Part shown: positions 1 to 57,919 of the stretch, one piece after another
Position numbering within the stretch: position 1 is the first letter of the stretch
Layout: the number at the start of each line of letters is the position of its first letter
DNA from: an uncultured Lachnospiraceae bacterium
GTDB taxonomy: Bacteria > Bacillota > Clostridia > Lachnospirales > Lachnospiraceae
Reading direction: 5' to 3'
DNA length: 57,919 nt
Assembly (NCBI GenBank): GCA_947625015.1
Contig: CANQMR010000021.1
Coordinates: forward strand, 1-57,919
Made by a program: the position numbers and the translations under genes
Notes under the pieces: generated by a model
Told to the model about the DNA's origin: nothing
Databases searched by the model: none
Seen by the model: the letters and a program-made list of their open reading frames with translations, nothing else

Positions 1-65
1 TAGTGTACAGAAAAATACGTCAAATATCATTGAGAAAAAACAATGGAAAAGTTGCCAACGATTAC

Positions 66-121
66 TTGACACAAACATCTTTATTTTTTTGCTTTTGTTT
101 CTTGTGAAATTGGTATATAAT
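66..121 (+). promoter_or_regulatory. Likely promoter of the small exporter gene
   Basis: A perfect -10 box TATAAT lies at 116-121, 33 bases before the start codon at 154. No good -35 sits 17 bases upstream (93-98 reads TTTTGT). A perfect TTGACA occurs at 66-71, but it is 44 bases from the -10 and so cannot pair with it. The -10 is seen directly; promoter use is inferred. Confidence 0.4.
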
Positions 122-153
122 AGATTAGACAGTCTGAATGTAAGGAGAAGAAT

Positions 154-633
154 ATGCTGACCAAATATCTGATTGCTTTTTTGATTTCCATGGTTCCGTT
201 GATTGAATTGAGAGGCGCCATTCCCTATGCTCTGGCAATGGGCCTTCCGGTAATGCCCTCTTATGCGGTATGTATTATCGGCAATATGCTGCCCATGCCT
301 TTTATTTTCCTGTTTGCAAGAAGGATACTGGAGTGGGGGAAGGATAAGAAATATATTGGCAGGTTTTTTACCTTTTGTCTGGAAAAGGGACATAAGGGCG
401 GAGAGAAATTAAAGGCGAAGGCAGGCAGGGGCCTTTTCTGGGCGCTGCTTTTCTTTGTGGGGATTCCGCTGCCGGGAACCGGCGCATGGACGGGAACATT
501 AGCGGCAAGCATACTGGATATGGATTTTAAGTCAAGCGTGCTGGCGGTTTTGCTGGGCGTAGTCTTAGCCGGTATCATTATGGGGCTTGCCAGCGCAGGC
601 GTTTTAGGCGGGTTAAGCACAATTTTAGGCTGA
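154..633 (+). CDS. Small multi-drug export family membrane protein (COG2426-like)
   Basis: This 159-residue protein is almost entirely hydrophobic. It opens with a membrane segment carrying the PLIELRGAIPYAL signature typical of the family called putative small multi-drug export protein. A second segment with GNMLPMPF follows, then a short basic cytoplasmic stretch (KKYIGRF, KLKAKAGRG). A glycine/proline turn IPLPGTGAW leads into the last two helices. The start at 154 has AAGGAG at 142-147. The family name is historical and transport has rarely been tested, so the substrate is unknown. It is the first gene of the window and ends 86 bases before the hemerythrin gene. Confidence 0.8.
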   Translation: MLTKYLIAFLISMVPLIELRGAIPYALAMGLPVMPSYAVCIIGNMLPMPFIFLFARRILEWGKDKKYIGRFFTFCLEKGHKGGEKLKAKAGRGLFWALLFFVGIPLPGTGAWTGTLAASILDMDFKSSVLAVLLGVVLAGIIMGLASAGVLGGLSTILG

Positions 634-719
634 TTTGACGGTTGGTTTTCCGGCGCATAACAGGTGGTTTGCGAAAATACAGCCGTTTTACAACGCACAT
701 ACAAGAAAGGGGAAGGGAT

Positions 720-1544
720 ATGTTTCGGTTTACAGATGATTGTATATTGGGGGTAGAACAGATTGATGAGGAACACAGGCATCTGTTTGAATTGATTAAC
801 GAGGGCTACGACCTGTTACATAATGAATACAAGGCGGACAGATATGCGGACATTAAGAAACTGTTGGAAGAATTAGAGCAATATGCGGAACTTCATTTTG
901 AACATGAAGAGAGTTATATGGAAAAGCTGCGGGACCCGGAACTGATTATGCAGCGCACCCAGCATATGTTTTTTAAGGAAAAGGTGCAGGAATGTCTGAT
1001 GCATAATATTGATGTGGAGGAGAACCAGCAGGATGTGCTCGAAGAGATTATGCAGTTTTTGGCCCGCTGGCTGTATCATCACATTTTGAGCAGCGATATA
1101 TTAATCGGCAAGCTGCCGCCGTTAGAGGAGTGGATGATACGGGAGAACCCCTGTGAGTTTACGGAAGAGTATATGACCGGCATTGACATGATTGACCGGG
1201 AGCATAAGATTTTATTTGAAATTGCAGACCGGGCTAACCGGTTGATCCGCTATAAGGACACGCAGGATAAATATGACCAGATTATGGAGATTTTAGCCGA
1301 GTTGAAGGAATATACGCAGTCGCATTTTGCAGATGAAGAGGAGTATATGGAAAGCATCGGTTACGAGGGCTTAGAGGCGCAAAAGCGGGCGCATGAGGCG
1401 TTTATTGACAAGTTAAATCACATCAGTGAAGAAAAGACGGACGGGAATCCCCAGCGATATTTGGAAAGCCTGATGGAGTTTTTGTTAGGCTGGCTGATTA
1501 ACCACATTTTATATTCAGATAAATTGATACCGAAGAAAGAATAG
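720..1544 (+). CDS. Tandem bacteriohemerythrin (two hemerythrin domains)
   Basis: This 274-residue protein contains two hemerythrin four-helix bundles, about residues 1-140 and 145-274. Such domains bind O2 or NO at a non-heme di-iron site and in anaerobes are thought to sense or buffer oxygen. Iron ligands visible in each copy are the first-helix His (EEHRHLFE, DREHKILFE), the HFxxEExYM pair, the helix-3 His (QHMFFKEK, AHEAFIDK) and the last-helix HIL/YSD pair. In both copies the first His of the usual HxxxH in helix 3 is Gln. The start at 720 is preferred over 642 because a GGGGAAGGG site lies just before it. No membrane segment or signalling domain is fused. Confidence 0.85.
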   Translation: MFRFTDDCILGVEQIDEEHRHLFELINEGYDLLHNEYKADRYADIKKLLEELEQYAELHFEHEESYMEKLRDPELIMQRTQHMFFKEKVQECLMHNIDVEENQQDVLEEIMQFLARWLYHHILSSDILIGKLPPLEEWMIRENPCEFTEEYMTGIDMIDREHKILFEIADRANRLIRYKDTQDKYDQIMEILAELKEYTQSHFADEEEYMESIGYEGLEAQKRAHEAFIDKLNHISEEKTDGNPQRYLESLMEFLLGWLINHILYSDKLIPKKE

Positions 1545-1574
1545 TGAAGAAATGAGAAACGGAGGCATGATACC

Positions 1575-2516
1575 ATGATTAAGATATATCGAACAGAGAA
1601 CAGCAAGATAGGAGAGATTCATGCCTTTGAACCTGGCTCATGGATTCAGCTAACCGACCCGTCCATGAGTGAGATTAAAATGATATCCGAACGGTTTAGC
1701 ATTGATATTGCCGATGTGCGCGCGGCTATGGATGCGGACGAGAGCTCGCGTGTGGAGTTAGAAGATGATTACACGCTGATTCTGGTGGATATTCCAGTGG
1801 TGGAGATTCGTAATGAACAGCGGGCCTATACGGCGATTCCTTTGGGTATTCTTCTGTTAGATGATTATCTGATTACCATTTGTACCGAGGAGACTCCGGT
1901 GTTGGAATATTTCGTTAAATCTACGGTGAGAGAGTTCAGCACCAAAAAGCAGATGCGTTTTGTCTATCAGATTCTCTACCGTACCTGTATGGTCTACCAG
2001 ATTTATCTGCGTACCATTGATAACAACCGGACGGAGATTGAGGAGAGAGTACAGGAGGATATGAAGGAAGCGGATTTGGTAACGCTTCACGAGTTAGAGA
2101 GCAACTTGGTGTATTTTGCCACTTCCCTGCGGGCCAACGGAGCGGTCATTGACCGTCTTTCCCGGTACAGCCGGGTGCGCCAGTTCCCGGAGGATAAAGA
2201 CCTCTTAGATGACGTAAAGGTGGAGAACGGGCAGGCGATTGAGATGACGATTATATACCGTGATATCATTCATGGTACAAGAGAGCTGCTTTCCAATATT
2301 ATTGATATCCGGCTGAATAATGTGATGCGGTATTTAGCTGCCATTACCATTGTCATGGCCATTCCCAATATCATTTCCGGCTTCTATGGCATGAATGTGT
2401 CAGCCAAGTGGGTACCGCTGCAAAGCACCCCCTTCGGTTTCGGAATCATCAGTTTAATTACAGTGGTTGTCTGCATTATTGCCCTGATTATTCTGAAAAA
2501 GAAGAAGATGCTTTAG
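1575..2516 (+). CDS. corA: CorA-family divalent cation transporter
   Basis: The 313-residue protein has a long soluble N-terminal part (to about residue 250), as in CorA, where it forms the cytoplasmic funnel that senses Mg2+. Two C-terminal membrane helices follow. The first ends in the diagnostic FYGMN motif, which forms the selectivity filter of the pentameric pore, and the second is followed by a KKKK tail. The start at 1575 has GGAGG at 1561-1565. Length and layout fit Mg2+/Co2+ transporters of the CorA superfamily. Substrate cannot be read from the sequence. It is convergent with the cyclophilin gene, 25 bases away. Confidence 0.9.
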   Translation: MIKIYRTENSKIGEIHAFEPGSWIQLTDPSMSEIKMISERFSIDIADVRAAMDADESSRVELEDDYTLILVDIPVVEIRNEQRAYTAIPLGILLLDDYLITICTEETPVLEYFVKSTVREFSTKKQMRFVYQILYRTCMVYQIYLRTIDNNRTEIEERVQEDMKEADLVTLHELESNLVYFATSLRANGAVIDRLSRYSRVRQFPEDKDLLDDVKVENGQAIEMTIIYRDIIHGTRELLSNIIDIRLNNVMRYLAAITIVMAIPNIISGFYGMNVSAKWVPLQSTPFGFGIISLITVVVCIIALIILKKKKML

Positions 2517-2541
2517 AAGGTATCCTGACGGTTTTGTCAGA

Positions 2542-3060
2542 TTAACATTTTTCCGGTTCCGGATATTCCACGCCGAAGGTGTCTACGGTCATGGACTGAA
2601 TCTTCTGCTCCTCTAAGGGCTTGTCGTTATAGTCCGTAGATACGCAGGCAATCTTGTCCACAATATCCATGCCTTCAACGACCTTGCCGAAAGCGGCGTA
2701 TTCCCCGTCTAAGTGGGGCGAAGTCTTGTGCATAATAAAAATCTGCGAACCGGCTGAGTCCGGCATCATGGAACGGGCCATAGAGAGCACGCCCGGCGTA
2801 TGGGCTAAGTTGTTCTCAAAACCGTTAGATCGGAATTCTCCCTTGATGCTGTAGCCGGGACCGCCCATGCCGGTGCCCTCCGGACAGCCGCCCTGAATCA
2901 TAAATCCCTTAATCACGCGATGGAAGATCAATCCGTCATAGAATCCCTTTTTGACAAGAGAAATAAAATTGTTGACTGTGTTGGGCGCAATTTCCGGATA
3001 GAGTTCCGCCTTCATCACATCGCCGTTTTCCATGGTTATGGTTACGATTGGATTTGCCAT
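2542..3060 (-). CDS. ppiB: Peptidyl-prolyl cis-trans isomerase, cyclophilin type
   Basis: This 172-residue single-domain cyclophilin catalyses proline cis-trans isomerisation during protein folding. It has no signal peptide, so it is cytoplasmic. Family motifs are in order: TVNNFISLVKKGFYDGLIFHRVI with the catalytic Arg in FHRV, GFMIQGG, the GTGMGGPGYSI loop, and SQIFI...AAFGKVVEGMDIVDKI near the C-terminus. The usual Trp of the cyclosporin site is replaced by His (SPHLDGEYAAFG), which is common in bacterial members. The start is preceded on its strand by an AAAGGAA site. It is transcribed towards corA. Confidence 0.93.
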   Translation of the reverse strand: MANPIVTITMENGDVMKAELYPEIAPNTVNNFISLVKKGFYDGLIFHRVIKGFMIQGGCPEGTGMGGPGYSIKGEFRSNGFENNLAHTPGVLSMARSMMPDSAGSQIFIMHKTSPHLDGEYAAFGKVVEGMDIVDKIACVSTDYNDKPLEEQKIQSMTVDTFGVEYPEPEKC

Positions 3061-3181
3061 AATGTTTCATTCCTTTCTTTTTCCTGTCAGGCAGAGGATG
3101 CGGCTTTTGCCGTACCGCCTGTGTGATTTCAGTATTGTAACATCTTGCAGGGGGATTGGCAAGAATGGAATTTCATCCCTT

Positions 3182-3239
3182 TTTGACGCCGATGTCAAAG
3201 TTTTTAAATATATTTCATCAGTTTGACACCCGGTTCAAA
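3182..3239. promoter_or_regulatory. Two matching inverted repeats between divergent genes
   Basis: TTTGAC-N6-GTCAAA at 3182-3199 is a perfect 6-6-6 inverted repeat. TTTGAC-N6-TTCAAA at 3222-3239 repeats it with one mismatch, exactly 40 bases further on. Both lie between the divergent ppiB and FHA genes. The left copy also supplies a TTGACA -35 on the minus strand, with TGAAAT 17 bases later as a possible ppiB -10. A transcription-factor operator pair is the simplest reading; the regulator is not identified. Confidence 0.45.
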
Positions 3240-3300
3240 ATTTGGGAATCCATGACACGAAAAGTTCAAAAAAAGATAAGAATAGTTCATAGAAATTTAA

Positions 3301-3329
3301 TTGAATTTCATAAATAAAACAGGTATGAT
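3301..3329 (+). promoter_or_regulatory. Sigma-A type promoter for a long FHA leader
   Basis: TTGAAT (3301-3306) and TATGAT (3324-3329) are separated by 17 bases. A transcript from here would have a leader of about 300 bases before the FHA start. It would begin with a short hairpin CTGACA/TGTCAG (3337-3357) and include an AAGGAGG (3406-3412) that is followed at once by TTG TAG. No known riboswitch class is recognised in the leader. Confidence 0.45.
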
Positions 3330-3474
3330 AATTTTGCTGACAGATAATGGATGTCAGTCCGGGCTATATGGCAATATGATGAATGAAAGCTGGCTTTAAT
3401 TGGAAAAAGGAGGTAATTTGTAGGAAAAACCAGAGATAAATGTGAAAAAATTATACCTTTTGCATAATAATCAC

Positions 3475-3503
3475 TTGCGTAACCTTTGTGAATCATCTAT
3501 AAT
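3475..3503 (+). promoter_or_regulatory. Second, proximal promoter of the FHA gene
   Basis: TTGCGT (3475-3480), a 17-base spacer and a perfect TATAAT (3498-3503) lie 131 bases upstream of the preferred FHA start codon. Confidence 0.5.
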
Positions 3504-3633
3504 AGTAGTAATTATGATTACTGTGGACAACTGTTATTTATTGAAGGACAGACAGGCTGAATATGCGGATGCTAGTTTATCGTAAGAAAGGATATGCCGG
3601 GATGAGGGTTTTGGCATGGAAGGGGATATTATT

Positions 3634-5484
3634 ATGAAAAAGGTAAGTTTCAGAGTGAGGAATTTCGATAAAGAACAATTTCTGACCTTTGATATTGATG
3701 ATGAGGCGGAATTGGACGAGGAGCTTCTTGATTTTCTGGAGGAAGAAGAACCAAGGGGCATTGTGCCTGTCATCTTTGAAGATGGCGGCGAGGAACAGGA
3801 TACCTTTTCCTATAATATTACGGACAGGATTCATATCTGTGAATTGTCTAATCAGGAGATTAATGCCGAGATGGTGTTAAAGGTAATGTGGGGACTGGTA
3901 CAGGCGTTTATTGATATGGCGGAATATCGGGTTCCCTTGTCCTATCTCGTACTGCATCGCAATTACATATATATTGACTCAGATTACCGGGTAGAGTTTA
4001 TCTGTATCCCCTTAAGCGATATGCAGGAGCAGGCGGACGTGAACAGTTTCTTACGGAACCTGATTGCCAGTCTTCGCTTTGATCCTTCAGAAAATGGGGA
4101 TTATGTGGCAAAACTTCTCTCCTATGTCAATAACCGGGAACTTTTTAACCTTCATAATATGCTTGCTTTGGTGGAAGAACTAATGGAGGAATATGGTATA
4201 GAGATTCCGGAAGTATCAGAGGATATATATGTAGATTATAAAGAAGTTGAAGAGAAGAGCGCCGCAGATATTGTGGATGAATTAGATGAGGAGATTCCCG
4301 CTGAGACGAGAGAAGAGACAATTAAAGATACAGTAGAGGAACAGCCGGAAGAGACAATAGAGGAAGCGGATAGACAGGCCGGTGAGCCAGAAGAAGAGGA
4401 AGAAACCGTTCTTAAGCAGCCGGAGGATACGGCCGGTGAGTTAGAAGAAGAGGAAGAAACCGTTCCTGAGCAGCCGGAGGATACGGCCGGTGAGCTGGAA
4501 GAAGAGGACGAAACCGTTCTTAAGCAGCCGGAGGATACGGCCGGTGAGTTAGAAGAAGAGGAAGAAACCGTTCTTAAGCAGCCGGAGGATGCGGCCGGTG
4601 AGTCGGAAGAAGAGGACGAAGCCGTCTGGGAACAGCCGGAGGATACGGCCGGTGAGTCGGAAGAAGAGGACGAAGCCGTCTGGGAACAGCCGGAGGATGC
4701 GGCCGGTGAGTCAGAAGAAGAGGACGAAACCGTCTGGGAACAGCCGGAGGATGCGGCCGGTGAGTCGGAAGAAGACGAAGAAGCCCGGGAGATTGTCGAC
4801 CAGCTTAAAAATAAAGTGAAAAAAGATGTTCAGGCTGAAACTGCGGAAGAAGTCGATACCGAGACGGATGAAGATAAGAAAAAAGGACTTCGCCGACCGG
4901 TATTTAAGACGAAAGAGACGCAGGTTACAGGGGTTGTTATTCAGGATGAACTGGATGAGTTCCTTGCAGAGAAAGAAAGAGAAGAGCAGGAAGCTCATCG
5001 TGAAGAGTCTGGTCTGAAGATCAAGAAAAATATTAAGGTGAATCGCGCCAGCATTGTAAAAAATTCTCAGGAAGAGCAGAAGGAAGCAGAGGAGGTAAAG
5101 GCAGAACCGGAGGAGCCGGCAGAAGACTCCGGATTGGAGGAGGATGCGGAGCCGGTAACGACAGCGGCTAATGCGGCAGTGCCTAAAGTGAACCCGTATC
5201 TGATCCGGGTTAATACGGACGAACGCATTATGATTACCAAGCAGACCTTCAGGTTAGGAAAGGCCAGCATGGGTGTGGATTATACGGTAAAGGGCAACAG
5301 TGCGGTGAGCCGGGTTCATGCGGTTATTACCTGTAAGGACGGCGTGTATTCTGTAAAGGATAATAAGTCTACCAATCATACCTTTGTGAACGGGAAGATT
5401 TTAGAAGAAGGTGAAAGTGTTGACCTTTCTAACGACAGTAAGATTGTATTAGGAGATGAAGAGTTTATTTTTAAGTTGAATTAG
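3634..5484 (+). CDS. FHA-domain protein with N-terminal DUF6382-like region and acidic repeats
   Basis: This 616-residue soluble protein has three parts. Residues 1 to about 200 form a folded region resembling the DUF6382 region that accompanies FHA domains in Lachnospiraceae (family assignment from memory). A very acidic central part (about 200-515) holds seven 18-residue repeats of the type QPEDTAGELEEEEETVLK. The last about 95 residues form a forkhead-associated domain (RLGKASMGVDY, SRVHA, KSTNHTFVNGK, LGDEEFIF), which binds phosphothreonine peptides. It sits immediately upstream of a PP2C phosphatase and a Ser/Thr kinase, so it is a likely substrate or reader of that kinase. ATG 3634 is favoured over 3616 because GGAAGGGG ends eight bases before it. 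A terminator closes its unit. Confidence 0.85.
   Translation: MKKVSFRVRNFDKEQFLTFDIDDEAELDEELLDFLEEEEPRGIVPVIFEDGGEEQDTFSYNITDRIHICELSNQEINAEMVLKVMWGLVQAFIDMAEYRVPLSYLVLHRNYIYIDSDYRVEFICIPLSDMQEQADVNSFLRNLIASLRFDPSENGDYVAKLLSYVNNRELFNLHNMLALVEELMEEYGIEIPEVSEDIYVDYKEVEEKSAADIVDELDEEIPAETREETIKDTVEEQPEETIEEADRQAGEPEEEEETVLKQPEDTAGELEEEEETVPEQPEDTAGELEEEDETVLKQPEDTAGELEEEEETVLKQPEDAAGESEEEDEAVWEQPEDTAGESEEEDEAVWEQPEDAAGESEEEDETVWEQPEDAAGESEEDEEAREIVDQLKNKVKKDVQAETAEEVDTETDEDKKKGLRRPVFKTKETQVTGVVIQDELDEFLAEKEREEQEAHREESGLKIKKNIKVNRASIVKNSQEEQKEAEEVKAEPEEPAEDSGLEEDAEPVTTAANAAVPKVNPYLIRVNTDERIMITKQTFRLGKASMGVDYTVKGNSAVSRVHAVITCKDGVYSVKDNKSTNHTFVNGKILEEGESVDLSNDSKIVLGDEEFIFKLN
4417..4794 (+). repeat. 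Seven in-frame 54-base coding repeats
   Basis: Seven units of exactly 54 bases, each starting CAGCCGGAGGAT, run from 4417 to 4794 with a degenerate partial unit before them. They encode the acidic 18-residue repeats of the FHA protein. Unit sequences are nearly identical at DNA level, for example around ACGGCCGGTGAG, so gain or loss of whole units by slippage is likely. Any such change keeps the FHA domain in frame. Confidence 0.95.
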
Positions 5485-5536
5485 CATATATTATATTTGC
5501 TTTTTCCGGCATATAAGAGAATAGTATGGCATTAAG

Positions 5537-5571
5537 GGTTCCTTTCTGTATAGAAAGGAACCTTGTTTTTT
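5537..5571 (+). terminator. Rho-independent terminator after the FHA gene
   Basis: An 11-base-pair stem, GGTTCCTTTCT (5537-5547) with AGAAAGGAACC (5552-5562), has a 4-base loop and is followed by TTGTTTTTT. It separates the FHA gene from the phosphatase/kinase unit. Confidence 0.85.
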
Positions 5572-5587
5572 GTATAAGGAGAAATAC

Positions 5588-6370
5588 ATGAATATGATTA
5601 TATCCTGCTGTACGGATGCGGGAACAACAAAAACAATTAATCAGGACGCATTGTCTGTAAGGCTTGTGGATTCGCCTATGGGAAAAATTGCGCTGGCAGT
5701 GGTCTGCGACGGCGTGGGCGGTCTTGCCTTTGGGGAACAGGCCAGCCGGGAAACGGTGATGGCTTTTCATAATTGGTTTGCCACAGATTTTTGCCTGCTG
5801 ACAGGGGCAAATGGAATATATGAAGAAAGCCTGTTTTACCAATGGAAAAAATTAATTGCCCAGATTAATCACAGACTCAATACATTTGCCGGAAAACAGG
5901 GAAAGCGCATGGGAACTACATTATCCGTTCTGCTGCTTTGTCAGAAAGAATATTATCTTTGCCATGTTGGCGACAGCCGGATTTATCGGATAGATCATTG
6001 CGTGCAAAAGCTGACAACGGATCATACTTTAGTGGAACGGGAGGTCGCTTTGGGTACGCTGACTGAAGAACAGGCCCGGACAGACGCAAGACGGGGAATA
6101 TTATTACAGTGCGTAGGAGCCTCGCCCAAAGTCAATCCCCAGTTTTTTCATGGGCGGCTTAAGGAAGACGCTACTTTTTTGGTAACTTCAGATGGATTTG
6201 TGCATTTAATTTCAGAAGAAGAATTATACGGTCATTTTCACCCGGCACATATTTTTACGAAGACGCAGCTAAATAAGGTCTGCCGGCAGATGGTAGAGTT
6301 ATTAATGCACCGGGGAGAACAGGACAATATTACTGTAATCGCAGTTGCCGTAAAGGAAGTTGTTGACTGA
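5588..6370 (+). CDS. PP2C-type Ser/Thr protein phosphatase
   Basis: This 260-residue cytoplasmic PPM/PP2C phosphatase should reverse phosphorylation by the kinase encoded next. Metal-binding and catalytic motifs are complete: NQD (D20), VVCDGVGG (D41, G42), GTTLSVLLL, the HVGDSRIYR strand, LVTSDGF and the final DNITVIAV. The start at 5588 is chosen for AAGGAG six bases upstream; an in-frame TTG at 5570 lies inside the U-tract of the preceding terminator and is rejected. The kinase gene starts 18 bases after its stop, so the pair is probably co-transcribed, as in PrpC/PrkC pairs. Confidence 0.93.
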   Translation: MNMIISCCTDAGTTKTINQDALSVRLVDSPMGKIALAVVCDGVGGLAFGEQASRETVMAFHNWFATDFCLLTGANGIYEESLFYQWKKLIAQINHRLNTFAGKQGKRMGTTLSVLLLCQKEYYLCHVGDSRIYRIDHCVQKLTTDHTLVEREVALGTLTEEQARTDARRGILLQCVGASPKVNPQFFHGRLKEDATFLVTSDGFVHLISEEELYGHFHPAHIFTKTQLNKVCRQMVELLMHRGEQDNITVIAVAVKEVVD

Positions 6371-6388
6371 TGCGTCAGGGAAAGGCGG

Positions 6389-8431
6389 ATGATCAGGATG
6401 AAAACAGGTACAGTCTTAGAAGATAAATATGAAATTCTCAAAAAAATTGGCGAGGGCGGAATGTCAGAGGTATACCTTGCGATAGACCTGCGCTTGAAAA
6501 AACAGTGGGCGGTTAAGGAAATCCGGACAGATAAGGGCTGGGACAGGGAAATACTGTTAAAAAGCCTGAAGATGGAGGCGATGATTTTAAAAACGGTGGA
6601 TCATCCGGTCCTGCCGAGAATTGTAGATATTATTTACCGGGAAAACCGCATTTTTGTCGTAATGGATTATATTGAAGGCCGCCCGCTGAGTGAAGTGCTG
6701 GCGGTTGAGGGGGCGCAGGACGAAAAGGCGGTGGTAGAGTGGGCGAAAGCGCTGTGCGACGCTTTAGGGTATCTGCATTCCATGAATCCGCCGATAATTT
6801 ATCGGGATATGAAACCCTCTAATATTATGTTGAAACCGGATGGAAAAGTAAAGTTAATTGATTTTGGAACGGCTAAAGCGTTCGACGCAAAAAGCCGGGC
6901 AGATACTACTGCGCTCGGCACAAAAGGTTATGCTGCGCCGGAACAGTTCGGGGACATAAGAGGGAGAGGGATTCATAAAACCGACGCCAGAACAGATATA
7001 TACAGTCTGGGGGCCACGTTGTATCATCTCCTGACCGGAAAGGCGCCGGATGATCCGCCATATGTGATGCAACCCATCCGCAAATGGAATCCTGCGCTTT
7101 CCGGCGGTCTGGAGAAAATCATTTTAAAATGTACAAGGCAGAATCCCGGTGAACGTTATAGGAATTGTCAGGAGTTAATGGATGATTTGGAACACTACGA
7201 GGAACTTTCCGACGCCTTTAAGAGGCAGAGTTTATTAAAAATGAAAAGTTTTTTAATCTGTACTGCCTGTATGGCGTTTTTTCTGGCGGCTGCGATATGG
7301 GGGTATTGCGGAAAACAGCGGGAAATCCGTCTGGATTACGAGAAACTCATTGAAAAAGGCTATATGGATATTGTCAAGGGGAATTACGAGTCGGCGGCGC
7401 ATGACTATGTGGATGCGATTACTAGAGTGGACGGCAGGCGTAACGAGGCGTATCTGAAATTAATGGATTTATATATTAATTATATGGATGAGCCCAAAAT
7501 CGGGCTTGACCGGATTGCGGATTATATTAATAAAAAATACCAGCATATAGAGCGGGATCAGGAACTTTTGTTTCAGGTAGCGCTAAACTATTTTGACGTG
7601 TTAAAGGATTATAAAACCAGCGCCTATTATTTTAGCCTGTTAGACCCAAAGGATTATCCGGAGGCGGTCTGTTATTGTAATATTGCCCTTGCAATGGGGA
7701 AATTAAATGTAGACTACGCTGATTTTACGCAGAATTTACAGCAGTTTGAGACGTTAAATGACGAAAGGACACCTTCTGTGCATAAACTGTTGAACTACAG
7801 ACTGCTGTGTATCATCTATGCAAGAAATTTAACGCAAATGGAAATAGCAGCCCCGAAGGTGATCAGTTCAGCCGAGAAAGGGCTCCGTCTGTTAAAAGAG
7901 TATGAGGACGACCAGATTAAGGCCGAGTATTATACGGTGTATAATCAATATCTGTCTGTCGCCTATGAATATATGGGAAGACATCTTGAGCGTACGGACA
8001 GAAAAAAAGCGGAAGATAATTATGCTAAAGCCATAGCCTGCTGTGATTTTATTTTAAATATGGTTTCGCCGGGACAACAAAACACAATAATCAGTATTGC
8101 AGATTCCGAATTGCGGGAGGCTAAGTATTGCCAGAAAGCAGAACTTTATGCGGCCATGGGTAAATACGAAGCAGCCCGCCGGGTGTACGAGGAGGCGCAT
8201 AGAGAGTATGGAAACACCAGTATTTCCCTTTATGCGGGGCATCTTGCGCTGTTGTGCAGACAGCAGGAGCAGAGAACGACAGATGTGGAACAATGGGATT
8301 ATGAAAGTCTGTATGCGCTCTATATGGAGGGGATGCGTGTCCCGGATATACAGAAAGATTATCGTTGGAAACAGTTGACTCTGAAATTGTATCCGTTGTT
8401 TGAAAAAAATGGAGGGATTCCGCATGTATGA
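6389..8431 (+). CDS. Membrane Ser/Thr protein kinase with C-terminal TPR-like domain
   Basis: The 680-residue protein has a Hanks-type kinase domain (residues about 14-275) in the cytoplasm. It carries the glycine loop GEGGMSEVYLA, the VKEI lysine (K43), the catalytic loop YRDMKPSN (D140), DFG (D158), and the APE motif in GTKGYAAPEQF. The usual HRD is YRD. One membrane helix (about 285-307) leads to a roughly 370-residue helical region rich in TPR-like pairs (YESAAHDYVDAI, KYEAARRVYEEA), predicted outside. PASTA repeats are absent, so it is not a PrkC/PknB cell-wall sensor. Its start could also be ATG 6398. It overlaps the next gene by eight bases. Confidence 0.9.
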   Translation: MIRMKTGTVLEDKYEILKKIGEGGMSEVYLAIDLRLKKQWAVKEIRTDKGWDREILLKSLKMEAMILKTVDHPVLPRIVDIIYRENRIFVVMDYIEGRPLSEVLAVEGAQDEKAVVEWAKALCDALGYLHSMNPPIIYRDMKPSNIMLKPDGKVKLIDFGTAKAFDAKSRADTTALGTKGYAAPEQFGDIRGRGIHKTDARTDIYSLGATLYHLLTGKAPDDPPYVMQPIRKWNPALSGGLEKIILKCTRQNPGERYRNCQELMDDLEHYEELSDAFKRQSLLKMKSFLICTACMAFFLAAAIWGYCGKQREIRLDYEKLIEKGYMDIVKGNYESAAHDYVDAITRVDGRRNEAYLKLMDLYINYMDEPKIGLDRIADYINKKYQHIERDQELLFQVALNYFDVLKDYKTSAYYFSLLDPKDYPEAVCYCNIALAMGKLNVDYADFTQNLQQFETLNDERTPSVHKLLNYRLLCIIYARNLTQMEIAAPKVISSAEKGLRLLKEYEDDQIKAEYYTVYNQYLSVAYEYMGRHLERTDRKKAEDNYAKAIACCDFILNMVSPGQQNTIISIADSELREAKYCQKAELYAAMGKYEAARRVYEEAHREYGNTSISLYAGHLALLCRQQEQRTTDVEQWDYESLYALYMEGMRVPDIQKDYRWKQLTLKLYPLFEKNGGIPHV

Positions 8432-8741
8432 TGTGATTTTTGCAGGGGGCGGGCTGCTGTCGGTATTGTTTCTGGGACTGAGTATATATTTTTACCATAA
8501 AAATGACGTGCCCGGACTTTTAGAGGGTCTGACCGGTTATCGGGGAAAGAGAAAAAAGAAGTCTTTGAAAAATAAGGGAGAAGGGAATCAAAAAGCGGTT
8601 ACAATGCGTCTTGCAGACTGCGGTAAGACGGATGTACTGCCGGTAGCGGAGACGGCGCCGCTTCCGGAAATGTTTGATGTGATTGAAGATATAACGGTAT
8701 ATTATACCGGGGAAAAGGTTGAGACAGGAGGGATAAATTGA
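8424..8741 (+). CDS. Small single-pass membrane protein of the kinase locus
   Basis: The 105-residue protein has one N-terminal membrane helix (IFAGGGLLSVLFLGLSIYFY). A short, strongly basic cytoplasmic stretch (GKRKKKSLKNKG) and an acidic tail follow. The start at 8424 has GGAGGG at 8411-8416 and lies inside the end of the kinase gene. The stop TGA overlaps the start of the next gene. I recognise no family. Its position between kinase and surface protein suggests an adaptor or substrate; the tail contains several Thr residues that could be phosphorylated. That role is inference only. Confidence 0.75.
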   Translation: MYDVIFAGGGLLSVLFLGLSIYFYHKNDVPGLLEGLTGYRGKRKKKSLKNKGEGNQKAVTMRLADCGKTDVLPVAETAPLPEMFDVIEDITVYYTGEKVETGGIN

Positions 8742-11323
8742 AAAAAACAGTAATTATAATTATTCTATTGTTGTTTGCAGTAACGTCATGTTTTAGGGAA
8801 AAGGAAAACCTTATGGCAGCACAGCTTCAGGAGAATCCGTCGGGAATAGGGATTTCCACTAATCCTGCTTTAGTGGCGGAAGAAAATCAAAATCCTGCGC
8901 CGATTGTAGAAACGGGAAAGCTGGAATATATCTTACAGGCGGAAAAGCCGGTTTGTATCACTGTACGTTATGAAAAGCAGGTTACGGAAATTCGCAATGG
9001 CGAAGTGGTTGTTTTTGCTGAATCAGGCGAGCAGGAGGTCGAATTTACGGAGAATAATCTAATCTGGTCCATAACCTTTGAGGAGGATGGAAAATATGAG
9101 GTTTATGGAATTTACAAGAATGAGGAAGGCAAAGAGGTAGAGACAGAGCGGGTGCGTTTTTGTCTGGACCATCAGGCGCCGTTTATAGCGGGGATTGCTT
9201 ATTGCAATGACGAGGGGCCGCTTGTGGAAAAATATGGGAATATATATAGTGGAAGCCGGGTCAGGCTGGATTTTCAGGTGAAGGACGCTATGGCGGGCAT
9301 AGCGGAACAGGGCGTGTATGCAACATTTTGCGCGCCGGAGGACAGAACGGAGGAAACGCCCGTATATTACGCCCGCGGCAGTGGAGAAGATTATTATGTC
9401 GTATTGCCGCAGGAGCCTTCGGGTTTTCAAGGCAGGGTTACGCTGTGGGCAGAAGATGCAGTGGGAAACCAAAATTATTTAACCTCTGTTCCGGTTATTT
9501 ATTCCGACCATGCGCCTGTCGTTCGGTTGTCCTGCGACAGTGACATTGGGAAATGGACCAATCAGACGCTTATCTTTCAGACAGAGATTTCGGACGAACC
9601 TGCGGGAATACAGGAGATTACATATAAAATAGATGGAGAGAAAGTGCATCAGGTAGTCTTTAACGAGCCGGTACATACCTATGCATATGAATTAAAGATA
9701 ACGGAAACTATCCGTAAGGCGTCGGGCTGTCCGGTCACAGTTGAGGCGACTAATCTTTGCGGGCAAAAAACCGTTCTGCGGAAAAAAGTGTATATTGACA
9801 AAGACGCACCTGCACTTTTGCTAAACGGAGTGGAAGAGGGGGTTCATTATTCCTCAAACCGGACGCTTACCGTTACAGTGGAAGATATATCTTACGAAAA
9901 GACAAAAACAAACCTGATAATTTACCGGCGTACAGGGGAAAATTGGGAATTGCTGCCGGTGGTTCCGTTCATTTCTAAAGAAGAACGGGATATGTTCACC
10001 TATTCACTGACAGAAGAAGGGATATATAAGGTCTGCGCCGTTTCTGTGGATGCGGCGGGGAATGTAACAAAATCCCGCGCGCTTTCTTTTGTTATTGACA
10101 AGACGCCGCCCCGGATTTCATTAGCCGGAATAAAAGCGGATTCCATGAACAAAAAAGGCGTTGCTTTAGAAATTGTCTGTGATGAGGAATTTTATAAAAC
10201 CGCCCAGGTGACTGTGCAGGTGGAAAGAACGTCGGATGACAAAAAGGTTATCCGGGAGCCGGAAAAAATATGGATGACAGACAGGCATTTTGTGAAAACC
10301 TGCCGTTTTGATGAGGATGGAGTTTATCAGATTGCGGTTACTGCGGCGGACAAAGTGGGTAATTTAGCGCAGGAACAGAGAATAACTTTTTCCGTAGACC
10401 GGACGAAGCCGATAGTTAAGATAAGCGGAATTGGCAATTATGCCCAGTGGGACGGGGAGGTTACGTTGCAGTTTGCGGTGACGGAATCTTTTTATCAGGA
10501 AAACACAGTGAAATTGTCTGGCAGGCGTACCGGCCTGTCCGGCCAGACGACGGAATTAAACCTGCCATTTAAGATGACGGGGAAAAACAGCGCCCTTACC
10601 CATACCTTTTGGGAGGACGGGATTTATGAATTAAACCTGTATTCTAAGGACAAGGCGGGCAATGCAAGCAGCGAAAAGATTCATTTTACCATTGACAGCA
10701 AGGCTCCGCAGATCTTGAATATCCGGCCGCTAAACGGCGGTTACTTTAAGGAGTTTAAGTTAAGCGACTCCTTGGCGGGCTTCTTTCAGGATTTAACGGT
10801 CATCTCCTATCGGATGTTATTAAACGGCATAGAATATAACGGTACGGACCGGATTACCGGGGAGGGCAAATACAGCCTTTATGTTATGGCGGAGGATGCG
10901 GTAGGGCATATCAGCGAGGAGATCATTGAATTTATCGTTGACCATACCCCGCCGGAGGTGGTTTTTTCCGGGGTGGCGCCGGACGCTGTCGTACACGATA
11001 AAGGAGAGGTTGCCATAGACTTAGCCAACAGGGAGGACCAAATTACCGCCGTCCGCCTGAACGGTTTGGATTTAGGCGCGGATGTCCGCGTGGTTGCCTA
11101 CGAAGAACCGGGCGCTTATCAGATTGAGGTGGACTGTGTGGATTTTGCCGGAAATACCTGTACCAAAACCCTGAAATTTGTGTATAATAAGGAGGATGGG
11201 ATTAGGGAGAAACCGGACGCGGGCCCTGTGCAATACATCGGGGGCCTGACCTTGATGATTGCCGGACTGGCCGTTCTGGCGGTTTTGTTTATCCGTAACA
11301 GACGGAAAGGCGGTTCCTCCTAA
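8738..11323 (+). CDS. Large secreted protein with Ig-like repeats and C-terminal anchor
   Basis: The 861-residue protein begins with a signal peptide whose end (AVTSC, C18) fits a lipobox. At least five repeats of about 100 residues follow, each opening with a D-x-x-x-P motif (DKDAP, DKTPP, DRTKP, DSKAP, DHTPP) and closing with DxAGN-like turns. This layout is typical of bacterial Ig-like or cadherin-like surface domains. A C-terminal membrane helix (about 833-853) precedes RNRRKGG. It therefore probably spans the space outside the membrane. The start is a TTG at 8738 with AGGAGGG at 8726-8732, overlapping the stop of the preceding gene, so translation is probably coupled. No enzyme domain is visible. 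Confidence 0.85.
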   Translation: MKKTVIIIILLLFAVTSCFREKENLMAAQLQENPSGIGISTNPALVAEENQNPAPIVETGKLEYILQAEKPVCITVRYEKQVTEIRNGEVVVFAESGEQEVEFTENNLIWSITFEEDGKYEVYGIYKNEEGKEVETERVRFCLDHQAPFIAGIAYCNDEGPLVEKYGNIYSGSRVRLDFQVKDAMAGIAEQGVYATFCAPEDRTEETPVYYARGSGEDYYVVLPQEPSGFQGRVTLWAEDAVGNQNYLTSVPVIYSDHAPVVRLSCDSDIGKWTNQTLIFQTEISDEPAGIQEITYKIDGEKVHQVVFNEPVHTYAYELKITETIRKASGCPVTVEATNLCGQKTVLRKKVYIDKDAPALLLNGVEEGVHYSSNRTLTVTVEDISYEKTKTNLIIYRRTGENWELLPVVPFISKEERDMFTYSLTEEGIYKVCAVSVDAAGNVTKSRALSFVIDKTPPRISLAGIKADSMNKKGVALEIVCDEEFYKTAQVTVQVERTSDDKKVIREPEKIWMTDRHFVKTCRFDEDGVYQIAVTAADKVGNLAQEQRITFSVDRTKPIVKISGIGNYAQWDGEVTLQFAVTESFYQENTVKLSGRRTGLSGQTTELNLPFKMTGKNSALTHTFWEDGIYELNLYSKDKAGNASSEKIHFTIDSKAPQILNIRPLNGGYFKEFKLSDSLAGFFQDLTVISYRMLLNGIEYNGTDRITGEGKYSLYVMAEDAVGHISEEIIEFIVDHTPPEVVFSGVAPDAVVHDKGEVAIDLANREDQITAVRLNGLDLGADVRVVAYEEPGAYQIEVDCVDFAGNTCTKTLKFVYNKEDGIREKPDAGPVQYIGGLTLMIAGLAVLAVLFIRNRRKGGSS

Positions 11324-11358
11324 AGACCGGCAGAGGAAAAAGAAAGGGAACATACAAA

Positions 11359-12018
11359 ATGGGATTTAAAGCGATTGTGTTTGACATGGACGGAGTCATC
11401 TTTGATTCCGAACGGCTGTACCGCAAGCACTGGATGATTACCGGCAGTGAGTACGGCATACCGGAAGACGAGATGGAGGATCTGTGTAACCGGATGGCAG
11501 GTGCGACCCGCGAAAACAATGAAAGGCTGATGAAGGACCGGTTCGGGGAAACGTTTGATTATGACACTTTCCGCAGTAAGACTATGGAGCGGATGGACCG
11601 GGATATTTTAGCGCATGGATTGGATTTGAAGCCGGGAGTAAAGGAGTTGTTTCAATATCTGAAAGAACAGGGATATAAAATCGGGCTGGCCACCTCCACC
11701 CAGAGGGAACGGGCCAGACGGAACCTTAAAAATGCGGGGATATTGGAGGTTTTTGACCGGATTGTCTACGGCGGCGTGGTTCCCCATGGCAAACCCGCGC
11801 CGGATATCTATTTGAAAGCCTGCGAAGACCTGGAGGTAAAGCCGGAGGAGGCAATAGGCATTGAGGATTCGATTAACGGGGTAAAATCCTGCGGGGCGGC
11901 GGGCCTGTATACCATTATGGTTATCGACCTGATTCAGCCTACGGAGGAGATCCGCCCTATAACTCACCGGATTTATGATTCCCTGTATGATGTGATTGAT
12001 TTTTTGAAGCGGACATAA
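11359..12018 (+). CDS. HAD-family phosphatase, beta-phosphoglucomutase-like
   Basis: This 219-residue haloacid dehalogenase-type hydrolase has the nucleophile motif FDMDGVIFDSE (D9 nucleophile, D11 acid/base) and an alpha-helical cap inserted after it. Motif II is LATST, the lysine is in PHGKPAPDIY, and the metal-binding acid is in GIEDSINGV. The family acts on sugar phosphates or related small phosphate esters; the actual substrate cannot be read. The start has AAAGGGAA just upstream and the gene follows the Ig-like protein by 35 bases. Confidence 0.9.
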   Translation: MGFKAIVFDMDGVIFDSERLYRKHWMITGSEYGIPEDEMEDLCNRMAGATRENNERLMKDRFGETFDYDTFRSKTMERMDRDILAHGLDLKPGVKELFQYLKEQGYKIGLATSTQRERARRNLKNAGILEVFDRIVYGGVVPHGKPAPDIYLKACEDLEVKPEEAIGIEDSINGVKSCGAAGLYTIMVIDLIQPTEEIRPITHRIYDSLYDVIDFLKRT

Positions 12019-12078
12019 ATACCCGCCCTCCCTCATATAATGCAATACAACAGCAAATATGGCAAAGGGAGTGGGAAT

Positions 12079-12441
12079 ATGAGTATTGGGAAAAAACTGG
12101 GCATTGTGGTAAAGGGATTGATTTTTTCTTATGCGGTCACCGGAGTGCTGCTGGCAGTTCTGGCTTTTTTGGTATATAAGTTTGAACTGGCGGAGTCGGT
12201 GACGGATATGGCGATTATTGCCATTTATGTCATAGTAACCTTTTTGGGCGCATTTATAATAGGAAAGCGGATTAAAGAGCAGAAATTTTTGTGGGGACTG
12301 CTCCTTGGGGCGCTTTACATACTGATTATTACTGCGGTGGCGGTGATTCTTGGCCACGCCTTTCATGTGACCAGCACAGCCAACATTACAACGGCGGCGC
12401 TGTGCATAGGCGGCGGGCTTTTGGGCGGTATGCTCAGTTAA
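12079..12441 (+). CDS. Small integral membrane protein, TIGR04086-like
   Basis: This 120-residue protein has four predicted membrane helices and almost no soluble part. Clostridial genomes usually carry such a gene (TIGR04086 family) next to the SCIFF peptide and the Sec accessory genes, and this one lies 75 bases upstream of scfA. The start at 12079 follows AAAGGGAGTGGG; an in-frame ATG at 12040 lacks a site. Function is unknown. The family assignment rests on size, membrane pattern and synteny. Confidence 0.7.
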   Translation: MSIGKKLGIVVKGLIFSYAVTGVLLAVLAFLVYKFELAESVTDMAIIAIYVIVTFLGAFIIGKRIKEQKFLWGLLLGALYILIITAVAVILGHAFHVTSTANITTAALCIGGGLLGGMLS

Positions 12442-12444
12442 TCG

Positions 12445-12479
12445 TTGACCTTGGAAAAACCTTATGGTATACTATACCA
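12445..12479 (+). promoter_or_regulatory. scfA promoter with a palindrome over the -10
   Basis: TTGACC (12445-12450), a 17-base spacer and TATACT (12468-12473) form a strong sigma-A promoter. The -10 lies within the perfect 15-base palindrome TGGTATACTATACCA (12465-12479), which could also be an operator. Confidence 0.7.
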
Positions 12480-12516
12480 ATAATGCGAAAGAAGGAAGAA
12501 ATGCGAGGTAGATATG

Positions 12517-12657
12517 ATGAAACATATTAAGACGTTAACGGACAAGACATTGAAGAGCACCATGGAAAAGGGTGGCTGCGGCGAGTGCCAGACTTCCTGC
12601 CAGTCTGCTTGCAAGACCTCATGCACTGTCGGCAATCAGGTTTGCGAGAACAAATAA
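12517..12657 (+). CDS. scfA: SCIFF six-cysteine peptide precursor
   Basis: The gene encodes a 46-residue peptide starting MKHIKTL, with all six cysteines in the C-terminal half (GGCGECQTSCQSACKTSCTV, then VCENK). This is the near-invariant SCIFF sequence (TIGR03973) found across Clostridia. It is a ribosomally made peptide in which the partner radical SAM enzyme makes a Cys-to-Thr thioether link. The Thr between the second and third cysteines is present. ATG 12517 is preferred to ATG 12514 because GAGG (12505-12508) is better spaced and family members start MKHIKTL. It has its own promoter, and a partial terminator separates it from scfB. The physiological role is not settled. Confidence 0.97.
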   Translation: MKHIKTLTDKTLKSTMEKGGCGECQTSCQSACKTSCTVGNQVCENK

Positions 12658-12688
12658 CAGCAGGGCTATTTGGCGCAAGGAAAGGGAT

Positions 12689-12720
12689 AAAGAGGACTGC
12701 TCCCAAAGGCTGTCCTCTTT
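12689..12720 (+). terminator. Weak terminator or attenuator between scfA and scfB
   Basis: AAAGAGGAC (12689-12697) pairs with GTCCTCTTT (12712-12720) around a 14-base loop. The following U-tract is poor (only broken T runs to 12732), so partial read-through into scfB is expected. That would give more peptide than maturase. Confidence 0.55.
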
Positions 12721-12753
12721 CATTGCGTTTTCCTGAGGCCAGAGGGAGTAGAA

Positions 12754-14130
12754 GTGATACATCAGTATAAGAATAACGGGTATAATATTGTATTAGACGT
12801 CTGTAGCGGTTCTGTCCATGTGGTGGACGATCTGGTATATGATGTGATTGCCCTGTATGAACAACTGAATCGGGATGAAATCGTCTCAAGGCTTACCCGG
12901 TATAAGAAGGAAGATATTGATGAGGCGTGTGATGAGATCGAGGAGCTTATCAAGGCAGGACAGCTTTTTACCGAGGACGTTTACCGGGATACGATAGTTG
13001 ATTTTAAAAAGAGAAAGACTGTGGTTAAGGCGCTGTGCCTGCACATTGCCCATGACTGCAACTTAGCCTGTAAATACTGCTTTGCCGGGGAAGGGGAATA
13101 CCATGGGGACCGTTCCCTGATGAGTTTTGAAGTGGGGAAAAAAGCTTTGGATTTCCTCATTGCTAACTCCGGAAACCGGGTAAATTTAGAGGTGGATTTT
13201 TTTGGCGGGGAACCGCTGATGAATTTCCAGGTGGTAAAGGATTTAGTGGCCTATGGCAGAAGCAGGGAACAGGAATGTAACAAGCGGTTCCGTTTTACCC
13301 TTACCACGAACGGCGTATTGTTAGACGACGAGGTTATGGAGTTTGCCAATAAAGAAATGGCCAATGTGGTCTTAAGCATTGACGGGCGGAAGGAAGTTCA
13401 CGATTATATGCGGCCCACCAGAAACGGAAAAGGCAGCTATGACCTGGTTGTTGAGAAATTTAAGAAGATGGCCGAACTTCGGAACCAGACCAATTATTAT
13501 GTCAGGGGGACTTTTACCCATCATAATCTGGATTTTTCCAAAGATGTACTGCATTTGGCGGATTTAGGCTTTAAGCAGATTTCCGCAGAGCCGGTGGTGG
13601 CGACGGAGAAAGAAGACTATGCTATCCGGGAAGAGGATTTGCCGAAGCTTTTCGAGGAATACGACAGCCTTGCCCGGGCAATGATAGACAGGGAGAGACA
13701 AGGAAAGGGTTTTCAATTCTTTCATTTTATGATAGATTTAACCGGAGGACCATGTCTTTACAAGCGGTTATCCGGCTGCGGCTCCGGCACAGAGTATCTG
13801 GCGGTTACTCCATGGGGAGATTTATATCCCTGCCACCAGTTTGTAGGAATGGAGGACTTTAAGTTAGGAAATGTGGATACCGGGATTGACAGGCCGGAAT
13901 TAGTGGATGAGTTCAAGCTATGCAATGTATATGCAAAGGACAAGTGCAAGGATTGTTTTGCAAGATTTTACTGTAGCGGCGGCTGCGCAGCCAACTCCTA
14001 CAATTTTCATGGCGCCTTGACGGACGTCTATGAAATCGGCTGTGAGTTAGAGCGTAAACGGGTAGAATGTGCAATTATGATAAAGGCTGCGCTGGCGCAG
14101 GAAGCCGGCGGCCGGGAAGAAGGAGAGTAA
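12754..14130 (+). CDS. scfB: SCIFF maturase, radical SAM/SPASM thioether-forming enzyme
   Basis: This 458-residue enzyme cross-links a SCIFF cysteine to a threonine. An N-terminal peptide-binding RRE-like region (1-90) precedes the radical SAM core, which has the CxxxCxxC cluster site C102, C106, C109 (CNLACKYC). A C-terminal SPASM domain supplies ligands for two more Fe-S clusters (GPCLYKRLSGCGSG, LYPCHQF, CKDCFARFYCSGGCAANSY). Length and the motif ACKYCFAGEGEYHG match TIGR03974. The start is GTG 12754 with AGAGGGAG at 12741-12748. The stop is two bases before the secDF start. Upstream lies the substrate gene scfA. Confidence 0.96.
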   Translation: MIHQYKNNGYNIVLDVCSGSVHVVDDLVYDVIALYEQLNRDEIVSRLTRYKKEDIDEACDEIEELIKAGQLFTEDVYRDTIVDFKKRKTVVKALCLHIAHDCNLACKYCFAGEGEYHGDRSLMSFEVGKKALDFLIANSGNRVNLEVDFFGGEPLMNFQVVKDLVAYGRSREQECNKRFRFTLTTNGVLLDDEVMEFANKEMANVVLSIDGRKEVHDYMRPTRNGKGSYDLVVEKFKKMAELRNQTNYYVRGTFTHHNLDFSKDVLHLADLGFKQISAEPVVATEKEDYAIREEDLPKLFEEYDSLARAMIDRERQGKGFQFFHFMIDLTGGPCLYKRLSGCGSGTEYLAVTPWGDLYPCHQFVGMEDFKLGNVDTGIDRPELVDEFKLCNVYAKDKCKDCFARFYCSGGCAANSYNFHGALTDVYEIGCELERKRVECAIMIKAALAQEAGGREEGE

Positions 14131-14132
14131 AC

Positions 14133-16415
14133 ATGAAAAAGGCAAAGAGAAACAGCGTCTTAATCCTGTTAGTGTTTGTGTTGGCCCTGGCATTGGGTAC
14201 CTACACGACGGTTACGGGATTGGGAAAACATCATATTGGTAAGGCGGAAAATATCATTTTAGGTCTGGATTTGGCGGGCGGCGTCAGCATTACCTATGAG
14301 ATTGAGGAGGACAACCCCAGCCAGCAGGATATCGCCGATACCCAGAGCCGGTTGCAGTTAAGAGCAGACACCTATTCGCCGGACAGTAATGTGTATCAGG
14401 AGGGCTCGAACCGACTGAGCATTGAGATTCCCGGCGTGGAGGACGCCAACGAGATTTTGCAGGACATGGGTAAGCCCGGCGCCCTGGAATTCTTAGACAC
14501 TGACAATTACAATAAATTTGCTGCCGGAGAGGAATATGAGGCGGCTGTAACCGGAGCGGAGGTAGGTTCTGCTTCTGCCGGAATTGATAATTCCGGAACG
14601 GTTCGTGAATATATCGTACAGTTATCCTTTAATGATGAGGGAACAAAGAAATTTGCCGAGGCAACTCAGGCGAATATCGGAAAGCCTCTCTATATTGTAT
14701 ACGACGGCGAGGTTGTGTCTGCGCCGACGGTGCAGACGGCGATTACCGGAGGAAGCGCAGTAATCAATGGCATGGCAGACGCAGATGAGGCAGAACAGCT
14801 TGCACAGACAATCCGTATCGGCGCCCTGCCGCTGACATTAAAGGAGCTGCGTTCCAATGTCGTAGGAGCAACCTTAGGTAAAGACGCTTTGAGCACAACC
14901 TTAAAGGCCGGAGCCATTGGTATGGCGGTTGTCGCAGTAATTATGATTTTTGTATTCCTGCTGCCGGGCGTGATTTCCGTATTTGCCCTGATTGCCTATG
15001 TGGTTTTGATGCTGCTTTGCTTAAACGGGTTTAACGCCAGCCTTACCCTGCCGGGTCTTGCCGGTATCGTGTTATCAATTGGTATGGCTGTGGACGCCAA
15101 CGTCATCATCTTTACCCGTATTAAAGAGGAGATTGGCGCCGGGGCAACCGTAAAGAGCGCCATTGACGCCGGTTTTAACAAGGCGTTATCCGCTATTTTA
15201 GACAGTAATATTACAACGTTGATTGCGGCGGTGGTATTGTATCTTATGGGTACCGGTACAATTAAGGGATTTGCGTTGACGCTGGGAATTGGTATTGTCC
15301 TTTCCATGTTCACCGCCCTCTTTGTGACCAAGAACCTGTTAAAGGCTGCCTATACGTTAGGCTTGCAAAGTCCGAAGCTCTACGGCGTGAAGAAGGAATC
15401 AAAGGTGCGGGGATATGTAAAGTTCAGCCGGATTGCTTATATTATCTCTTTTATCGCCATTGCAGCCGGATTGATTGCCCTGCCGGTATTTAAGAACAAG
15501 GACGGCTCTGCGTTAAATTATAATCTGGAGTTTACCGGCGGTACTTCGATGACTGTAGATTTTGAAGAATATTACGATTTGGATAAGGCCGAGAGCGATA
15601 TCCTGCCGGTGATTGCCGAGGCGGCAGATGTGTCTGAGTCTAGGATTCAGGTGCAGAACGTAAAGGGCAGCAACGAGATTGTCTTTAAGACATCAGAGCT
15701 CAATGTGGAACAGCGGAATGCTGTGGAGGATGCGCTCCGGGATAAATTCAAAGTAAAGGAATTTGCCATTGAAAATATCAGCTCGACAATCAGTACCGAG
15801 ATGCAGAGAAACGCCATTGTTTCCGTTATTATAGCGACAATATTAATGCTGATATACATTGCGGTGCGGTTTAGCGATGTGAAGTTCGGCGCCGCTGCGG
15901 TAATTGCGCTTTTGCATGATGTGTTAGTCGTATTTGCCGTATATTCTATCGGAAGGTTGTCTGTGGGAAATACTTTTATCGCCTGTATGCTGACGATTGT
16001 TGGTTATTCCATCAATGCGACGATTATTATATTTGACCGTATCCGCGAGAATCTGCTGACGATGAAGAGCAAGGGAGAAAGCTACGAAAATATTGTAAAC
16101 GCCTCTATATCGCAGACATTTACAAGGACCATTTATTCTTCCTTAACGACCTTCGTCATGGTATTGGTGCTGTTTATTATGGGCGTGACCTCCATTCGGG
16201 AGTTTGCCCTGACATTGATGAGCGGTATTGTGTGCGGCGCATATTCTTCCGTATGCATAACCGGACCGCTGTGGTATCTGTTTAAGACCAAATTGGGAAA
16301 GAAAGAACAGGCCGCAGGAAAGAAGAGTGTGGAAAAGAAGAACACAGAAAAGAAGAACGCAGAAAAAAGCGGCGGGAAGAAAAATAAAAAGACCGATAAG
16401 GCCGCAGACAAATAA
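14133..16415 (+). CDS. secDF: Fused protein translocase subunit SecDF
   Basis: The 760-residue membrane protein joins SecD and SecF, which use the proton gradient to help SecYEG pull proteins across the membrane. The SecD half (about 1-440) has helix 1, a large extracytoplasmic P1 domain, LDLAGG and DPGHTG-type motifs in modified form, and five helices with MAVDANVIIFTR. The SecF half (about 445-715) has LEFTGGTSM and IIIFDRIRE. A lysine-rich tail of about 40 residues follows. ATG 14133 is chosen for AAGGAGAG at 14120-14127, overlapping the scfB stop region. In many clostridia secD and secF are separate, and the linkage to scfA/scfB is conserved. Confidence 0.95.
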   Translation: MKKAKRNSVLILLVFVLALALGTYTTVTGLGKHHIGKAENIILGLDLAGGVSITYEIEEDNPSQQDIADTQSRLQLRADTYSPDSNVYQEGSNRLSIEIPGVEDANEILQDMGKPGALEFLDTDNYNKFAAGEEYEAAVTGAEVGSASAGIDNSGTVREYIVQLSFNDEGTKKFAEATQANIGKPLYIVYDGEVVSAPTVQTAITGGSAVINGMADADEAEQLAQTIRIGALPLTLKELRSNVVGATLGKDALSTTLKAGAIGMAVVAVIMIFVFLLPGVISVFALIAYVVLMLLCLNGFNASLTLPGLAGIVLSIGMAVDANVIIFTRIKEEIGAGATVKSAIDAGFNKALSAILDSNITTLIAAVVLYLMGTGTIKGFALTLGIGIVLSMFTALFVTKNLLKAAYTLGLQSPKLYGVKKESKVRGYVKFSRIAYIISFIAIAAGLIALPVFKNKDGSALNYNLEFTGGTSMTVDFEEYYDLDKAESDILPVIAEAADVSESRIQVQNVKGSNEIVFKTSELNVEQRNAVEDALRDKFKVKEFAIENISSTISTEMQRNAIVSVIIATILMLIYIAVRFSDVKFGAAAVIALLHDVLVVFAVYSIGRLSVGNTFIACMLTIVGYSINATIIIFDRIRENLLTMKSKGESYENIVNASISQTFTRTIYSSLTTFVMVLVLFIMGVTSIREFALTLMSGIVCGAYSSVCITGPLWYLFKTKLGKKEQAAGKKSVEKKNTEKKNAEKSGGKKNKKTDKAADK

Positions 16416-16482
16416 GCATAGCTTATAATGAGGGGGCATGGCGTATAACCATGTCCCTGTCAGCTTATTAGGAGTGATAAAT

Positions 16483-18267
16483 ATGGCGGAACAGAACTGG
16501 GTAATCCGCGCCAAAAGAGCAGACTTTAATGCTTTGGGTGAAAAATTTCATATAGATCCGGTGGTGGCCAGAGTTTTGGTAAACAGAGGATTGGAGGAGG
16601 CGGATTTTGACGCTTTTTTACATCCGGAGCTTACAAAACTGCATGATCCTTTTTTGATGGAGGATATGAATCAGGCTGTCCGCATTGTCTGTCATGATTT
16701 GGAGGAGGGGCATACGATCCGGATTGTGTCGGACTATGATGTGGACGGGGTGATGTCCAATTATATTTTGTATAAGGGACTGCGCCGCCTTGGGGCAGAA
16801 GTGGATTATGTGATTCCCCACAGGATAAAAGACGGTTATGGGATTAATGAACATATTATTGATGATGCGGTAAAGGACGGGATTCATACGATTATAACCT
16901 GTGACAATGGAATTGCCGCCAACGAACCCCTGGCAAAAGCCAAGGAGGCGGGAATGACGGTGATTGTCACAGACCATCATCAGGTACCGTTTATTGTGGA
17001 AGGGGAGGAGAAGAGATATATTCTGCCTCCGGCAGACGCCATTCTGAATCCCAAAAAAGAAACCTGTACCTACCCCTTTGATGATTTGTGCGGAGCGGGC
17101 GTGGCGTATAAATTTGTAGAGGCTTTATATATGAAACGGGAAGTTCCGCAGGAGGAGATGCACCAGTTTTTAGAATTTGTGGCTATGGCAACGATCTGCG
17201 ACATTGTATCCTTAACCGGCGAGAACCGTATTTTTGCCATGCAGGGCTTAGAGCGGCTTAACCATTCGGAGAACAAAGGAATCCGCGCATTAATCGGAGC
17301 CAATCAGCTCTCAGATGTAACCATAAGCGCCCATCATGTCGGTTTTCGGTTAGGACCCTGCATTAATGCTGCCGGACGGTTGGAAAGCGCGACGGATTCG
17401 CTGGAACTTCTGCTAGAGGAGGACATTGAAAACGCCATAGCAAGGGCCGGGGAAATTGTCCGTATGAATGAAGAGCGGAAAGAGATGACCCTTCGGGGCG
17501 TGGAGCAGGCAGAACAGCAGATGGAAAATGCGGAGCCTATGAAAGTTTTGGTCCTTTATCTGTCAGACTGCCATGAAAGTCTGGCGGGAATCATTGCGGG
17601 AAGAATCAGGGACCATTACAACCACCCTGTGTTTATTTTGGCGGACAGTGAGGAAGAAGGGGTGCTAAAAGGTTCCGGGCGTTCTACTGAAGTTTATCAT
17701 ATGTTTGAGGGATTGCAGAAATGTGATGAACTTTTGTTAAAATACGGCGGGCATGCCATGGCGGCGGGCCTGTCGCTAAAGCGGGAGAATCTGGAAGCCT
17801 TTAAGAAACGGATAAACGAAGAATGCGGGCTCTCCGAAGAAGATTTTGTGCCAAAGGTTTTAATCGATGTAGCTATGCCGGTTTCTTACATAACGGAAGG
17901 GCTGATTGAGCAGTTAGACGGGTTGGCGCCTTTTGGAAAGGGCAATGAAAAACCCGCCTTTGCGCAGAAGGATATGAATGTGCTTTCGGCAAAGATTTTG
18001 GGAAAAGACAGGAATGTTGTAAAAATGATCTTAGAGAGCAGTGAAGGCGTTACCTGCGAGGCAGTTTATTTTGAGGCTCAGGAATTTGAAAAAAATATCG
18101 CAGAGTGGTTCGGTGCAGAGGAATACGATAAACTGCTGCATGGGTGGCTGAATAATGTGATCCTTAACATTGTATACTATCCCACTGTCAATGAGTATAA
18201 TGGGAACCGGACGATACAGCTAAAGGTCAAACACTATTCCATGGCGGCTGTTCGGGAGGTTTTGTAG
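16483..18267 (+). CDS. recJ: Single-stranded-DNA 5'-3' exonuclease RecJ
   Basis: This 594-residue DHH-family exonuclease acts in recombination and repair. Mn2+-binding motifs are present: SDYDVDG (D84, D86, D88), ITCDNG, and TDHH (D164-H166). A later AGR motif (INAAGRL) and the DHHA1 GGHAMAAG motif complete the core, followed by an OB-fold region. The start at 16483 (MAEQNW) has AGGAGTG upstream; the longer in-frame ATG at 16438 lies inside a hairpin and lacks a site. It follows secDF by 67 bases in the same direction, as in other Clostridia. Confidence 0.93.
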   Translation: MAEQNWVIRAKRADFNALGEKFHIDPVVARVLVNRGLEEADFDAFLHPELTKLHDPFLMEDMNQAVRIVCHDLEEGHTIRIVSDYDVDGVMSNYILYKGLRRLGAEVDYVIPHRIKDGYGINEHIIDDAVKDGIHTIITCDNGIAANEPLAKAKEAGMTVIVTDHHQVPFIVEGEEKRYILPPADAILNPKKETCTYPFDDLCGAGVAYKFVEALYMKREVPQEEMHQFLEFVAMATICDIVSLTGENRIFAMQGLERLNHSENKGIRALIGANQLSDVTISAHHVGFRLGPCINAAGRLESATDSLELLLEEDIENAIARAGEIVRMNEERKEMTLRGVEQAEQQMENAEPMKVLVLYLSDCHESLAGIIAGRIRDHYNHPVFILADSEEEGVLKGSGRSTEVYHMFEGLQKCDELLLKYGGHAMAAGLSLKRENLEAFKKRINEECGLSEEDFVPKVLIDVAMPVSYITEGLIEQLDGLAPFGKGNEKPAFAQKDMNVLSAKILGKDRNVVKMILESSEGVTCEAVYFEAQEFEKNIAEWFGAEEYDKLLHGWLNNVILNIVYYPTVNEYNGNRTIQLKVKHYSMAAVREVL

Positions 18268-18337
18268 CCTTCTGTGGAAAATGGCGGAAGGGATTGGGCA
18301 TATTTCACAAAAGTAAGGCATTTCTGAAAATAGATAG

Positions 18338-18372
18338 TTGCAACTTGGAAAATATGGGATATACTAGTATAT
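18338..18372 (+). promoter_or_regulatory. rel promoter with a palindrome over the -10
   Basis: TTGCAA (18338-18343), a 16-base spacer and TATACT (18360-18365) lie 59 bases upstream of the rel start. The -10 is inside the perfect 14-base palindrome ATATACTAGTATAT (18359-18372). Confidence 0.6.
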
Positions 18373-18423
18373 ATTTACAGATGGCTGGTAACGCGAGAGA
18401 AAGACAGTAAAGAAGGTGAGCAG

Positions 18424-20691
18424 ATGGCAGTAATGATGAGCACAGATAAGGAACTGAGTACGCCGAAGGATTTTACACCGCCGGAGGAGTTATATGAGAC
18501 GCTGATTCAGAAAGTGTTAGAGTATCACCCTAATACGGATATTTCTATGATTGAAAAGGCCTATGATGTTGCCAGAAAAGCTCACGAGGGGCAGCTTCGG
18601 AAGTCCGGGGAACCCTATATTATGCATCCGCTCTGTGTAGCCATTATTTTAGCGGAGCTAGAATTGGACAAAGAAACCATTGTGGCAGGAATCCTCCATG
18701 ACGTCATTGAGGATACGGTTATGACGAGCGAAGAGATTGAAAAGGAATTTTCTCCGGAAATCCTGCTTTTGGTAGATGGCGTTACCAAGCTGACACAGCT
18801 TAATTTTTCCCAGGATAAAATGGAATTGCAGGCGGAGAATCTGCGGAAAATGTTCCTTGCCATGGCAAAGGATATCCGGGTGGTGCTGATAAAGTTAGCG
18901 GACCGGCTGCACAATTTGAGAACCCTGCAATATCAGTCTCCGGCCAAGCAGATTGAAAAGGCCAGGGAGACTATGGACATCTATTCTCCCATTGCCCACC
19001 GTCTTGGTATCAGCAAGATTAAGATTGAATTAGACGACCTCTCCATGCAGTATTTAAAGCCGGAGGAGTTTAAGCAGCTAAAGAGCGATATTGAGGAACG
19101 GTTAGTGGAACGGGAGGAATTTATCCACCAGATTGTCCATGATGTGAAACAGCATATTGACGAGGCGGGAATCAAGGCGGAGATTAGCGGCAGGGTAAAG
19201 CATTTATTCAGCATTTATAAGAAGATGGTGAACCAGAATAAGACCTTAGACCAGATTTATGACGTCTTTGCCGTCCGGATTATTGTGGACAGTGTGCGGG
19301 ACTGTTATGCGGCGCTAGGCATCATTCACGAGAAGTATAAGCCCATACCGGGGCGGTTCAAGGATTACATTGCCATGCCCAAACCCAATATGTACCAGTC
19401 CTTACACACGACGCTAATCAGCAAGAGCGGGCAGCCCTTTGAGATTCAGATTCGTACCTATGATATGCATAAGACGGCGGAGTATGGTATCGCCGCCCAT
19501 TGGAAATATAAAGAGAACCTTTCCGGAACGGCAGTGGATAAGGAAGAGGAGAAGTTAATCTGGCTGCGCCGGATTCTGGAGTGGCAGACCAATACTCAGG
19601 ATAATAAGGAGTTTATGAGTGCGGTAAAGACCGACTTAGACCTGTTTGCCGAGCAGGTATACTGCTTTACGCCCAATGGAGATGTGAAGAATCTCCCTGC
19701 CGGTTCCACGCCTATTGATTTTGCCTATAGCATTCATTCCGCTGTGGGAAATAAGATGGTCGGGGCCAGAGTCAACGGCAGGCAGGTACCGGTCAATTAT
19801 ACCCTGCAAAACGGCGACCAGGTGGAGATTATCACCTCACAAAATTCCAAGGGACCGAGCAGGGATTGGCTGTCTATTGTCAGATCGGCCCAGGCCAAGA
19901 ATAAGATTAACCAGTGGTTCAAACAGGAATTTAAGGAAGACAACATCAGCCGCGGTAAAGAGCTGTTATTAAATTACTGCAAGGCGAAGGGATATAACTA
20001 CAGCCAGTACACAAAGCCGGAGATGCTTAAGGCGGTTATGACCAAATATAACTTCAAAGACTGGGATTCTGTTTTAGCGGCGATAGGACATGGCGCGTTA
20101 AAAGAGGGCCAGGTCATGAACAAGCTGATCGAGACCTATGCGAGAGAGCAGAAGGAGCAGATGACGGAGGATGACCTTTTAGAGCAGTTGAACCGCAGCG
20201 GCGAGCTGCATAGAAGCAGTGGTTCGGGAGGCGGCATTAAGGTACGGGGCGTTGATGATGTGACGGTTCATCTTTCCCGCTGTTGTTCCCCGGTACCGGG
20301 AGATGAGATTGTCGGGTTTGTTACCAGGGGAAGGGGAATTTCCATTCACCGGACAGACTGCGTTAATATTCTGGGTATGGGAGATATGGACCGGGCCCGG
20401 CTGATCGAGGCGGAATGGGAGGCCGGCGCAGACGAAAATACCGGAACCACTTATTCCACAGAGGTGCGGATTTTTGCCGCTGACCGTACAGGGATGTTAT
20501 TTGATGTGTCGAAGGTATTTACAGAGGCCAATATTAATGTGACGGCGGTCAACACCAAGAGCCACCACAGGAACGAACAGGCAACGCTGACCGTTACCTT
20601 TGATATCCGTACAGTGGAGCAGTTAAACCATGTAATCGCCAAACTGCGGATGGTTCCGGGAGTTATTGACGTAGAGCGTAGTGTTGGATGA
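18424..20691 (+). CDS. relA: Bifunctional (p)ppGpp synthetase/hydrolase Rel
   Basis: The 755-residue stringent-response enzyme makes and degrades (p)ppGpp. An HD hydrolase domain carries YIMHPL, GILHDVIEDT and the ADRLHNLRT motif, so hydrolase activity is expected. The synthetase domain has VRIIVDSVRDCYAALG and FKDYIAMPKPNMYQSLHTT. The C-terminal regulatory half has TGS (VYCFTPNGDVKNLP), a zinc-finger-like CCSPVPGD and an ACT domain ending in VIDVERSVG. Length is normal for the long RSH class. ATG 18424 follows AAGGTGAG. The gene has its own promoter although it lies in a conserved cluster; the adenine phosphoribosyltransferase gene often found upstream is absent. Confidence 0.96.
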   Translation: MAVMMSTDKELSTPKDFTPPEELYETLIQKVLEYHPNTDISMIEKAYDVARKAHEGQLRKSGEPYIMHPLCVAIILAELELDKETIVAGILHDVIEDTVMTSEEIEKEFSPEILLLVDGVTKLTQLNFSQDKMELQAENLRKMFLAMAKDIRVVLIKLADRLHNLRTLQYQSPAKQIEKARETMDIYSPIAHRLGISKIKIELDDLSMQYLKPEEFKQLKSDIEERLVEREEFIHQIVHDVKQHIDEAGIKAEISGRVKHLFSIYKKMVNQNKTLDQIYDVFAVRIIVDSVRDCYAALGIIHEKYKPIPGRFKDYIAMPKPNMYQSLHTTLISKSGQPFEIQIRTYDMHKTAEYGIAAHWKYKENLSGTAVDKEEEKLIWLRRILEWQTNTQDNKEFMSAVKTDLDLFAEQVYCFTPNGDVKNLPAGSTPIDFAYSIHSAVGNKMVGARVNGRQVPVNYTLQNGDQVEIITSQNSKGPSRDWLSIVRSAQAKNKINQWFKQEFKEDNISRGKELLLNYCKAKGYNYSQYTKPEMLKAVMTKYNFKDWDSVLAAIGHGALKEGQVMNKLIETYAREQKEQMTEDDLLEQLNRSGELHRSSGSGGGIKVRGVDDVTVHLSRCCSPVPGDEIVGFVTRGRGISIHRTDCVNILGMGDMDRARLIEAEWEAGADENTGTTYSTEVRIFAADRTGMLFDVSKVFTEANINVTAVNTKSHHRNEQATLTVTFDIRTVEQLNHVIAKLRMVPGVIDVERSVG

Positions 20692-20704
20692 AAGGATAGA
20701 ACAG

Positions 20705-21349
20705 ATGGCAGATTTAGAGATTTTCAGAAAGACCTTAGGGGATATGGGAACCAACTGTTATATTTTGGTGAACCATGATACGGGAGAATGCGTAGTGTTT
20801 GACCCGGCGGCGGAGCCGGAGACGTTGAAGGAGATTTTTGATACGCCGGCATTTAAGCTTCAGGCAATCTTTTTGACCCATGGGCATTACGACCACATCG
20901 GCGCAGTGAAGGAATTAAAGGACGCCTACCATGTGCCGGTCTACGCCTCAAGGGAGGAGGACGAACAGGTGCTTGGCAAGGTTACGGTGAATCTTTCCGC
21001 TATGTTCGGGCACCCGATGACCTTGCAGGCGGATAAGACGCTGCGGGACGGAGAAAAGGTGGATATAATCGGAACCACTTTAACCTGTATTCTGACGCCG
21101 GGGCATACGGCAGGCGGTATGTGTTATTATAATGAGGAACTTGCGTCTGTAATTGCAGGAGATACTTTGTTCTGCGGAAGCGTGGGGAGAACGGATTTCC
21201 CTACCGGCAGCGGGGCGGTGCTGCTCCGGTCCATTCATGAGAAGCTGTTTACTCTTCCGGACGAAACCAAGGTGTTTCCGGGACATATGGACAGCACAAC
21301 GATTGCATGGGAAAAAGAGACCAATATGGTCTGCGGAATTGGAAAATAG
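20705..21349 (+). CDS. Metallo-beta-lactamase-fold hydrolase, glyoxalase II-like
   Basis: This 214-residue protein carries the MBL metal signature THGHYDH (H59, H61, D63, H64), then PGHTAGG, GDTLFCGSVGRTD and a final FPGHMDSTT, the full set for a di-metal hydrolase of the glyoxalase II/YcbL type. It probably cleaves a thioester or a similar bond; the substrate is unknown. Start 20705 is chosen for AAAGGA eight bases upstream; a longer frame from GTG 20681 overlaps rel and lacks a site. It lies between rel and hemZ, as is usual in Clostridia, where a dtd gene often intervenes but is missing here. Confidence 0.92.
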   Translation: MADLEIFRKTLGDMGTNCYILVNHDTGECVVFDPAAEPETLKEIFDTPAFKLQAIFLTHGHYDHIGAVKELKDAYHVPVYASREEDEQVLGKVTVNLSAMFGHPMTLQADKTLRDGEKVDIIGTTLTCILTPGHTAGGMCYYNEELASVIAGDTLFCGSVGRTDFPTGSGAVLLRSIHEKLFTLPDETKVFPGHMDSTTIAWEKETNMVCGIGK

Positions 21350-21364
21350 CGCGGGATATTTAAC

Positions 21365-22846
21365 ATGATATATTTAAAACAGCAGTTAGATTTATATGAT
21401 AACGATATACGGGTGATGCTACAGGCGTTTTTTGATAATGAAAAAGTCGTGCGGACAAAGGCCGGCAGCAGATTGTCCCTTGTGGTGGATTACACCTGTA
21501 AGAAAGATGAGAAGACCGGGGCAAAGAGCGAAGGGGTCGTCACATTTTCTCTGACAGATGATAAGGGATATGAATCGGTAGAAAAGGAAGAGGCGGATTA
21601 CTGGGATAAAAAAGCTTCCAAAAACCGGATTAAGGCGGCGCTTTACCGCCAGTTATCCGCGTATACCGGCAAGACGCTTCCCTGGGGAACTTTGACCGGA
21701 GTGCGGCCCACGAAGATTGCTACGGAACTGTTGGAAAACGGCGTGGCGGAGGAGGCCATACATAGGGAATACACAGATACCTATCTTACCATACCTCAGA
21801 AAGCGGATATTTGTATTGAGGTGGCAAAGAGGGAACAGCAGCTTTTTAAGGATTTTCAATATGAGGAGGAATACTGCGTCTATATCGGGATTCCTTTTTG
21901 CCCCAGCAGGTGCCTATACTGTTCGTTTACCTCGTATCCCATAGCTGCCTATGAGGATAAGGCGGATGATTATTTAAAGGCCCTTTACCGCGAGATGGAT
22001 TTTGTGGCCGAGGCTTACCGGAATAAACGGCTTGTGTCCATATATGTCGGAGGCGGAACGCCAAGCGTCTTGTCCGCCGCGCAATTAGAGGAACTGATTG
22101 GGCATATCCGGCAGGCTTTTTCCCTGCGGTATCTGCGGGAATTTTGCGTGGAGTGCGGAAGACCGGACAGTCTTACGGAGGAAAAGCTCCGGACGCTTAA
22201 GAAATCAGGGGTGCAGCGCATAAGCATTAATCCCCAGACCATGTCTGACGATACGCTTAAACTGATTGGCAGGGCGCATACGGCCCGCCAGACAAAGGAC
22301 GCATTTGCCATGGCAAGACAGGCGGGGTTTGACAATATCAATATGGATATCATTGCCGGGCTGCCGGGAGAAGGCATGGAGGAGCTTTTGCATACCCTGT
22401 CTGAAATCCGGGAGCTTAAGCCGGACAGTCTTACGGTACATTCCCTGGCGATTAAGCGCGCCGCCAATCTGAACCGGGAATGGGAGCAATACCGGAAGCT
22501 GGTTTTTGGCAGCACCAATGAAATGCTGACGGCTGTGGACCGGTGCGCCAGAGAATCCGGCTTGTTTCCTTATTATCTGTACCGCCAGAAAAATATTCCG
22601 GGAAAGCTTGAGAATATCGGCTATGCGGCGGAGGGAAAGGAATGCGTATACAACATTTTAATCATGGAGGAGAAATTGGATATTCTCGCCATGGGAGCCG
22701 GAGCCGCGTCAAAGTTCATTTTCCGGGACGAAAACCGGATTGAGCGGGCGGAAAATGTAAAAAATGTAGATGAATATATTGCAAGAGTTGATGAGATGAT
22801 GGAGAGAAAGCAAAAGCTGTTTTCCCGGAAGGGAGGAGTTGTATGA
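21365..22846 (+). CDS. hemZ: Coproporphyrinogen dehydrogenase HemZ (radical SAM)
   Basis: The 493-residue protein has an N-terminal domain of about 165 residues followed by a HemN-like radical SAM domain. The cluster motif is CPSRCLYC (C179, C183, C186), followed by YVGGGTPSVL, ISINPQTMSDDTLKLIGRAH and NMDIIAGLPGE. The family is named for oxygen-independent coproporphyrinogen III oxidation, although some HemN-like proteins are heme chaperones or methylases. Residues before the cluster (TGVRPTKI) match clostridial HemZ. The stop overlaps the next start as ATGA, indicating coupled translation with the HD-GYP gene. Confidence 0.92.
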   Translation: MIYLKQQLDLYDNDIRVMLQAFFDNEKVVRTKAGSRLSLVVDYTCKKDEKTGAKSEGVVTFSLTDDKGYESVEKEEADYWDKKASKNRIKAALYRQLSAYTGKTLPWGTLTGVRPTKIATELLENGVAEEAIHREYTDTYLTIPQKADICIEVAKREQQLFKDFQYEEEYCVYIGIPFCPSRCLYCSFTSYPIAAYEDKADDYLKALYREMDFVAEAYRNKRLVSIYVGGGTPSVLSAAQLEELIGHIRQAFSLRYLREFCVECGRPDSLTEEKLRTLKKSGVQRISINPQTMSDDTLKLIGRAHTARQTKDAFAMARQAGFDNINMDIIAGLPGEGMEELLHTLSEIRELKPDSLTVHSLAIKRAANLNREWEQYRKLVFGSTNEMLTAVDRCARESGLFPYYLYRQKNIPGKLENIGYAAEGKECVYNILIMEEKLDILAMGAGAASKFIFRDENRIERAENVKNVDEYIARVDEMMERKQKLFSRKGGVV

Positions 22847-23460
22847 TTGAGCTTGACAGAGTGGGAGCAAATGCAGAGGAAATTTCCGCGTATCTTGATG
22901 CAGATTTACAGACAGAGATTGCCCATGGGATAGAAGTCAGCCGTCTTGCCGGAAAGCTGGCAAGAGAGCTTAAGATGGATACAGCCTTCTGCCATGATGT
23001 GGAGGTGGCGGGGATGCTGCACGATATCGGCAAACTTCGGGCCAGTACATATCTGTACGGACGGGACGACGATACCCTGAATGTGGAGAAGATGCGTTAT
23101 GTCCGCCTCCATGCGGGATTAGGCTATGAGGTGGTGCGCGACCAGGGATATCCGGACAGGGTTTGCGAGATGATTCTCCACCACCATGAAAATTATGACG
23201 GCACCGGTTATCCGGATAATCTGGTGGGAGAAAATATTCCGTTAGGCGCAAGAATCCTGCGGGTGTGCGATGTGTTTGCGGCGCTTACCTCAGACCGGCC
23301 CTACCGGAAGGCGTTTGACAGCAATACGGCGGTGGAGCTGTTGATTGAGGAAGTCCGGCATTTCGATATGAAAATTTTTCTTCCCTTCCAGAGCATTGTC
23401 CATGAGGAGATTATGGAGCGGGCCCTTAATCGGGATGAGGAGGATAAGCTGGTGCATTGA
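22843..23460 (+). CDS. HD-GYP type phosphohydrolase
   Basis: The 205-residue stand-alone domain has the HD motif GMLHDIGK, a downstream ILHHHENYDGTGYP that contains the GYP signature, and DVFAALTSDRPYRKA. Many HD-GYP proteins hydrolyse cyclic di-GMP. With no sensor, receiver or membrane part attached, the signal input is unknown. Its start overlaps the hemZ stop by four bases, so the two are translated together. It is the last core gene before an AT-rich cassette. Confidence 0.9.
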   Translation: MIELDRVGANAEEISAYLDADLQTEIAHGIEVSRLAGKLARELKMDTAFCHDVEVAGMLHDIGKLRASTYLYGRDDDTLNVEKMRYVRLHAGLGYEVVRDQGYPDRVCEMILHHHENYDGTGYPDNLVGENIPLGARILRVCDVFAALTSDRPYRKAFDSNTAVELLIEEVRHFDMKIFLPFQSIVHEEIMERALNRDEEDKLVH

Positions 23461-23488
23461 GCGCTTAATGAAATTTACAGATGTGAGA

Positions 23489-23517
23489 TTGAAAAAACCC
23501 CTGTAAGATGATAGAAT
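23489..23517 (+). promoter_or_regulatory. Promoter of the three-gene cassette
   Basis: TTGAAA (23489-23494), a 17-base spacer and TAGAAT (23512-23517) lie 33 bases upstream of the first cassette start. The cassette can therefore be expressed independently of hemZ. Confidence 0.6.
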
Positions 23518-23549
23518 TTTAAGATGCAATTATGGAAGGAAATGCCTTG

Positions 23550-24266
23550 ATGAAATATAAGACCTATTTATGGCTCGAAGACAGAAAGGGAAAATCTGGT
23601 TATATTTTCTGGAAAACGCTTATGGCACAGTTGTATCCGGAGATAGTGGTTGAAAGCAAGAAAAATAACAGTGAACTGGTTAAAGCTGTCAAGTGCTTAG
23701 AGGATACGGAAAATAGATATATTGTGGTGTTTGATAATTCTTTTGATAACTTGCAGGTCGTTCTTGAACAGAGATTGCTGAAGAAATATGCTGATAATAA
23801 AAGTAATGTTTTTTTGATGAACATTATATGTTTCGAGTATTTATTGCTTGAGTTTAAAGATTTAATAAACTGGATTTATGCTTTGGATGACGAATTTTTA
23901 ATAAAACGAAAAAAAGCGATTACAGCAAGAGAAAAGCTTGTCACAACAATTCAAAAGGGTGAGATGAATTATAAAGATATTCGTGAAATTTTAGAGTACA
24001 ACAAACATATAGAAGCTTATAATATAGAGCAGTTATCTTCAAAGATTCTGTTTGATTTGACAAGAAACACAGGCTTTGAAGTATCAAAGGGAAATATTGG
24101 CGCATGCTGGATAAAGTCCTGTTGTGAATGGGAGGGACGAATGTCGGATGATGTCTGTGGTCTGGATACAAACAGGATGCAGCTTAAGGACAAGATGAAA
24201 TGTATCTGTGAAGGGACAAGTCTTTTGGAACAATTTCAAAATGTAGGTTTGGAGATGGTGCTGTGA
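23550..24266 (+). CDS. Unknown protein, possible TOPRIM-like domain (cassette gene 1)
   Basis: The 238-residue protein has no signal peptide or membrane helix. Its first 100 residues alternate predicted strands and helices. An early acid sits in YLWLED (E10), followed by a GKSGYIFWK helix, and a hydrophobic strand ends in YIVVFDNSFDN (D62, D66). This order of one Glu and then a strand with two Asp resembles TOPRIM-type domains found in OLD-like nucleases, but the match is weak and could be chance. The C-terminal half is helical and Lys/Glu-rich, with a CWIKSCCEW segment. The start at 23550 has GGAAGG at 23534-23539; 23532 is possible. It overlaps the next gene by four bases. I do not recognise the family securely. 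Confidence 0.7.
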   Translation: MKYKTYLWLEDRKGKSGYIFWKTLMAQLYPEIVVESKKNNSELVKAVKCLEDTENRYIVVFDNSFDNLQVVLEQRLLKKYADNKSNVFLMNIICFEYLLLEFKDLINWIYALDDEFLIKRKKAITAREKLVTTIQKGEMNYKDIREILEYNKHIEAYNIEQLSSKILFDLTRNTGFEVSKGNIGACWIKSCCEWEGRMSDDVCGLDTNRMQLKDKMKCICEGTSLLEQFQNVGLEMVL

Positions 24267-24706
24267 TAACAATTTTCAAGAATAAAAATGATATTCCGCA
24301 GGATATGGAGTATGTGGAATGGAACGATATTTATTTTAATCAAAATACGGCGGCCGGGCTTGATGACAGGGCTGAAAAAATTATAAAGATTATAGACGGG
24401 GCAGAGTTAATCAGCAAGTACAAGATATGTTCCAAATTTAATCATATTGTGTTGGATGTAGACCGGTTATCTGCCGGATGCAAGACGGTATTGAATATAG
24501 TATATAATCCGGATAAAGTGTTCTGCATAAAAGAGTGCGGCGGCAATGCCTTAGAAGTATTATATGGATTGGCATCAGGAAATGCATACAGCGATTATGC
24601 ATTAATTCCTTTTGAAATGAATGGAGTGAATGTACAGACAGCTTCATACAAAAAAGAGATTATGGATTATGAAGAGTTAAAGGAGTGGTGGTGCAGTGAC
24701 GAGTAA
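24263..24706 (+). CDS. Unknown small protein, DUF4869-like (cassette gene 2)
   Basis: The 147-residue soluble protein starts with GTG overlapping the previous stop as GTGA, with GGAG at 24251-24254. Visible pattern: an N-terminal strand (ITIFKN), a YFNQN segment, a KIIKIIDGAELI helix, then DRLSAGCKTVLNIVY and CIKECGGNALEVL. The DRLSAGCK and ECGGNALEVL blocks recall clostridial proteins grouped as DUF4869; this is from memory and unverified. No catalytic motif is evident. It ends in an acidic, Trp-rich tail (EELKEWWCSDE) and overlaps the ATPase gene by 11 bases, so the three products are made together. Confidence 0.7.
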   Translation: MITIFKNKNDIPQDMEYVEWNDIYFNQNTAAGLDDRAEKIIKIIDGAELISKYKICSKFNHIVLDVDRLSAGCKTVLNIVYNPDKVFCIKECGGNALEVLYGLASGNAYSDYALIPFEMNGVNVQTASYKKEIMDYEELKEWWCSDE

Positions 24707-25124
24707 GCCGGTGATAATGGACCATTTTTCTGCGGTGCATACTTCATTTGTTGTAGATTTTCAATTTACGAATAACATTACAATATTGGCGGGTGATTCA
24801 GGAACCGGGAAAACAGCGTCATTTTTAATAATTAAAGAATGTATGGCGTTGAATCCTGATATTATGTGCTTGAATTATCTGGATTTTCAAAAAGATATTG
24901 CCGGTATGATTAAGGCTGCAAAGCGAAAACTTATTGTGATTGATAATGCAGATGTGCTGTTAGATGATAATATAAGAAAATATATTGCGGTGGATGATAA
25001 TAACCAGTATTTGATAATCGGAAGGAATCCAAAGAATTTGTTTGCTACCCGGGAGAACCTGTTTGAATTGATAAGCGAGGAACGGGGAGAGCAGACCGTC
25101 TTCACGATTAGGAATTATATATAA
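24696..25124 (+). CDS. Miniature P-loop ATPase (cassette gene 3)
   Basis: The 142-residue protein has a complete Walker A motif GDSGTGKT (G33-T40) and a Walker B-like strand KLIVIDNADVLL (D83). Later come YLIIGRNPKNL, a possible sensor region, and a short C-terminal strand. At 142 residues it is about the size of one bare ATPase core and shorter than most AAA or ABC-type ATPases. The start is GTG 24696, with AAGGAG at 24679-24684 and an 11-base overlap with gene 2; ATG 24717 is an alternative. NTP binding is expected from motifs, and its partners are presumably the two co-encoded proteins. Confidence 0.8.
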   Translation: MTSKPVIMDHFSAVHTSFVVDFQFTNNITILAGDSGTGKTASFLIIKECMALNPDIMCLNYLDFQKDIAGMIKAAKRKLIVIDNADVLLDDNIRKYIAVDDNNQYLIIGRNPKNLFATRENLFELISEERGEQTVFTIRNYI

Positions 25125-25155
25125 GAGACGACCATGTGAAAGAGAGGATTATAAA

Positions 25156-26418
25156 ATGGCGATGAAGAAAAAGCCGGTAACCGGCATGAAGGATATACTG
25201 CCGAAGGAGATGGAAATCCGGGATTATGTGATTTGGCAGATTAAGGAGACTTACAAGACCTTCGGGTTTTCCTCCATGGAGACTCCCTGCGTGGAGCACA
25301 TTGAGAATCTGTCCTCTAATCAGGGCGGAGAAAATGAGAAACTGATTTTTAAGATATTGAAAAGAGGCGAAAAGTTAAAATTAGAGGATGCGAAAGAGGA
25401 GATGGACTTAGTAGACGGCGGCCTGCGCTATGACTTAACCCTTCCCCTCTCCCGTTACTACGCCAGCAATGCCAACGATCTCCCCGCGCCCTTTAAGGCG
25501 TTGCAGATGGGCAATGTGTGGCGGGCTGACCGTCCCCAAAGGGGAAGGTTCCGCCAGTTCATGCAGTGCGACATTGACATTTTGGGCGAGCCCGGTATTC
25601 TTGCGGAGATTGAGCTGATTACGGCGACCACTACCTTACTTGGGAAGATTGGGTTTGAAAAATTTACCATACGTCTCAATAACCGGAAAATGTTAAAGGC
25701 CATGGCGGCATACAGCGGATTTGCGGAAAAGGATTACGACAATGTGTTTATCACCCTTGACAAGATGGATAAGATTGGATTAGAAGGGGTGGCGGAAGAT
25801 TTGGCAGGCCAGGGCTACCCTAAGGAAAATGTGGACAGGTATCTGGCGCTGTTTGAAAAGACCGCTTCCGATGCAGAGGGCGTCCGGTTCTTAAAGGATA
25901 CGCTTGGGGAGCATTTAGAGACCGGCGTGGCGGAGGATTTGATTACAATTATGGAGAGCGTGAACGCCACGAAATCAGCGGATTTTAAGATTGTATTTGA
26001 CCCTACTCTGGTACGGGGAATGTCCTATTATACCGGTCCGATTTTTGAGATTTCCATGGACGAGTTCGGCGGCTCTGTCGGCGGTGGCGGGCGCTATGAC
26101 GAGATGATTGGCAAGTTTACCGGGCAGAATATTCCGGCCTGCGGATTTTCTATTGGTTTTGAGCGCATTGTCATGCTGCTTTTGGAAAAGGAGTATCAGG
26201 TGCCGGCAAAGGGACAGAAAACGGCGTTTTTAGTAGAGAAGAATATGCCAGGGGAGCGGATGCTGGCAATCCTTAAACAGGCCAATGAGCGGCGGCGGAA
26301 GGGAGAACAGATTAATATTGCGATAATGAAGAAGAACAAAAAATTCCAGAAGGAGCAGTTGGAAAAAGAAGGCTACACTGTTTTTGAGGAGTTCTATCGG
26401 GAAGAGCTGCAAGCGTGA
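25156..26418 (+). CDS. hisS: Histidyl-tRNA synthetase
   Basis: The 420-residue class II synthetase charges tRNA-His. Motif 2 region RADRPQRGRFRQFMQCDIDILG, the histidine-specific LVRGMSYYTGPIFEI and GGGGRYDEMIG, and motif 3 GFSIGFERIVML are all present. A C-terminal anticodon-binding domain follows (about 330-420). The N-terminus (KPVTGMKDILPKEM) is standard. The AUG has an AGAGG site upstream. It is followed by aspS in the same direction, a common clostridial order; the AT-rich cassette separates it from hemZ and the HD-GYP gene. Confidence 0.97.
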   Translation: MAMKKKPVTGMKDILPKEMEIRDYVIWQIKETYKTFGFSSMETPCVEHIENLSSNQGGENEKLIFKILKRGEKLKLEDAKEEMDLVDGGLRYDLTLPLSRYYASNANDLPAPFKALQMGNVWRADRPQRGRFRQFMQCDIDILGEPGILAEIELITATTTLLGKIGFEKFTIRLNNRKMLKAMAAYSGFAEKDYDNVFITLDKMDKIGLEGVAEDLAGQGYPKENVDRYLALFEKTASDAEGVRFLKDTLGEHLETGVAEDLITIMESVNATKSADFKIVFDPTLVRGMSYYTGPIFEISMDEFGGSVGGGGRYDEMIGKFTGQNIPACGFSIGFERIVMLLLEKEYQVPAKGQKTAFLVEKNMPGERMLAILKQANERRRKGEQINIAIMKKNKKFQKEQLEKEGYTVFEEFYREELQA

Positions 26419-26499
26419 AAACGGAAGTCAATGCGATAACAAACAATAGGGAACGCCCACTGCGGCGCAGGGGAGGTTCTATTTGAACAGGAGGATATT

Positions 26500-28299
26500 A
26501 TGGCGGAGTCAATGAAGGGGTTAAAGCGGACCCACAGATGTACGGAGGTAAGTAATCAGAATGTAAATGAGACCGTTACGGTAATGGGCTGGGTGCAGAA
26601 AAGCCGGAACAAGGGCGGAATTATTTTTGTGGATTTACGGGACAGGAGCGGAATCTTACAGGTAATTTTTGAGGAGGAAAAGTGCGGCAGCGAAAGTTTT
26701 GCCAAAGCGGAGCGGTTAAGAAGTGAGTTCGTGGTGGCAATCACCGGAACGGTGGCCCTTCGCGCCGGAGGAATCAATAAAAATCTGGCAACGGGAGATA
26801 TTGAGATTATCGCCTCTGACCTGCGGATTCTGTCCGAGGCGGATACGCCGCCCTTTCCCATTGAGGAAAATTCAAAAACCAAGGAGGAGGTGCGGCTAAA
26901 ATACCGCACACTGGATTTGCGCAGGCCGGATTTACAGCGGAATCTGATTTTGCGGAGCAGAGTGGTAAGCATTATTCGCAATTTCTTAGCAGAGGAAGGA
27001 TTTTTGGAGATTGAAACGCCGATTTTGAATAAATCTACCCCTGAGGGGGCGAGGGATTATCTGGTGCCAAGCCGGGTGCATCCGGGCTCCTTTTATGCCC
27101 TGCCCCAGTCTCCCCAGATTTTTAAGCAGCTTTTAATGGCGGCAGGCTACGACCGGTATTATCAGGTGGCAAAATGTTTCCGGGATGAGGATTTGCGGGC
27201 GGACCGCCAGCCGGAATTTACCCAGATTGATATGGAGCTGTCCTTTGTGGATATTGACGAGGTGTTAGACGTCAATGAACGGCTGTTGGCGAGAGTATTT
27301 AAAGAGGCCATCGGCGTGGAAATTCCCCTGCCGATACAGCGTATGACCTGGCAGGAGGCCATGGAGCGGTTTGGTTCGGACAAGCCGGACGTTCGTTTTG
27401 GCATGGAGCTTGTCAACGTGACTGAGGTCGTTAAGGACTGTGATTTTGTAGTCTTTAAGGGAGCAGTGGAAAACGGGGGCTCTGTCCGGGGCATTAACGC
27501 CAAAGGACAGGGAGGAATGCCGAGAAAGAAGATTGACGCGCTGGTGGATTTTGCAAAGGGCTATGGGGCAAAAGGGCTTGCCTATATCGCTATCAGTGAG
27601 GACGGAACCAGAAAGTCTTCCTTTGCCAAGTTTATGAAAGAGGAGGAAATGGACGCCCTTATTGACAGGCTGGACGGACAGCCGGGAGATTTGCTGCTCT
27701 TCGCCGCTGACCGGGATAAGATTGTATTTTCCGTATTGGGCGCTCTGCGCTGTGAATTGGCGGAGCAGATGGAGCTGATTGATAAAAATGAATTTCGGTT
27801 CCTGTGGATTACCGAGTTTCCTGTGTTTGAATGGTCTGACGAGGAGGAGCGGTATACCGCAATGCATCACCCGTTTACCATGCCGATGGAGGAGGATTTG
27901 GCGCTTCTCGATACAGATATGGGAAAGGCAAGAGCCAAGGCCTATGATATTGTGTTAAACGGCGTGGAATTAGGCGGCGGTTCTGTCCGTATTTACCAGG
28001 ATGATATACAGGAGAAAATGTTCCGTTTACTGGGAATCAGCGAGGAGGACGCCCATGACCGGTTCGGCTTTTTGCTGACGGCATTTCAGTATGGCGTACC
28101 GCCTCACGCCGGACTGGCCTTCGGGTTAGACCGCATGATTATGCTGATGGCAGGGGCGGAATCTATCCGGGATGTAATTGCCTTTCCAAAGGTAAAGGAC
28201 GCTTCCTGCATGATGAGCAATGCGCCGGATAAAGTGGATGCGAAGCAGTTAGAGGAACTGTGTATTCAGGTGGTGGAGGCTGAGGAATCAGCTTTGTAA
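26500..28299 (+). CDS. aspS: Aspartyl-tRNA synthetase
   Basis: The 599-residue bacterial-type AspRS has an N-terminal OB-fold that binds the anticodon (GWVQKSRNKGGIIFVDLRDR). Class II motifs follow: TPEGARDYLVPSR, QSPQIFKQLLMAAGYDRYYQ, FRDEDLRADRQPEFTQID. The bacteria-specific GAD domain is inserted (about 285-420), and motif 3 is GLAFGLDRMIMLM. Length is typical. It follows hisS after 81 bases; no T-box is visible in that gap. Confidence 0.97.
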   Translation: MAESMKGLKRTHRCTEVSNQNVNETVTVMGWVQKSRNKGGIIFVDLRDRSGILQVIFEEEKCGSESFAKAERLRSEFVVAITGTVALRAGGINKNLATGDIEIIASDLRILSEADTPPFPIEENSKTKEEVRLKYRTLDLRRPDLQRNLILRSRVVSIIRNFLAEEGFLEIETPILNKSTPEGARDYLVPSRVHPGSFYALPQSPQIFKQLLMAAGYDRYYQVAKCFRDEDLRADRQPEFTQIDMELSFVDIDEVLDVNERLLARVFKEAIGVEIPLPIQRMTWQEAMERFGSDKPDVRFGMELVNVTEVVKDCDFVVFKGAVENGGSVRGINAKGQGGMPRKKIDALVDFAKGYGAKGLAYIAISEDGTRKSSFAKFMKEEEMDALIDRLDGQPGDLLLFAADRDKIVFSVLGALRCELAEQMELIDKNEFRFLWITEFPVFEWSDEEERYTAMHHPFTMPMEEDLALLDTDMGKARAKAYDIVLNGVELGGGSVRIYQDDIQEKMFRLLGISEEDAHDRFGFLLTAFQYGVPPHAGLAFGLDRMIMLMAGAESIRDVIAFPKVKDASCMMSNAPDKVDAKQLEELCIQVVEAEESAL

Positions 28300-28465
28300 G
28301 CGATTGCGAAACATTGAGTTACTTTATGGAAGCTGCCGTTGAACCAATACCAACGCAGCAATAAAGGTTGTGAGGGTTTCGTAATTGACGGAATTGATAG
28401 GCTGATATTCACTGCAGGTGGGGAAACATTTAAATGTTAAAATATATATGGCAGGAGGGAAAGAT

Positions 28466-29404
28466 ATGGCAATACCAGTAAACCAGAACGCAACGGCAAA
28501 TGCGAAAAAGTTATTGAATGAATTGTATGAGACTGCCGGAAAAAAGATTATCACCGGGCAGCACACCCAGACCAATCCCATGGAGGAGATTGCGTACATC
28601 CGGGAGGTGACGGGAAAGGAGCCAAAGCTCAGGGGATTTGAACTGTTGGCGTATTCGCCGAATATCAATTATGACGACGCCTCCGAGCCTTGTCTGACAG
28701 AGGTTTATGAGAACCGGGGGACTTTGGATACCGCTTATCGCTGGGCAAAAGAAAATGACGGTATTGTAACATTTTCTTTCCACTGGTATTCCCCTGTTGG
28801 CGGACGGGATAAGGCGTTCTATACGGAGCATACGGATTTTGACGCCCGGCAGGTGCTTGTAGAGGGAACGCCGGAGCGGGAGGCCTTTTATCATGATATG
28901 GATGTGATTGCGGAGGAATTAAAGCGTTTCTGCGATGCGGATATTCCTGTTTTGTGGCGGCCCTTCCACGAGTCTGACGGCAAGTGGTTCTGGTGGGGCG
29001 CCCAGGGACCGGAGGTGGCGGCGGAGCTTTATAAGCTGATGTATGTCCATTACACGCAGGTGCATCACTTGGATAATCTGCTCTGGGTATGGAACTGCCG
29101 GTTGAAGGAAGGATATCCGGGGGACGAGTATGTGGATGTGATTTCGGTGGATATTTATCTGGAAAAATACGCACCTACGGATTATCAGGAGGATTATGAC
29201 AAGCTGATTGCAGAGACAACAAAGAATAAAGTAGCGGCTCTTGCGGAGGTTGGCTATATTCCGGATATCCATATGCTGGAGAAATCCCATACGCCATGGG
29301 CGTATTATATGGCATGGTCCAAGGAGTTCTGCATCGGAGAGCAGTATAATTCCAAACAGGCGTTAAAGGATATGTATTCCAGTGATTATGCGGTAACGAT
29401 GTAA
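28466..29404 (+). CDS. Intracellular GH26-type beta-mannanase-like glycosidase
   Basis: The 312-residue protein lacks a signal peptide. It carries the glycoside hydrolase 26 pattern: GQHTQT near the start, TFSFHWYSP, the acid/base motif LWRPFHESDGKWFWWG (E169), and the nucleophile strand ALAEVGY (E261). GH26 enzymes mostly cleave beta-1,4-mannan; the lack of a secretion signal suggests action on imported oligosaccharides. Start 28466 has AGGAGGG at 28452-28458; in-frame ATGs at 28448 and 28418 are less well placed. No sugar transporter or other glycosidase lies nearby. Confidence 0.85.
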   Translation: MAIPVNQNATANAKKLLNELYETAGKKIITGQHTQTNPMEEIAYIREVTGKEPKLRGFELLAYSPNINYDDASEPCLTEVYENRGTLDTAYRWAKENDGIVTFSFHWYSPVGGRDKAFYTEHTDFDARQVLVEGTPEREAFYHDMDVIAEELKRFCDADIPVLWRPFHESDGKWFWWGAQGPEVAAELYKLMYVHYTQVHHLDNLLWVWNCRLKEGYPGDEYVDVISVDIYLEKYAPTDYQEDYDKLIAETTKNKVAALAEVGYIPDIHMLEKSHTPWAYYMAWSKEFCIGEQYNSKQALKDMYSSDYAVTM

Positions 29405-29502
29405 AGGTCCATATGGCAGGGCGGATGCGGCATATTGCTGCAAAGCCGGATTCTGCTTATAGACTGGGGCGGCAGACTGTGATGATATGAGGAAGTGACA
29501 GC

Positions 29503-30063
29503 ATGAAATTTGTGGGGATTGAACCGAAGGAAAAGGGAAAGTTTATCAACCGTTACGATATTACCTACGAGACAGAGGACAACACAAAAAAGGTCTATGA
29601 GATGATAAGCCGGGACCGGAATCTGACCACAAGGGAGGAACTGACGGGACACCCGCCGGATTCTGTGGTGCTTGTCATGCACAATGAGGCCGGGGATAAG
29701 ATTTTATTGAACAGGGAGTTCCGCATGGCCTGCGGGGATTTTGTATATAATTTCCCGGCGGGGCTGATTGATCCCGGAGAGGATTTCTTGGAAAGCGCCA
29801 AAAGGGAGCTTTGGGAGGAGACGGGGCTTACCCTTGTGGAGGTCAAAGATATTCTCGGAGAAAGCTTTAGCGCCATCGGCTTTTCCAATGAAAAAAATAT
29901 GTGCGTTATCGGGGTGGCAGCGGGAGAATTTGCCGAGAGTACCTCTGCTGTAGAGGAAATCCAGGCCGCCTGGTACACGAGAGAAGAAGTCAGGGAGCTT
30001 CTAAAGAAAGAGTATTTTGCAGCCCGGACCCAGTCGTACTGCTACCTGTGGAGCCGGGGATGA
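29503..30063 (+). CDS. Nudix hydrolase, ADP-ribose pyrophosphatase-like
   Basis: The 186-residue protein has an intact Nudix box (G87 to G108): GLIDPGE then REL and WEETG, giving GX5EX7REUXEEXGU. The preceding NREFRMACGDFVYNFPAG resembles the ADP-ribose pyrophosphatase subgroup. It probably hydrolyses a nucleoside diphosphate linked to another moiety. Start 29503 follows GAGGAAGTG. It is 98 bases after the GH26 gene and 35 bases before the flavodiiron gene. Confidence 0.9.
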   Translation: MKFVGIEPKEKGKFINRYDITYETEDNTKKVYEMISRDRNLTTREELTGHPPDSVVLVMHNEAGDKILLNREFRMACGDFVYNFPAGLIDPGEDFLESAKRELWEETGLTLVEVKDILGESFSAIGFSNEKNMCVIGVAAGEFAESTSAVEEIQAAWYTREEVRELLKKEYFAARTQSYCYLWSRG

Positions 30064-30098
30064 CTTAATCTATATATAAGAAAGCGAGGAAAAGGAAA

Positions 30099-31268
30099 AT
30101 GACAAACAAAATAACAGACAGCGTATTTTATGTAGGAGTAGATGATAAGACTTTAGATTTATTTGAGGGACAGTACATTATTCCGAATGGAGTATCTTAT
30201 AATTCCTATGTCATTATGGATGATAAGATTACGATTATGGATATGGTGGATAAGCGGGCGGCGGATCAGTGGTTTGCCAACTTAGATGAAGTGTTAGGGG
30301 ACAAGCAGCCGGATTATCTGGTAATCTCTCATTTAGAGCCGGACCATTCTGCTAATTTGGCGGATGTCATTAACAAATATCCGGATATGAAGCTGGTGTC
30401 CAATGCAAAGCTCTTTGGCATGCTGCCAAATTTCTTTGAGGTGCCTGTGGAGGACAGAAGCATAACCGTAAAGGAAGGGGACACGTTGGAGCTTGGCGCC
30501 CATACCCTGAATTTTGTCATGGCGCCTATGGTACACTGGCCGGAGGTTATGGTGACCTATGATTCTGCGGATAAGATTTTGTTCTCCGCAGACGGTTTTG
30601 GAAAATTCGGAGCCCTGGACACAGATGAGGACTGGGCCTGCGAGGCGAGAAGATATTATTTCAACATTGTGGGTAAATACGGTATGCCGGTGCAGGCTTT
30701 ATTAAAGAAGGCGGCTGCTTTGGATATCCGGATTATCTGCCCGCTGCATGGACCGATCCTTACGGAAAATCTGGAATACTACATTGGAAAGTACCAGACA
30801 TGGAGCAGCTATGAGCCGGAGGATAAGGGCGTGTTTATCGCTTATTCGTCTCTTCATGGCAATACCGCCCAGGCGGCAAAGGAGCTGGCCGGTCTGCTAG
30901 AGGAAAAAGGCGTGGAGAAGGTGGCAATCTCTGATTTGGCAAGAGAGGATATGGCGGAGTGTATTGAGGATGCTTTCCGCTATGACCGTCTGGTCGTGGC
31001 GGCCCCCACCTACGACGCAGGAATTATGCCAATTATGCAGGATTTTATCCACCATCTGAAAATTAAGAATTACCAGAAGCGTACAGTGGCAGTGATAGAG
31101 AATGGTTCCTGGGCGCCTGCTTCCGGAAGACTTATGCGGGAGCAGTTTGAGGCAATGCCCAATGTGACGGTTTTGGATGAGACCGTTACGATTCGTTCTA
31201 CCGTTAAGGCGGCGGAGAGGGAGCAGCTGGCTAAACTTGCTGAAGCTCTTTGCAGCGGAGCGAGATAA
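30099..31268 (+). CDS. fprA: A-type flavodiiron protein (FprA)
   Basis: The 389-residue protein joins a metallo-beta-lactamase-like di-iron domain with a C-terminal flavodoxin domain. Iron ligands are in SHLEPDH (H78, E80, D82, H83), with later MVHWPEVM and LHGPILT. The flavodoxin part (about 245-389) has the FMN loop YSSLHGNTAQ and PTYDAGI. Flavodiiron proteins reduce O2 to water or NO to N2O and protect anaerobes. With the tandem hemerythrin it suggests exposure to oxygen or NO. A strong terminator follows. Confidence 0.95.
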   Translation: MTNKITDSVFYVGVDDKTLDLFEGQYIIPNGVSYNSYVIMDDKITIMDMVDKRAADQWFANLDEVLGDKQPDYLVISHLEPDHSANLADVINKYPDMKLVSNAKLFGMLPNFFEVPVEDRSITVKEGDTLELGAHTLNFVMAPMVHWPEVMVTYDSADKILFSADGFGKFGALDTDEDWACEARRYYFNIVGKYGMPVQALLKKAAALDIRIICPLHGPILTENLEYYIGKYQTWSSYEPEDKGVFIAYSSLHGNTAQAAKELAGLLEEKGVEKVAISDLAREDMAECIEDAFRYDRLVVAAPTYDAGIMPIMQDFIHHLKIKNYQKRTVAVIENGSWAPASGRLMREQFEAMPNVTVLDETVTIRSTVKAAEREQLAKLAEALCSGAR

Positions 31269-31306
31269 TACAATAGAAAAATGAAGCGCAGAGCGCACAA
31301 ATAAAA

Positions 31307-31338
31307 AGAAACGAAGGTTTGCACCTTCGTTTCTCTTA
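31307..31338 (+). terminator. Terminator after fprA
   Basis: AGAAACGAAGG (31307-31317) pairs with CCTTCGTTTCT (31324-31334) around a 6-base loop, followed by CTTAAT. The stem is perfect; its 3' arm supplies part of the U-rich run. Confidence 0.75.
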
Positions 31339-31496
31339 ATGAGGGGGAGAATTCAGTACATCTAAAAATAAATGTACTTTATGAAAAGTTCTTACAGGAC
31401 ATAGTATAGGAAAAAGTTGTGAAAAAAGCGTGTCCTAAATGTATAAGATTTGTGAATGAATGTTTAATATTTTCTTAAGGAAAGCGACTCAAACAA

Positions 31497-31525
31497 TTTA
31501 CAATTATAGTATATTACGGTATAAT
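31497..31525 (+). promoter_or_regulatory. Sigma-A promoter of the chemoreceptor
   Basis: TTTACA (31497-31502) and a perfect TATAAT (31520-31525) are 17 bases apart, 46 bases upstream of the chemoreceptor start. No sigma-D motif is seen here. The region 31339-31496 shows no gene. Confidence 0.7.
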
Positions 31526-31571
31526 TTATAAATGAGTGAACAAAAATGCCAATGATAGGAGGACATAATCA

Positions 31572-33572
31572 GTGAGAAGCTTAAGAGGAAGATTTATTAT
31601 CATTATTTCAATTATGACTGTGGTTTGTCTGGTGGCAATGGCAACGATTACCTATAATATTTCCGCCCGCAAGGTTCAGGATTTATCCGTTTCCAATTAT
31701 GAGGCGAATACGGCCAGCACCACCAATCAGTTAAAGACATGGCTGACAGAAGAAGAACGGTTGGTTGCTGGACAGACCATGATGCTGCAGATTCAAGGGA
31801 ATTTTGACCATGATGCCCTGACTGCCTACTTGACCGATGTGGTAAATGATTACAATGATGATGGTTACATATACGATTTGTATTATACCTCTGTGGATAA
31901 TGAAATGGCATCCGGCAGCGGTTATGTTGCGGATGGAACGGTGGATTTTACACAGCGTGACTGGTTTTTGGCGGCTTTGGATTCCGATGAAGTCTGCTAT
32001 AGTACCCCTTACCGGGATGCCGATTCGGGAAAGATTGTTATTACCCTGTCAGAGAAGGTTATGTCTGGGGATAAGGCGGCAGGTGTTCTGGCTGCTGATA
32101 TTTTTGTGGACACTTTAATTGAAATGGTAAATGAGCAGGCTGTGCCGGAGGATAGCTATTATTTCCTGGTAGATTCTGCTAATGGAGTTGTTATGCACCC
32201 GGATGAGGAGACCTTTGCCTATGTGGAGGATGAGCCTGTAGCTTTGGAGAATTCCGGGCTGGAAGGTTATAAAGAACTGGCAGCCGCCATCAAGGACGGA
32301 AAGGACACGGTTTCCTTTAAGGATTATGACGGTGCCAACCGAACCTTTTATCTTCATGAGATTACCGGCTGTAATTGGTATGTGGTATCAGCCATCAGCA
32401 GTAAGATTATTAAGGCACAGACTGCATCCCTTAGACATATTTACTTTTTGATCGTGGTAATTTCCATAATTGTTGTGGTGGTTGTGGTTACCGCTTTAGC
32501 AGGAACCATAACAAGGCCAATTCAGAGCCTTACTACTCAAATCCGGGAAGGCTCTACAGACCAGAATTCCATTGCCACTTCTACGGCAGAGATTAATCAG
32601 TTATATGTAGAATTTAACCGGCTTATGGGAAATTTGCAGAGCCTTCTATCCATCTGTGATGAAGCAGAAGGCAATCTCGGTGAGTTTGGCCAGTCCATTG
32701 AAGAGATTACCAATGCCATAACCACTGGTGCAAGAAATGTAGATGACCAGATGCACCGCATTGTGGATACTTTAAATCAGCAGACAGAGGATATGCAGAA
32801 TAAAGAACAGAACCTGGTGCAGTTTAATCAGAGTATTGAGGTCTTCCGTCAGAATTTCGACAGTTTGGAGAAGGCAATCAATGATATGTTAGGACAGCTT
32901 GACCAGTCTGTGGAATGTGCGAAAAAATTGGAGGCATCTTCTGCGGTTTCCAGCAGTCACCTTAAGGATATCTATGCTGACATAGGTGGTTTGGAAGAGA
33001 TGTCCAATAACATTACGGAAATTGTTTCAACTATAATGGGAATTTCTTCCCAGACCAATCTGTTAGCGTTAAATGCTTCCATTGAAGCGGCAAGAGCAGG
33101 AGAGGCAGGAAAGGGATTTGCTGTGGTTGCAGAAGAAATCCGTGTACTTTCCGCAAGCACATCAGAGGCAACAGAAAATATTTCCCAGCAGATTAGTAAG
33201 ATCCAAAATCTTGTAGAGGGGGTTGTAGGCATCCTTACCAGCTCCAGAACAGATTTTGATGATAATACCAGGGAATCCACAGAGGTGCTTCAACTGTTAA
33301 CAAAGATTAATCAATCGGTGGCAGAGGCAGAGCGTATGAATAAGGGACTTACCGAATCTCTACAGGGCTTTGTGGAGAATAAGAATATGATTGATGACAT
33401 GTTCCGTTCCATTGATGAGAATATTAAGACCTGTTTAGAGGCCAGCTTAGAGGCTCAGGAGAGTACAAAGGTTCAGTCGGCAACAGCAGAGAAGCTTATG
33501 GAGGAAAGTTCAAGACTTACAGAACTGGCAACCGATTTCCGGGAGACCACAGGGAATTTCAAACATGCATAA
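31572..33572 (+). CDS. Methyl-accepting chemotaxis protein with dCache-like sensor
   Basis: This 666-residue transmembrane chemoreceptor signals through CheA/CheW. Helix 1 (about 8-27) is followed by an extracytoplasmic sensor of about 260 residues in the dCache style ([48 protein letters not shown]). Helix 2 is at about 293-315, then a HAMP-like segment, then a long coiled coil. The signalling tip reads [20 protein letters not shown], with [11 protein letters not shown] after it. The start is GTG 31572 with AGGAGG at 31557-31562. The ligand is unknown. The next genes on the other strand have sigma-D-like promoters. Confidence 0.95.
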
Positions 33573-33650
33573 GGAATGAAAAAGAGCCAAAATGGGGGAG
33601 GCGTTTAACACGCCTCACAGAATTTCAAACATACATAAGGACTGAAAAAG
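33554..33650 (+). repeat. Duplicated 3' end of the chemoreceptor gene
   Basis: A 31-base segment covering the last codons, stop and early 3' region (33554-33584) recurs at 33620-33650 with 29 of 31 bases identical. The spacing is 66 bases. A small hairpin GAGGCG/CGCCTC (33598-33616) lies between the copies. Confidence 0.9.
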
Positions 33651-33675
33651 AAGCAGGCGCGTCGCCTGCTTCTTT
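33647..33675. terminator. Bidirectional terminator between the chemoreceptor and the opposite gene
   Basis: AAAGAAGCAGGCG (33647-33659) pairs perfectly with CGCCTGCTTCTTT (33663-33675) around a 3-base loop. T runs on both strands let it serve both converging transcripts; the stop codon of the minus-strand gene lies in it. Confidence 0.85.
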
Positions 33676-33922
33676 ATAAAATATGGTTGAAGCTACTGAC
33701 AATTCCAACGACTGGTTTTGCATCCTTGCCATAACAGCCGGGGTCATTTAAGATTAATATATCATCTGGGGTTTCACAGGCCGTCTGGAAAAGGGACTCA
33801 AAGTTTCTTGGTTTTCTGGTTCTTTTTCCTGTGTCTTGTCTGCGGTTACGATGATCATATTTTTGTATTGCTAATACGGCGAACACCGGATTAACAATCT
33901 GTGTATTTGATTGAGCATTCAT
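33674..33922 (-). CDS. Unknown 82-residue protein with a sigma-D-like promoter
   Basis: This small soluble protein has no recognised family. Features visible are a basic centre (KYDHRNRRQDTGKRTRKPRNFE) and a C-terminal stretch with DDILILNDPGCYGKD. It is judged real because GGAGG lies seven bases before its start on the minus strand, and because TAAA-N15-TCCGATAT at 33974-34000 is an excellent sigma-D motility promoter. The neighbours are a chemoreceptor and another gene with a sigma-D-like promoter, so a role in motility or its regulation is inferred. Confidence 0.75.
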   Translation of the reverse strand: MNAQSNTQIVNPVFAVLAIQKYDHRNRRQDTGKRTRKPRNFESLFQTACETPDDILILNDPGCYGKDAKPVVGIVSSFNHIL

Positions 33923-33973
33923 GGTAATCTCCTCCTTGAAATTACGTTAGAATGCCATTAGCTTCTATTATAT

Positions 33974-34000
33974 ATATCGGATAAAATACAGAATATTTTA
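33974..34000 (-). promoter_or_regulatory. Sigma-D (sigma-28) type promoter
   Basis: On the minus strand TAAA (34000-33997) is followed after 15 bases by TCCGATAT (33981-33974). The consensus for motility sigma factors is TAAA-N15-GCCGATAT, so this differs at one base. It lies 51 bases before the 82-residue gene. Confidence 0.65.
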
Positions 34001-34027
34001 GAGTTTTGGGTGAAATTGTCAGAAAAT

Positions 34028-34084
34028 AACTGCCGCTGTCAACCGGTACCAACATAAATGTAAGTACCCGGTGCAACGGCAGTT
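34028..34084 (-). terminator. Terminator of the 205-residue gene
   Basis: A long imperfect stem pairs AACTGCCG with CGGCAGTT at its ends and GGTAC with GTACC inside, around a loop near 34055. On the minus strand it is followed by a T-rich run (TTATTTTCT). Confidence 0.7.
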
Positions 34085-34102
34085 CTGCTGTTCTAATCCT
34101 GC

Positions 34103-34720
34103 TTATGCCTCTGTCTTAATCTCTGCTTTCCAGTCGTCAATGCCCTTCATTACAGCGTCATATGTCTTCTGGGAAATCTCCGGGAGCTCGTCGCCCCAAA
34201 GCTTAGCTGCGGCTTCAAAGCCCTGCTTGATTGCGTCTCTCATCTGCTCCGCCTTCTCCGCATTGCCGCCGGTAATCGCCTTTGCAAAATCTAAGATACG
34301 CTCTGAGGTCTGCTTAACGCCCCAGTATCCGTCTTCGGAAATGTCTTCAGCAGCCTGCTTTGCGGTTGCCTCGTCTACCTCAATGGTGCCGTCTAAGATA
34401 CCCTGTCTGAACTGATCCCAGATGCTTGCATTCTTAGATGCCGTTCCCTGCTTGGAAATCAACTGCTCTACAATGCCCTTAAGCTGGGATAATCTTGCAT
34501 CAGCATCAGCCTTCAGCTTAGCAATGAGATCACTGTCAACCTTACTGCTCTGTTTTGTGGATTCTGCGGCTTCTGTATTCTGGGAAGGCTCATAAACAAC
34601 GCCAACATCTTCTGCGGTCTCTGCTGCATTTGCCTTCACATCCGTGTTCTGACTATTGCCTTGAATCTTGGAAATCAAATCACTGGTATAAGTGTTACTT
34701 CCTACGCTACCTACTGCCAT
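34103..34720 (-). CDS. Conserved hypothetical protein, probable motility regulon
   Basis: The 205-residue soluble protein has a low-complexity, Ala/Thr/Asn-rich first third, a coiled central part (LIAKLKADADARLSQLKGIV), and a conserved C-terminal domain with DGYWGVKQTSERILDFAKAI and LPEISQKTYDAVMKGIDDW. Proteins with this C-terminal pattern occur in flagellated Clostridia and spirochaetes without a known function (recollection). It lacks a signal peptide. AAGGAGG precedes the start, and a sigma-D-like promoter with GCCGATAG lies at 34780-34807, supporting expression with flagellar and chemotaxis genes. Confidence 0.8.
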   Translation of the reverse strand: MAVGSVGSNTYTSDLISKIQGNSQNTDVKANAAETAEDVGVVYEPSQNTEAAESTKQSSKVDSDLIAKLKADADARLSQLKGIVEQLISKQGTASKNASIWDQFRQGILDGTIEVDEATAKQAAEDISEDGYWGVKQTSERILDFAKAITGGNAEKAEQMRDAIKQGFEAAAKLWGDELPEISQKTYDAVMKGIDDWKAEIKTEA

Positions 34721-34779
34721 AATCGTACCCTCCTTGGTTCAAAATAAATAAAAAAGTCTAATAAGCTCTTTCTAATATG

Positions 34780-34807
34780 CTATCGGCATATATGATTATT
34801 AAGTTTA
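34780..34807 (-). promoter_or_regulatory. Sigma-D type promoter of the 205-residue gene
   Basis: On the minus strand TAAA (34807-34804) is followed by GCCGATAG (34787-34780) after 16 bases. The -10 matches seven of eight consensus bases; the spacer is one longer than usual. Confidence 0.6.
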
Positions 34808-34860
34808 TACCATAAGGAAAATTTATGCAATAAAATTTTAACAGTCAGGAATTATTTTTA

Positions 34861-35180
34861 ATGGACTATAAAAAACTTTGATGATATCATAATGATACAA
34901 GTATAAGAAAGGAAAAGTTTTACAATGGAATTACTGCATTTCCTTATCTTTGAATAAAGGAGGTTGGGAAAATAGATACTATTCCAGAGGTTGTAAATGG
35001 GGGATGATTATGAGGATACTATATAATTATATATTTGATGTGACAAAAATTGTAAAGCGCAACGAAATGCTATCGTATGTACAGGAATTTATACGGAAGA
35101 ATAGTCTGGAGTACAAAGATGTTGTTTGATATAATTAGATGAGATATGGTGTGTGCGTAGATGCAGAATGGAGTTTGGAG
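34861..35180 (+). other. AT-rich stretch with only tiny reading frames
   Basis: No convincing gene is seen. A frame of 41 codons (35004-35129, starting MIMRIL) follows a GGGG run but has no match I recognise. A 10-codon frame follows AAAGGAAAAG near 34935. AAAGGAGG (34957-34964) has no good frame behind it. The composition marks the edge of the AT-rich accessory region. Confidence 0.4.
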
Positions 35181-35834
35181 ATGGATGATAAGATTGTTGA
35201 AAGTGCAATTGAATATATTCGGATTTTTTTTGCTGATGATGCTAGTGGACATGATTTTTATCATAGTTTACGTGTTTACAAAACTGCAACATATATTGCA
35301 GAACGTGAAAATGCTAATTTGTTTATAGTAAAACTTGCAGCACTTTTACATGATGTAGATGATTATAAATTGAAAAGAGGAAATGACGAGTTGAAAAATG
35401 CGCGCGAATTTCTGATTATAAATAACCTTGATAAAAAAGATATTAAATGTATTTGTGATATTATTTCTGAAATTTCATTTAAGGGAATAAATACATGCAC
35501 ACCTTCAACTATTGAAGGTAAAATAGTTCAAGATGCTGATAGACTTGATTCTATAGGAGCTATTGGAATTGCAAGGACATTCACGTATGGTGGAAGCGTA
35601 GGGAGAGCAATCTATTCTCCAGAAATTATGGTTCGAGAAAATATGGAACAAAGTGAATATCAAAATTATATTGGTACGACAATAAATCATTTCTATGAAA
35701 AATTATTAATGGTAAAAAATCAGATGAATACACAAGAAGGAAATAGAATTGCTGAACAAAGACATTTGTATATGGAAGAATATTTGAAGACATTTTTTTG
35801 TGAGTGGGATTGTCAAGATTTTATAAGAAATTAA
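35181..35834 (+). CDS. HD-domain phosphohydrolase, YedJ-like
   Basis: The 217-residue protein has the HD metal site in order: GHDFYHSLRV (H24, H28), ALLHDVDDYK (H57, D58) and a distal VQDADRLDSIGAIGIAR with the last Asp. This layout matches the YedJ/YpgQ group of soluble HD hydrolases, several of which act on nucleotides. Start 35181 (MDDKIVESAI) is preferred to the in-frame ATG 35139, which has no site; GGAG lies at 35170-35173. It is AT-rich and stands alone upstream of two unknown genes. Confidence 0.8.
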   Translation: MDDKIVESAIEYIRIFFADDASGHDFYHSLRVYKTATYIAERENANLFIVKLAALLHDVDDYKLKRGNDELKNAREFLIINNLDKKDIKCICDIISEISFKGINTCTPSTIEGKIVQDADRLDSIGAIGIARTFTYGGSVGRAIYSPEIMVRENMEQSEYQNYIGTTINHFYEKLLMVKNQMNTQEGNRIAEQRHLYMEEYLKTFFCEWDCQDFIRN

Positions 35835-35849
35835 TCACTTTGTACAGAT

Positions 35850-35969
35850 ATGTTTACGTGGGTGGATTGTGAGACTTCAAGGAAGAGTCGTCCAAAAGAT
35901 TTAACATATCTTGGAAAATGTGATAAGTTCCATTTGTCTGGAGGTAAGGGATCAAAGGAAGAATTGTAG
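35850..35969 (+). pseudogene. Short orphan frame, possible gene remnant
   Basis: A 39-codon frame (starting MFTWVDCETSRKSRP, ending SGGKGSKEEL) lies between the HD gene and the TPR gene. It has no clear ribosome site. It could be the 3' tail of a lost gene or a small peptide gene; I recognise no family. Confidence 0.3.
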
Positions 35970-35996
35970 ATTTGAAAATGGAGAGGTACATTAGGG

Positions 35997-36638
35997 ATGG
36001 ACGAATTTCTTAAGCAGCGCCAATTTAGAGAAGTTGAAAAAATATTGGTGCAGCAATACAATGAAAAGAAAAATGATGTTGATATATTGTTCCAGTTAGC
36101 AATGGTTTACTTTCAATATCCATTTGCAAATGAAGAGAAATCAATAAAATATCTGGATAAGATACTGGAGATTGACAAATATAATTTTCAGGCATTAATT
36201 ATAAAAATGTATTTGCAAAATTATTATTATGCAGAGATGGATAAGGATTTTGAAGTGCTTACAAATTATAAATGGAATGATGACTATAAAATGTCGATTG
36301 TTTACTATATTTACGCATGGAAATTCGATTGGTGGAATACTAATATCCAAATAGAAGAAAAAATAAAATGGATAAGAAAATCTATAGAAACATATCCGGA
36401 TTTAGTATATACGCATTATAGATTAGGTGATTTGCTTGTTAAGCTCAATAAATATGAAGAAGCAGGTATGTGTTATAAACAAGCCTTGGGTAATGTTCAA
36501 TCTACAGATTTTCCCGATGAGGAGTGTTTAAATCCTCAAATGTTTATAGATGAGTATATTACAGGTGTTTCTATGTCAACCATTAATTATGAGTCATTAA
36601 GAAAAAAGGCATTAGCATCACATTCACCAAATGAATAA
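35997..36638 (+). CDS. TPR-like helical repeat protein of unknown function
   Basis: The 213-residue cytoplasmic protein consists of paired helices in TPR style: VDILFQLAMVYFQYPFANEEKSI, NFQALIIKMYLQNYY, YPDLVYTHYRLGDLLVKLNKYEEAGMCYKQAL. The last is a nearly canonical TPR. It is rich in Tyr and Lys and AT-rich in sequence. The weak GAGAGG at 35981-35986 serves the start. The next gene begins 13 bases after the stop, so the two form a pair. Small TPR proteins next to unknown small proteins often belong to toxin-immunity loci, but nothing here proves that. Confidence 0.7.
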   Translation: MDEFLKQRQFREVEKILVQQYNEKKNDVDILFQLAMVYFQYPFANEEKSIKYLDKILEIDKYNFQALIIKMYLQNYYYAEMDKDFEVLTNYKWNDDYKMSIVYYIYAWKFDWWNTNIQIEEKIKWIRKSIETYPDLVYTHYRLGDLLVKLNKYEEAGMCYKQALGNVQSTDFPDEECLNPQMFIDEYITGVSMSTINYESLRKKALASHSPNE

Positions 36639-36651
36639 GAAGGGAATAAAA

Positions 36652-37086
36652 ATGGATACAGTTTTGGGAAAAATAATTATTAAAGTTAATGGTAATATTG
36701 TTGATTATATTACTGAGGAATTGCCCAATAAAACAAAATGTTTTTGTGTTGATAAAAGATATAAGTTACATAATAAAATTATTTTAGATAAAGAAGATAC
36801 GATTGAGTGTTTAATTGAGCCTAAAGATAATATGATATTAGATAGTTACTTAGAAACAGGGGAAGATCTTTTTTTAGTTAGTTTTTATTGGGGAAATTTT
36901 AAAATGAGTATGGGAACATTGGGGGATCAAAGGGATAGAAATTATGAATATAAAAAAAATGGAATAAAAATTCAATTTAAAGAAAAATGCAAACAAGTTG
37001 ATTTTTGTGTTTCCTGGTTGCAAATGCACAATGAAGAAATAGAAGACGTTTATACATGGTTAGCATCTGACCCGTTATATAATTAG
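36652..37086 (+). CDS. Unknown 144-residue protein paired with the TPR gene
   Basis: This soluble, beta-rich protein has no recognised family. It contains short alternating strands (GKIIIKVNG, DTIECLIEP, DLFLVSFYWGNFKMSMG) and ends with SWLQMHNEEIEDVYTWLASDPLYN. No metal or catalytic motif is visible. Start 36652 has AGAAGGG seven bases upstream. The size and acidic, aromatic-rich end would fit an immunity protein, which is inference. It is very AT-rich. Confidence 0.65.
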   Translation: MDTVLGKIIIKVNGNIVDYITEELPNKTKCFCVDKRYKLHNKIILDKEDTIECLIEPKDNMILDSYLETGEDLFLVSFYWGNFKMSMGTLGDQRDRNYEYKKNGIKIQFKEKCKQVDFCVSWLQMHNEEIEDVYTWLASDPLYN

Positions 37087-37118
37087 CTTGTATATAAATA
37101 CTGTTTCAGATAAATTTA

Positions 37119-37147
37119 TTGACAAAATATGGTATTTGATTCATAAT
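37119..37147 (+). promoter_or_regulatory. Sigma-A promoter of the membrane protein gene
   Basis: A perfect TTGACA (37119-37124), a 17-base spacer and CATAAT (37142-37147) lie 95 bases before the start at 37243. Confidence 0.6.
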
Positions 37148-37242
37148 TAGAAATGTAGTCTTACGATTTATAGTTACACGATTCATATTCGTATAGTAAA
37201 TGTGATTCAAAATGATATTTAATTCTTTTGGGGTAGACGATT

Positions 37243-37968
37243 ATGATAAAAAAAGAATCCTATGAAAAATTACTTGCGGCGTATCTCGTTATTGAATTTA
37301 TTCTCTTTTGTATAATAAAAATTGCAGAGCAGACAGCAGGGCGGGGATTATTAAGTCTGTTTATGTATTTGCCCATTTTACTAAATTTCGTTGTAATTGT
37401 TTATTCGTACCATACCTTTAACAAGCAAACAGCGAATCTAAATAAAAAGAGTATAACTATTTGGGGGATTCCGCTTGCGTTGCTATTTACGCTCTGCGCG
37501 GATGTGTTTCTGGTTTTGATTCATCAGCAAAATATTCTGGTGTTTGGATATTTTTTCTTTGCGCTGGTACAAACTGTGTATGCATTTTACCTTGGGGTTA
37601 CTCCGTTAATTGGTGCTATCAGAATTTTTGCCTACATAGCCTTCTTAGTCGTACTGACTTTGTTTGATAAGCTATTATTGGCTAATGTTGTAGCGGGGTG
37701 GTCCTTGATACAGCTAGTTATCAATATGATTATCGCATGGATAGCCTATATCAAAAAACGGTCTCTGCCGGCTTTGCTTCTGGCAGCGGGGCTGACGTTA
37801 TTTTTTGGCTGTGACGGCTCAATTACACTTCGTATGACGCTGCCTGACCATCAAACTGTGTTCTATCATGTGATTTGCCTGCTTGTCTGGACTTGCTATG
37901 TTCCCTCCCAGGTGGCACTTGTTACAAGCTATATTACAGGTAGAAGGAAGGGGCTTTTGGAGGGTTAG
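37243..37968 (+). CDS. Eight-helix membrane protein, distantly YhhN/TMEM86-like
   Basis: The 241-residue protein has about seven or eight membrane helices. The segment LLFTLCADVFLVL followed by FGYFFFALVQTVYAFYLG, and a later GLTLFFGCDGSITLRM, resemble the paired acidic motifs of YhhN/TMEM86 lysoplasmalogenase-type proteins (GD and SD motifs). The match is distant and activity is uncertain. Its composition is less AT-rich than the genes just upstream. It converges with the recombinase gene across a hairpin terminator. Confidence 0.65.
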   Translation: MIKKESYEKLLAAYLVIEFILFCIIKIAEQTAGRGLLSLFMYLPILLNFVVIVYSYHTFNKQTANLNKKSITIWGIPLALLFTLCADVFLVLIHQQNILVFGYFFFALVQTVYAFYLGVTPLIGAIRIFAYIAFLVVLTLFDKLLLANVVAGWSLIQLVINMIIAWIAYIKKRSLPALLLAAGLTLFFGCDGSITLRMTLPDHQTVFYHVICLLVWTCYVPSQVALVTSYITGRRKGLLEG

Positions 37969-37975
37969 TTTATAA

Positions 37976-38021
37976 CAGGCGGCAATCTATCGGTTCTCCC
38001 ATTCATATAGACTGTCGCCTG
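37976..38021. terminator. Hairpin between convergent genes
   Basis: CAGGCGGCAATCTA (37976-37989) pairs with TAGACTGTCGCCTG (38008-38021), with one mismatch and one wobble. Weak T/A-rich flanks lie on both sides. It probably terminates both the membrane protein gene and the recombinase gene. Confidence 0.6.
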
Positions 38022-38026
38022 AGTAA

Positions 38027-38947
38027 TTAAATATGGAAATCCTTTCTGGGATGTTTTGTTGAGAGGATTTTCTTTTGCTTCGACATGGAAACATGGGTAT
38101 AGATGGCCGTAATATTAATGGAACTGTGTCCTAAAAGTTCCTGGATATAACGAACGTCCACATCTGCGTCCAAAAGGCTTGTGGCGAAGGTATGCCGGAA
38201 CATATGCGGCGTAATATGAAGGTCTACGGAGGCAAGGGCGGTGTATTTGTTTATCATTCTGCGGATAGCCTGGTCAGACAATGCCGTACCGTTCTGGTTT
38301 GCAAAAAAATGACCGCATTGTCGGATTTCGTTTTTAAAATCAGTGCGGTATTCTTTTAAAATTTTAAGGACGTCTGCATTGCCAATCTGTATCTTTCGCT
38401 CCTTTGAACCCTTCCCATATATCAAAACGCTTTGCTCCTGCAAATTTACATCACAGGCGTTTAAAGAGCATAATTCAGAAATCCGTATTCCGGTAATAAA
38501 AAGCATTTCCAGAACTGCGGCGTCTCTTAGCGCATTTCTGCGCTGATACGGTGTTCCGGCTGTTTTCCGGCAGTCGTAAACCGTAGACAAAAGCGCTTTT
38601 ATATCGTAAAGAGGAATGGTTCTGGGCAGAATTATAGGTTCCCGGAAGCGGATTTCCAGGTGTTGGAAGGGATTTCTGTCAATCAGCTCCTTATAATCTA
38701 AATAGTGAAAGAAGGCCTTTGCGGCGGCAATTTTTCGTTTTACTGTCCTGGGCTTATATTTTTGATGGAGACCGGCAATATAATCCTCTAACATAGCAGA
38801 GGTAATATCTGAAATATCTTCCGCCGGTACAGACGCCGCAAATTGGACAAGGTCAATCCGGTAAGCCTTCAGTGTTTTATTGTCAAGTTTTTTCTGATAC
38901 TGGCAATACTCTAAATAGTTGTTAAGGTGTGTCTGTAAATTGTGCAT
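38027..38947 (-). CDS. Tyrosine recombinase, XerC/XerD-like
   Basis: The 306-residue protein has an N-terminal core-binding domain (about 1-85) and a catalytic domain. Catalytic residues are complete: Arg in TGIRISEL, Lys in the YGKGSKERK hairpin, HMFRH (HxxR), LGHSS and the nucleophile Tyr in AIYTHV. It could resolve chromosome dimers or act as an integrase for the surrounding island; no attachment site was found. The start at 38947 is preferred over 38953 because AGGAG is eight bases upstream of the former and only two from the latter. Confidence 0.9.
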   Translation of the reverse strand: MHNLQTHLNNYLEYCQYQKKLDNKTLKAYRIDLVQFAASVPAEDISDITSAMLEDYIAGLHQKYKPRTVKRKIAAAKAFFHYLDYKELIDRNPFQHLEIRFREPIILPRTIPLYDIKALLSTVYDCRKTAGTPYQRRNALRDAAVLEMLFITGIRISELCSLNACDVNLQEQSVLIYGKGSKERKIQIGNADVLKILKEYRTDFKNEIRQCGHFFANQNGTALSDQAIRRMINKYTALASVDLHITPHMFRHTFATSLLDADVDVRYIQELLGHSSINITAIYTHVSMSKQKKILSTKHPRKDFHI

Positions 38948-39130
38948 AATCATATCTCCTTTGTATTTGTTAAAATGTATTTTACACTTATTTACAAGCT
39001 ACGATAATTTTAATAGTATGCCTGCAGATTTTGAAAAATCAGATAAAAGGATTGCATAACTTTTAGAAGACTAATATACTCTGTATTATAAAAATATCCA
39101 GAACGGCAAAAATATTAGATGGAGGTTGCC

Positions 39131-39247
39131 ATGGAAATAAAAAGAGACGTATATCTTGACCGGCTCATTGTTAGAAAGCACAATGGATTTCTCCGCAGGG
39201 ATAATGTCGATGTTTATGTGACAGGCAGTAATTCTAAATATTGGTGA
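39131..39247 (+). pseudogene. Remnant of a COG1373-type ATPase gene
   Basis: A GGAGG-preceded frame of 38 codons begins MEIKRDVYLDRLIVRKHNGF, the standard N-terminus of ATPases of the AAA/DUF4143 (COG1373) type. It then jumps directly to NVDVYVTGSNSK, which normally lies about 100 residues further on. The Walker A region is therefore deleted, and a stop follows after YW. It is a decayed gene joined across an internal deletion. The bases from 39248 to 39333 hold no gene I recognise. Confidence 0.75.
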
Positions 39248-39333
39248 TTATCTGGTGAATCATATTCTGAAGAGGATATAATGCTATGACAGAAATGTGG
39301 ATGTGTTTCCGAAGAGATCTGTGGGAGATTATG

Positions 39334-40257
39334 TCAATACACTTTAATTCGCAAAATTGACATCCAATTTATTGGAAATCCCATTGTATTGAGGGTGTCT
39401 GGCGATGGATTGTACTTTTTAATGACTTTCTTTAAATCATAATAAAACATACGGAAATCTGCTGTATCAAGTAAATATTTTAATGAAACTACGGTTGCAA
39501 ACAAGTCCGATTTGCCATAGTTATACAAAGTGCCGGTTTTAGGAATTCGTAGTTTTTTGTGGGCGCTACAGTCCATAATTGCGTTGCCATGTCGGACGTT
39601 AAAAAGACGGTTTCCATGGGCGCAGATATTGCGTGTTTTGGTTAGTATGACCAACATTTTAACCAATTCGGCACGCCCGATTTGATGAAAATCATTGCAT
39701 ACTAAAGTCTTGCAATGACCTTTCAGATAGCGAAACATGGAAGTGATTTCACCGAGGGTTAGATCGGTAGTCAGTACCCAAAGAGGAACATCATGATATA
39801 ATGATAAATGATGTTTTACAGATGGAGACGCATTTTTGTCATATATCTTTTGGTTCATTTTCTTAAATAAAATGCGTATTTGATTTTGGCGTTTGCCATA
39901 ATCAAAATTGGCAGGGTTTTGGTAATTATTCATGCTATTTCCATATAAGTCTGAAAAGTGGTATGAGATAGAGGCTTTAATGTTTTTTTCTACAATCAGA
40001 ATATATTTCAAAAAAACTTCTCGTAAATCAGCGTCAAAAAGATACATTTGATAAATATCGTCAAATGTCGTATTGGATATATAACGATTAGTTGCGGTAT
40101 TTTTGAAGAATTCCTTGTATCCATTGATAAGTCCATAATAACCAATTTTACTTAGAATATGAATAGCAAGGTTGTCATCCTCAATAATTAAGTTCTTGTT
40201 CTTTAAATGTTGGATTTGAGCTTTATAATCCATAAATGTATTTTCGTTTGATGCCAT
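39334..40257 (-). CDS. Abi-family abortive-infection protein with HEPN motif (AbiD/AbiF-like)
   Basis: The 307-residue protein matches the Abi_2 family. Its N-terminus (MDYKAQIQHLKNKNL, LSKIGYYGLINGYKEFF) and the block LFDADLREVFLKYILIVEKNIKASISYHF are characteristic. So are VPLWVLTTDLTLGEITSMFRYL and TRNICAHGNRLFN. The last holds the Rx4H motif (R209, H214) of HEPN ribonucleases. Such proteins stop growth or cut RNA on phage infection. AAGGAG precedes the start by six bases, and directly upstream lies a structured RNA with its own promoter and terminator. The neighbours are a recombinase and a decayed ATPase gene, as in defence islands. Confidence 0.9.
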   Translation of the reverse strand: MASNENTFMDYKAQIQHLKNKNLIIEDDNLAIHILSKIGYYGLINGYKEFFKNTATNRYISNTTFDDIYQMYLFDADLREVFLKYILIVEKNIKASISYHFSDLYGNSMNNYQNPANFDYGKRQNQIRILFKKMNQKIYDKNASPSVKHHLSLYHDVPLWVLTTDLTLGEITSMFRYLKGHCKTLVCNDFHQIGRAELVKMLVILTKTRNICAHGNRLFNVRHGNAIMDCSAHKKLRIPKTGTLYNYGKSDLFATVVSLKYLLDTADFRMFYYDLKKVIKKYNPSPDTLNTMGFPINWMSILRIKVY

Positions 40258-40269
40258 AAAATTCTCCTT

Positions 40270-40338
40270 AAAAACGAAACGGCCCCCGCAGGAGCCGCTC
40301 GGGTTACGGGCTTCTCAAGTTTCCGTAACTCATTCACT
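40270..40338 (-). ncRNA. Structured small RNA upstream of the Abi gene
   Basis: An RNA of about 69 bases is predicted from the minus strand. It has a first hairpin GTTACGG/CCGTAAC (40329-40303) with a 13-base loop that may form a three-pair inner stem. A second hairpin CGGCTCC/GGGGCCG (40297-40280) is followed by TTTCGTTTTT, a clear intrinsic terminator. It ends just before the ribosome site of the Abi gene, so the gene is reached only by read-through. Conserved structured RNAs upstream of Abi_2/AbiF genes have been described, and this fits that arrangement. Its precise 5' end is inferred from the promoter. Confidence 0.75.
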
Positions 40339-40344
40339 GGTATC

Positions 40345-40373
40345 ACTATACAACAAAAGTGGTATTTTGTCAA
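40345..40373 (-). promoter_or_regulatory. Strong promoter of the Abi-associated RNA
   Basis: On the minus strand a perfect TTGACA (40373-40368), a 17-base spacer and TATAGT (40350-40345) lie just before the RNA. This is one of the best sigma-A promoters in the window, suited to a small RNA made in excess over the protein. Confidence 0.8.
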
Positions 40374-40464
40374 ATAGAATCCAGTTATTTAGTAGTATAC
40401 GTTACAGATAAAAAAACATACACAAAAAATAAATAAACCATATCTTAACCACATATTGGAAAGA

Positions 40465-40470
40465 TATAAT
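40465..40470 (+). promoter_or_regulatory. -10 box before the lipoprotein/ABC operon
   Basis: A perfect TATAAT lies 33 bases before the lipoprotein start. No convincing -35 is seen at the right distance, so activation by a regulator (possibly the operon's own response regulator) is plausible. Confidence 0.4.
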
Positions 40471-40502
40471 TAGTGCATTAGAAATATACCGGAGGTAAAA
40501 AT

Positions 40503-40985
40503 ATGGTCAAAAGGGGATTAATTATTATATCAATTCTATGCTTGATAAGTCTTTCAGGCTGTTCGAACAAGACTTACGGAACCGCTGAAACGAAAAGCAC
40601 CTTGAATTATGATAGTGAGGAAATGGGGACTTCTTTAGAAAAAGAGAATGAAGATTTTTATGTGGACACGCAGGAGGCTATTTTGAGCGGAAGCGTTTCT
40701 AATATGGTTGACGGGGGCTGTATGCTACAGGTTGGACAGGATAATGGAGATGTATACGCCATGCCTGTTGACGGGGAAAATCAGAATGATTTAGTTACGA
40801 TTAATTTTAATTCCGATATGCCGGTTGTAATTGAGTATTTTGACGGGGTGAAAAAGGAATTTGAGGAAGGAAAAGTGGAGGATATTAAAATAAATACATT
40901 TATATATGTTTTTGGGGAATTTCTGGGTGAGAATACTGTAAACGCAGATAAAATAGTAATATTCAGGGTTTCAGATGCAAAATGA
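40503..40985 (+). CDS. Lipoprotein of the ABC/two-component operon
   Basis: The 160-residue protein has a lipoprotein signal peptide ending in ISLSGC (C20), a Ser/Thr/Glu-rich linker and a small beta-rich domain (EAILSGSVSNMVDGGCMLQVG, INTFIYVFGEFLGENTVNADKIVIF) of OB-fold-like pattern. It is the first gene of a six-gene run followed by two permeases, an ATPase, a response regulator and a kinase. It may bind the substrate or peptide that the system exports or senses. GGAGG precedes the start at 40491-40495. Confidence 0.8.
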   Translation: MVKRGLIIISILCLISLSGCSNKTYGTAETKSTLNYDSEEMGTSLEKENEDFYVDTQEAILSGSVSNMVDGGCMLQVGQDNGDVYAMPVDGENQNDLVTINFNSDMPVVIEYFDGVKKEFEEGKVEDIKINTFIYVFGEFLGENTVNADKIVIFRVSDAK

Positions 40986-41000
40986 CTGGAGGGAAAAAGG

Positions 41001-42215
41001 GTGTTTTTTGGCAAACGCGCAGTAAAATATATTATAAGAAAAAGAAGAAGAACCGTTGTCATGTTGTTCGTTTTTCTGGTGATTTGTACATTGAATCTGA
41101 CGATGGTAACGATAAAAGAGAATATTGAAAAGGTGCAAGAAGATATTAATGAATCTGTTCAGGCAAAGGTGATAGCAGATGTTAAAACATCTGACAATCT
41201 TATTAAATTAGAGGAGATAGATTTAATAAACACGAATCAAATTAAGCAGATTAACAAAATAAGCATTACATATGCCTTCCCGAATAATTTTTATCATTTT
41301 AAGGGGAAGGTTGAAAATGATATAAGGGAAGAAATGATAACATTATACGGGTATGATGAGTTGTCTTTGGACAGCAGATTTGCTGAATTGGAAATGAAAC
41401 TGTTAGAAGGAGAGATGATAACCTCCAATAGTAAAAATGCAATCATTATCAATCATAAACTTGCGGATGAAAATAAATTGAATCTAGGAGACGAAATTGG
41501 TTTTTCATATAACAATCAGACGGTTTGCGGTAAGATTGTCGGAATTTATAAATCAAGTGTCGAAGACAGACAGCCGGAAACAATGGTTTCATTTTACAGA
41601 ATAGAAAATATATTATATGTTAGTAATGATTTAGTCACATTATTAACAGGCAAACAGGAATATAATAAGGCAGTATTTTACCTGAAAAATCCAAATGAAC
41701 TGGCTGTTGTCCAAAAAAACATTGAAAAGAATCTGGCGGATAAGGCTTCGATAAGTATATCTGATACAATGTTCCATAAAATTAAATTGCAATTAAGTCA
41801 GATTAATAAGATAACAAATGTTTTTCTGATTGGCTCTGTGATACTTTCTATTAGTATTGTGGCATTATTAAATTGTATTTGGCTGCGAGACAGAAGGCGG
41901 GAAATGGGAATTTTTTTAAGCATGGGATATCGCAAATGGTCCATTTTGCTACAGGTATTATTTGAGTCGGATTTATTATTTGTTTTTGCATTTCTGGGAA
42001 GTATTTTAATAAGTTATCAAATAATTGATAAAATTATGTTTTTCTTTAATAAAATCCAAGATTCAAGAATTAGTTTTGATGTAAATTGGAATAGCAGAGT
42101 AATTTTAACTGTTTTAGGTGTTGGTACAGGGCTGGTAATGATTTCTGTCTTTTTGACAACAATGTATTTGCTAGTGAAACGACCAAGAGAAATATTGGCG
42201 GATTTGGAGGATTAA
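41001..42215 (+). CDS. FtsX/MacB-type ABC permease 1
   Basis: The 404-residue protein has an N-terminal helix after KYIIRKRRRTVV, a large extracytoplasmic domain (about 45-280) and three C-terminal helices with the LRDRRREMGIFLSMGYRKWSI coupling motif. This is the MacB/FtsX permease plan used for exporting or sensing peptides and lipoproteins. The start is GTG 41001 with GGAGGG at 40988-40993. It ends two bases before permease 2. Confidence 0.9.
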   Translation: MFFGKRAVKYIIRKRRRTVVMLFVFLVICTLNLTMVTIKENIEKVQEDINESVQAKVIADVKTSDNLIKLEEIDLINTNQIKQINKISITYAFPNNFYHFKGKVENDIREEMITLYGYDELSLDSRFAELEMKLLEGEMITSNSKNAIIINHKLADENKLNLGDEIGFSYNNQTVCGKIVGIYKSSVEDRQPETMVSFYRIENILYVSNDLVTLLTGKQEYNKAVFYLKNPNELAVVQKNIEKNLADKASISISDTMFHKIKLQLSQINKITNVFLIGSVILSISIVALLNCIWLRDRRREMGIFLSMGYRKWSILLQVLFESDLLFVFAFLGSILISYQIIDKIMFFFNKIQDSRISFDVNWNSRVILTVLGVGTGLVMISVFLTTMYLLVKRPREILADLED

Positions 42216-42217
42216 GT

Positions 42218-43612
42218 ATGAATTTTTTTAACAGAGCTGTATTATCCGTATTAAGAAGAAAAATAAAAACAATTCTTTTGATGCTGATCGTTATGACAAT
42301 TTTTTGCTTTGAAGTTGCTATTGTTACATGTAAAAATGCAAATATTAAGGTTCAAAAGGGGGCGGTTGATATTATCGAAAGGAGTTTGCGATTGGAATTA
42401 AATGATACGGATTATCACCAAAGATTAGAAAAGGTACCCGTTACGCGATTACCCAATGGAGCAACCTTGTCGCAGACGCCGAGTAACCAATTTGAATCAA
42501 TATTAATGGAGGACATAGAGGTGATTGCGGGGTTGCCGGGAATTGATTCTTACAATATTACGACAGCAACTTTTGCTGCTAATCCTGTAAATTTTAGAAG
42601 AATAGAAGATGAAAATGCGGACCAGTATAGCGACCAGCGCGGAATAACGCTTAGAGGAAATCTGGATATGCAAAAGGACAAGGATATAATATCAGGAACG
42701 CTGCAATTAAAGGACGGAAGATGGGCAAATATTGACGATAAGAATGTGTGTGTAATTTCAGAGGAGCTGGCTCAAAAAAATAACCTCAAAATAGATGATA
42801 AAATTTCGTTTAATGATTATAGAGATAAAGCTGGTTCAAAAATATATGAGGCTCGGATTATTGGAATATATATGAATTCAAAATTAATAAACCAGACTAT
42901 GGCAGGAGATACATATCGGGGTGAGAATTTGATTTTGGTTGATTTGCGTTTTCCTGAAAAGGTAACTGGGTGTGAAGGAGATCCGCTTTATCAGAATGCA
43001 ACATTTTTTGTGGAAGCTAATGCCGATTATGGCAGGGTGAAAAATTTAATTAAGGAAGCAAATATAAATTGGAAAAGGTATGATTTGTTAGATGACAGCG
43101 GAAATGCAGAAGTACTATGTGAAAATTTAGGAAGTATTTCTAAAATATGCCAGGTCATGTTTTGGTTCTGCATAGTTTCAGGAACAGTAATTTTATTTTT
43201 GAATTTTGTTTTTTGGATAAAACAGAGAATACGGGAAATTGGAATATTTATTTCTCTGGGAAAAAGTAAATTAGAGATTATAGGGCAATTTTTAACGGAA
43301 GCATTGATAATATTTTTAATGGCAATCACTGTGTCAATTTTTTTAGTACCCTTTATTGGAAAGAAAATGACCAATTATATAGTTTTGGAACAGGAAAAAT
43401 TAGAAAAAGAAAATAATCAGATTGTGGAACAACAAATAGAAGGTCCTGATATACATAACGAAGAAATAATAAGTGAAGTGGAGGTAACTATTGAAAAGAG
43501 CAGTATTGTAAAGATGGGCTTGGTTACAATGTCGATGATGGTCGTAGCCGTTTTTTCAGCAGGTTCCCCCGTAATAAAGAAAAGTCCTATGATTATTTTA
43601 AGCGAAAGGTAG
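42218..43612 (+). CDS. FtsX/MacB-type ABC permease 2
   Basis: The 464-residue protein repeats the plan of permease 1: KTILLMLIVMTIFCFEVAIV helix, extracytoplasmic domain (about 40-300), then helices with KQRIREIGIFISLGKSKLEI. It has an additional charged insertion before the last helix (EQEKLEKENNQIVEQQ). The two permeases probably form a heterodimer served by one ATPase. The ATPase gene follows seven bases later. Confidence 0.9.
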   Translation: MNFFNRAVLSVLRRKIKTILLMLIVMTIFCFEVAIVTCKNANIKVQKGAVDIIERSLRLELNDTDYHQRLEKVPVTRLPNGATLSQTPSNQFESILMEDIEVIAGLPGIDSYNITTATFAANPVNFRRIEDENADQYSDQRGITLRGNLDMQKDKDIISGTLQLKDGRWANIDDKNVCVISEELAQKNNLKIDDKISFNDYRDKAGSKIYEARIIGIYMNSKLINQTMAGDTYRGENLILVDLRFPEKVTGCEGDPLYQNATFFVEANADYGRVKNLIKEANINWKRYDLLDDSGNAEVLCENLGSISKICQVMFWFCIVSGTVILFLNFVFWIKQRIREIGIFISLGKSKLEIIGQFLTEALIIFLMAITVSIFLVPFIGKKMTNYIVLEQEKLEKENNQIVEQQIEGPDIHNEEIISEVEVTIEKSSIVKMGLVTMSMMVVAVFSAGSPVIKKSPMIILSER

Positions 43613-43619
43613 GGAGATT

Positions 43620-44252
43620 ATGATTTTAGAAGTAAAAGATGTTGATTATTACTATAAAAATAATGAAAATAAATTAATATTGCAAAATATTAATTTACAA
43701 TTTGATAAAGAAATGGTATATGCAATTTTAGGACCAAGCGGCTCCGGAAAATCAACCTTATTATCTCTGATGGCAGGATTAGATGTACCAACAGGCGGAA
43801 AAATTTTATTTTGTGGGAAGGAAATAAAAAAGAAGTATTTAAATATGTACAGAAGAAATAATATTTCTTTGGTATTTCAAAACTATAATTTGATTGATTA
43901 TTTAACTGCGGAAGAAAATGTCCGGTTAGGAGGGAAAAAGGATTCCTTGCAAATACTTAATTCGGTTGGGATTTCTAAAGAAGAAAGTAAAAGATTGGTC
44001 TTACATCTTTCTGGAGGACAGCAGCAACGAGTGGCAATAGCGAGGGCATTGGCAAGTGATGCGGAAATTTTATTAGCTGATGAGCCAACCGGAAATCTGG
44101 ATGAAGATACGGAAGGGGAAATTATTGCATTGCTGGTGAAAACAGCGCATGAACTTAAAAAGTGTGTAATCGTCGTCACACATAGTAATATATTGGCGCA
44201 GCAGGCTGACAAAATAATATTATTGGAAAAAGGAAAAATAAAAAGCAGTTAG
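43620..44252 (+). CDS. ABC transporter ATP-binding protein, MacB/LolD type
   Basis: The 210-residue protein has Walker A GPSGSGKST, Q-loop VFQNYNLIDYLT, signature LSGGQQQRVAIARAL, Walker B ILLADEPTGNLD and the switch His in VVTHSN. The LADEPTGNLD sequence marks the MacB/LolD subgroup that partners FtsX-like permeases. It is directly downstream of the two permease genes and upstream of a two-component system. Confidence 0.95.
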   Translation: MILEVKDVDYYYKNNENKLILQNINLQFDKEMVYAILGPSGSGKSTLLSLMAGLDVPTGGKILFCGKEIKKKYLNMYRRNNISLVFQNYNLIDYLTAEENVRLGGKKDSLQILNSVGISKEESKRLVLHLSGGQQQRVAIARALASDAEILLADEPTGNLDEDTEGEIIALLVKTAHELKKCVIVVTHSNILAQQADKIILLEKGKIKSS

Positions 44253-44276
44253 TTTTTTATTTAGAAAGGATTAGCT

Positions 44277-44933
44277 ATGTATAAAATATTAATTGTAGAA
44301 GATGATAAAGATATTCAGGAAACATTAAAATTTTTTTTGGAGGATAATGGGTATGAAACAGAGGTTGCAGGTGATGGAATGGAAGCGATAGAAAAGATGG
44401 AAGAAAAACAGTGGAATCTTATTCTTTTAGATATATTATTGCCTAAAATTGACGGATATGCGGTTTGTGAATTTATCAGAAGGAAATCAAATGTGCCTGT
44501 AATTATGATTACAGCGCTGACTAGTGAAGAAGATCAAATAAAGGCGTTAGATTTACTGGCAGATGATTATATTACAAAACCATTTTCCATTCCTGTTTTG
44601 CTCAGAAAGGTAGGGGCTGTACTAAGAAGAAGCAGCGGTGATGATAATAAAGGAATTATAAATTACCGGAATATGAAAATGGACATAGACAATTATAAAG
44701 TATTTATGGATGGAAAAGAAATAATTTTAACGAAAAGGGAATTTGAAATATTAAGAGAATTGTTAGTTAATCGTGGGAGAATTTTAACAAGAGAAATTCT
44801 CATGGAACGGGTGTGGCAGTATGAATATATGGGTAATGTCAGAGTGGTGGACAATCATATTAAGAATATCAGGAAAAAGTTACCTGAAGATTACATAATT
44901 ACCATTAAGGGGGTTGGCTATAGAATTGATTAG
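44277..44933 (+). CDS. OmpR-family response regulator
   Basis: The 218-residue protein has a receiver domain with the acid cluster VEDD, phosphoacceptor D52 (LILLDILLPK), the switch Thr in MITAL and the Lys in YITKPFS. A winged-helix DNA-binding domain follows (LTKREFEILRELLVNRG, VDNHIKNIRKKL, GVGYRID). It probably controls its own operon, as is common for BceRS-like systems. The kinase frame overlaps its end. Confidence 0.95.
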   Translation: MYKILIVEDDKDIQETLKFFLEDNGYETEVAGDGMEAIEKMEEKQWNLILLDILLPKIDGYAVCEFIRRKSNVPVIMITALTSEEDQIKALDLLADDYITKPFSIPVLLRKVGAVLRRSSGDDNKGIINYRNMKMDIDNYKVFMDGKEIILTKREFEILRELLVNRGRILTREILMERVWQYEYMGNVRVVDNHIKNIRKKLPEDYIITIKGVGYRID

Positions 44934-46353
44934 GTTTGTTAAAAGACATTTAAATGTAAAAGTTTTCATAATAACATTATTCATTCAGATCTTAATTGGC
45001 GTCGTTACATATACTTTTATTTCTATAGTTACACCGAAGACATATCTGGATAAAATAAATCAGACAACAGATGCATTGGTACAAAGCGCGATAAACCGGT
45101 TTTCAGAATTAAACCTGGCAGAATGTAAGCAAAGATTATTAGAATTGGTTATGGGAAATAACTTAATGATAAAATTAACAGATGATAAAGGAAATGAAAT
45201 TGATTTTGGAAGTGATATACAATTTGATAGTGATTATGCAGATCAAAATCGCCTTATGAAGGAATATACGGAAAAAGGTTATACATTTAAACCCAAAGAT
45301 AGCAATAAAAATTATTTTGTGTATATCGTTGGAAATGGACAAAGGGTTAATTTGTTTAGAGACACACTGCAAGATGTGATCCCATACCTTGCAATAATTG
45401 TAGTGGTTATATCCTTTGTTGTTTCGCTATTGTGCAGTCGTTTTATTTCAAATCCAGTCATAAAAATATCGCAGACAGCAAAAAATCTTGCTGATTTAAA
45501 ATTTGTTTCATTAAATAGGACCGGGAGGCAGGACGAAATAGGAATTATAGAAGAAAGCCTGTGTGAGCTGTCGGAGCATCTTTCTCATGCTTTAAATGAA
45601 TTGCAGAATAAAAATAATGAATTGAAACAAGAGGTAGAAAATGTGAAGAGAATGGAAAGACAACAATTCTCTTTTTTTTCGGCGGTATCGCATGAATTGA
45701 AGACGCCAATTACCGCATTAAAAGGGCAACTGCAAGGAATGATACATAATGTTGGTGGATATAAGGATCATAATAAATATCTGAATAGGGCGTTTGCGAT
45801 AGTTCAGGATATGGAATCGCTGGTTGTTGAGATTATGTCATCAGCTAAAATTCATTCAGATAGTTTTGTGGCACAAAAACAGGAAATCGAATTAAGAAGA
45901 ATGGTGTCAGACGTTATTAATGAATATGAAGATATTGCTATGAGCAAAGAGGTTTTTTTACAAATCAACTTAGGAGAAGAAGATATATATGTATTGGGTG
46001 ATGATAGCCTGCTGCGGATTGCAATTAGTAATATATTAAGTAATGCCATTCGTTATTCCATTCCGGAGACGGATATATTTGTCTGCTTACAGATGAAAAA
46101 ACAATATATACTCTTTTATATTATCAATCAATGCGAGCACATTCCGGAATCAGAAATAGACAGGATGTTTTTGCCATTTACAAGATTAGAAGAATCCAGA
46201 AACAGGGCTACCGGAGGCAGCGGCCTTGGTTTGTATTTGGTAAAGATGATTTTGGATATGCATGAAGTGCAATATAAATTATATAATATACCCAAGGGTG
46301 TAAAATTTGAAATACATTTCGACTTGAATCATAAGTCAGATAGTTCACATTGA
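44926..46353 (+). CDS. Sensor histidine kinase of the ABC operon
   Basis: This protein of about 475 residues has a first membrane helix (KVFIITLFIQILIGVVTY), a 120-residue outside domain and a second helix (YLAIIVVVISFVVSLL). HAMP, HisKA with FFSAVSHELKTPITAL, and HATPase (NILSNAIRYS, GGSGLGLYLVKMI) follow. The substantial sensor domain suggests direct ligand sensing rather than sensing through the transporter alone. The start is uncertain: TTG 44926 or TTG 44914, both overlapping the regulator gene; AAGGGGG is at 44907-44913. Confidence 0.9.
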   Translation: MIRFVKRHLNVKVFIITLFIQILIGVVTYTFISIVTPKTYLDKINQTTDALVQSAINRFSELNLAECKQRLLELVMGNNLMIKLTDDKGNEIDFGSDIQFDSDYADQNRLMKEYTEKGYTFKPKDSNKNYFVYIVGNGQRVNLFRDTLQDVIPYLAIIVVVISFVVSLLCSRFISNPVIKISQTAKNLADLKFVSLNRTGRQDEIGIIEESLCELSEHLSHALNELQNKNNELKQEVENVKRMERQQFSFFSAVSHELKTPITALKGQLQGMIHNVGGYKDHNKYLNRAFAIVQDMESLVVEIMSSAKIHSDSFVAQKQEIELRRMVSDVINEYEDIAMSKEVFLQINLGEEDIYVLGDDSLLRIAISNILSNAIRYSIPETDIFVCLQMKKQYILFYIINQCEHIPESEIDRMFLPFTRLEESRNRATGGSGLGLYLVKMILDMHEVQYKLYNIPKGVKFEIHFDLNHKSDSSH

Positions 46354-46433
46354 GAATTTTATTATGTGTTTCTTTACAAAATGCCAGTATAAAGTTTTGG
46401 ACGAACAATTTTATAGATAAAACCTATAAAATA

Positions 46434-46450
46434 TGGTATACTGTATACAA
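46434..46450 (+). promoter_or_regulatory. ispE promoter with a palindromic operator candidate
   Basis: TGGTATACT (46434-46442) is an extended -10 box. It overlaps GTATACTGTATAC (46436-46448), a perfect 13-base palindrome. No -35 is evident. The motif resembles TTGTATACAA-like sites bound by FCD-type GntR regulators, and such a regulator is encoded in this same operon. Confidence 0.5.
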
Positions 46451-46488
46451 CACAAATTTGTCAGGATGACGCCGGAGGAGGATTAGGT

Positions 46489-47352
46489 ATGGATACATTG
46501 CAGTTAAAGGCCTACGCCAAGATTAACTTGGGGTTAGATGTGGTTCGGAAAAGGGAAGACGGATATCATGAGGTCCGCATGATTATGCAGACGGTTAAGC
46601 TGTTCGACAAGCTGACATTTACCCTTTTGCCGGAGAATACGATTCGGCTCAAAACCAATCTCGGCTTCCTTCCGGTAAATGAGAACAATCTGGTCTATAA
46701 GGCCGTAAAGCTTTTGAAGGATATGTACCATGTGGAGCAGGGATTGGAGATTGACCTGTTTAAATGTATTCCTGTCGCAGCGGGAATGGCGGGAGGCAGT
46801 ACCGACTGCGCGGCGGCGTTAGTGGGTGCGGCAAGGCTTTTCCATCTGCATTTGAGCAAGGAAAAGCTGATGGAATTAGGCGTTACCTTAGGAGCAGACG
46901 TTCCCTACTGTGTGCTTCGGGGAACGGCGCTTTCCGAGGGAATTGGTGAGATTCTTACGCCACTGCCTGCGATTCCGGATTGTCATATCTTAATCGCGAA
47001 GCCCCCCATATCCGTATCCACTAAATTTGTCTATGAACATTTAGACGCAAAGGAGCTTGCAGCCCACCCTGACATTGACGGCATGGTGGAGGCCATTAAG
47101 GCGGGGAGCTTGCAGGGGATTGCTGACAGAATGGAGAATGTGTTAGAGACCGTAACCATTCCCGAATACCCGGTAATCGCGAAGATTAAAGATGTGATGA
47201 AAGAGCAGGGGGCTGTAAATGCGCTGATGAGCGGTTCCGGTCCTACGGTGTTTGGTATTTTTGAAAAGAAGGAGGTTGCCTTAGCGGCGGAGAAGGCCAT
47301 CCGGGAAAAGCAGCTTTCCAGCCAGGTCTATGTGGTAGAGCCGTTTAAATAG
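46489..47352 (+). CDS. ispE: 4-diphosphocytidyl-2-C-methyl-D-erythritol kinase
   Basis: The 287-residue GHMP kinase phosphorylates CDP-methylerythritol in the non-mevalonate isoprenoid pathway. The N-terminus KAYAKINLGLDVVRKREDGYHE is diagnostic. The ATP loop PVAAGMAGGSTDCAAA spans residues 95-110, and the C-terminal MSGSGPTVFGIF motif is intact. Length is typical. GGAGGAGG lies upstream of the start. A GntR gene follows after 16 bases, an order seen in other Lachnospiraceae. Confidence 0.96.
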   Translation: MDTLQLKAYAKINLGLDVVRKREDGYHEVRMIMQTVKLFDKLTFTLLPENTIRLKTNLGFLPVNENNLVYKAVKLLKDMYHVEQGLEIDLFKCIPVAAGMAGGSTDCAAALVGAARLFHLHLSKEKLMELGVTLGADVPYCVLRGTALSEGIGEILTPLPAIPDCHILIAKPPISVSTKFVYEHLDAKELAAHPDIDGMVEAIKAGSLQGIADRMENVLETVTIPEYPVIAKIKDVMKEQGAVNALMSGSGPTVFGIFEKKEVALAAEKAIREKQLSSQVYVVEPFK

Positions 47353-47368
47353 TAGGAGGTGGCAGAAA

Positions 47369-48049
47369 ATGAAATTAAAATATGATGGAAACAACGAATA
47401 TCTGCCCCTGCGGGATGTGGTGTTCCAGGCGTTGCGCCAGGCTATTATCACCGGCGAATTTGCGCCGGGGGAACGATTGATGGAGATTAAGTTAGCGGAT
47501 AAATTAGGCGTCAGCCGAACGCCGGTCAGAGAGGCTATCCGGATGTTAGAGTTAGAGGGCCTTGTAGTGATGATTCCCAGAAAGGGCGCTGAGGTAGCCC
47601 GGATTACCGAGAAGGATTTGCGGGATACCTTAGAGGTGCGGACGGCCATAGAGGAGCTTTCCGTAGAACTTGCCTGCGCCAGAATTGACGAGGAGGGCAA
47701 GGAGAAATTAAAGCAGGCTTGCATTGCATTTAAAGAGGCCATTGACACCAAGCATGTACAGAATATCGTAGACGGAGACGTAAAGTTCCACGAGGTAATT
47801 TTTGAGATGACCAGAAACCAGCGGCTCATCAACATTGCCCATAATCTGCGGGAGCAGGTGTACCGCTACCGGGTGGAATATGTCAAGGATTTTTCGTATC
47901 ATGATGTGTTGGTGGAGGAGCACTATGCGATTACCAACGCTATATTGACTAATGATGTGGCGACGGCCAAGGAGATTATGCGCAAGCATTTATATAATCA
48001 GGAATTGATTGTGATTAAGAATTTAAAAGAGAGTATGCAGCTACAGTAA
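47369..48049 (+). CDS. GntR-family regulator with FCD domain
   Basis: The 226-residue protein has an N-terminal winged helix (PLRDVVFQALRQAIITGEFAPGERLMEIKLADKLGVSRTPVREAIRML) and an FCD effector domain with its metal-binding pattern (RTAIEELSVELA, DVKFHEVIFEMTRN, EHYAITNAI, RKHLYNQ). FadR-subfamily regulators sense small organic acids. It is co-transcribed with ispE and may bind the palindrome upstream of that gene. A strong terminator follows its stop. Confidence 0.92.
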   Translation: MKLKYDGNNEYLPLRDVVFQALRQAIITGEFAPGERLMEIKLADKLGVSRTPVREAIRMLELEGLVVMIPRKGAEVARITEKDLRDTLEVRTAIEELSVELACARIDEEGKEKLKQACIAFKEAIDTKHVQNIVDGDVKFHEVIFEMTRNQRLINIAHNLREQVYRYRVEYVKDFSYHDVLVEEHYAITNAILTNDVATAKEIMRKHLYNQELIVIKNLKESMQLQ

Positions 48050-48060
48050 AAAGAAAATAA

Positions 48061-48089
48061 GAATAAAAAAGAAGACTTCACACATACTA
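48061..48089 (+). promoter_or_regulatory. Predicted sigma-G promoter of the germination genes
   Basis: GAATA (48061-48065) and CATACTA (48083-48089) are 17 bases apart. They match the forespore sigma-G consensus (GHATR and CATWHTA) at every position, with the spacer one base short of the usual 18. The downstream genes are of the spore germination class, which fits. The -10 lies inside the 5' arm of the terminator below. Confidence 0.55.
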
Positions 48090-48120
48090 CCATAGAATGT
48101 AGTTATGTGTGAGGTTTTTT
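48075..48120 (+). terminator. Strong terminator after the GntR gene
   Basis: A 16-pair stem with one bulge (48075-48090 with 48099-48115, 8-base loop) is followed by TTTTTT. The GAGG ribosome site of the next gene (48111-48114) lies in the 3' arm of the stem. Confidence 0.85.
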
Positions 48121-48122
48121 GT

Positions 48123-49673
48123 ATGGAGATAAAATATAACGAAAACAACGAGATTACCCTGCCGGTTTATGAAAATTTAGAGCAGAACATCGAGGCGTTG
48201 GAATCCATTTTCGCCGAGTGGGGAGATATTGTAAAAAAGAAATTTGTGTTAGAGCGGAAGGGCGGCAGCATAGGTCTTTATATCATCTATGTGGACGGGC
48301 TGACCGATAATGAAATGGTAGAGCGCACCATTACCCGCCCGCTGTTATATGAGTGGAGAGACCGGGATTGTACTCGCCCGGATGGGACAAGGGCTTCCGG
48401 TTTTGCCGATGCGGTTTTTGAGCAGATTTTTCACAACCAGACCGAGGCGGTAGACCTGACAAAGCAGACCGAGCTGGGGCAGGTGGTGGCAGCGGTCTTA
48501 AAGGGAGACACCGGAATCTTTGTGGACGGGGCGGCGGAGGCGATGGTACTGTCTACAAAAAAGCTGCCGACCAGGGCGGTGTCCACGCCCCAGAAAGAGG
48601 CGGGCTTAAAGGGACCAAGGGATTCTTTTAACGAGAACTTCCGCGTCAATACGGGCCTTTTGCGCCGCCGGATAAAAGATCCGAAGATGAAGTTAAAGCA
48701 GGATAGTTTGGGACAGCGCTCCCAGACCATTTATGGGCTGATGTATATGGAGGATTTGGTATATCCTTCGCTCCTGGAAAAAATTGAGAAAAAGCTGAAA
48801 TCCTTTGAGATTGACGGCATTTTTGACAGCGGTATGCTGGTACATCTTTTGGAGGAAAAATGGTATTCCCCTTTCCCGCAGGTCCAGACTACCGAGCGTC
48901 CGGACAAGGCGGCTTCAGCCATAATGGAAGGGCGGGTGGTTTTAGTGGTTGACAATTCTCCGGAGGTGATTATCCTGCCCACCACCTTTAACACATTTTT
49001 TCAGGCGGCGGACGATTATTACAACCGGTTCGCTGTGGGAACCTTTGCCCGTTGCCTCCGGTATCTGGCGGCTTACATTACTGTGCTGCTGCCGGGGCTT
49101 TACATTGCCGTTACCTGCTACTATCCGCAGGTGCTTCCGACGGATTTTCTGCTAGCCATAGCGGGAGCCAGAAATGATATTACCTTTCCCATTGTGGTGG
49201 AAGTGCTTTTAATGGAGCTTTTGTTTGAGCTTTTACGGGAGGCGGGAATCCGGCTGCCGGGACAGATGGGTAACACAATCGGCGTGGTAGGCGGTCTGAT
49301 TGTGGGACAGGCGGCGGTGGAGGCTTCTTTAGTCAGTACCATAGTGGTCATTGTGGTGGCCCTTACGGCAATCGCCTCCTTTGCCATACCCAATGAAGAA
49401 TTTTCCTCCACATTCCGGCTTTTGAAATTTTTTATGATTTTCTTAGGGGCAGTCTGGGGGCTTTACGGAATCATGCTGGGCGTCCTGATTTTGCAGATTC
49501 ACCTGTCCTCACTGGAAAGCTTCGGTATTCCCTATATGATGCCGATGGTTTCCGGCAGTATTGACGACGAGATAGAATTTCAGGACTTCGTTATGCGCAA
49601 ACCCATTTTTACGATGCGAAACCGGCCCTTATATGCGAGGCGGGGAAACCGGATACGGTTCCGTAAGCAATAG
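48123..49673 (+). CDS. GerA-type spore germination protein (GerAA/SpoVAF family)
   Basis: The 516-residue protein has a soluble N-terminal half of about 300 residues, containing DTGIFVDGAAEAMVLSTKK and RRRIKDPKMKLKQDSLGQRS, then about five membrane helices (LPGLYIAVTCYYPQVLP, MGNTIGVVGGLIVGQAAVEA). It sits in the spore inner membrane and takes part in germinant sensing or in the SpoVA channel (SpoVAF is a close relative). The start at 48123 uses the GAGG hidden in the terminator stem; an ATG at 48105 inside the stem is unlikely. A fused GerAB-GerAC gene follows. Confidence 0.88.
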   Translation: MEIKYNENNEITLPVYENLEQNIEALESIFAEWGDIVKKKFVLERKGGSIGLYIIYVDGLTDNEMVERTITRPLLYEWRDRDCTRPDGTRASGFADAVFEQIFHNQTEAVDLTKQTELGQVVAAVLKGDTGIFVDGAAEAMVLSTKKLPTRAVSTPQKEAGLKGPRDSFNENFRVNTGLLRRRIKDPKMKLKQDSLGQRSQTIYGLMYMEDLVYPSLLEKIEKKLKSFEIDGIFDSGMLVHLLEEKWYSPFPQVQTTERPDKAASAIMEGRVVLVVDNSPEVIILPTTFNTFFQAADDYYNRFAVGTFARCLRYLAAYITVLLPGLYIAVTCYYPQVLPTDFLLAIAGARNDITFPIVVEVLLMELLFELLREAGIRLPGQMGNTIGVVGGLIVGQAAVEASLVSTIVVIVVALTAIASFAIPNEEFSSTFRLLKFFMIFLGAVWGLYGIMLGVLILQIHLSSLESFGIPYMMPMVSGSIDDEIEFQDFVMRKPIFTMRNRPLYARRGNRIRFRKQ

Positions 49674-49721
49674 GAGAGCCGGAGCAGACAAAAAGAATTG
49701 GCAAATATTTGGAGGTAGTTC

Positions 49722-51686
49722 ATGTTTAGTTATAACGGGAAAATTTCAGAAAAGCAGCTTCGGCGGATGCTGGTGGCGTCCACCTTTGCCGGAAGCATAT
49801 TTGTTCTGCCCTATCTGTCGGCCCGTCTGTTCGGGGAAAGCGTATGCACCGGCCTGATTGTCTTTTTTGTGCTGGCGGTAATCTATACCGGATGTATCTA
49901 TGGGTTGGAGGCCGTATGCCGGAAACGGCTGCAAACCGGGAAGAGCGTAGAAGGAGACGGTAGAGCAGAAGCTGGAGAAAATGCGGGAGGAGACGGCAGG
50001 GCGAAAGCTGGGAAGAATGCAGCGCAGGACGGCAGGACGAAAGCCGGAGAAAATACAGCGGAGGGCAACAAGGTGGAAGCCGGTTTTGAGGGATTGCTAT
50101 ATGGCTCCGGCCTCTGGGGAAAAAGTCTGGCGGTAATCCAGACGGTTCGGGTAGTACTGCGGCTGGCTTTTTATATCATTTTGTCCATAAAGATATTGGG
50201 GGAGGCGCAGGTACCTTTTATGCAGAAGGGAAATTCAGACAGGATAAGCAATCTGTTTGTGGCGCTGCCCCTTTTGCTGGTTGCCCTTTATGGGGCGGCC
50301 CAGGGACGGAAAGACTTAGACTGGAAAAAGAAAGCAAATGAAAAAGAGCCCGCAAAGGGAACGGCGGTAGAGAAGCAGGGGCGGCTTCACGAGATGATTT
50401 TCTGGGTGCTGTTCGTTCCGTTTATCATCATGCTTTTATTTGGGCTTAAGGAGGCGGACTACAGCGTTTTTGTGCCCCGGCTTCAGATGCCTGTCGGCAC
50501 CCTTTTGCTGTACAGCTATGCCCTGCTTACCTTTATCTTGCCGGTGGACAATTATCTGTATCTGCGTCCTGCCATGAAAAAGGGAAAGAGCGGGCTGTCT
50601 TTTGGGGCGGTGGCGCTGACGGTGCTGCTGGCTGCGGTGCTCAGTCTCTTTATGCTGGGAATCTATGGGATTCATGGCGGGGGCAGTGAAGAAATGCTCA
50701 CTATTGCGATTATGCGGTATATCCGCCTGCCCCTTGGCGTGTTGGAGCGCTTTGACGTGCTGATGGTGTGGTTTTTTATGACCGGCTGCTTTCTTCTGAT
50801 ATGCAGCGCCCTGTACCGGGCGGGAAACCTGCTGGGGATTTTGTTCGGCAGGGTAAGGCGGCTCTGGCTGCTGACGGGAGCCCTGATTATCGCTGTGGTG
50901 ACAGTGTTCCTTCTGCCGGAGTATAACCAGTCCCTCACCCTGTTTCTGTGCTGGGGCGTCTTTTTTGATATTCCCCTGTCGCTGTTGGTGCCGCTGCTTA
51001 GCCTTGGGATTCCAAAAAAATATCTGAAGCTGCTGCCTGTGCTGGCGTTGTGCCTGTTGACCGGCTGCGGGGCGGAGGATAAAAATTCCGTTAATGATAT
51101 GAAAAATGTAGAGCAGCGGGGATATGCCACAATTCTTCTGGTTTCTCCGGGAGAGAATGGGAAACGGTATCATTTTGACTTGGGAATAGCGGAGGAAAAG
51201 CGGGCCGGAGAGGACAGTCAGACCGAGGAGGTCTGCGGTTTTGACTGCGGCAGCTTTGAGGAGTTAAGTGAAAAGTTCCAGAGCGTAAAGGGAAAGGATT
51301 TATCCCTGGCCCATTTAAAGGTAATCCTGATTGAAGATGCAAAGGACGGCAGTGCGGAGAGGGAAGAGCAGGGACAGCTTTTGTATGATATGGATGATAA
51401 TGAGGAGATTGCCAAGACCTGCCCTGTCTTGCAGTTAGAGGACAGGAAGGAATTTCTCGATTATTTAGAGGAGGCAAAGGAACCGGCCGGCACTTACCTG
51501 AGTGATTTAGTGGAGGCCGGACAGCGGCAGGGAAAGGATATTCCCTGGTTAAAGGATTATTTAAAGGCAGTGCGGGAGGGAGACAGCATTTTCATCTATG
51601 CGCTGGAGCAGACGGAAGAGGGCTGGACCATTAAATGCCGAGATGAGATGCAGGAAAGCGGAACGCTGCAAAAAGCCGGAGAATGA
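49722..51686 (+). CDS. Fused GerAB-GerAC spore germination protein
   Basis: The 654-residue protein begins as a GerAB-type permease with ten helices (LVASTFAGSIFVLPYLSARLF, VDNYLYLRPAMKK, IPLSLLVPLLSLGI). It carries an unusual hydrophilic, repeat-bearing insertion at residues 71-121. At about residue 430 it continues as a GerAC-like lipoprotein: KKYLKLLPVLALCLLTGC ends in C449, followed by an acidic outside domain of about 205 residues with RGYATILLVSPGE. Normal GerAC is about 370 residues, so this part is short. No internal start with a ribosome site is visible, so a true fusion is likely. GGAGG precedes the start at 49711-49715. Confidence 0.8.
   Translation: MFSYNGKISEKQLRRMLVASTFAGSIFVLPYLSARLFGESVCTGLIVFFVLAVIYTGCIYGLEAVCRKRLQTGKSVEGDGRAEAGENAGGDGRAKAGKNAAQDGRTKAGENTAEGNKVEAGFEGLLYGSGLWGKSLAVIQTVRVVLRLAFYIILSIKILGEAQVPFMQKGNSDRISNLFVALPLLLVALYGAAQGRKDLDWKKKANEKEPAKGTAVEKQGRLHEMIFWVLFVPFIIMLLFGLKEADYSVFVPRLQMPVGTLLLYSYALLTFILPVDNYLYLRPAMKKGKSGLSFGAVALTVLLAAVLSLFMLGIYGIHGGGSEEMLTIAIMRYIRLPLGVLERFDVLMVWFFMTGCFLLICSALYRAGNLLGILFGRVRRLWLLTGALIIAVVTVFLLPEYNQSLTLFLCWGVFFDIPLSLLVPLLSLGIPKKYLKLLPVLALCLLTGCGAEDKNSVNDMKNVEQRGYATILLVSPGENGKRYHFDLGIAEEKRAGEDSQTEEVCGFDCGSFEELSEKFQSVKGKDLSLAHLKVILIEDAKDGSAEREEQGQLLYDMDDNEEIAKTCPVLQLEDRKEFLDYLEEAKEPAGTYLSDLVEAGQRQGKDIPWLKDYLKAVREGDSIFIYALEQTEEGWTIKCRDEMQESGTLQKAGE
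49953..50084 (+). repeat. 36-base coding repeats in the GerAB part
   Basis: Three units of 12 codons plus a degenerate fourth encode variants of GDGRAEAGENAG, residues 78-121. They form a hydrophilic loop between the second and third helices. Confidence 0.85.
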
Positions 51687-51780
51687 ACGATTAAGACCGG
51701 AGTAAGGAAAAGACTGAATAAATGGCAGAGATTGGGAAATACTTTCAGATAACAAATTAAGGAAAAGGAAGGGCAAAAGC

Positions 51781-52668
51781 ATGAAGGTATTTCACAATAT
51801 TTTTGCGGCGGTGCTGCTTGGCATTATGGGAGGATTTTTTGTTACGGTGCTTTCTTATTACAATCATCACAAGGAGGGCGGCATTTTTAACACCTTATTC
51901 GCCATGGTGGACAGCTTTGGTACGGTGGCGCAGGCTTATGCCGGTGAGGATTCATGGTATACAAAACTTCAGGATTACGATATTGAAGACGAGGTGTTAG
52001 AGGCGTTTGAGACTGTGGAGGCAGGAGAGGCGGACAGCCTTCCCGGCGTTATGCTGGACTCCCTGTTAAATAGCGGCGAAAAGTCCGATGAAGATGTGCT
52101 GGCCATGGAGGGGGAGGACGGAGCCATAAGCGAAGGCGCGCCCTATTCCGGTATTCTTCGGTTCCATGTGCGGGCCAACAGCGATTCAAAAGAGGATCAG
52201 GAATTAAAAATGGCGGTAAAGGAAGATGTGGTGGCAGCCTTAAAACCGCTGCTTGCCGACTGCAAGACGGTGGCGGAGAGCAAAAATGTGATTGTCTCTC
52301 ATTTACAGGATATTTATGAAACGGCGTCCGGTACGATAATGGAACAGGGCTATGACTACTCTGTCAATGTGTATTTGACGGAAGAAGAATTTCCGGCTAA
52401 GACCTATGGCGATTTGACCTTTCCCGAGGGCAGGTATCAGGCCCTTCGGGTGGATATCGGCAAGGCGGAAGGGCAGAACTGGTGGTGCGTAATGTTCCCG
52501 CCCTTATGCTTTATCGACGAGTCTACGGCTGTGGTGTCCGAAGAGGGCAAGGAGCTGTTACAGGACAATCTGACGCCGGAGGAGTATGCGGAGCTGTTTG
52601 CGGATGCCAAGGTGGAGGGGCGGTCATGGATTTATGACCGTCTGTTTGGAAAGAAAATCGCAAAATAG
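51781..52668 (+). CDS. spoIIR: Stage II sporulation protein R
   Basis: The 295-residue protein has an N-terminal membrane anchor (IFAAVLLGIMGGFFVTVLSYY), a variable linker and the conserved SpoIIR domain from about residue 120 (LRFHVRANSDSKEDQELKMAVK, YPEGRYQALRVDIG-like TFPEGRYQALRVDIG, NWWCVMFPPLCF). SpoIIR made in the forespore signals across the septum to SpoIIGA, which activates sigma-E in the mother cell. GGAAAAGGAAGGG precedes the start. It follows the germination genes, and a terminator closes the unit. Confidence 0.93.
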   Translation: MKVFHNIFAAVLLGIMGGFFVTVLSYYNHHKEGGIFNTLFAMVDSFGTVAQAYAGEDSWYTKLQDYDIEDEVLEAFETVEAGEADSLPGVMLDSLLNSGEKSDEDVLAMEGEDGAISEGAPYSGILRFHVRANSDSKEDQELKMAVKEDVVAALKPLLADCKTVAESKNVIVSHLQDIYETASGTIMEQGYDYSVNVYLTEEEFPAKTYGDLTFPEGRYQALRVDIGKAEGQNWWCVMFPPLCFIDESTAVVSEEGKELLQDNLTPEEYAELFADAKVEGRSWIYDRLFGKKIAK

Positions 52669-52689
52669 CAGTTAAAAAATTATTTATAT

Positions 52690-52728
52690 TCCGCCCTGCT
52701 GTTAATTTGACGGTGGGGCGGATTTTTG
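52690..52728 (+). terminator. Terminator after spoIIR
   Basis: TCCGCCC (52690-52696) pairs with GGGCGGA (52716-52722) around a 19-base loop, followed by TTTTTGTTT. Confidence 0.8.
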
Positions 52729-52851
52729 TTTATATTGGATATAGAAAGGATATATGCCCGTATTAAAATAGAACCATAATATAGCTTTGCCTGTATAACA
52801 TCAGATATTTTATTACACGCTTGTTGGGGCCGGAGCGGAAAGGAGGTTTTT

Positions 52852-53538
52852 ATGAATTATCACATTCTTTTAGTGGAGGACGATCCCTGGATACGGGAAC
52901 TGATTGAGGATTATTTTTCAGAAAAAAGCGGCGGGCAGATTCGCATTTCTGCCGCTGCAGACGGGGACCGGGCTATGGAAATGATATATGAGCAGGAGTA
53001 TGATCTGGTGTTTCTCGATGTGATGCTGCCGGGAACCGATGGGTTTACCATCTGCCGGGAGATAAGGAGGGAGAGTATCTGCCCGATTATTTTTCTGACG
53101 GCGCGGGGACGGGAGGAGGATATTTTATACGGCTATGACTTAGGGTGCGACGACTATGTGGTAAAGCCTTTTTCCTTAGCGGAGCTTTATGCCAAAGCAG
53201 GCGCCCTCTTAAAGCGCGCCAAGGGATTAGTGGGGACCGAGGAATTGCTCTGCGGCGATATCGCCTTAAACCCCGCGACATTTCAGGTGACGGTTAAAGG
53301 AGAAAATGTAGAACTGCCCCCAAAGGAATACGCCATATTAAAATATCTGATAGAGCGAAAGGGACGGGTAGTGAAACGGGAGGAGCTGTTACTCCGCCTT
53401 TGGGGGTATGAGTATGAGGGCAATGAACGGACGATAGACAATCATATCAAAAAGCTGAGAAAGCGCTTAGGCGGAGCCGGAAGTCAGATTAAGACAGTGA
53501 TTACAAAGGGATACAAACTGGAGGAGGGATCGATATGA
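52852..53538 (+). CDS. OmpR-family response regulator
   Basis: The 228-residue protein has a receiver (VEDD, phosphoacceptor D56 in LVFLDVMLPG, FLTARG, YVVKPFS) and a winged-helix output domain (LPPKEYAILKYLIERKG, TIDNHIKKLRKRL, ITKGYKLEEGS). AAAGGAGG precedes the start. Its stop overlaps the kinase start by four bases, so it acts with that kinase. The target genes are unknown; the neighbouring spoIIR is in a separate unit. Confidence 0.95.
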   Translation: MNYHILLVEDDPWIRELIEDYFSEKSGGQIRISAAADGDRAMEMIYEQEYDLVFLDVMLPGTDGFTICREIRRESICPIIFLTARGREEDILYGYDLGCDDYVVKPFSLAELYAKAGALLKRAKGLVGTEELLCGDIALNPATFQVTVKGENVELPPKEYAILKYLIERKGRVVKREELLLRLWGYEYEGNERTIDNHIKKLRKRLGGAGSQIKTVITKGYKLEEGSI

Positions 53539-55229
53539 AAAAAAGGGGAAAAAGAAAAAAGGGAAAAAACAAGTACATATATGGTTTGCAGAAACCGGTA
53601 TTTGGGAAAATTTTTGCCGGAAAACTGATTGGATTTTTCGTTCTTGCAGTTTTACTGGCATGGGTGGGTACCCGGGTTGCCGTCACATATTATCTCAGGG
53701 AGAGGGAGCAGGGCTTTCAGATGAGCTTTGAGATGGCCATATCTAATATAGAGAATATTTTTGAGGAATTGGGAGAAAAGGAGATTAAGACGGGAGACAG
53801 CGGGACTTCGGGCGGATTGTTGCCGTTAGATTCAGGGGATTTGGCCGCGAACGACCGCATAGAAACGGCTCTGCGGTGGACGCTTATCGCAATAAACAGT
53901 CATGAGGAGTATCATGGTTCCTTTGCCTTATTCGACAGTAATCTGGAAAAGGAGCTGGCGAATACAGAGGGGATGGCGTTTATTCTGTGGCCCGGCATAC
54001 ATGGAGAGTTCTACCGCTGTCCCTATGCGGATATGGCGGAGGTTGCGGAGGATTATAGTAAATATGGGGAAGATGAAAATGTGGAGGTGCGGGTTGAGGA
54101 TTTTTATATAAAAGACTATCAGTTTCGGCCGGGAAAGGTATCTCTGGTAAAGACAGTACCGGGGAAGGGAGAGGAGGTTATCAGGGAATATGATTATACG
54201 CCTGACGACGTCGCAGATTACACCCGGATAACCGATGAAGAAGGTATGGGACCAATTATGTGGCCTGAGGAAGATAATGTGCAGGCTAAGGCAAGGATTT
54301 TACAGCTTGTTGAGGAGGCAAAAAGCAGCGGGGGAAACCGTCAGGCAGTAGAGACGCAGGGTACATGCTGGTACACTTTTGGGGGGATAGAAATCCTTAG
54401 CGGAGAAAAGATTAACGTGGATGGTAAGACATATTATCTGGAGGGGGCGGTCCATTACAATATTTTTGAGGACTACGGGTGGCAGATTTGCCTGATTTAT
54501 GGATTCCTTTTGCTGGCCGCTATCATCATTTCTTTTATTATTGCCTATCGCACCTTTATCGTGGAGGAGGGGCATTACCGCATGGAGCGCTACAGGCGGG
54601 ATACGGCCAACGCCATGGCCCATGATTTGAAAACGCCGCTGACGGCGATTTCCGGCTATGCGGAGAGCCTGAAAGAAAATATCCGTCCGGAAAAGCGGGA
54701 TTACTATGTAGATGCCATTTATGAAAATGCCATGTATATGAACCGGTTAGTCGGTAATATCTTAGACCTTGCGAAAATTGAAAATCAAGCGGGTGCGCCG
54801 GAACTAACGGAGGTCAGTCTGCGGGAGATCACAAAAGAGGCGTTGAAAAAATATGCGCTGTTAGCGGAGGAACGAGGGATTACCTTTGAACTGGAAGGAA
54901 ACGCAGTGGTTGAGGCAGACGAAGGAATGGCGGTTCAGATAGTGGAAAACCTGATTAGTAATTGCGTGAAGTACGCCGAGGCAAAAAAAGCGGTTACGAT
55001 TAAAATGAGCGATAAGTCCTATGAGGTGCGCAATGTCGTGGAGGAGGAACCGGAGATTCCCGCCGGGGAGCTTTGGAAACCGTTTGTGAAGGGAAGTAAC
55101 AGCCGGACGGGCAACCAGGGTACGGGCATCGGGCTTACCATTGTAAAGAATCTTGCGGAGATAAACGGATTTTCCCTCACGCTTTCCTGTGAGGATAAAG
55201 AGTTCAGGGCAGTGTTAAAGCAATCCTAA
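53535..55229 (+). CDS. Membrane sensor histidine kinase
   Basis: The 564-residue protein starts with a very basic cytoplasmic leader (KKRGKRKKGKNK). One helix (about 29-55) and an outside sensor of about 260 residues follow, which I do not recognise. A second helix (QICLIYGFLLLAAIIISFII) leads to HisKA with NAMAHDLKTPLTAISGYAES and HATPase (NLISNCVKYAE, NQGTGIGLTIVKNL). No clear HAMP domain separates the second helix from HisKA. It is translationally coupled to the regulator gene and converges with thrS across a long hairpin. Confidence 0.93.
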   Translation: MKKRGKRKKGKNKYIYGLQKPVFGKIFAGKLIGFFVLAVLLAWVGTRVAVTYYLREREQGFQMSFEMAISNIENIFEELGEKEIKTGDSGTSGGLLPLDSGDLAANDRIETALRWTLIAINSHEEYHGSFALFDSNLEKELANTEGMAFILWPGIHGEFYRCPYADMAEVAEDYSKYGEDENVEVRVEDFYIKDYQFRPGKVSLVKTVPGKGEEVIREYDYTPDDVADYTRITDEEGMGPIMWPEEDNVQAKARILQLVEEAKSSGGNRQAVETQGTCWYTFGGIEILSGEKINVDGKTYYLEGAVHYNIFEDYGWQICLIYGFLLLAAIIISFIIAYRTFIVEEGHYRMERYRRDTANAMAHDLKTPLTAISGYAESLKENIRPEKRDYYVDAIYENAMYMNRLVGNILDLAKIENQAGAPELTEVSLREITKEALKKYALLAEERGITFELEGNAVVEADEGMAVQIVENLISNCVKYAEAKKAVTIKMSDKSYEVRNVVEEEPEIPAGELWKPFVKGSNSRTGNQGTGIGLTIVKNLAEINGFSLTLSCEDKEFRAVLKQS

Positions 55230-55290
55230 ACGGTCAGGTGTGTGAGAGGCAGTTTACCGGAAGTGTCCTGTGAATATTGTTCTATAAAAT

Positions 55291-55361
55291 ATCAGCCCCC
55301 TGTTTGAAATGGTCGGCCTTTCTTCCATAGGCCGTATCATTTAACAGGGGGCTGATTTGAA
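55291..55361. terminator. Long bidirectional hairpin between kinase and thrS
   Basis: A 14-pair perfect outer stem (55291-55304 with 55343-55356, ATCAGCCCCCTGTT and its complement) encloses an inner stem CGGCCT/AGGCCG. A T-rich flank on each side lets it end both converging transcripts. Confidence 0.85.
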
Positions 55362-55422
55362 ATCTTTTATCTATTCGTTTGTGTCAGGGCGCGCCTGATA
55401 ACATGGTTGTGTTTTTGCATCT

Positions 55423-57396
55423 CTACTTTTCCATCTGTGTCAAGGACTTAGTGCGGATTTCCTCGCATATCTTCTGAATGAAGGTATCAAGCGCCATAGC
55501 GCCCAAATCTCCGTCCTCGCCCCGTTTCCTTACGGATACGGTCTGACTCTCCGCCTCGTTCGCACCCACAATCAGCATATAAGGCAGCTTTTGCAGCCGG
55601 GCTTCCCGAATCTTGTAGCCAATCTTTTCTGACCGGTCGTCTAAGGTGGCAAGAATACCGTTCTTTTTCAGCTCTTTTAAAATTTCTTCGCCGTAGGCGT
55701 GGAACTTCTCGGAGATGGGAAGAATCCGCACCTGCTCCGGAGCCAGCCAGGTTGGGAAAGCGCCGGCATATTTCTCAATCAGCCACGCTAAGGTTCTCTC
55801 ATAGCAGCCCATGGAGGTACGGTGGATAATGTATGGCCGTTTCTTTTCTCCGTCCTTATCCACATAGTACATATCAAAACGCTCGGCTAAGAACATATCT
55901 AACTGGATAGTAATCATGGTGTCTTCTTTGCCGTACACATTTTTTGCCTGAATATCCAGCTTCGGCCCGTAAAATGCAGCCTCGCCCTCTTCTTCCGTAT
56001 AGTCGATGCCAATCTCGTCTAAGATTACGCGCATGGCGTCTTGCACCTTATCCCAGTCCTCGGCAGTCCCCAGATATTTATCCGCATTGTTGGGGTCCCA
56101 TTTTGACATACGGTAGGTGACGTCCTCTTCCACGCCTAATGTGGTCAGGCAGTATTTTGCCAGACGGACGCAGTTCTTAAACTCATCGGTAATCTGCTCC
56201 GGGGTACAGATTAAATGGCCCTCGGAAATGGTAAACTGCCTTACTCTGGTAAGGCCATGCATTTCCCCGGAATCTTCGTTTCGGAATATAGTAGAGGTCT
56301 CGCCCATGCGGTAGGGCAGATCCCGGTAGCTTTTCTGCTTTGCCTTGTACACAAAATACTGGAAAGGGCAGGTCATGGGACGCAGAGCCAGAATCTCCTG
56401 GCCGGAGGCGGATACGCCGTTCTCGTCCTCATCATCATTTAACACGAACATGCCGTCCTTATAGTGATACCAGTGGTCGGACAGCTTGTACAAATCGGAT
56501 TTAGCCATCAGCGGAGTTTTGGTTCTCACATAGCCCCACTCATTGTCCTCTAAATCTTCAATCCATCTCTGCAATGTCTGTATAATCTTAGCGCCCTTCG
56601 GCATCATCAGGGGAAGGCCCTGACCGATGATGTCCACAGTCGTAAACAGCTCTAACTCGCGGCCTAAACGGTTATGGTCGCGCTTTTTGATGTTTTCCAA
56701 AAATTCCAGCCGCTTTTCCAAGTCCTCCTTTTTGGTGTAGGCGGTTCCGTAAATGCGAGTCAGCATTTTGTTGTCGGAATTGCCTCTCCAGTAAGCGCCG
56801 GAGGAGGAGGTCAGCTTAAAGAACTTCACCGGCTTGGTGCTCATCAAGTGCGGACCGGCGCAAAGGTCAGTGAAATCGCCCTGCTCGTAAAAGCTTAAAA
56901 CTGCGTCCTCCGGCAGGTCGTTAATCAACTCCACCTTATAAGGCTCCTGCCGCTCCTCCATAAAATGAATTGCCTCTGCTCTGGGGAGCGTATAGCTGGT
57001 AATGGGAATATTCTCCTTGACAATTTTCTTCATCTCGGCTTCAATCTTGTCTAATTCCTCGCGGCCTAGGGAAGGCATGTCAAAATCATAGTAAAAGCCC
57101 TCGTCAATAGCCGGGCCGATTGTACATTTTGCGTCCGGATAAAGCCGCTTAACCGCCTGCGCTAAAATGTGGGCGGCTGTGTGGCGGAACGCCTTCTTTC
57201 CGGCTTCGTCGTCAAAGGTTAAGATATTCAGGGTACAGTCCTTATCCACAACGGTACGCAGGTCTACCACCTGTCCGTCTACCTCACCGGCGCAGGCCAC
57301 TCTGGCAAGGCCCTCGCTGATATCCTTTGCAATGTCCAATACGCTTAAGCTTTCCGCATATTCTTTAGAAGAACCGTCTTTTAAAGTAATCTTCAT
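55423..57396 (-). CDS. thrS: Threonyl-tRNA synthetase
   Basis: The 657-residue class II synthetase has an N-terminal TGS domain (1-62) and an editing domain with the zinc-type HTAAHILAQAVK and DLCAGPH motifs. The catalytic core has GMTCPFQYFVY-like PMTCPFQYFVY, FRNEDSGEMHGLTRVRQFT and PYIIHRTSMGCYERTLAWLIE. The anticodon-binding domain includes ATLDDRSEKIGYKIREA. GGGAG precedes the start. A T-box riboswitch upstream shows control by uncharged tRNA-Thr. Confidence 0.97.
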   Translation of the reverse strand: MKITLKDGSSKEYAESLSVLDIAKDISEGLARVACAGEVDGQVVDLRTVVDKDCTLNILTFDDEAGKKAFRHTAAHILAQAVKRLYPDAKCTIGPAIDEGFYYDFDMPSLGREELDKIEAEMKKIVKENIPITSYTLPRAEAIHFMEERQEPYKVELINDLPEDAVLSFYEQGDFTDLCAGPHLMSTKPVKFFKLTSSSGAYWRGNSDNKMLTRIYGTAYTKKEDLEKRLEFLENIKKRDHNRLGRELELFTTVDIIGQGLPLMMPKGAKIIQTLQRWIEDLEDNEWGYVRTKTPLMAKSDLYKLSDHWYHYKDGMFVLNDDEDENGVSASGQEILALRPMTCPFQYFVYKAKQKSYRDLPYRMGETSTIFRNEDSGEMHGLTRVRQFTISEGHLICTPEQITDEFKNCVRLAKYCLTTLGVEEDVTYRMSKWDPNNADKYLGTAEDWDKVQDAMRVILDEIGIDYTEEEGEAAFYGPKLDIQAKNVYGKEDTMITIQLDMFLAERFDMYYVDKDGEKKRPYIIHRTSMGCYERTLAWLIEKYAGAFPTWLAPEQVRILPISEKFHAYGEEILKELKKNGILATLDDRSEKIGYKIREARLQKLPYMLIVGANEAESQTVSVRKRGEDGDLGAMALDTFIQKICEEIRTKSLTQMEK

Positions 57397-57515
57397 TATT
57401 TCTTACTCCCTTTCTTTTTCTTTTCATTCTCGCAGTCAACGCCGTTTCCGTTATTGGAAATATTGACATAAATTCCCTTTTTAATCGGGGAAAATAAAAA
57501 TCCGCATACTATCAA
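57396..57515 (-). CDS. Possible leader peptide between T-box and thrS
   Basis: From TTG at 57515 a 39-codon frame (M-IVCGFLFSPIKKG, ending KKKKGSKK) runs to a TAA that overlaps the thrS start as TAATG. AAGGAG (57523-57518) is only two bases from the TTG. It fits better, at ten bases, an alternative ATG at 57507 that opens an 8-codon frame MRIFIFPD. Either could be translated; neither is certain. Confidence 0.3.
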   Translation of the reverse strand: MIVCGFLFSPIKKGIYVNISNNGNGVDCENEKKKKGSKK

Positions 57516-57529
57516 ATCTCCTTTCCATG

Positions 57530-57795
57530 AAAAAATCCCTGACACAGCATAAGCTGCGCCAGGGACGATATCTCGCGGTTCCACCCCGGTTCCTGTGATT
57601 GCGCACATACAAATAATCCCAAAGGCAAATCACAGACACTTCATTCTGACGATATCGGAGTCACCGGCCTGTATTAAAGGCTGCTCGGAGGTGGTGTTCA
57701 AAGGGCTTCCTCTGGGCTGCTTCCAGCAAGTGCAGCTCTCTCTGAAAAAGAAAACCAATCTACTGTCCTCGTCATCACATTCTCATATAATACCT
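57530..57795 (-). promoter_or_regulatory. T-box riboswitch of thrS
   Basis: Read on the minus strand, the leader contains the T-box consensus GGTGGAACCGCGAGA within 57587-57571. The terminator stem CCCTG/CAGGG (57564-57537) is followed by a run of six T. Tandem ACC triplets at 57695-57690 lie in the Stem I region and are the likely Thr specifier codon. Uncharged tRNA-Thr should pair with the specifier and the T-box bulge and allow read-through into thrS. Confidence 0.93.
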
Positions 57796-57797
57796 AA

Positions 57798-57826
57798 ATT
57801 GTAGACGAAACCTTCCCTAAAGTCAA
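57798..57826 (-). promoter_or_regulatory. Promoter of the thrS T-box leader
   Basis: On the minus strand TTGACT (57826-57821), 17 bases and TACAAT (57803-57798) form a strong sigma-A promoter. The remaining bases 57827-57919 show no feature. Confidence 0.85.
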
Positions 57827-57919
57827 GCCCCGTTTGGCGGATAGATAGTGTAAATTTACTGTAGGATTTAAATAAGCAGAATAAGCCAACGATATTAAAA
57901 TATTAGAACTTTAGTACCA

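Follow-up and report, generated by a model that had tools for sequence, protein, structure and literature searches.

RNA-antitoxin systems of the AbiF kind are proposed ancestors of Cas13. Among described systems, the RCd22-AbiF pair of C. difficile is reported as one in which the RNA neutralizes the toxin in cis and in trans and binds to it; a terminator before the gene halts most transcription, and the RNA lowers expression through that terminator as well (PMC12373285). For a second pair, PbAbiF-AbiFr, a review presents the structure PDB 8vz6 as an RNA-antitoxin complex (PMC12737573). Here we analyze a 57,919-nucleotide stretch of DNA from an uncultured Lachnospiraceae bacterium (contig CANQMR010000021.1, assembly GCA_947625015.1; hereafter the window) in which an AbiF-type toxin gene appears to be transcribed via a small two-hairpin RNA, with all parts on the minus strand.

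The locus opens with a sigma-70-type promoter, TTGACA-N17-TATAGT (40345..40373; -35 box at 40373-40368, -10 box at 40350-40345), which leads into a two-hairpin leader RNA, the proposed antitoxin (40268..40338), supported by our covariance model R1 (83.6 bits) and by covariation. Hairpin 1 (40303..40329) consists of a 7-bp stem (arms 40329-40323 and 40309-40303) with a conserved internal loop. Hairpin 2 (40277..40300), assigned from both terminator and covariation evidence, is an intrinsic-terminator stem-loop with a UGCG loop and is followed by the U-rich tail CGTTTTT (40270..40276). A ribosome-binding site, AAGGAG (40264..40269), precedes the gene (39334..40257, with its ATG at 40257 and its stop codon ending at 39334) for an Abi_2/AbiD-AbiF HEPN protein of 307 aa that contains the motif R209-N-I-C-A-H214. 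An earlier note made on this DNA had named the promoter, the two hairpins, the terminator, the AAGGAG, and the Abi_2 gene with its R209-x4-H214, and all are found on the minus strand where it had placed them. Its two-hairpin RNA likewise holds, whereas the length it gave, ~69 bases, is corrected to about 71 nt by the covariance model and the AGTGA start.

The window promoter matches the consensus at 11 of 12 positions and ranks first among the 20 promoter-like sites in 2.4 kb, a region that contains a mean of 11.1 such sites when shuffled. A promoter with at least 9 of 12 matches stands at the corresponding place in 41 of 45 abi-linked relatives, compared with 5.6% of shuffled leaders, and in 34 of the 45 abi-linked loci the 5′ end of the RNA, a conserved AGTGA, lies 6 nt past the -10 box. 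At the other end of the RNA, hairpin 2 is followed by at least five T in seven nucleotides in 43 of 54 abi-linked copies. A short inverted repeat evident in the sequence, ACTGG ... CCAGT (5 bp; 40334..40389), flanks the promoter; it is longer in several relatives, where 13 of the 47 abi-linked leaders (L107-L151) have arms of 6-11 bp, and its arms vary together between relatives. The mean exact match of the arms in the 47 abi-linked leaders is 3.47, compared with 2.51 ± 0.26 for swapped partners (lower in 500 of 500 swaps), a comparison that does not give a clean probability because the leaders are related. The same measure is 1.41 compared with 2.12 for swapped partners in the 34 loci without a toxin gene that are described below. 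The inverted repeat is possibly an operator.

Sequence comparisons place the encoded protein in the Abi_2/AbiD-AbiF family. It matches Pfam Abi_2 with an E value of 7.6e-43 (147.4 bits against a curated cut-off of 25.6) and the AbiD model of PADLOC with an E value of 2.3e-63 (212.5 bits), and a search of solved structures up to E 1 returns PbAbiF, 8vz6, alone (E 3.2e-13). The HEPN motif R-x4-H is confirmed as R209 and H214, which are invariant across 11 aligned relatives. The source genome contains one Abi_2 match to the window protein and one strong R1 RNA, and a scan of viral contigs with the window protein alone returned no relative. Promoter, RNA, and gene move as a single ~1.09-kb block whose flanks are unrelated: homology to the loci L001-L003 (88-89%) sets in 77-84 nt ahead of the RNA, which is ~40-50 nt ahead of the -35 box, and stops at the stop codon. 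In the window, a tyrosine recombinase (38027-38953; Phage_integrase, 3.9e-39) adjoins the abi gene on the same strand, and the other flank carries an FtsX-type permease, an ABC ATPase, and a response regulator on the opposite strand.

Single-sequence folding of the window RNA is mildly better than chance (z -1.95, with 9 of 200 shuffles folding equally well), and because this folding energy alone is weak, we place the weight on a comparison of leaders. Leaders were read at 35 loci including the window's own (L008), and 32 of them make up the alignment A1 (30 distinct rows), which omits two loci without the RNA in the leader (L031 and L036) and one duplicate (L009, of L005). Across the 17 pairs of A1, 95.1% of cells are paired, with 100% in helix 1 and 91.7% in helix 2, and hairpin 1 shows both-sided changes at 5 of its 7 pairs in the 32 leaders. 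The covariation score of 0.685 compares with 0.319 ± 0.019 for shuffled alignments, none of 500 scoring as high, and with a maximum of 0.257 for slid registers. The weakest measure, the number of pairs altered on both sides, is 12 compared with 9.5 and is matched by 18 of 500 shuffles. Both hairpins are conserved through compensatory changes in these 32 leaders, which is the covariation in homologous Abi_2 leaders that the earlier note had proposed to look for, and A1 reveals no variable, spacer-like segment in the RNA. The same note had hairpin 2 double as terminator and RNA structure. This dual role is likely because the hairpin covaries and is kept between two phage tRNA genes, with the caveat that one of the two phage types concerned retains five T in seven after it.

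The RNA does not resemble the abiF RNA of Rfam, RF03085 (cut-off 37 bits). At E 10, a covariance search against Rfam, also suggested at the outset, found RF03085 neither in the window stretch nor in the source genome, nor at the loci of 16 relatives. The same model detects phiC2 at 37.6 bits and gives matches in 20 of 299 genomes of the family at E 0.001, 6 of which exceed the cut-off; at least 10 of the matches in the family adjoin Abi_2 genes whose products are 25-31% identical to that of the window, including one match in a genome of the window's own genus. Because RF03085 misses the window and the 16 relatives' loci but matches beside more divergent Abi_2 genes, the window RNA is, on this comparison, assigned to a second class of leader RNA, distinct from RF03085 and serving closer relatives of the window protein. 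A likeness to Rfam Atu_C8 was dropped, the scores being 29.4 bits (L024), 26.5 (L029), 21.6 (L033), and 15.1 (window) against a cut-off of 50.

The R1 model was built from A1, and the rows of A1 therefore match it by construction. It identifies 72 copies of at least 39 bits in 53 of the 299 family genomes, below which the scores drop to 29.5. The class sample (391 genomes) adds nine genomes outside the family (G454, G555, G598, G383, G438, G312, G344, G369, and G547), and the phylum sample (299 genomes) contains no strong copy outside the family. The arrangement of RNA and gene varies among loci. The RNA occurs in two tandem copies in L025, Abi_2 is present with no RNA in its leader in L031 and L036, and the RNA lies 3′ of the gene rather than in the leader in L031/L170. 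The copy at 2001-2071 of L170, positioned after the abi gene, is the only one found there; L118 (3067-3138) and L039 (1322-1393) carry second copies after the gene. One relative, L012, has a THF riboswitch 3′ of its abi gene (2689-2827; 67.7 bits), which is ordinary.

The family and class samples together hold 84 strong copies, and 80 loci were examined (69 from the family, 11 from the class); the remaining four are the copy of the source genome, one from G369, and two second copies contained in examined loci. Judged by the family profile, an Abi_2 frame follows the RNA at 45 loci, precedes it at one (L170), and is lacking at 34, which we call orphans. Some abi-linked copies have only gene fragments (e.g. 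L129, L147, L148, L162, and L164). A full-sensitivity Abi_2 search of the 34 orphans gave one insignificant match (L183, E 0.53, upstream). By eye, three orphans have a broken abi start (L131, L138, and L139), and a contig end lies within 260 nt of two (L138 and L145). Using tblastn with the window protein, which may miss divergent Abi_2, we found no Abi_2 in 12 of the 24 family genomes with an orphan; among these 12, G291, G114, and G093 are decayed or contig-end cases, and G114 has RF03085 RNAs. A tblastn search with whole abi frames gave matches in 16 of the 34 orphans that were discarded as toxin remains: nearly all lay over the RNA itself because the frames ran from stop to stop through the leader.

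A promoter with at least 9 of 12 matches is kept in 23 of the 34 chromosomal orphans, compared with 5% of shuffles. The RNA fold is kept as well, with 94.5% of cells paired in an alignment of the 34 orphans and L170 (A3) and 97.6% in helix 1. For hairpin 1, we compared 40 orphans (the 34 chromosomal ones and six viral contigs) with the nearest abi-linked copy and counted 61 changed pairs, 6 of them broken, with 63 (52-76) broken expected if stem changes were random; the true ancestor in this comparison may be an unsampled linked copy, and the orphans include close kin (L134, L157, L179, and L186; also L144 and L190).

The neighboring genes are described here from 30 proteins picked by eye for Pfam, as a description and not an enrichment test. 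Above the Pfam cut-off are a zeta toxin in L134 (judged by eye to be present in L157, L179, and L186 as well), a nucleotidyltransferase with its binding partner in L159, AbiEi, AbiEii, and SocA in L152, HicB in L180, PBECR4 in L133, HsdM in L131, a YhcG nuclease in L173, DUF3990 in L167, a phage terminase in L183, and AAA_21 in L181. Under the cut-off are Phd (L144), AbiEi (L180), MazE (L168), and AAA_21 (L110). Ordinary neighbors occur too, such as GreA (L115) and an acetyltransferase (L161), and two proteins have no match. At L134, L157, L179, and L186, the RNA stands without an abi gene or a clear promoter ~0.2 kb before the zeta-like kinase gene, with a small frame between them.

Copies of the window RNA class are also found in phages. 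Two pattern scans of IMG/VR yielded 18 contigs, six with Abi_2 after the RNA and twelve without, the examined stretch ending within 0.9 kb in L190, L194, and L199. In two related phage types, which share an HU-like protein at 76% identity, an R1-type RNA occupies the slot between a tRNA-Met and a tRNA-Arg gene in a record without Abi_2 (type 1: L192 2470-2540, L195 5224-5294, and L196 4092-4162; type 2: L187 202-272 and L198 5598-5668). L192 encodes PhoH, a head maturation protease, and a tRNA-His guanylyltransferase, and L198 encodes a terminase. The fit is close: in L192, tRNA-Met ends at 2541, the RNA runs from 2540 to 2470, and tRNA-Arg starts at 2471, so that the last two bases of the model overlap tRNA-Arg; in L187 and L198, CCA immediately precedes AGTGA. 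The slot RNA retains the 5′ AGUGA, the loop, and both hairpins, with a compensatory change between the two types at pair 4 (A-U to G-C) and hairpin 2 kept in both. After hairpin 2, L192 has a weak T tract (4 of 7) and L187 a moderate one (5 of 7). Three phage relatives (L212, L215, and L216) have the tRNA-Arg and lack the R1 RNA.

Other viral candidates are less clear. Hairpin 1 lies a few bases before tRNA-Asn in L193, with a weak score of 37.1 bits; L188 also scores weakly (39.6 bits), and ARAGORN detected no tRNA in the examined stretches of L188, L194, L197, and L199. The pattern matches L206 and L208 (14.7 bits) do not score as the RNA, and L205 and L207 (31.3 bits) score only as hairpin 1; these were set aside. 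So were the 51 records from a blastn search of phages with the window RNA, none of which covers 80% of the RNA and most of which are short and chance-like.

RF03085 RNAs likewise occur beside phage tRNA genes. In cyanophage S-CREM1, the annotated abiF RNA (10531-10567; Rfam 52.2 bits) lies between tRNA-Asn and tRNA-Gly, 4 nt before the latter. It is reported as an sRNA in PMC9964418, the relevant parts of which draw no tie to an antitoxin function or to the array. A literature search for phage abiF RNAs as decoys, which covered few subscription papers, turned up only PMC12373285 and PMC9964418 as bearing on abiF RNAs in phages, and the link may be in print elsewhere. A tRNA gene also follows the RNA closely in three further records: tRNA-Ala after 3-4 nt in S-SZBM1 (55.7 bits), tRNA-Arg after 5 nt in S-SRM01 (49.3 bits), and tRNA-Arg after 28 nt in the IMG/VR contig L294 (59.4 bits). 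The three cyanophage RNAs that lie 3-5 nt before different tRNA genes are at L222 2032-2068, L317 706-742, and L318 701-737; the complete genomes of these three cyanophages gave no Abi_2 match. The structured RNAs manA and wcaG are present in the same cyanophage tRNA array. Away from close tRNAs, the RNA is found between head-to-tail connector and capsid assembly genes in Aeromonas phage PZL-Ah8 (L319 1004-1040; 50.1 bits) and near a terminase gene in Salicola phage CGphi29 (L321 1002-1038; 50.1 bits), and also in Mycobacterium phage Redno2 (47.5 bits), where a tRNA-Gly follows after 269 nt.

One RF03085-like pattern matched 0 contigs of IMG/VR and a looser one matched 94, about a third of them by estimated chance. 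Counting only places with at least three further outer pairs gave 37 among the 80 of 94 contigs listed. An Abi_2 gene is linked at 15 of these places, which share a single C. difficile-type sequence, and at the other 22 there is none. Two of the 37 (L242 and L274) share an aberrant loop. A tRNA lies within 400 nt at 4 of the 22 unlinked places (L231, L238, L250, and L294, of which L231 and L294 pass the Rfam cut-off and L238 and L250 fall short); the toxin-less RF03085 copies in IMG/VR therefore stand mostly away from tRNA genes. When whole records were searched for Abi_2, none of the 15 phage records with an orphan RNA (6 named genomes and 9 IMG/VR contigs, the latter possibly fragments) contained it, and both of the two positive controls did.

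We conclude that the window locus is probably an RNA-antitoxin module of the AbiF/AbiD kind, in which the RNA would restrain a HEPN ribonuclease. A single promoter would give rise to a short two-hairpin RNA; most transcripts should stop at hairpin 2, leaving the RNA in excess, and rare read-through would yield the mRNA of the ribonuclease. The RNA, mainly through hairpin 1 and its conserved loop, would bind the protein and hold the RNase inactive; the protein would be released when a phage infects or the RNA is lost, and growth would then stop. This reading draws on the covarying RNA, the promoter and terminator in register with it, the invariant R209 and H214, the kinship with PbAbiF, the single mobile block, and the layout of RCd22-AbiF; the RF03085 mismatch, the Abi_2 genes without a leader RNA, the gene fragments, and the weak single-sequence folding speak against it. 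An improbable alternative is that the hairpins act only in cis, as a terminator/antiterminator leader that sets abi expression without protein binding. The terminator immediately before the gene would suit such an attenuator, and the C. difficile RNA is reported to lower expression through its terminator as well (PMC12373285), yet hairpin 1 lies outside the terminator, is the better-conserved helix, and is kept in toxin-less copies, and copies of the RNA stand after the gene (L170, and the second copies of L118 and L039) and between phage tRNA genes. The earlier note had the RNA bind and restrain, or guide, the protein. Restraint gains support by analogy with RCd22-AbiF (PMC12373285). Guiding, in which the RNA would steer the HEPN protein to target RNAs as a crRNA does with Cas13, could appeal to the published AbiF-Cas13 kinship (PMC12165695, PMC12737573) but is very improbable, since the RNA has no variable, spacer-like part, window positions 34000-47000 contain no direct repeats of at least 20 nt within 200 nt of one another and so no repeat-spacer array, and the review names AbiF's RNA an antitoxin (PMC12737573).

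For the copies without a toxin gene, we lean, with modest confidence, towards counter-defense: phages would keep toxin-less AbiF antitoxin RNAs, from two RNA families and in unrelated phages, some inside tRNA arrays from which tRNA processing would release them, and the chromosomal orphans would likewise work on their own as immunity RNAs when AbiF modules arrive on incoming elements. The phage RNAs may act as decoys that bind host AbiF, because a toxin-less antitoxin RNA keeps its fold in phages and because pseudo-ToxI (PMC5086642) and RNA anti-CRISPRs (PMC10651486) are described precedents. The tRNA-processing enzymes would presumably excise the RNA from the array, and an RNA directly after a tRNA CCA would gain the 5′ end AGUGA, the same as that predicted from the bacterial promoter. 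It is also conceivable, and in our view rather unlikely, that the chromosomal orphans are remains of decayed modules and that the phage copies are structural or processing elements of tRNA arrays unlinked to AbiF. The broken abi starts of three orphans and the many fragmentary linked genes would fit decay, and the manA and wcaG RNAs of the cyanophage array and the phage relatives that do without the RNA would fit array elements. Decay is difficult to reconcile with 6 broken pairs in hairpin 1 where 63 are expected at random and with the promoters kept in 23 of 34 chromosomal orphans. Against a role confined to the array, the slot RNA preserves its AGUGA start, its loop, and the two hairpins, one pair having changed by compensation; RF03085 is also toxin-less in phages away from tRNAs; and two RNA families that have a link to Abi_2 genes in common both stand toxin-less beside phage tRNA genes.

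In itself, the window locus adds a new RNA class to a kind of system already known; the surprise lies in the life of the RNA outside the toxin gene. A second covarying class broadens the known partners of AbiF-type proteins, and the R1 model detects its members. Should the phage copies without a toxin gene prove active, they would be RNA inhibitors of a widespread defense and would supply one concrete reason why some phages keep non-tRNA RNAs in their tRNA arrays.

Compared with known systems, the locus shares with AbiF_Cd-RCd22 (C. difficile prophage phi027/phiC2; PMC12373285) a SigA promoter, a structured RNA, a terminator, and an Abi_2 HEPN gene with R-x4-H. The structured RNA ahead of AbiF-type genes, which the earlier note had given as known, is a layout reported from experiment for RCd22-AbiF (PMC12373285). 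RCd22 is described there with two RF03085 motifs, whereas the window RNA has one hairpin of another sequence class, and AbiF of phiC2 is ~26% identical to the window protein; the tandem copies of L025 do resemble the two motifs of RCd22. PbAbiF (8vz6) is related in protein sequence (3.2e-13), with the R and H aligned, and has an RNA partner. The HEPN domains of Cas13an and Cas13e are reported as related to AbiD/F (PMC12165695); unlike those systems, window positions 34000-47000 contain no CRISPR array or guide. RF03085 and the window class are both small hairpin RNAs by Abi_2 genes, with tandem copies and toxin-less phage copies, and differ in having bulges on opposite sides of the hairpin. 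The type III logic of ToxIN, and a phage RNA that mimics a host antitoxin as in the pseudo-ToxI of phage TE (PMC5086642), would apply here as well; ToxI, however, is a repeat array and pseudo-ToxI arose in escape mutants, whereas the mimics proposed here would be standing phage genes, some of them in tRNA arrays. The RNA anti-CRISPRs, or Racrs, are likewise lone phage RNA units that resemble the RNA partner of a defense nuclease; their described targets are Cas proteins (PMC10651486), whereas the target here would be AbiF, with placement in a tRNA array.
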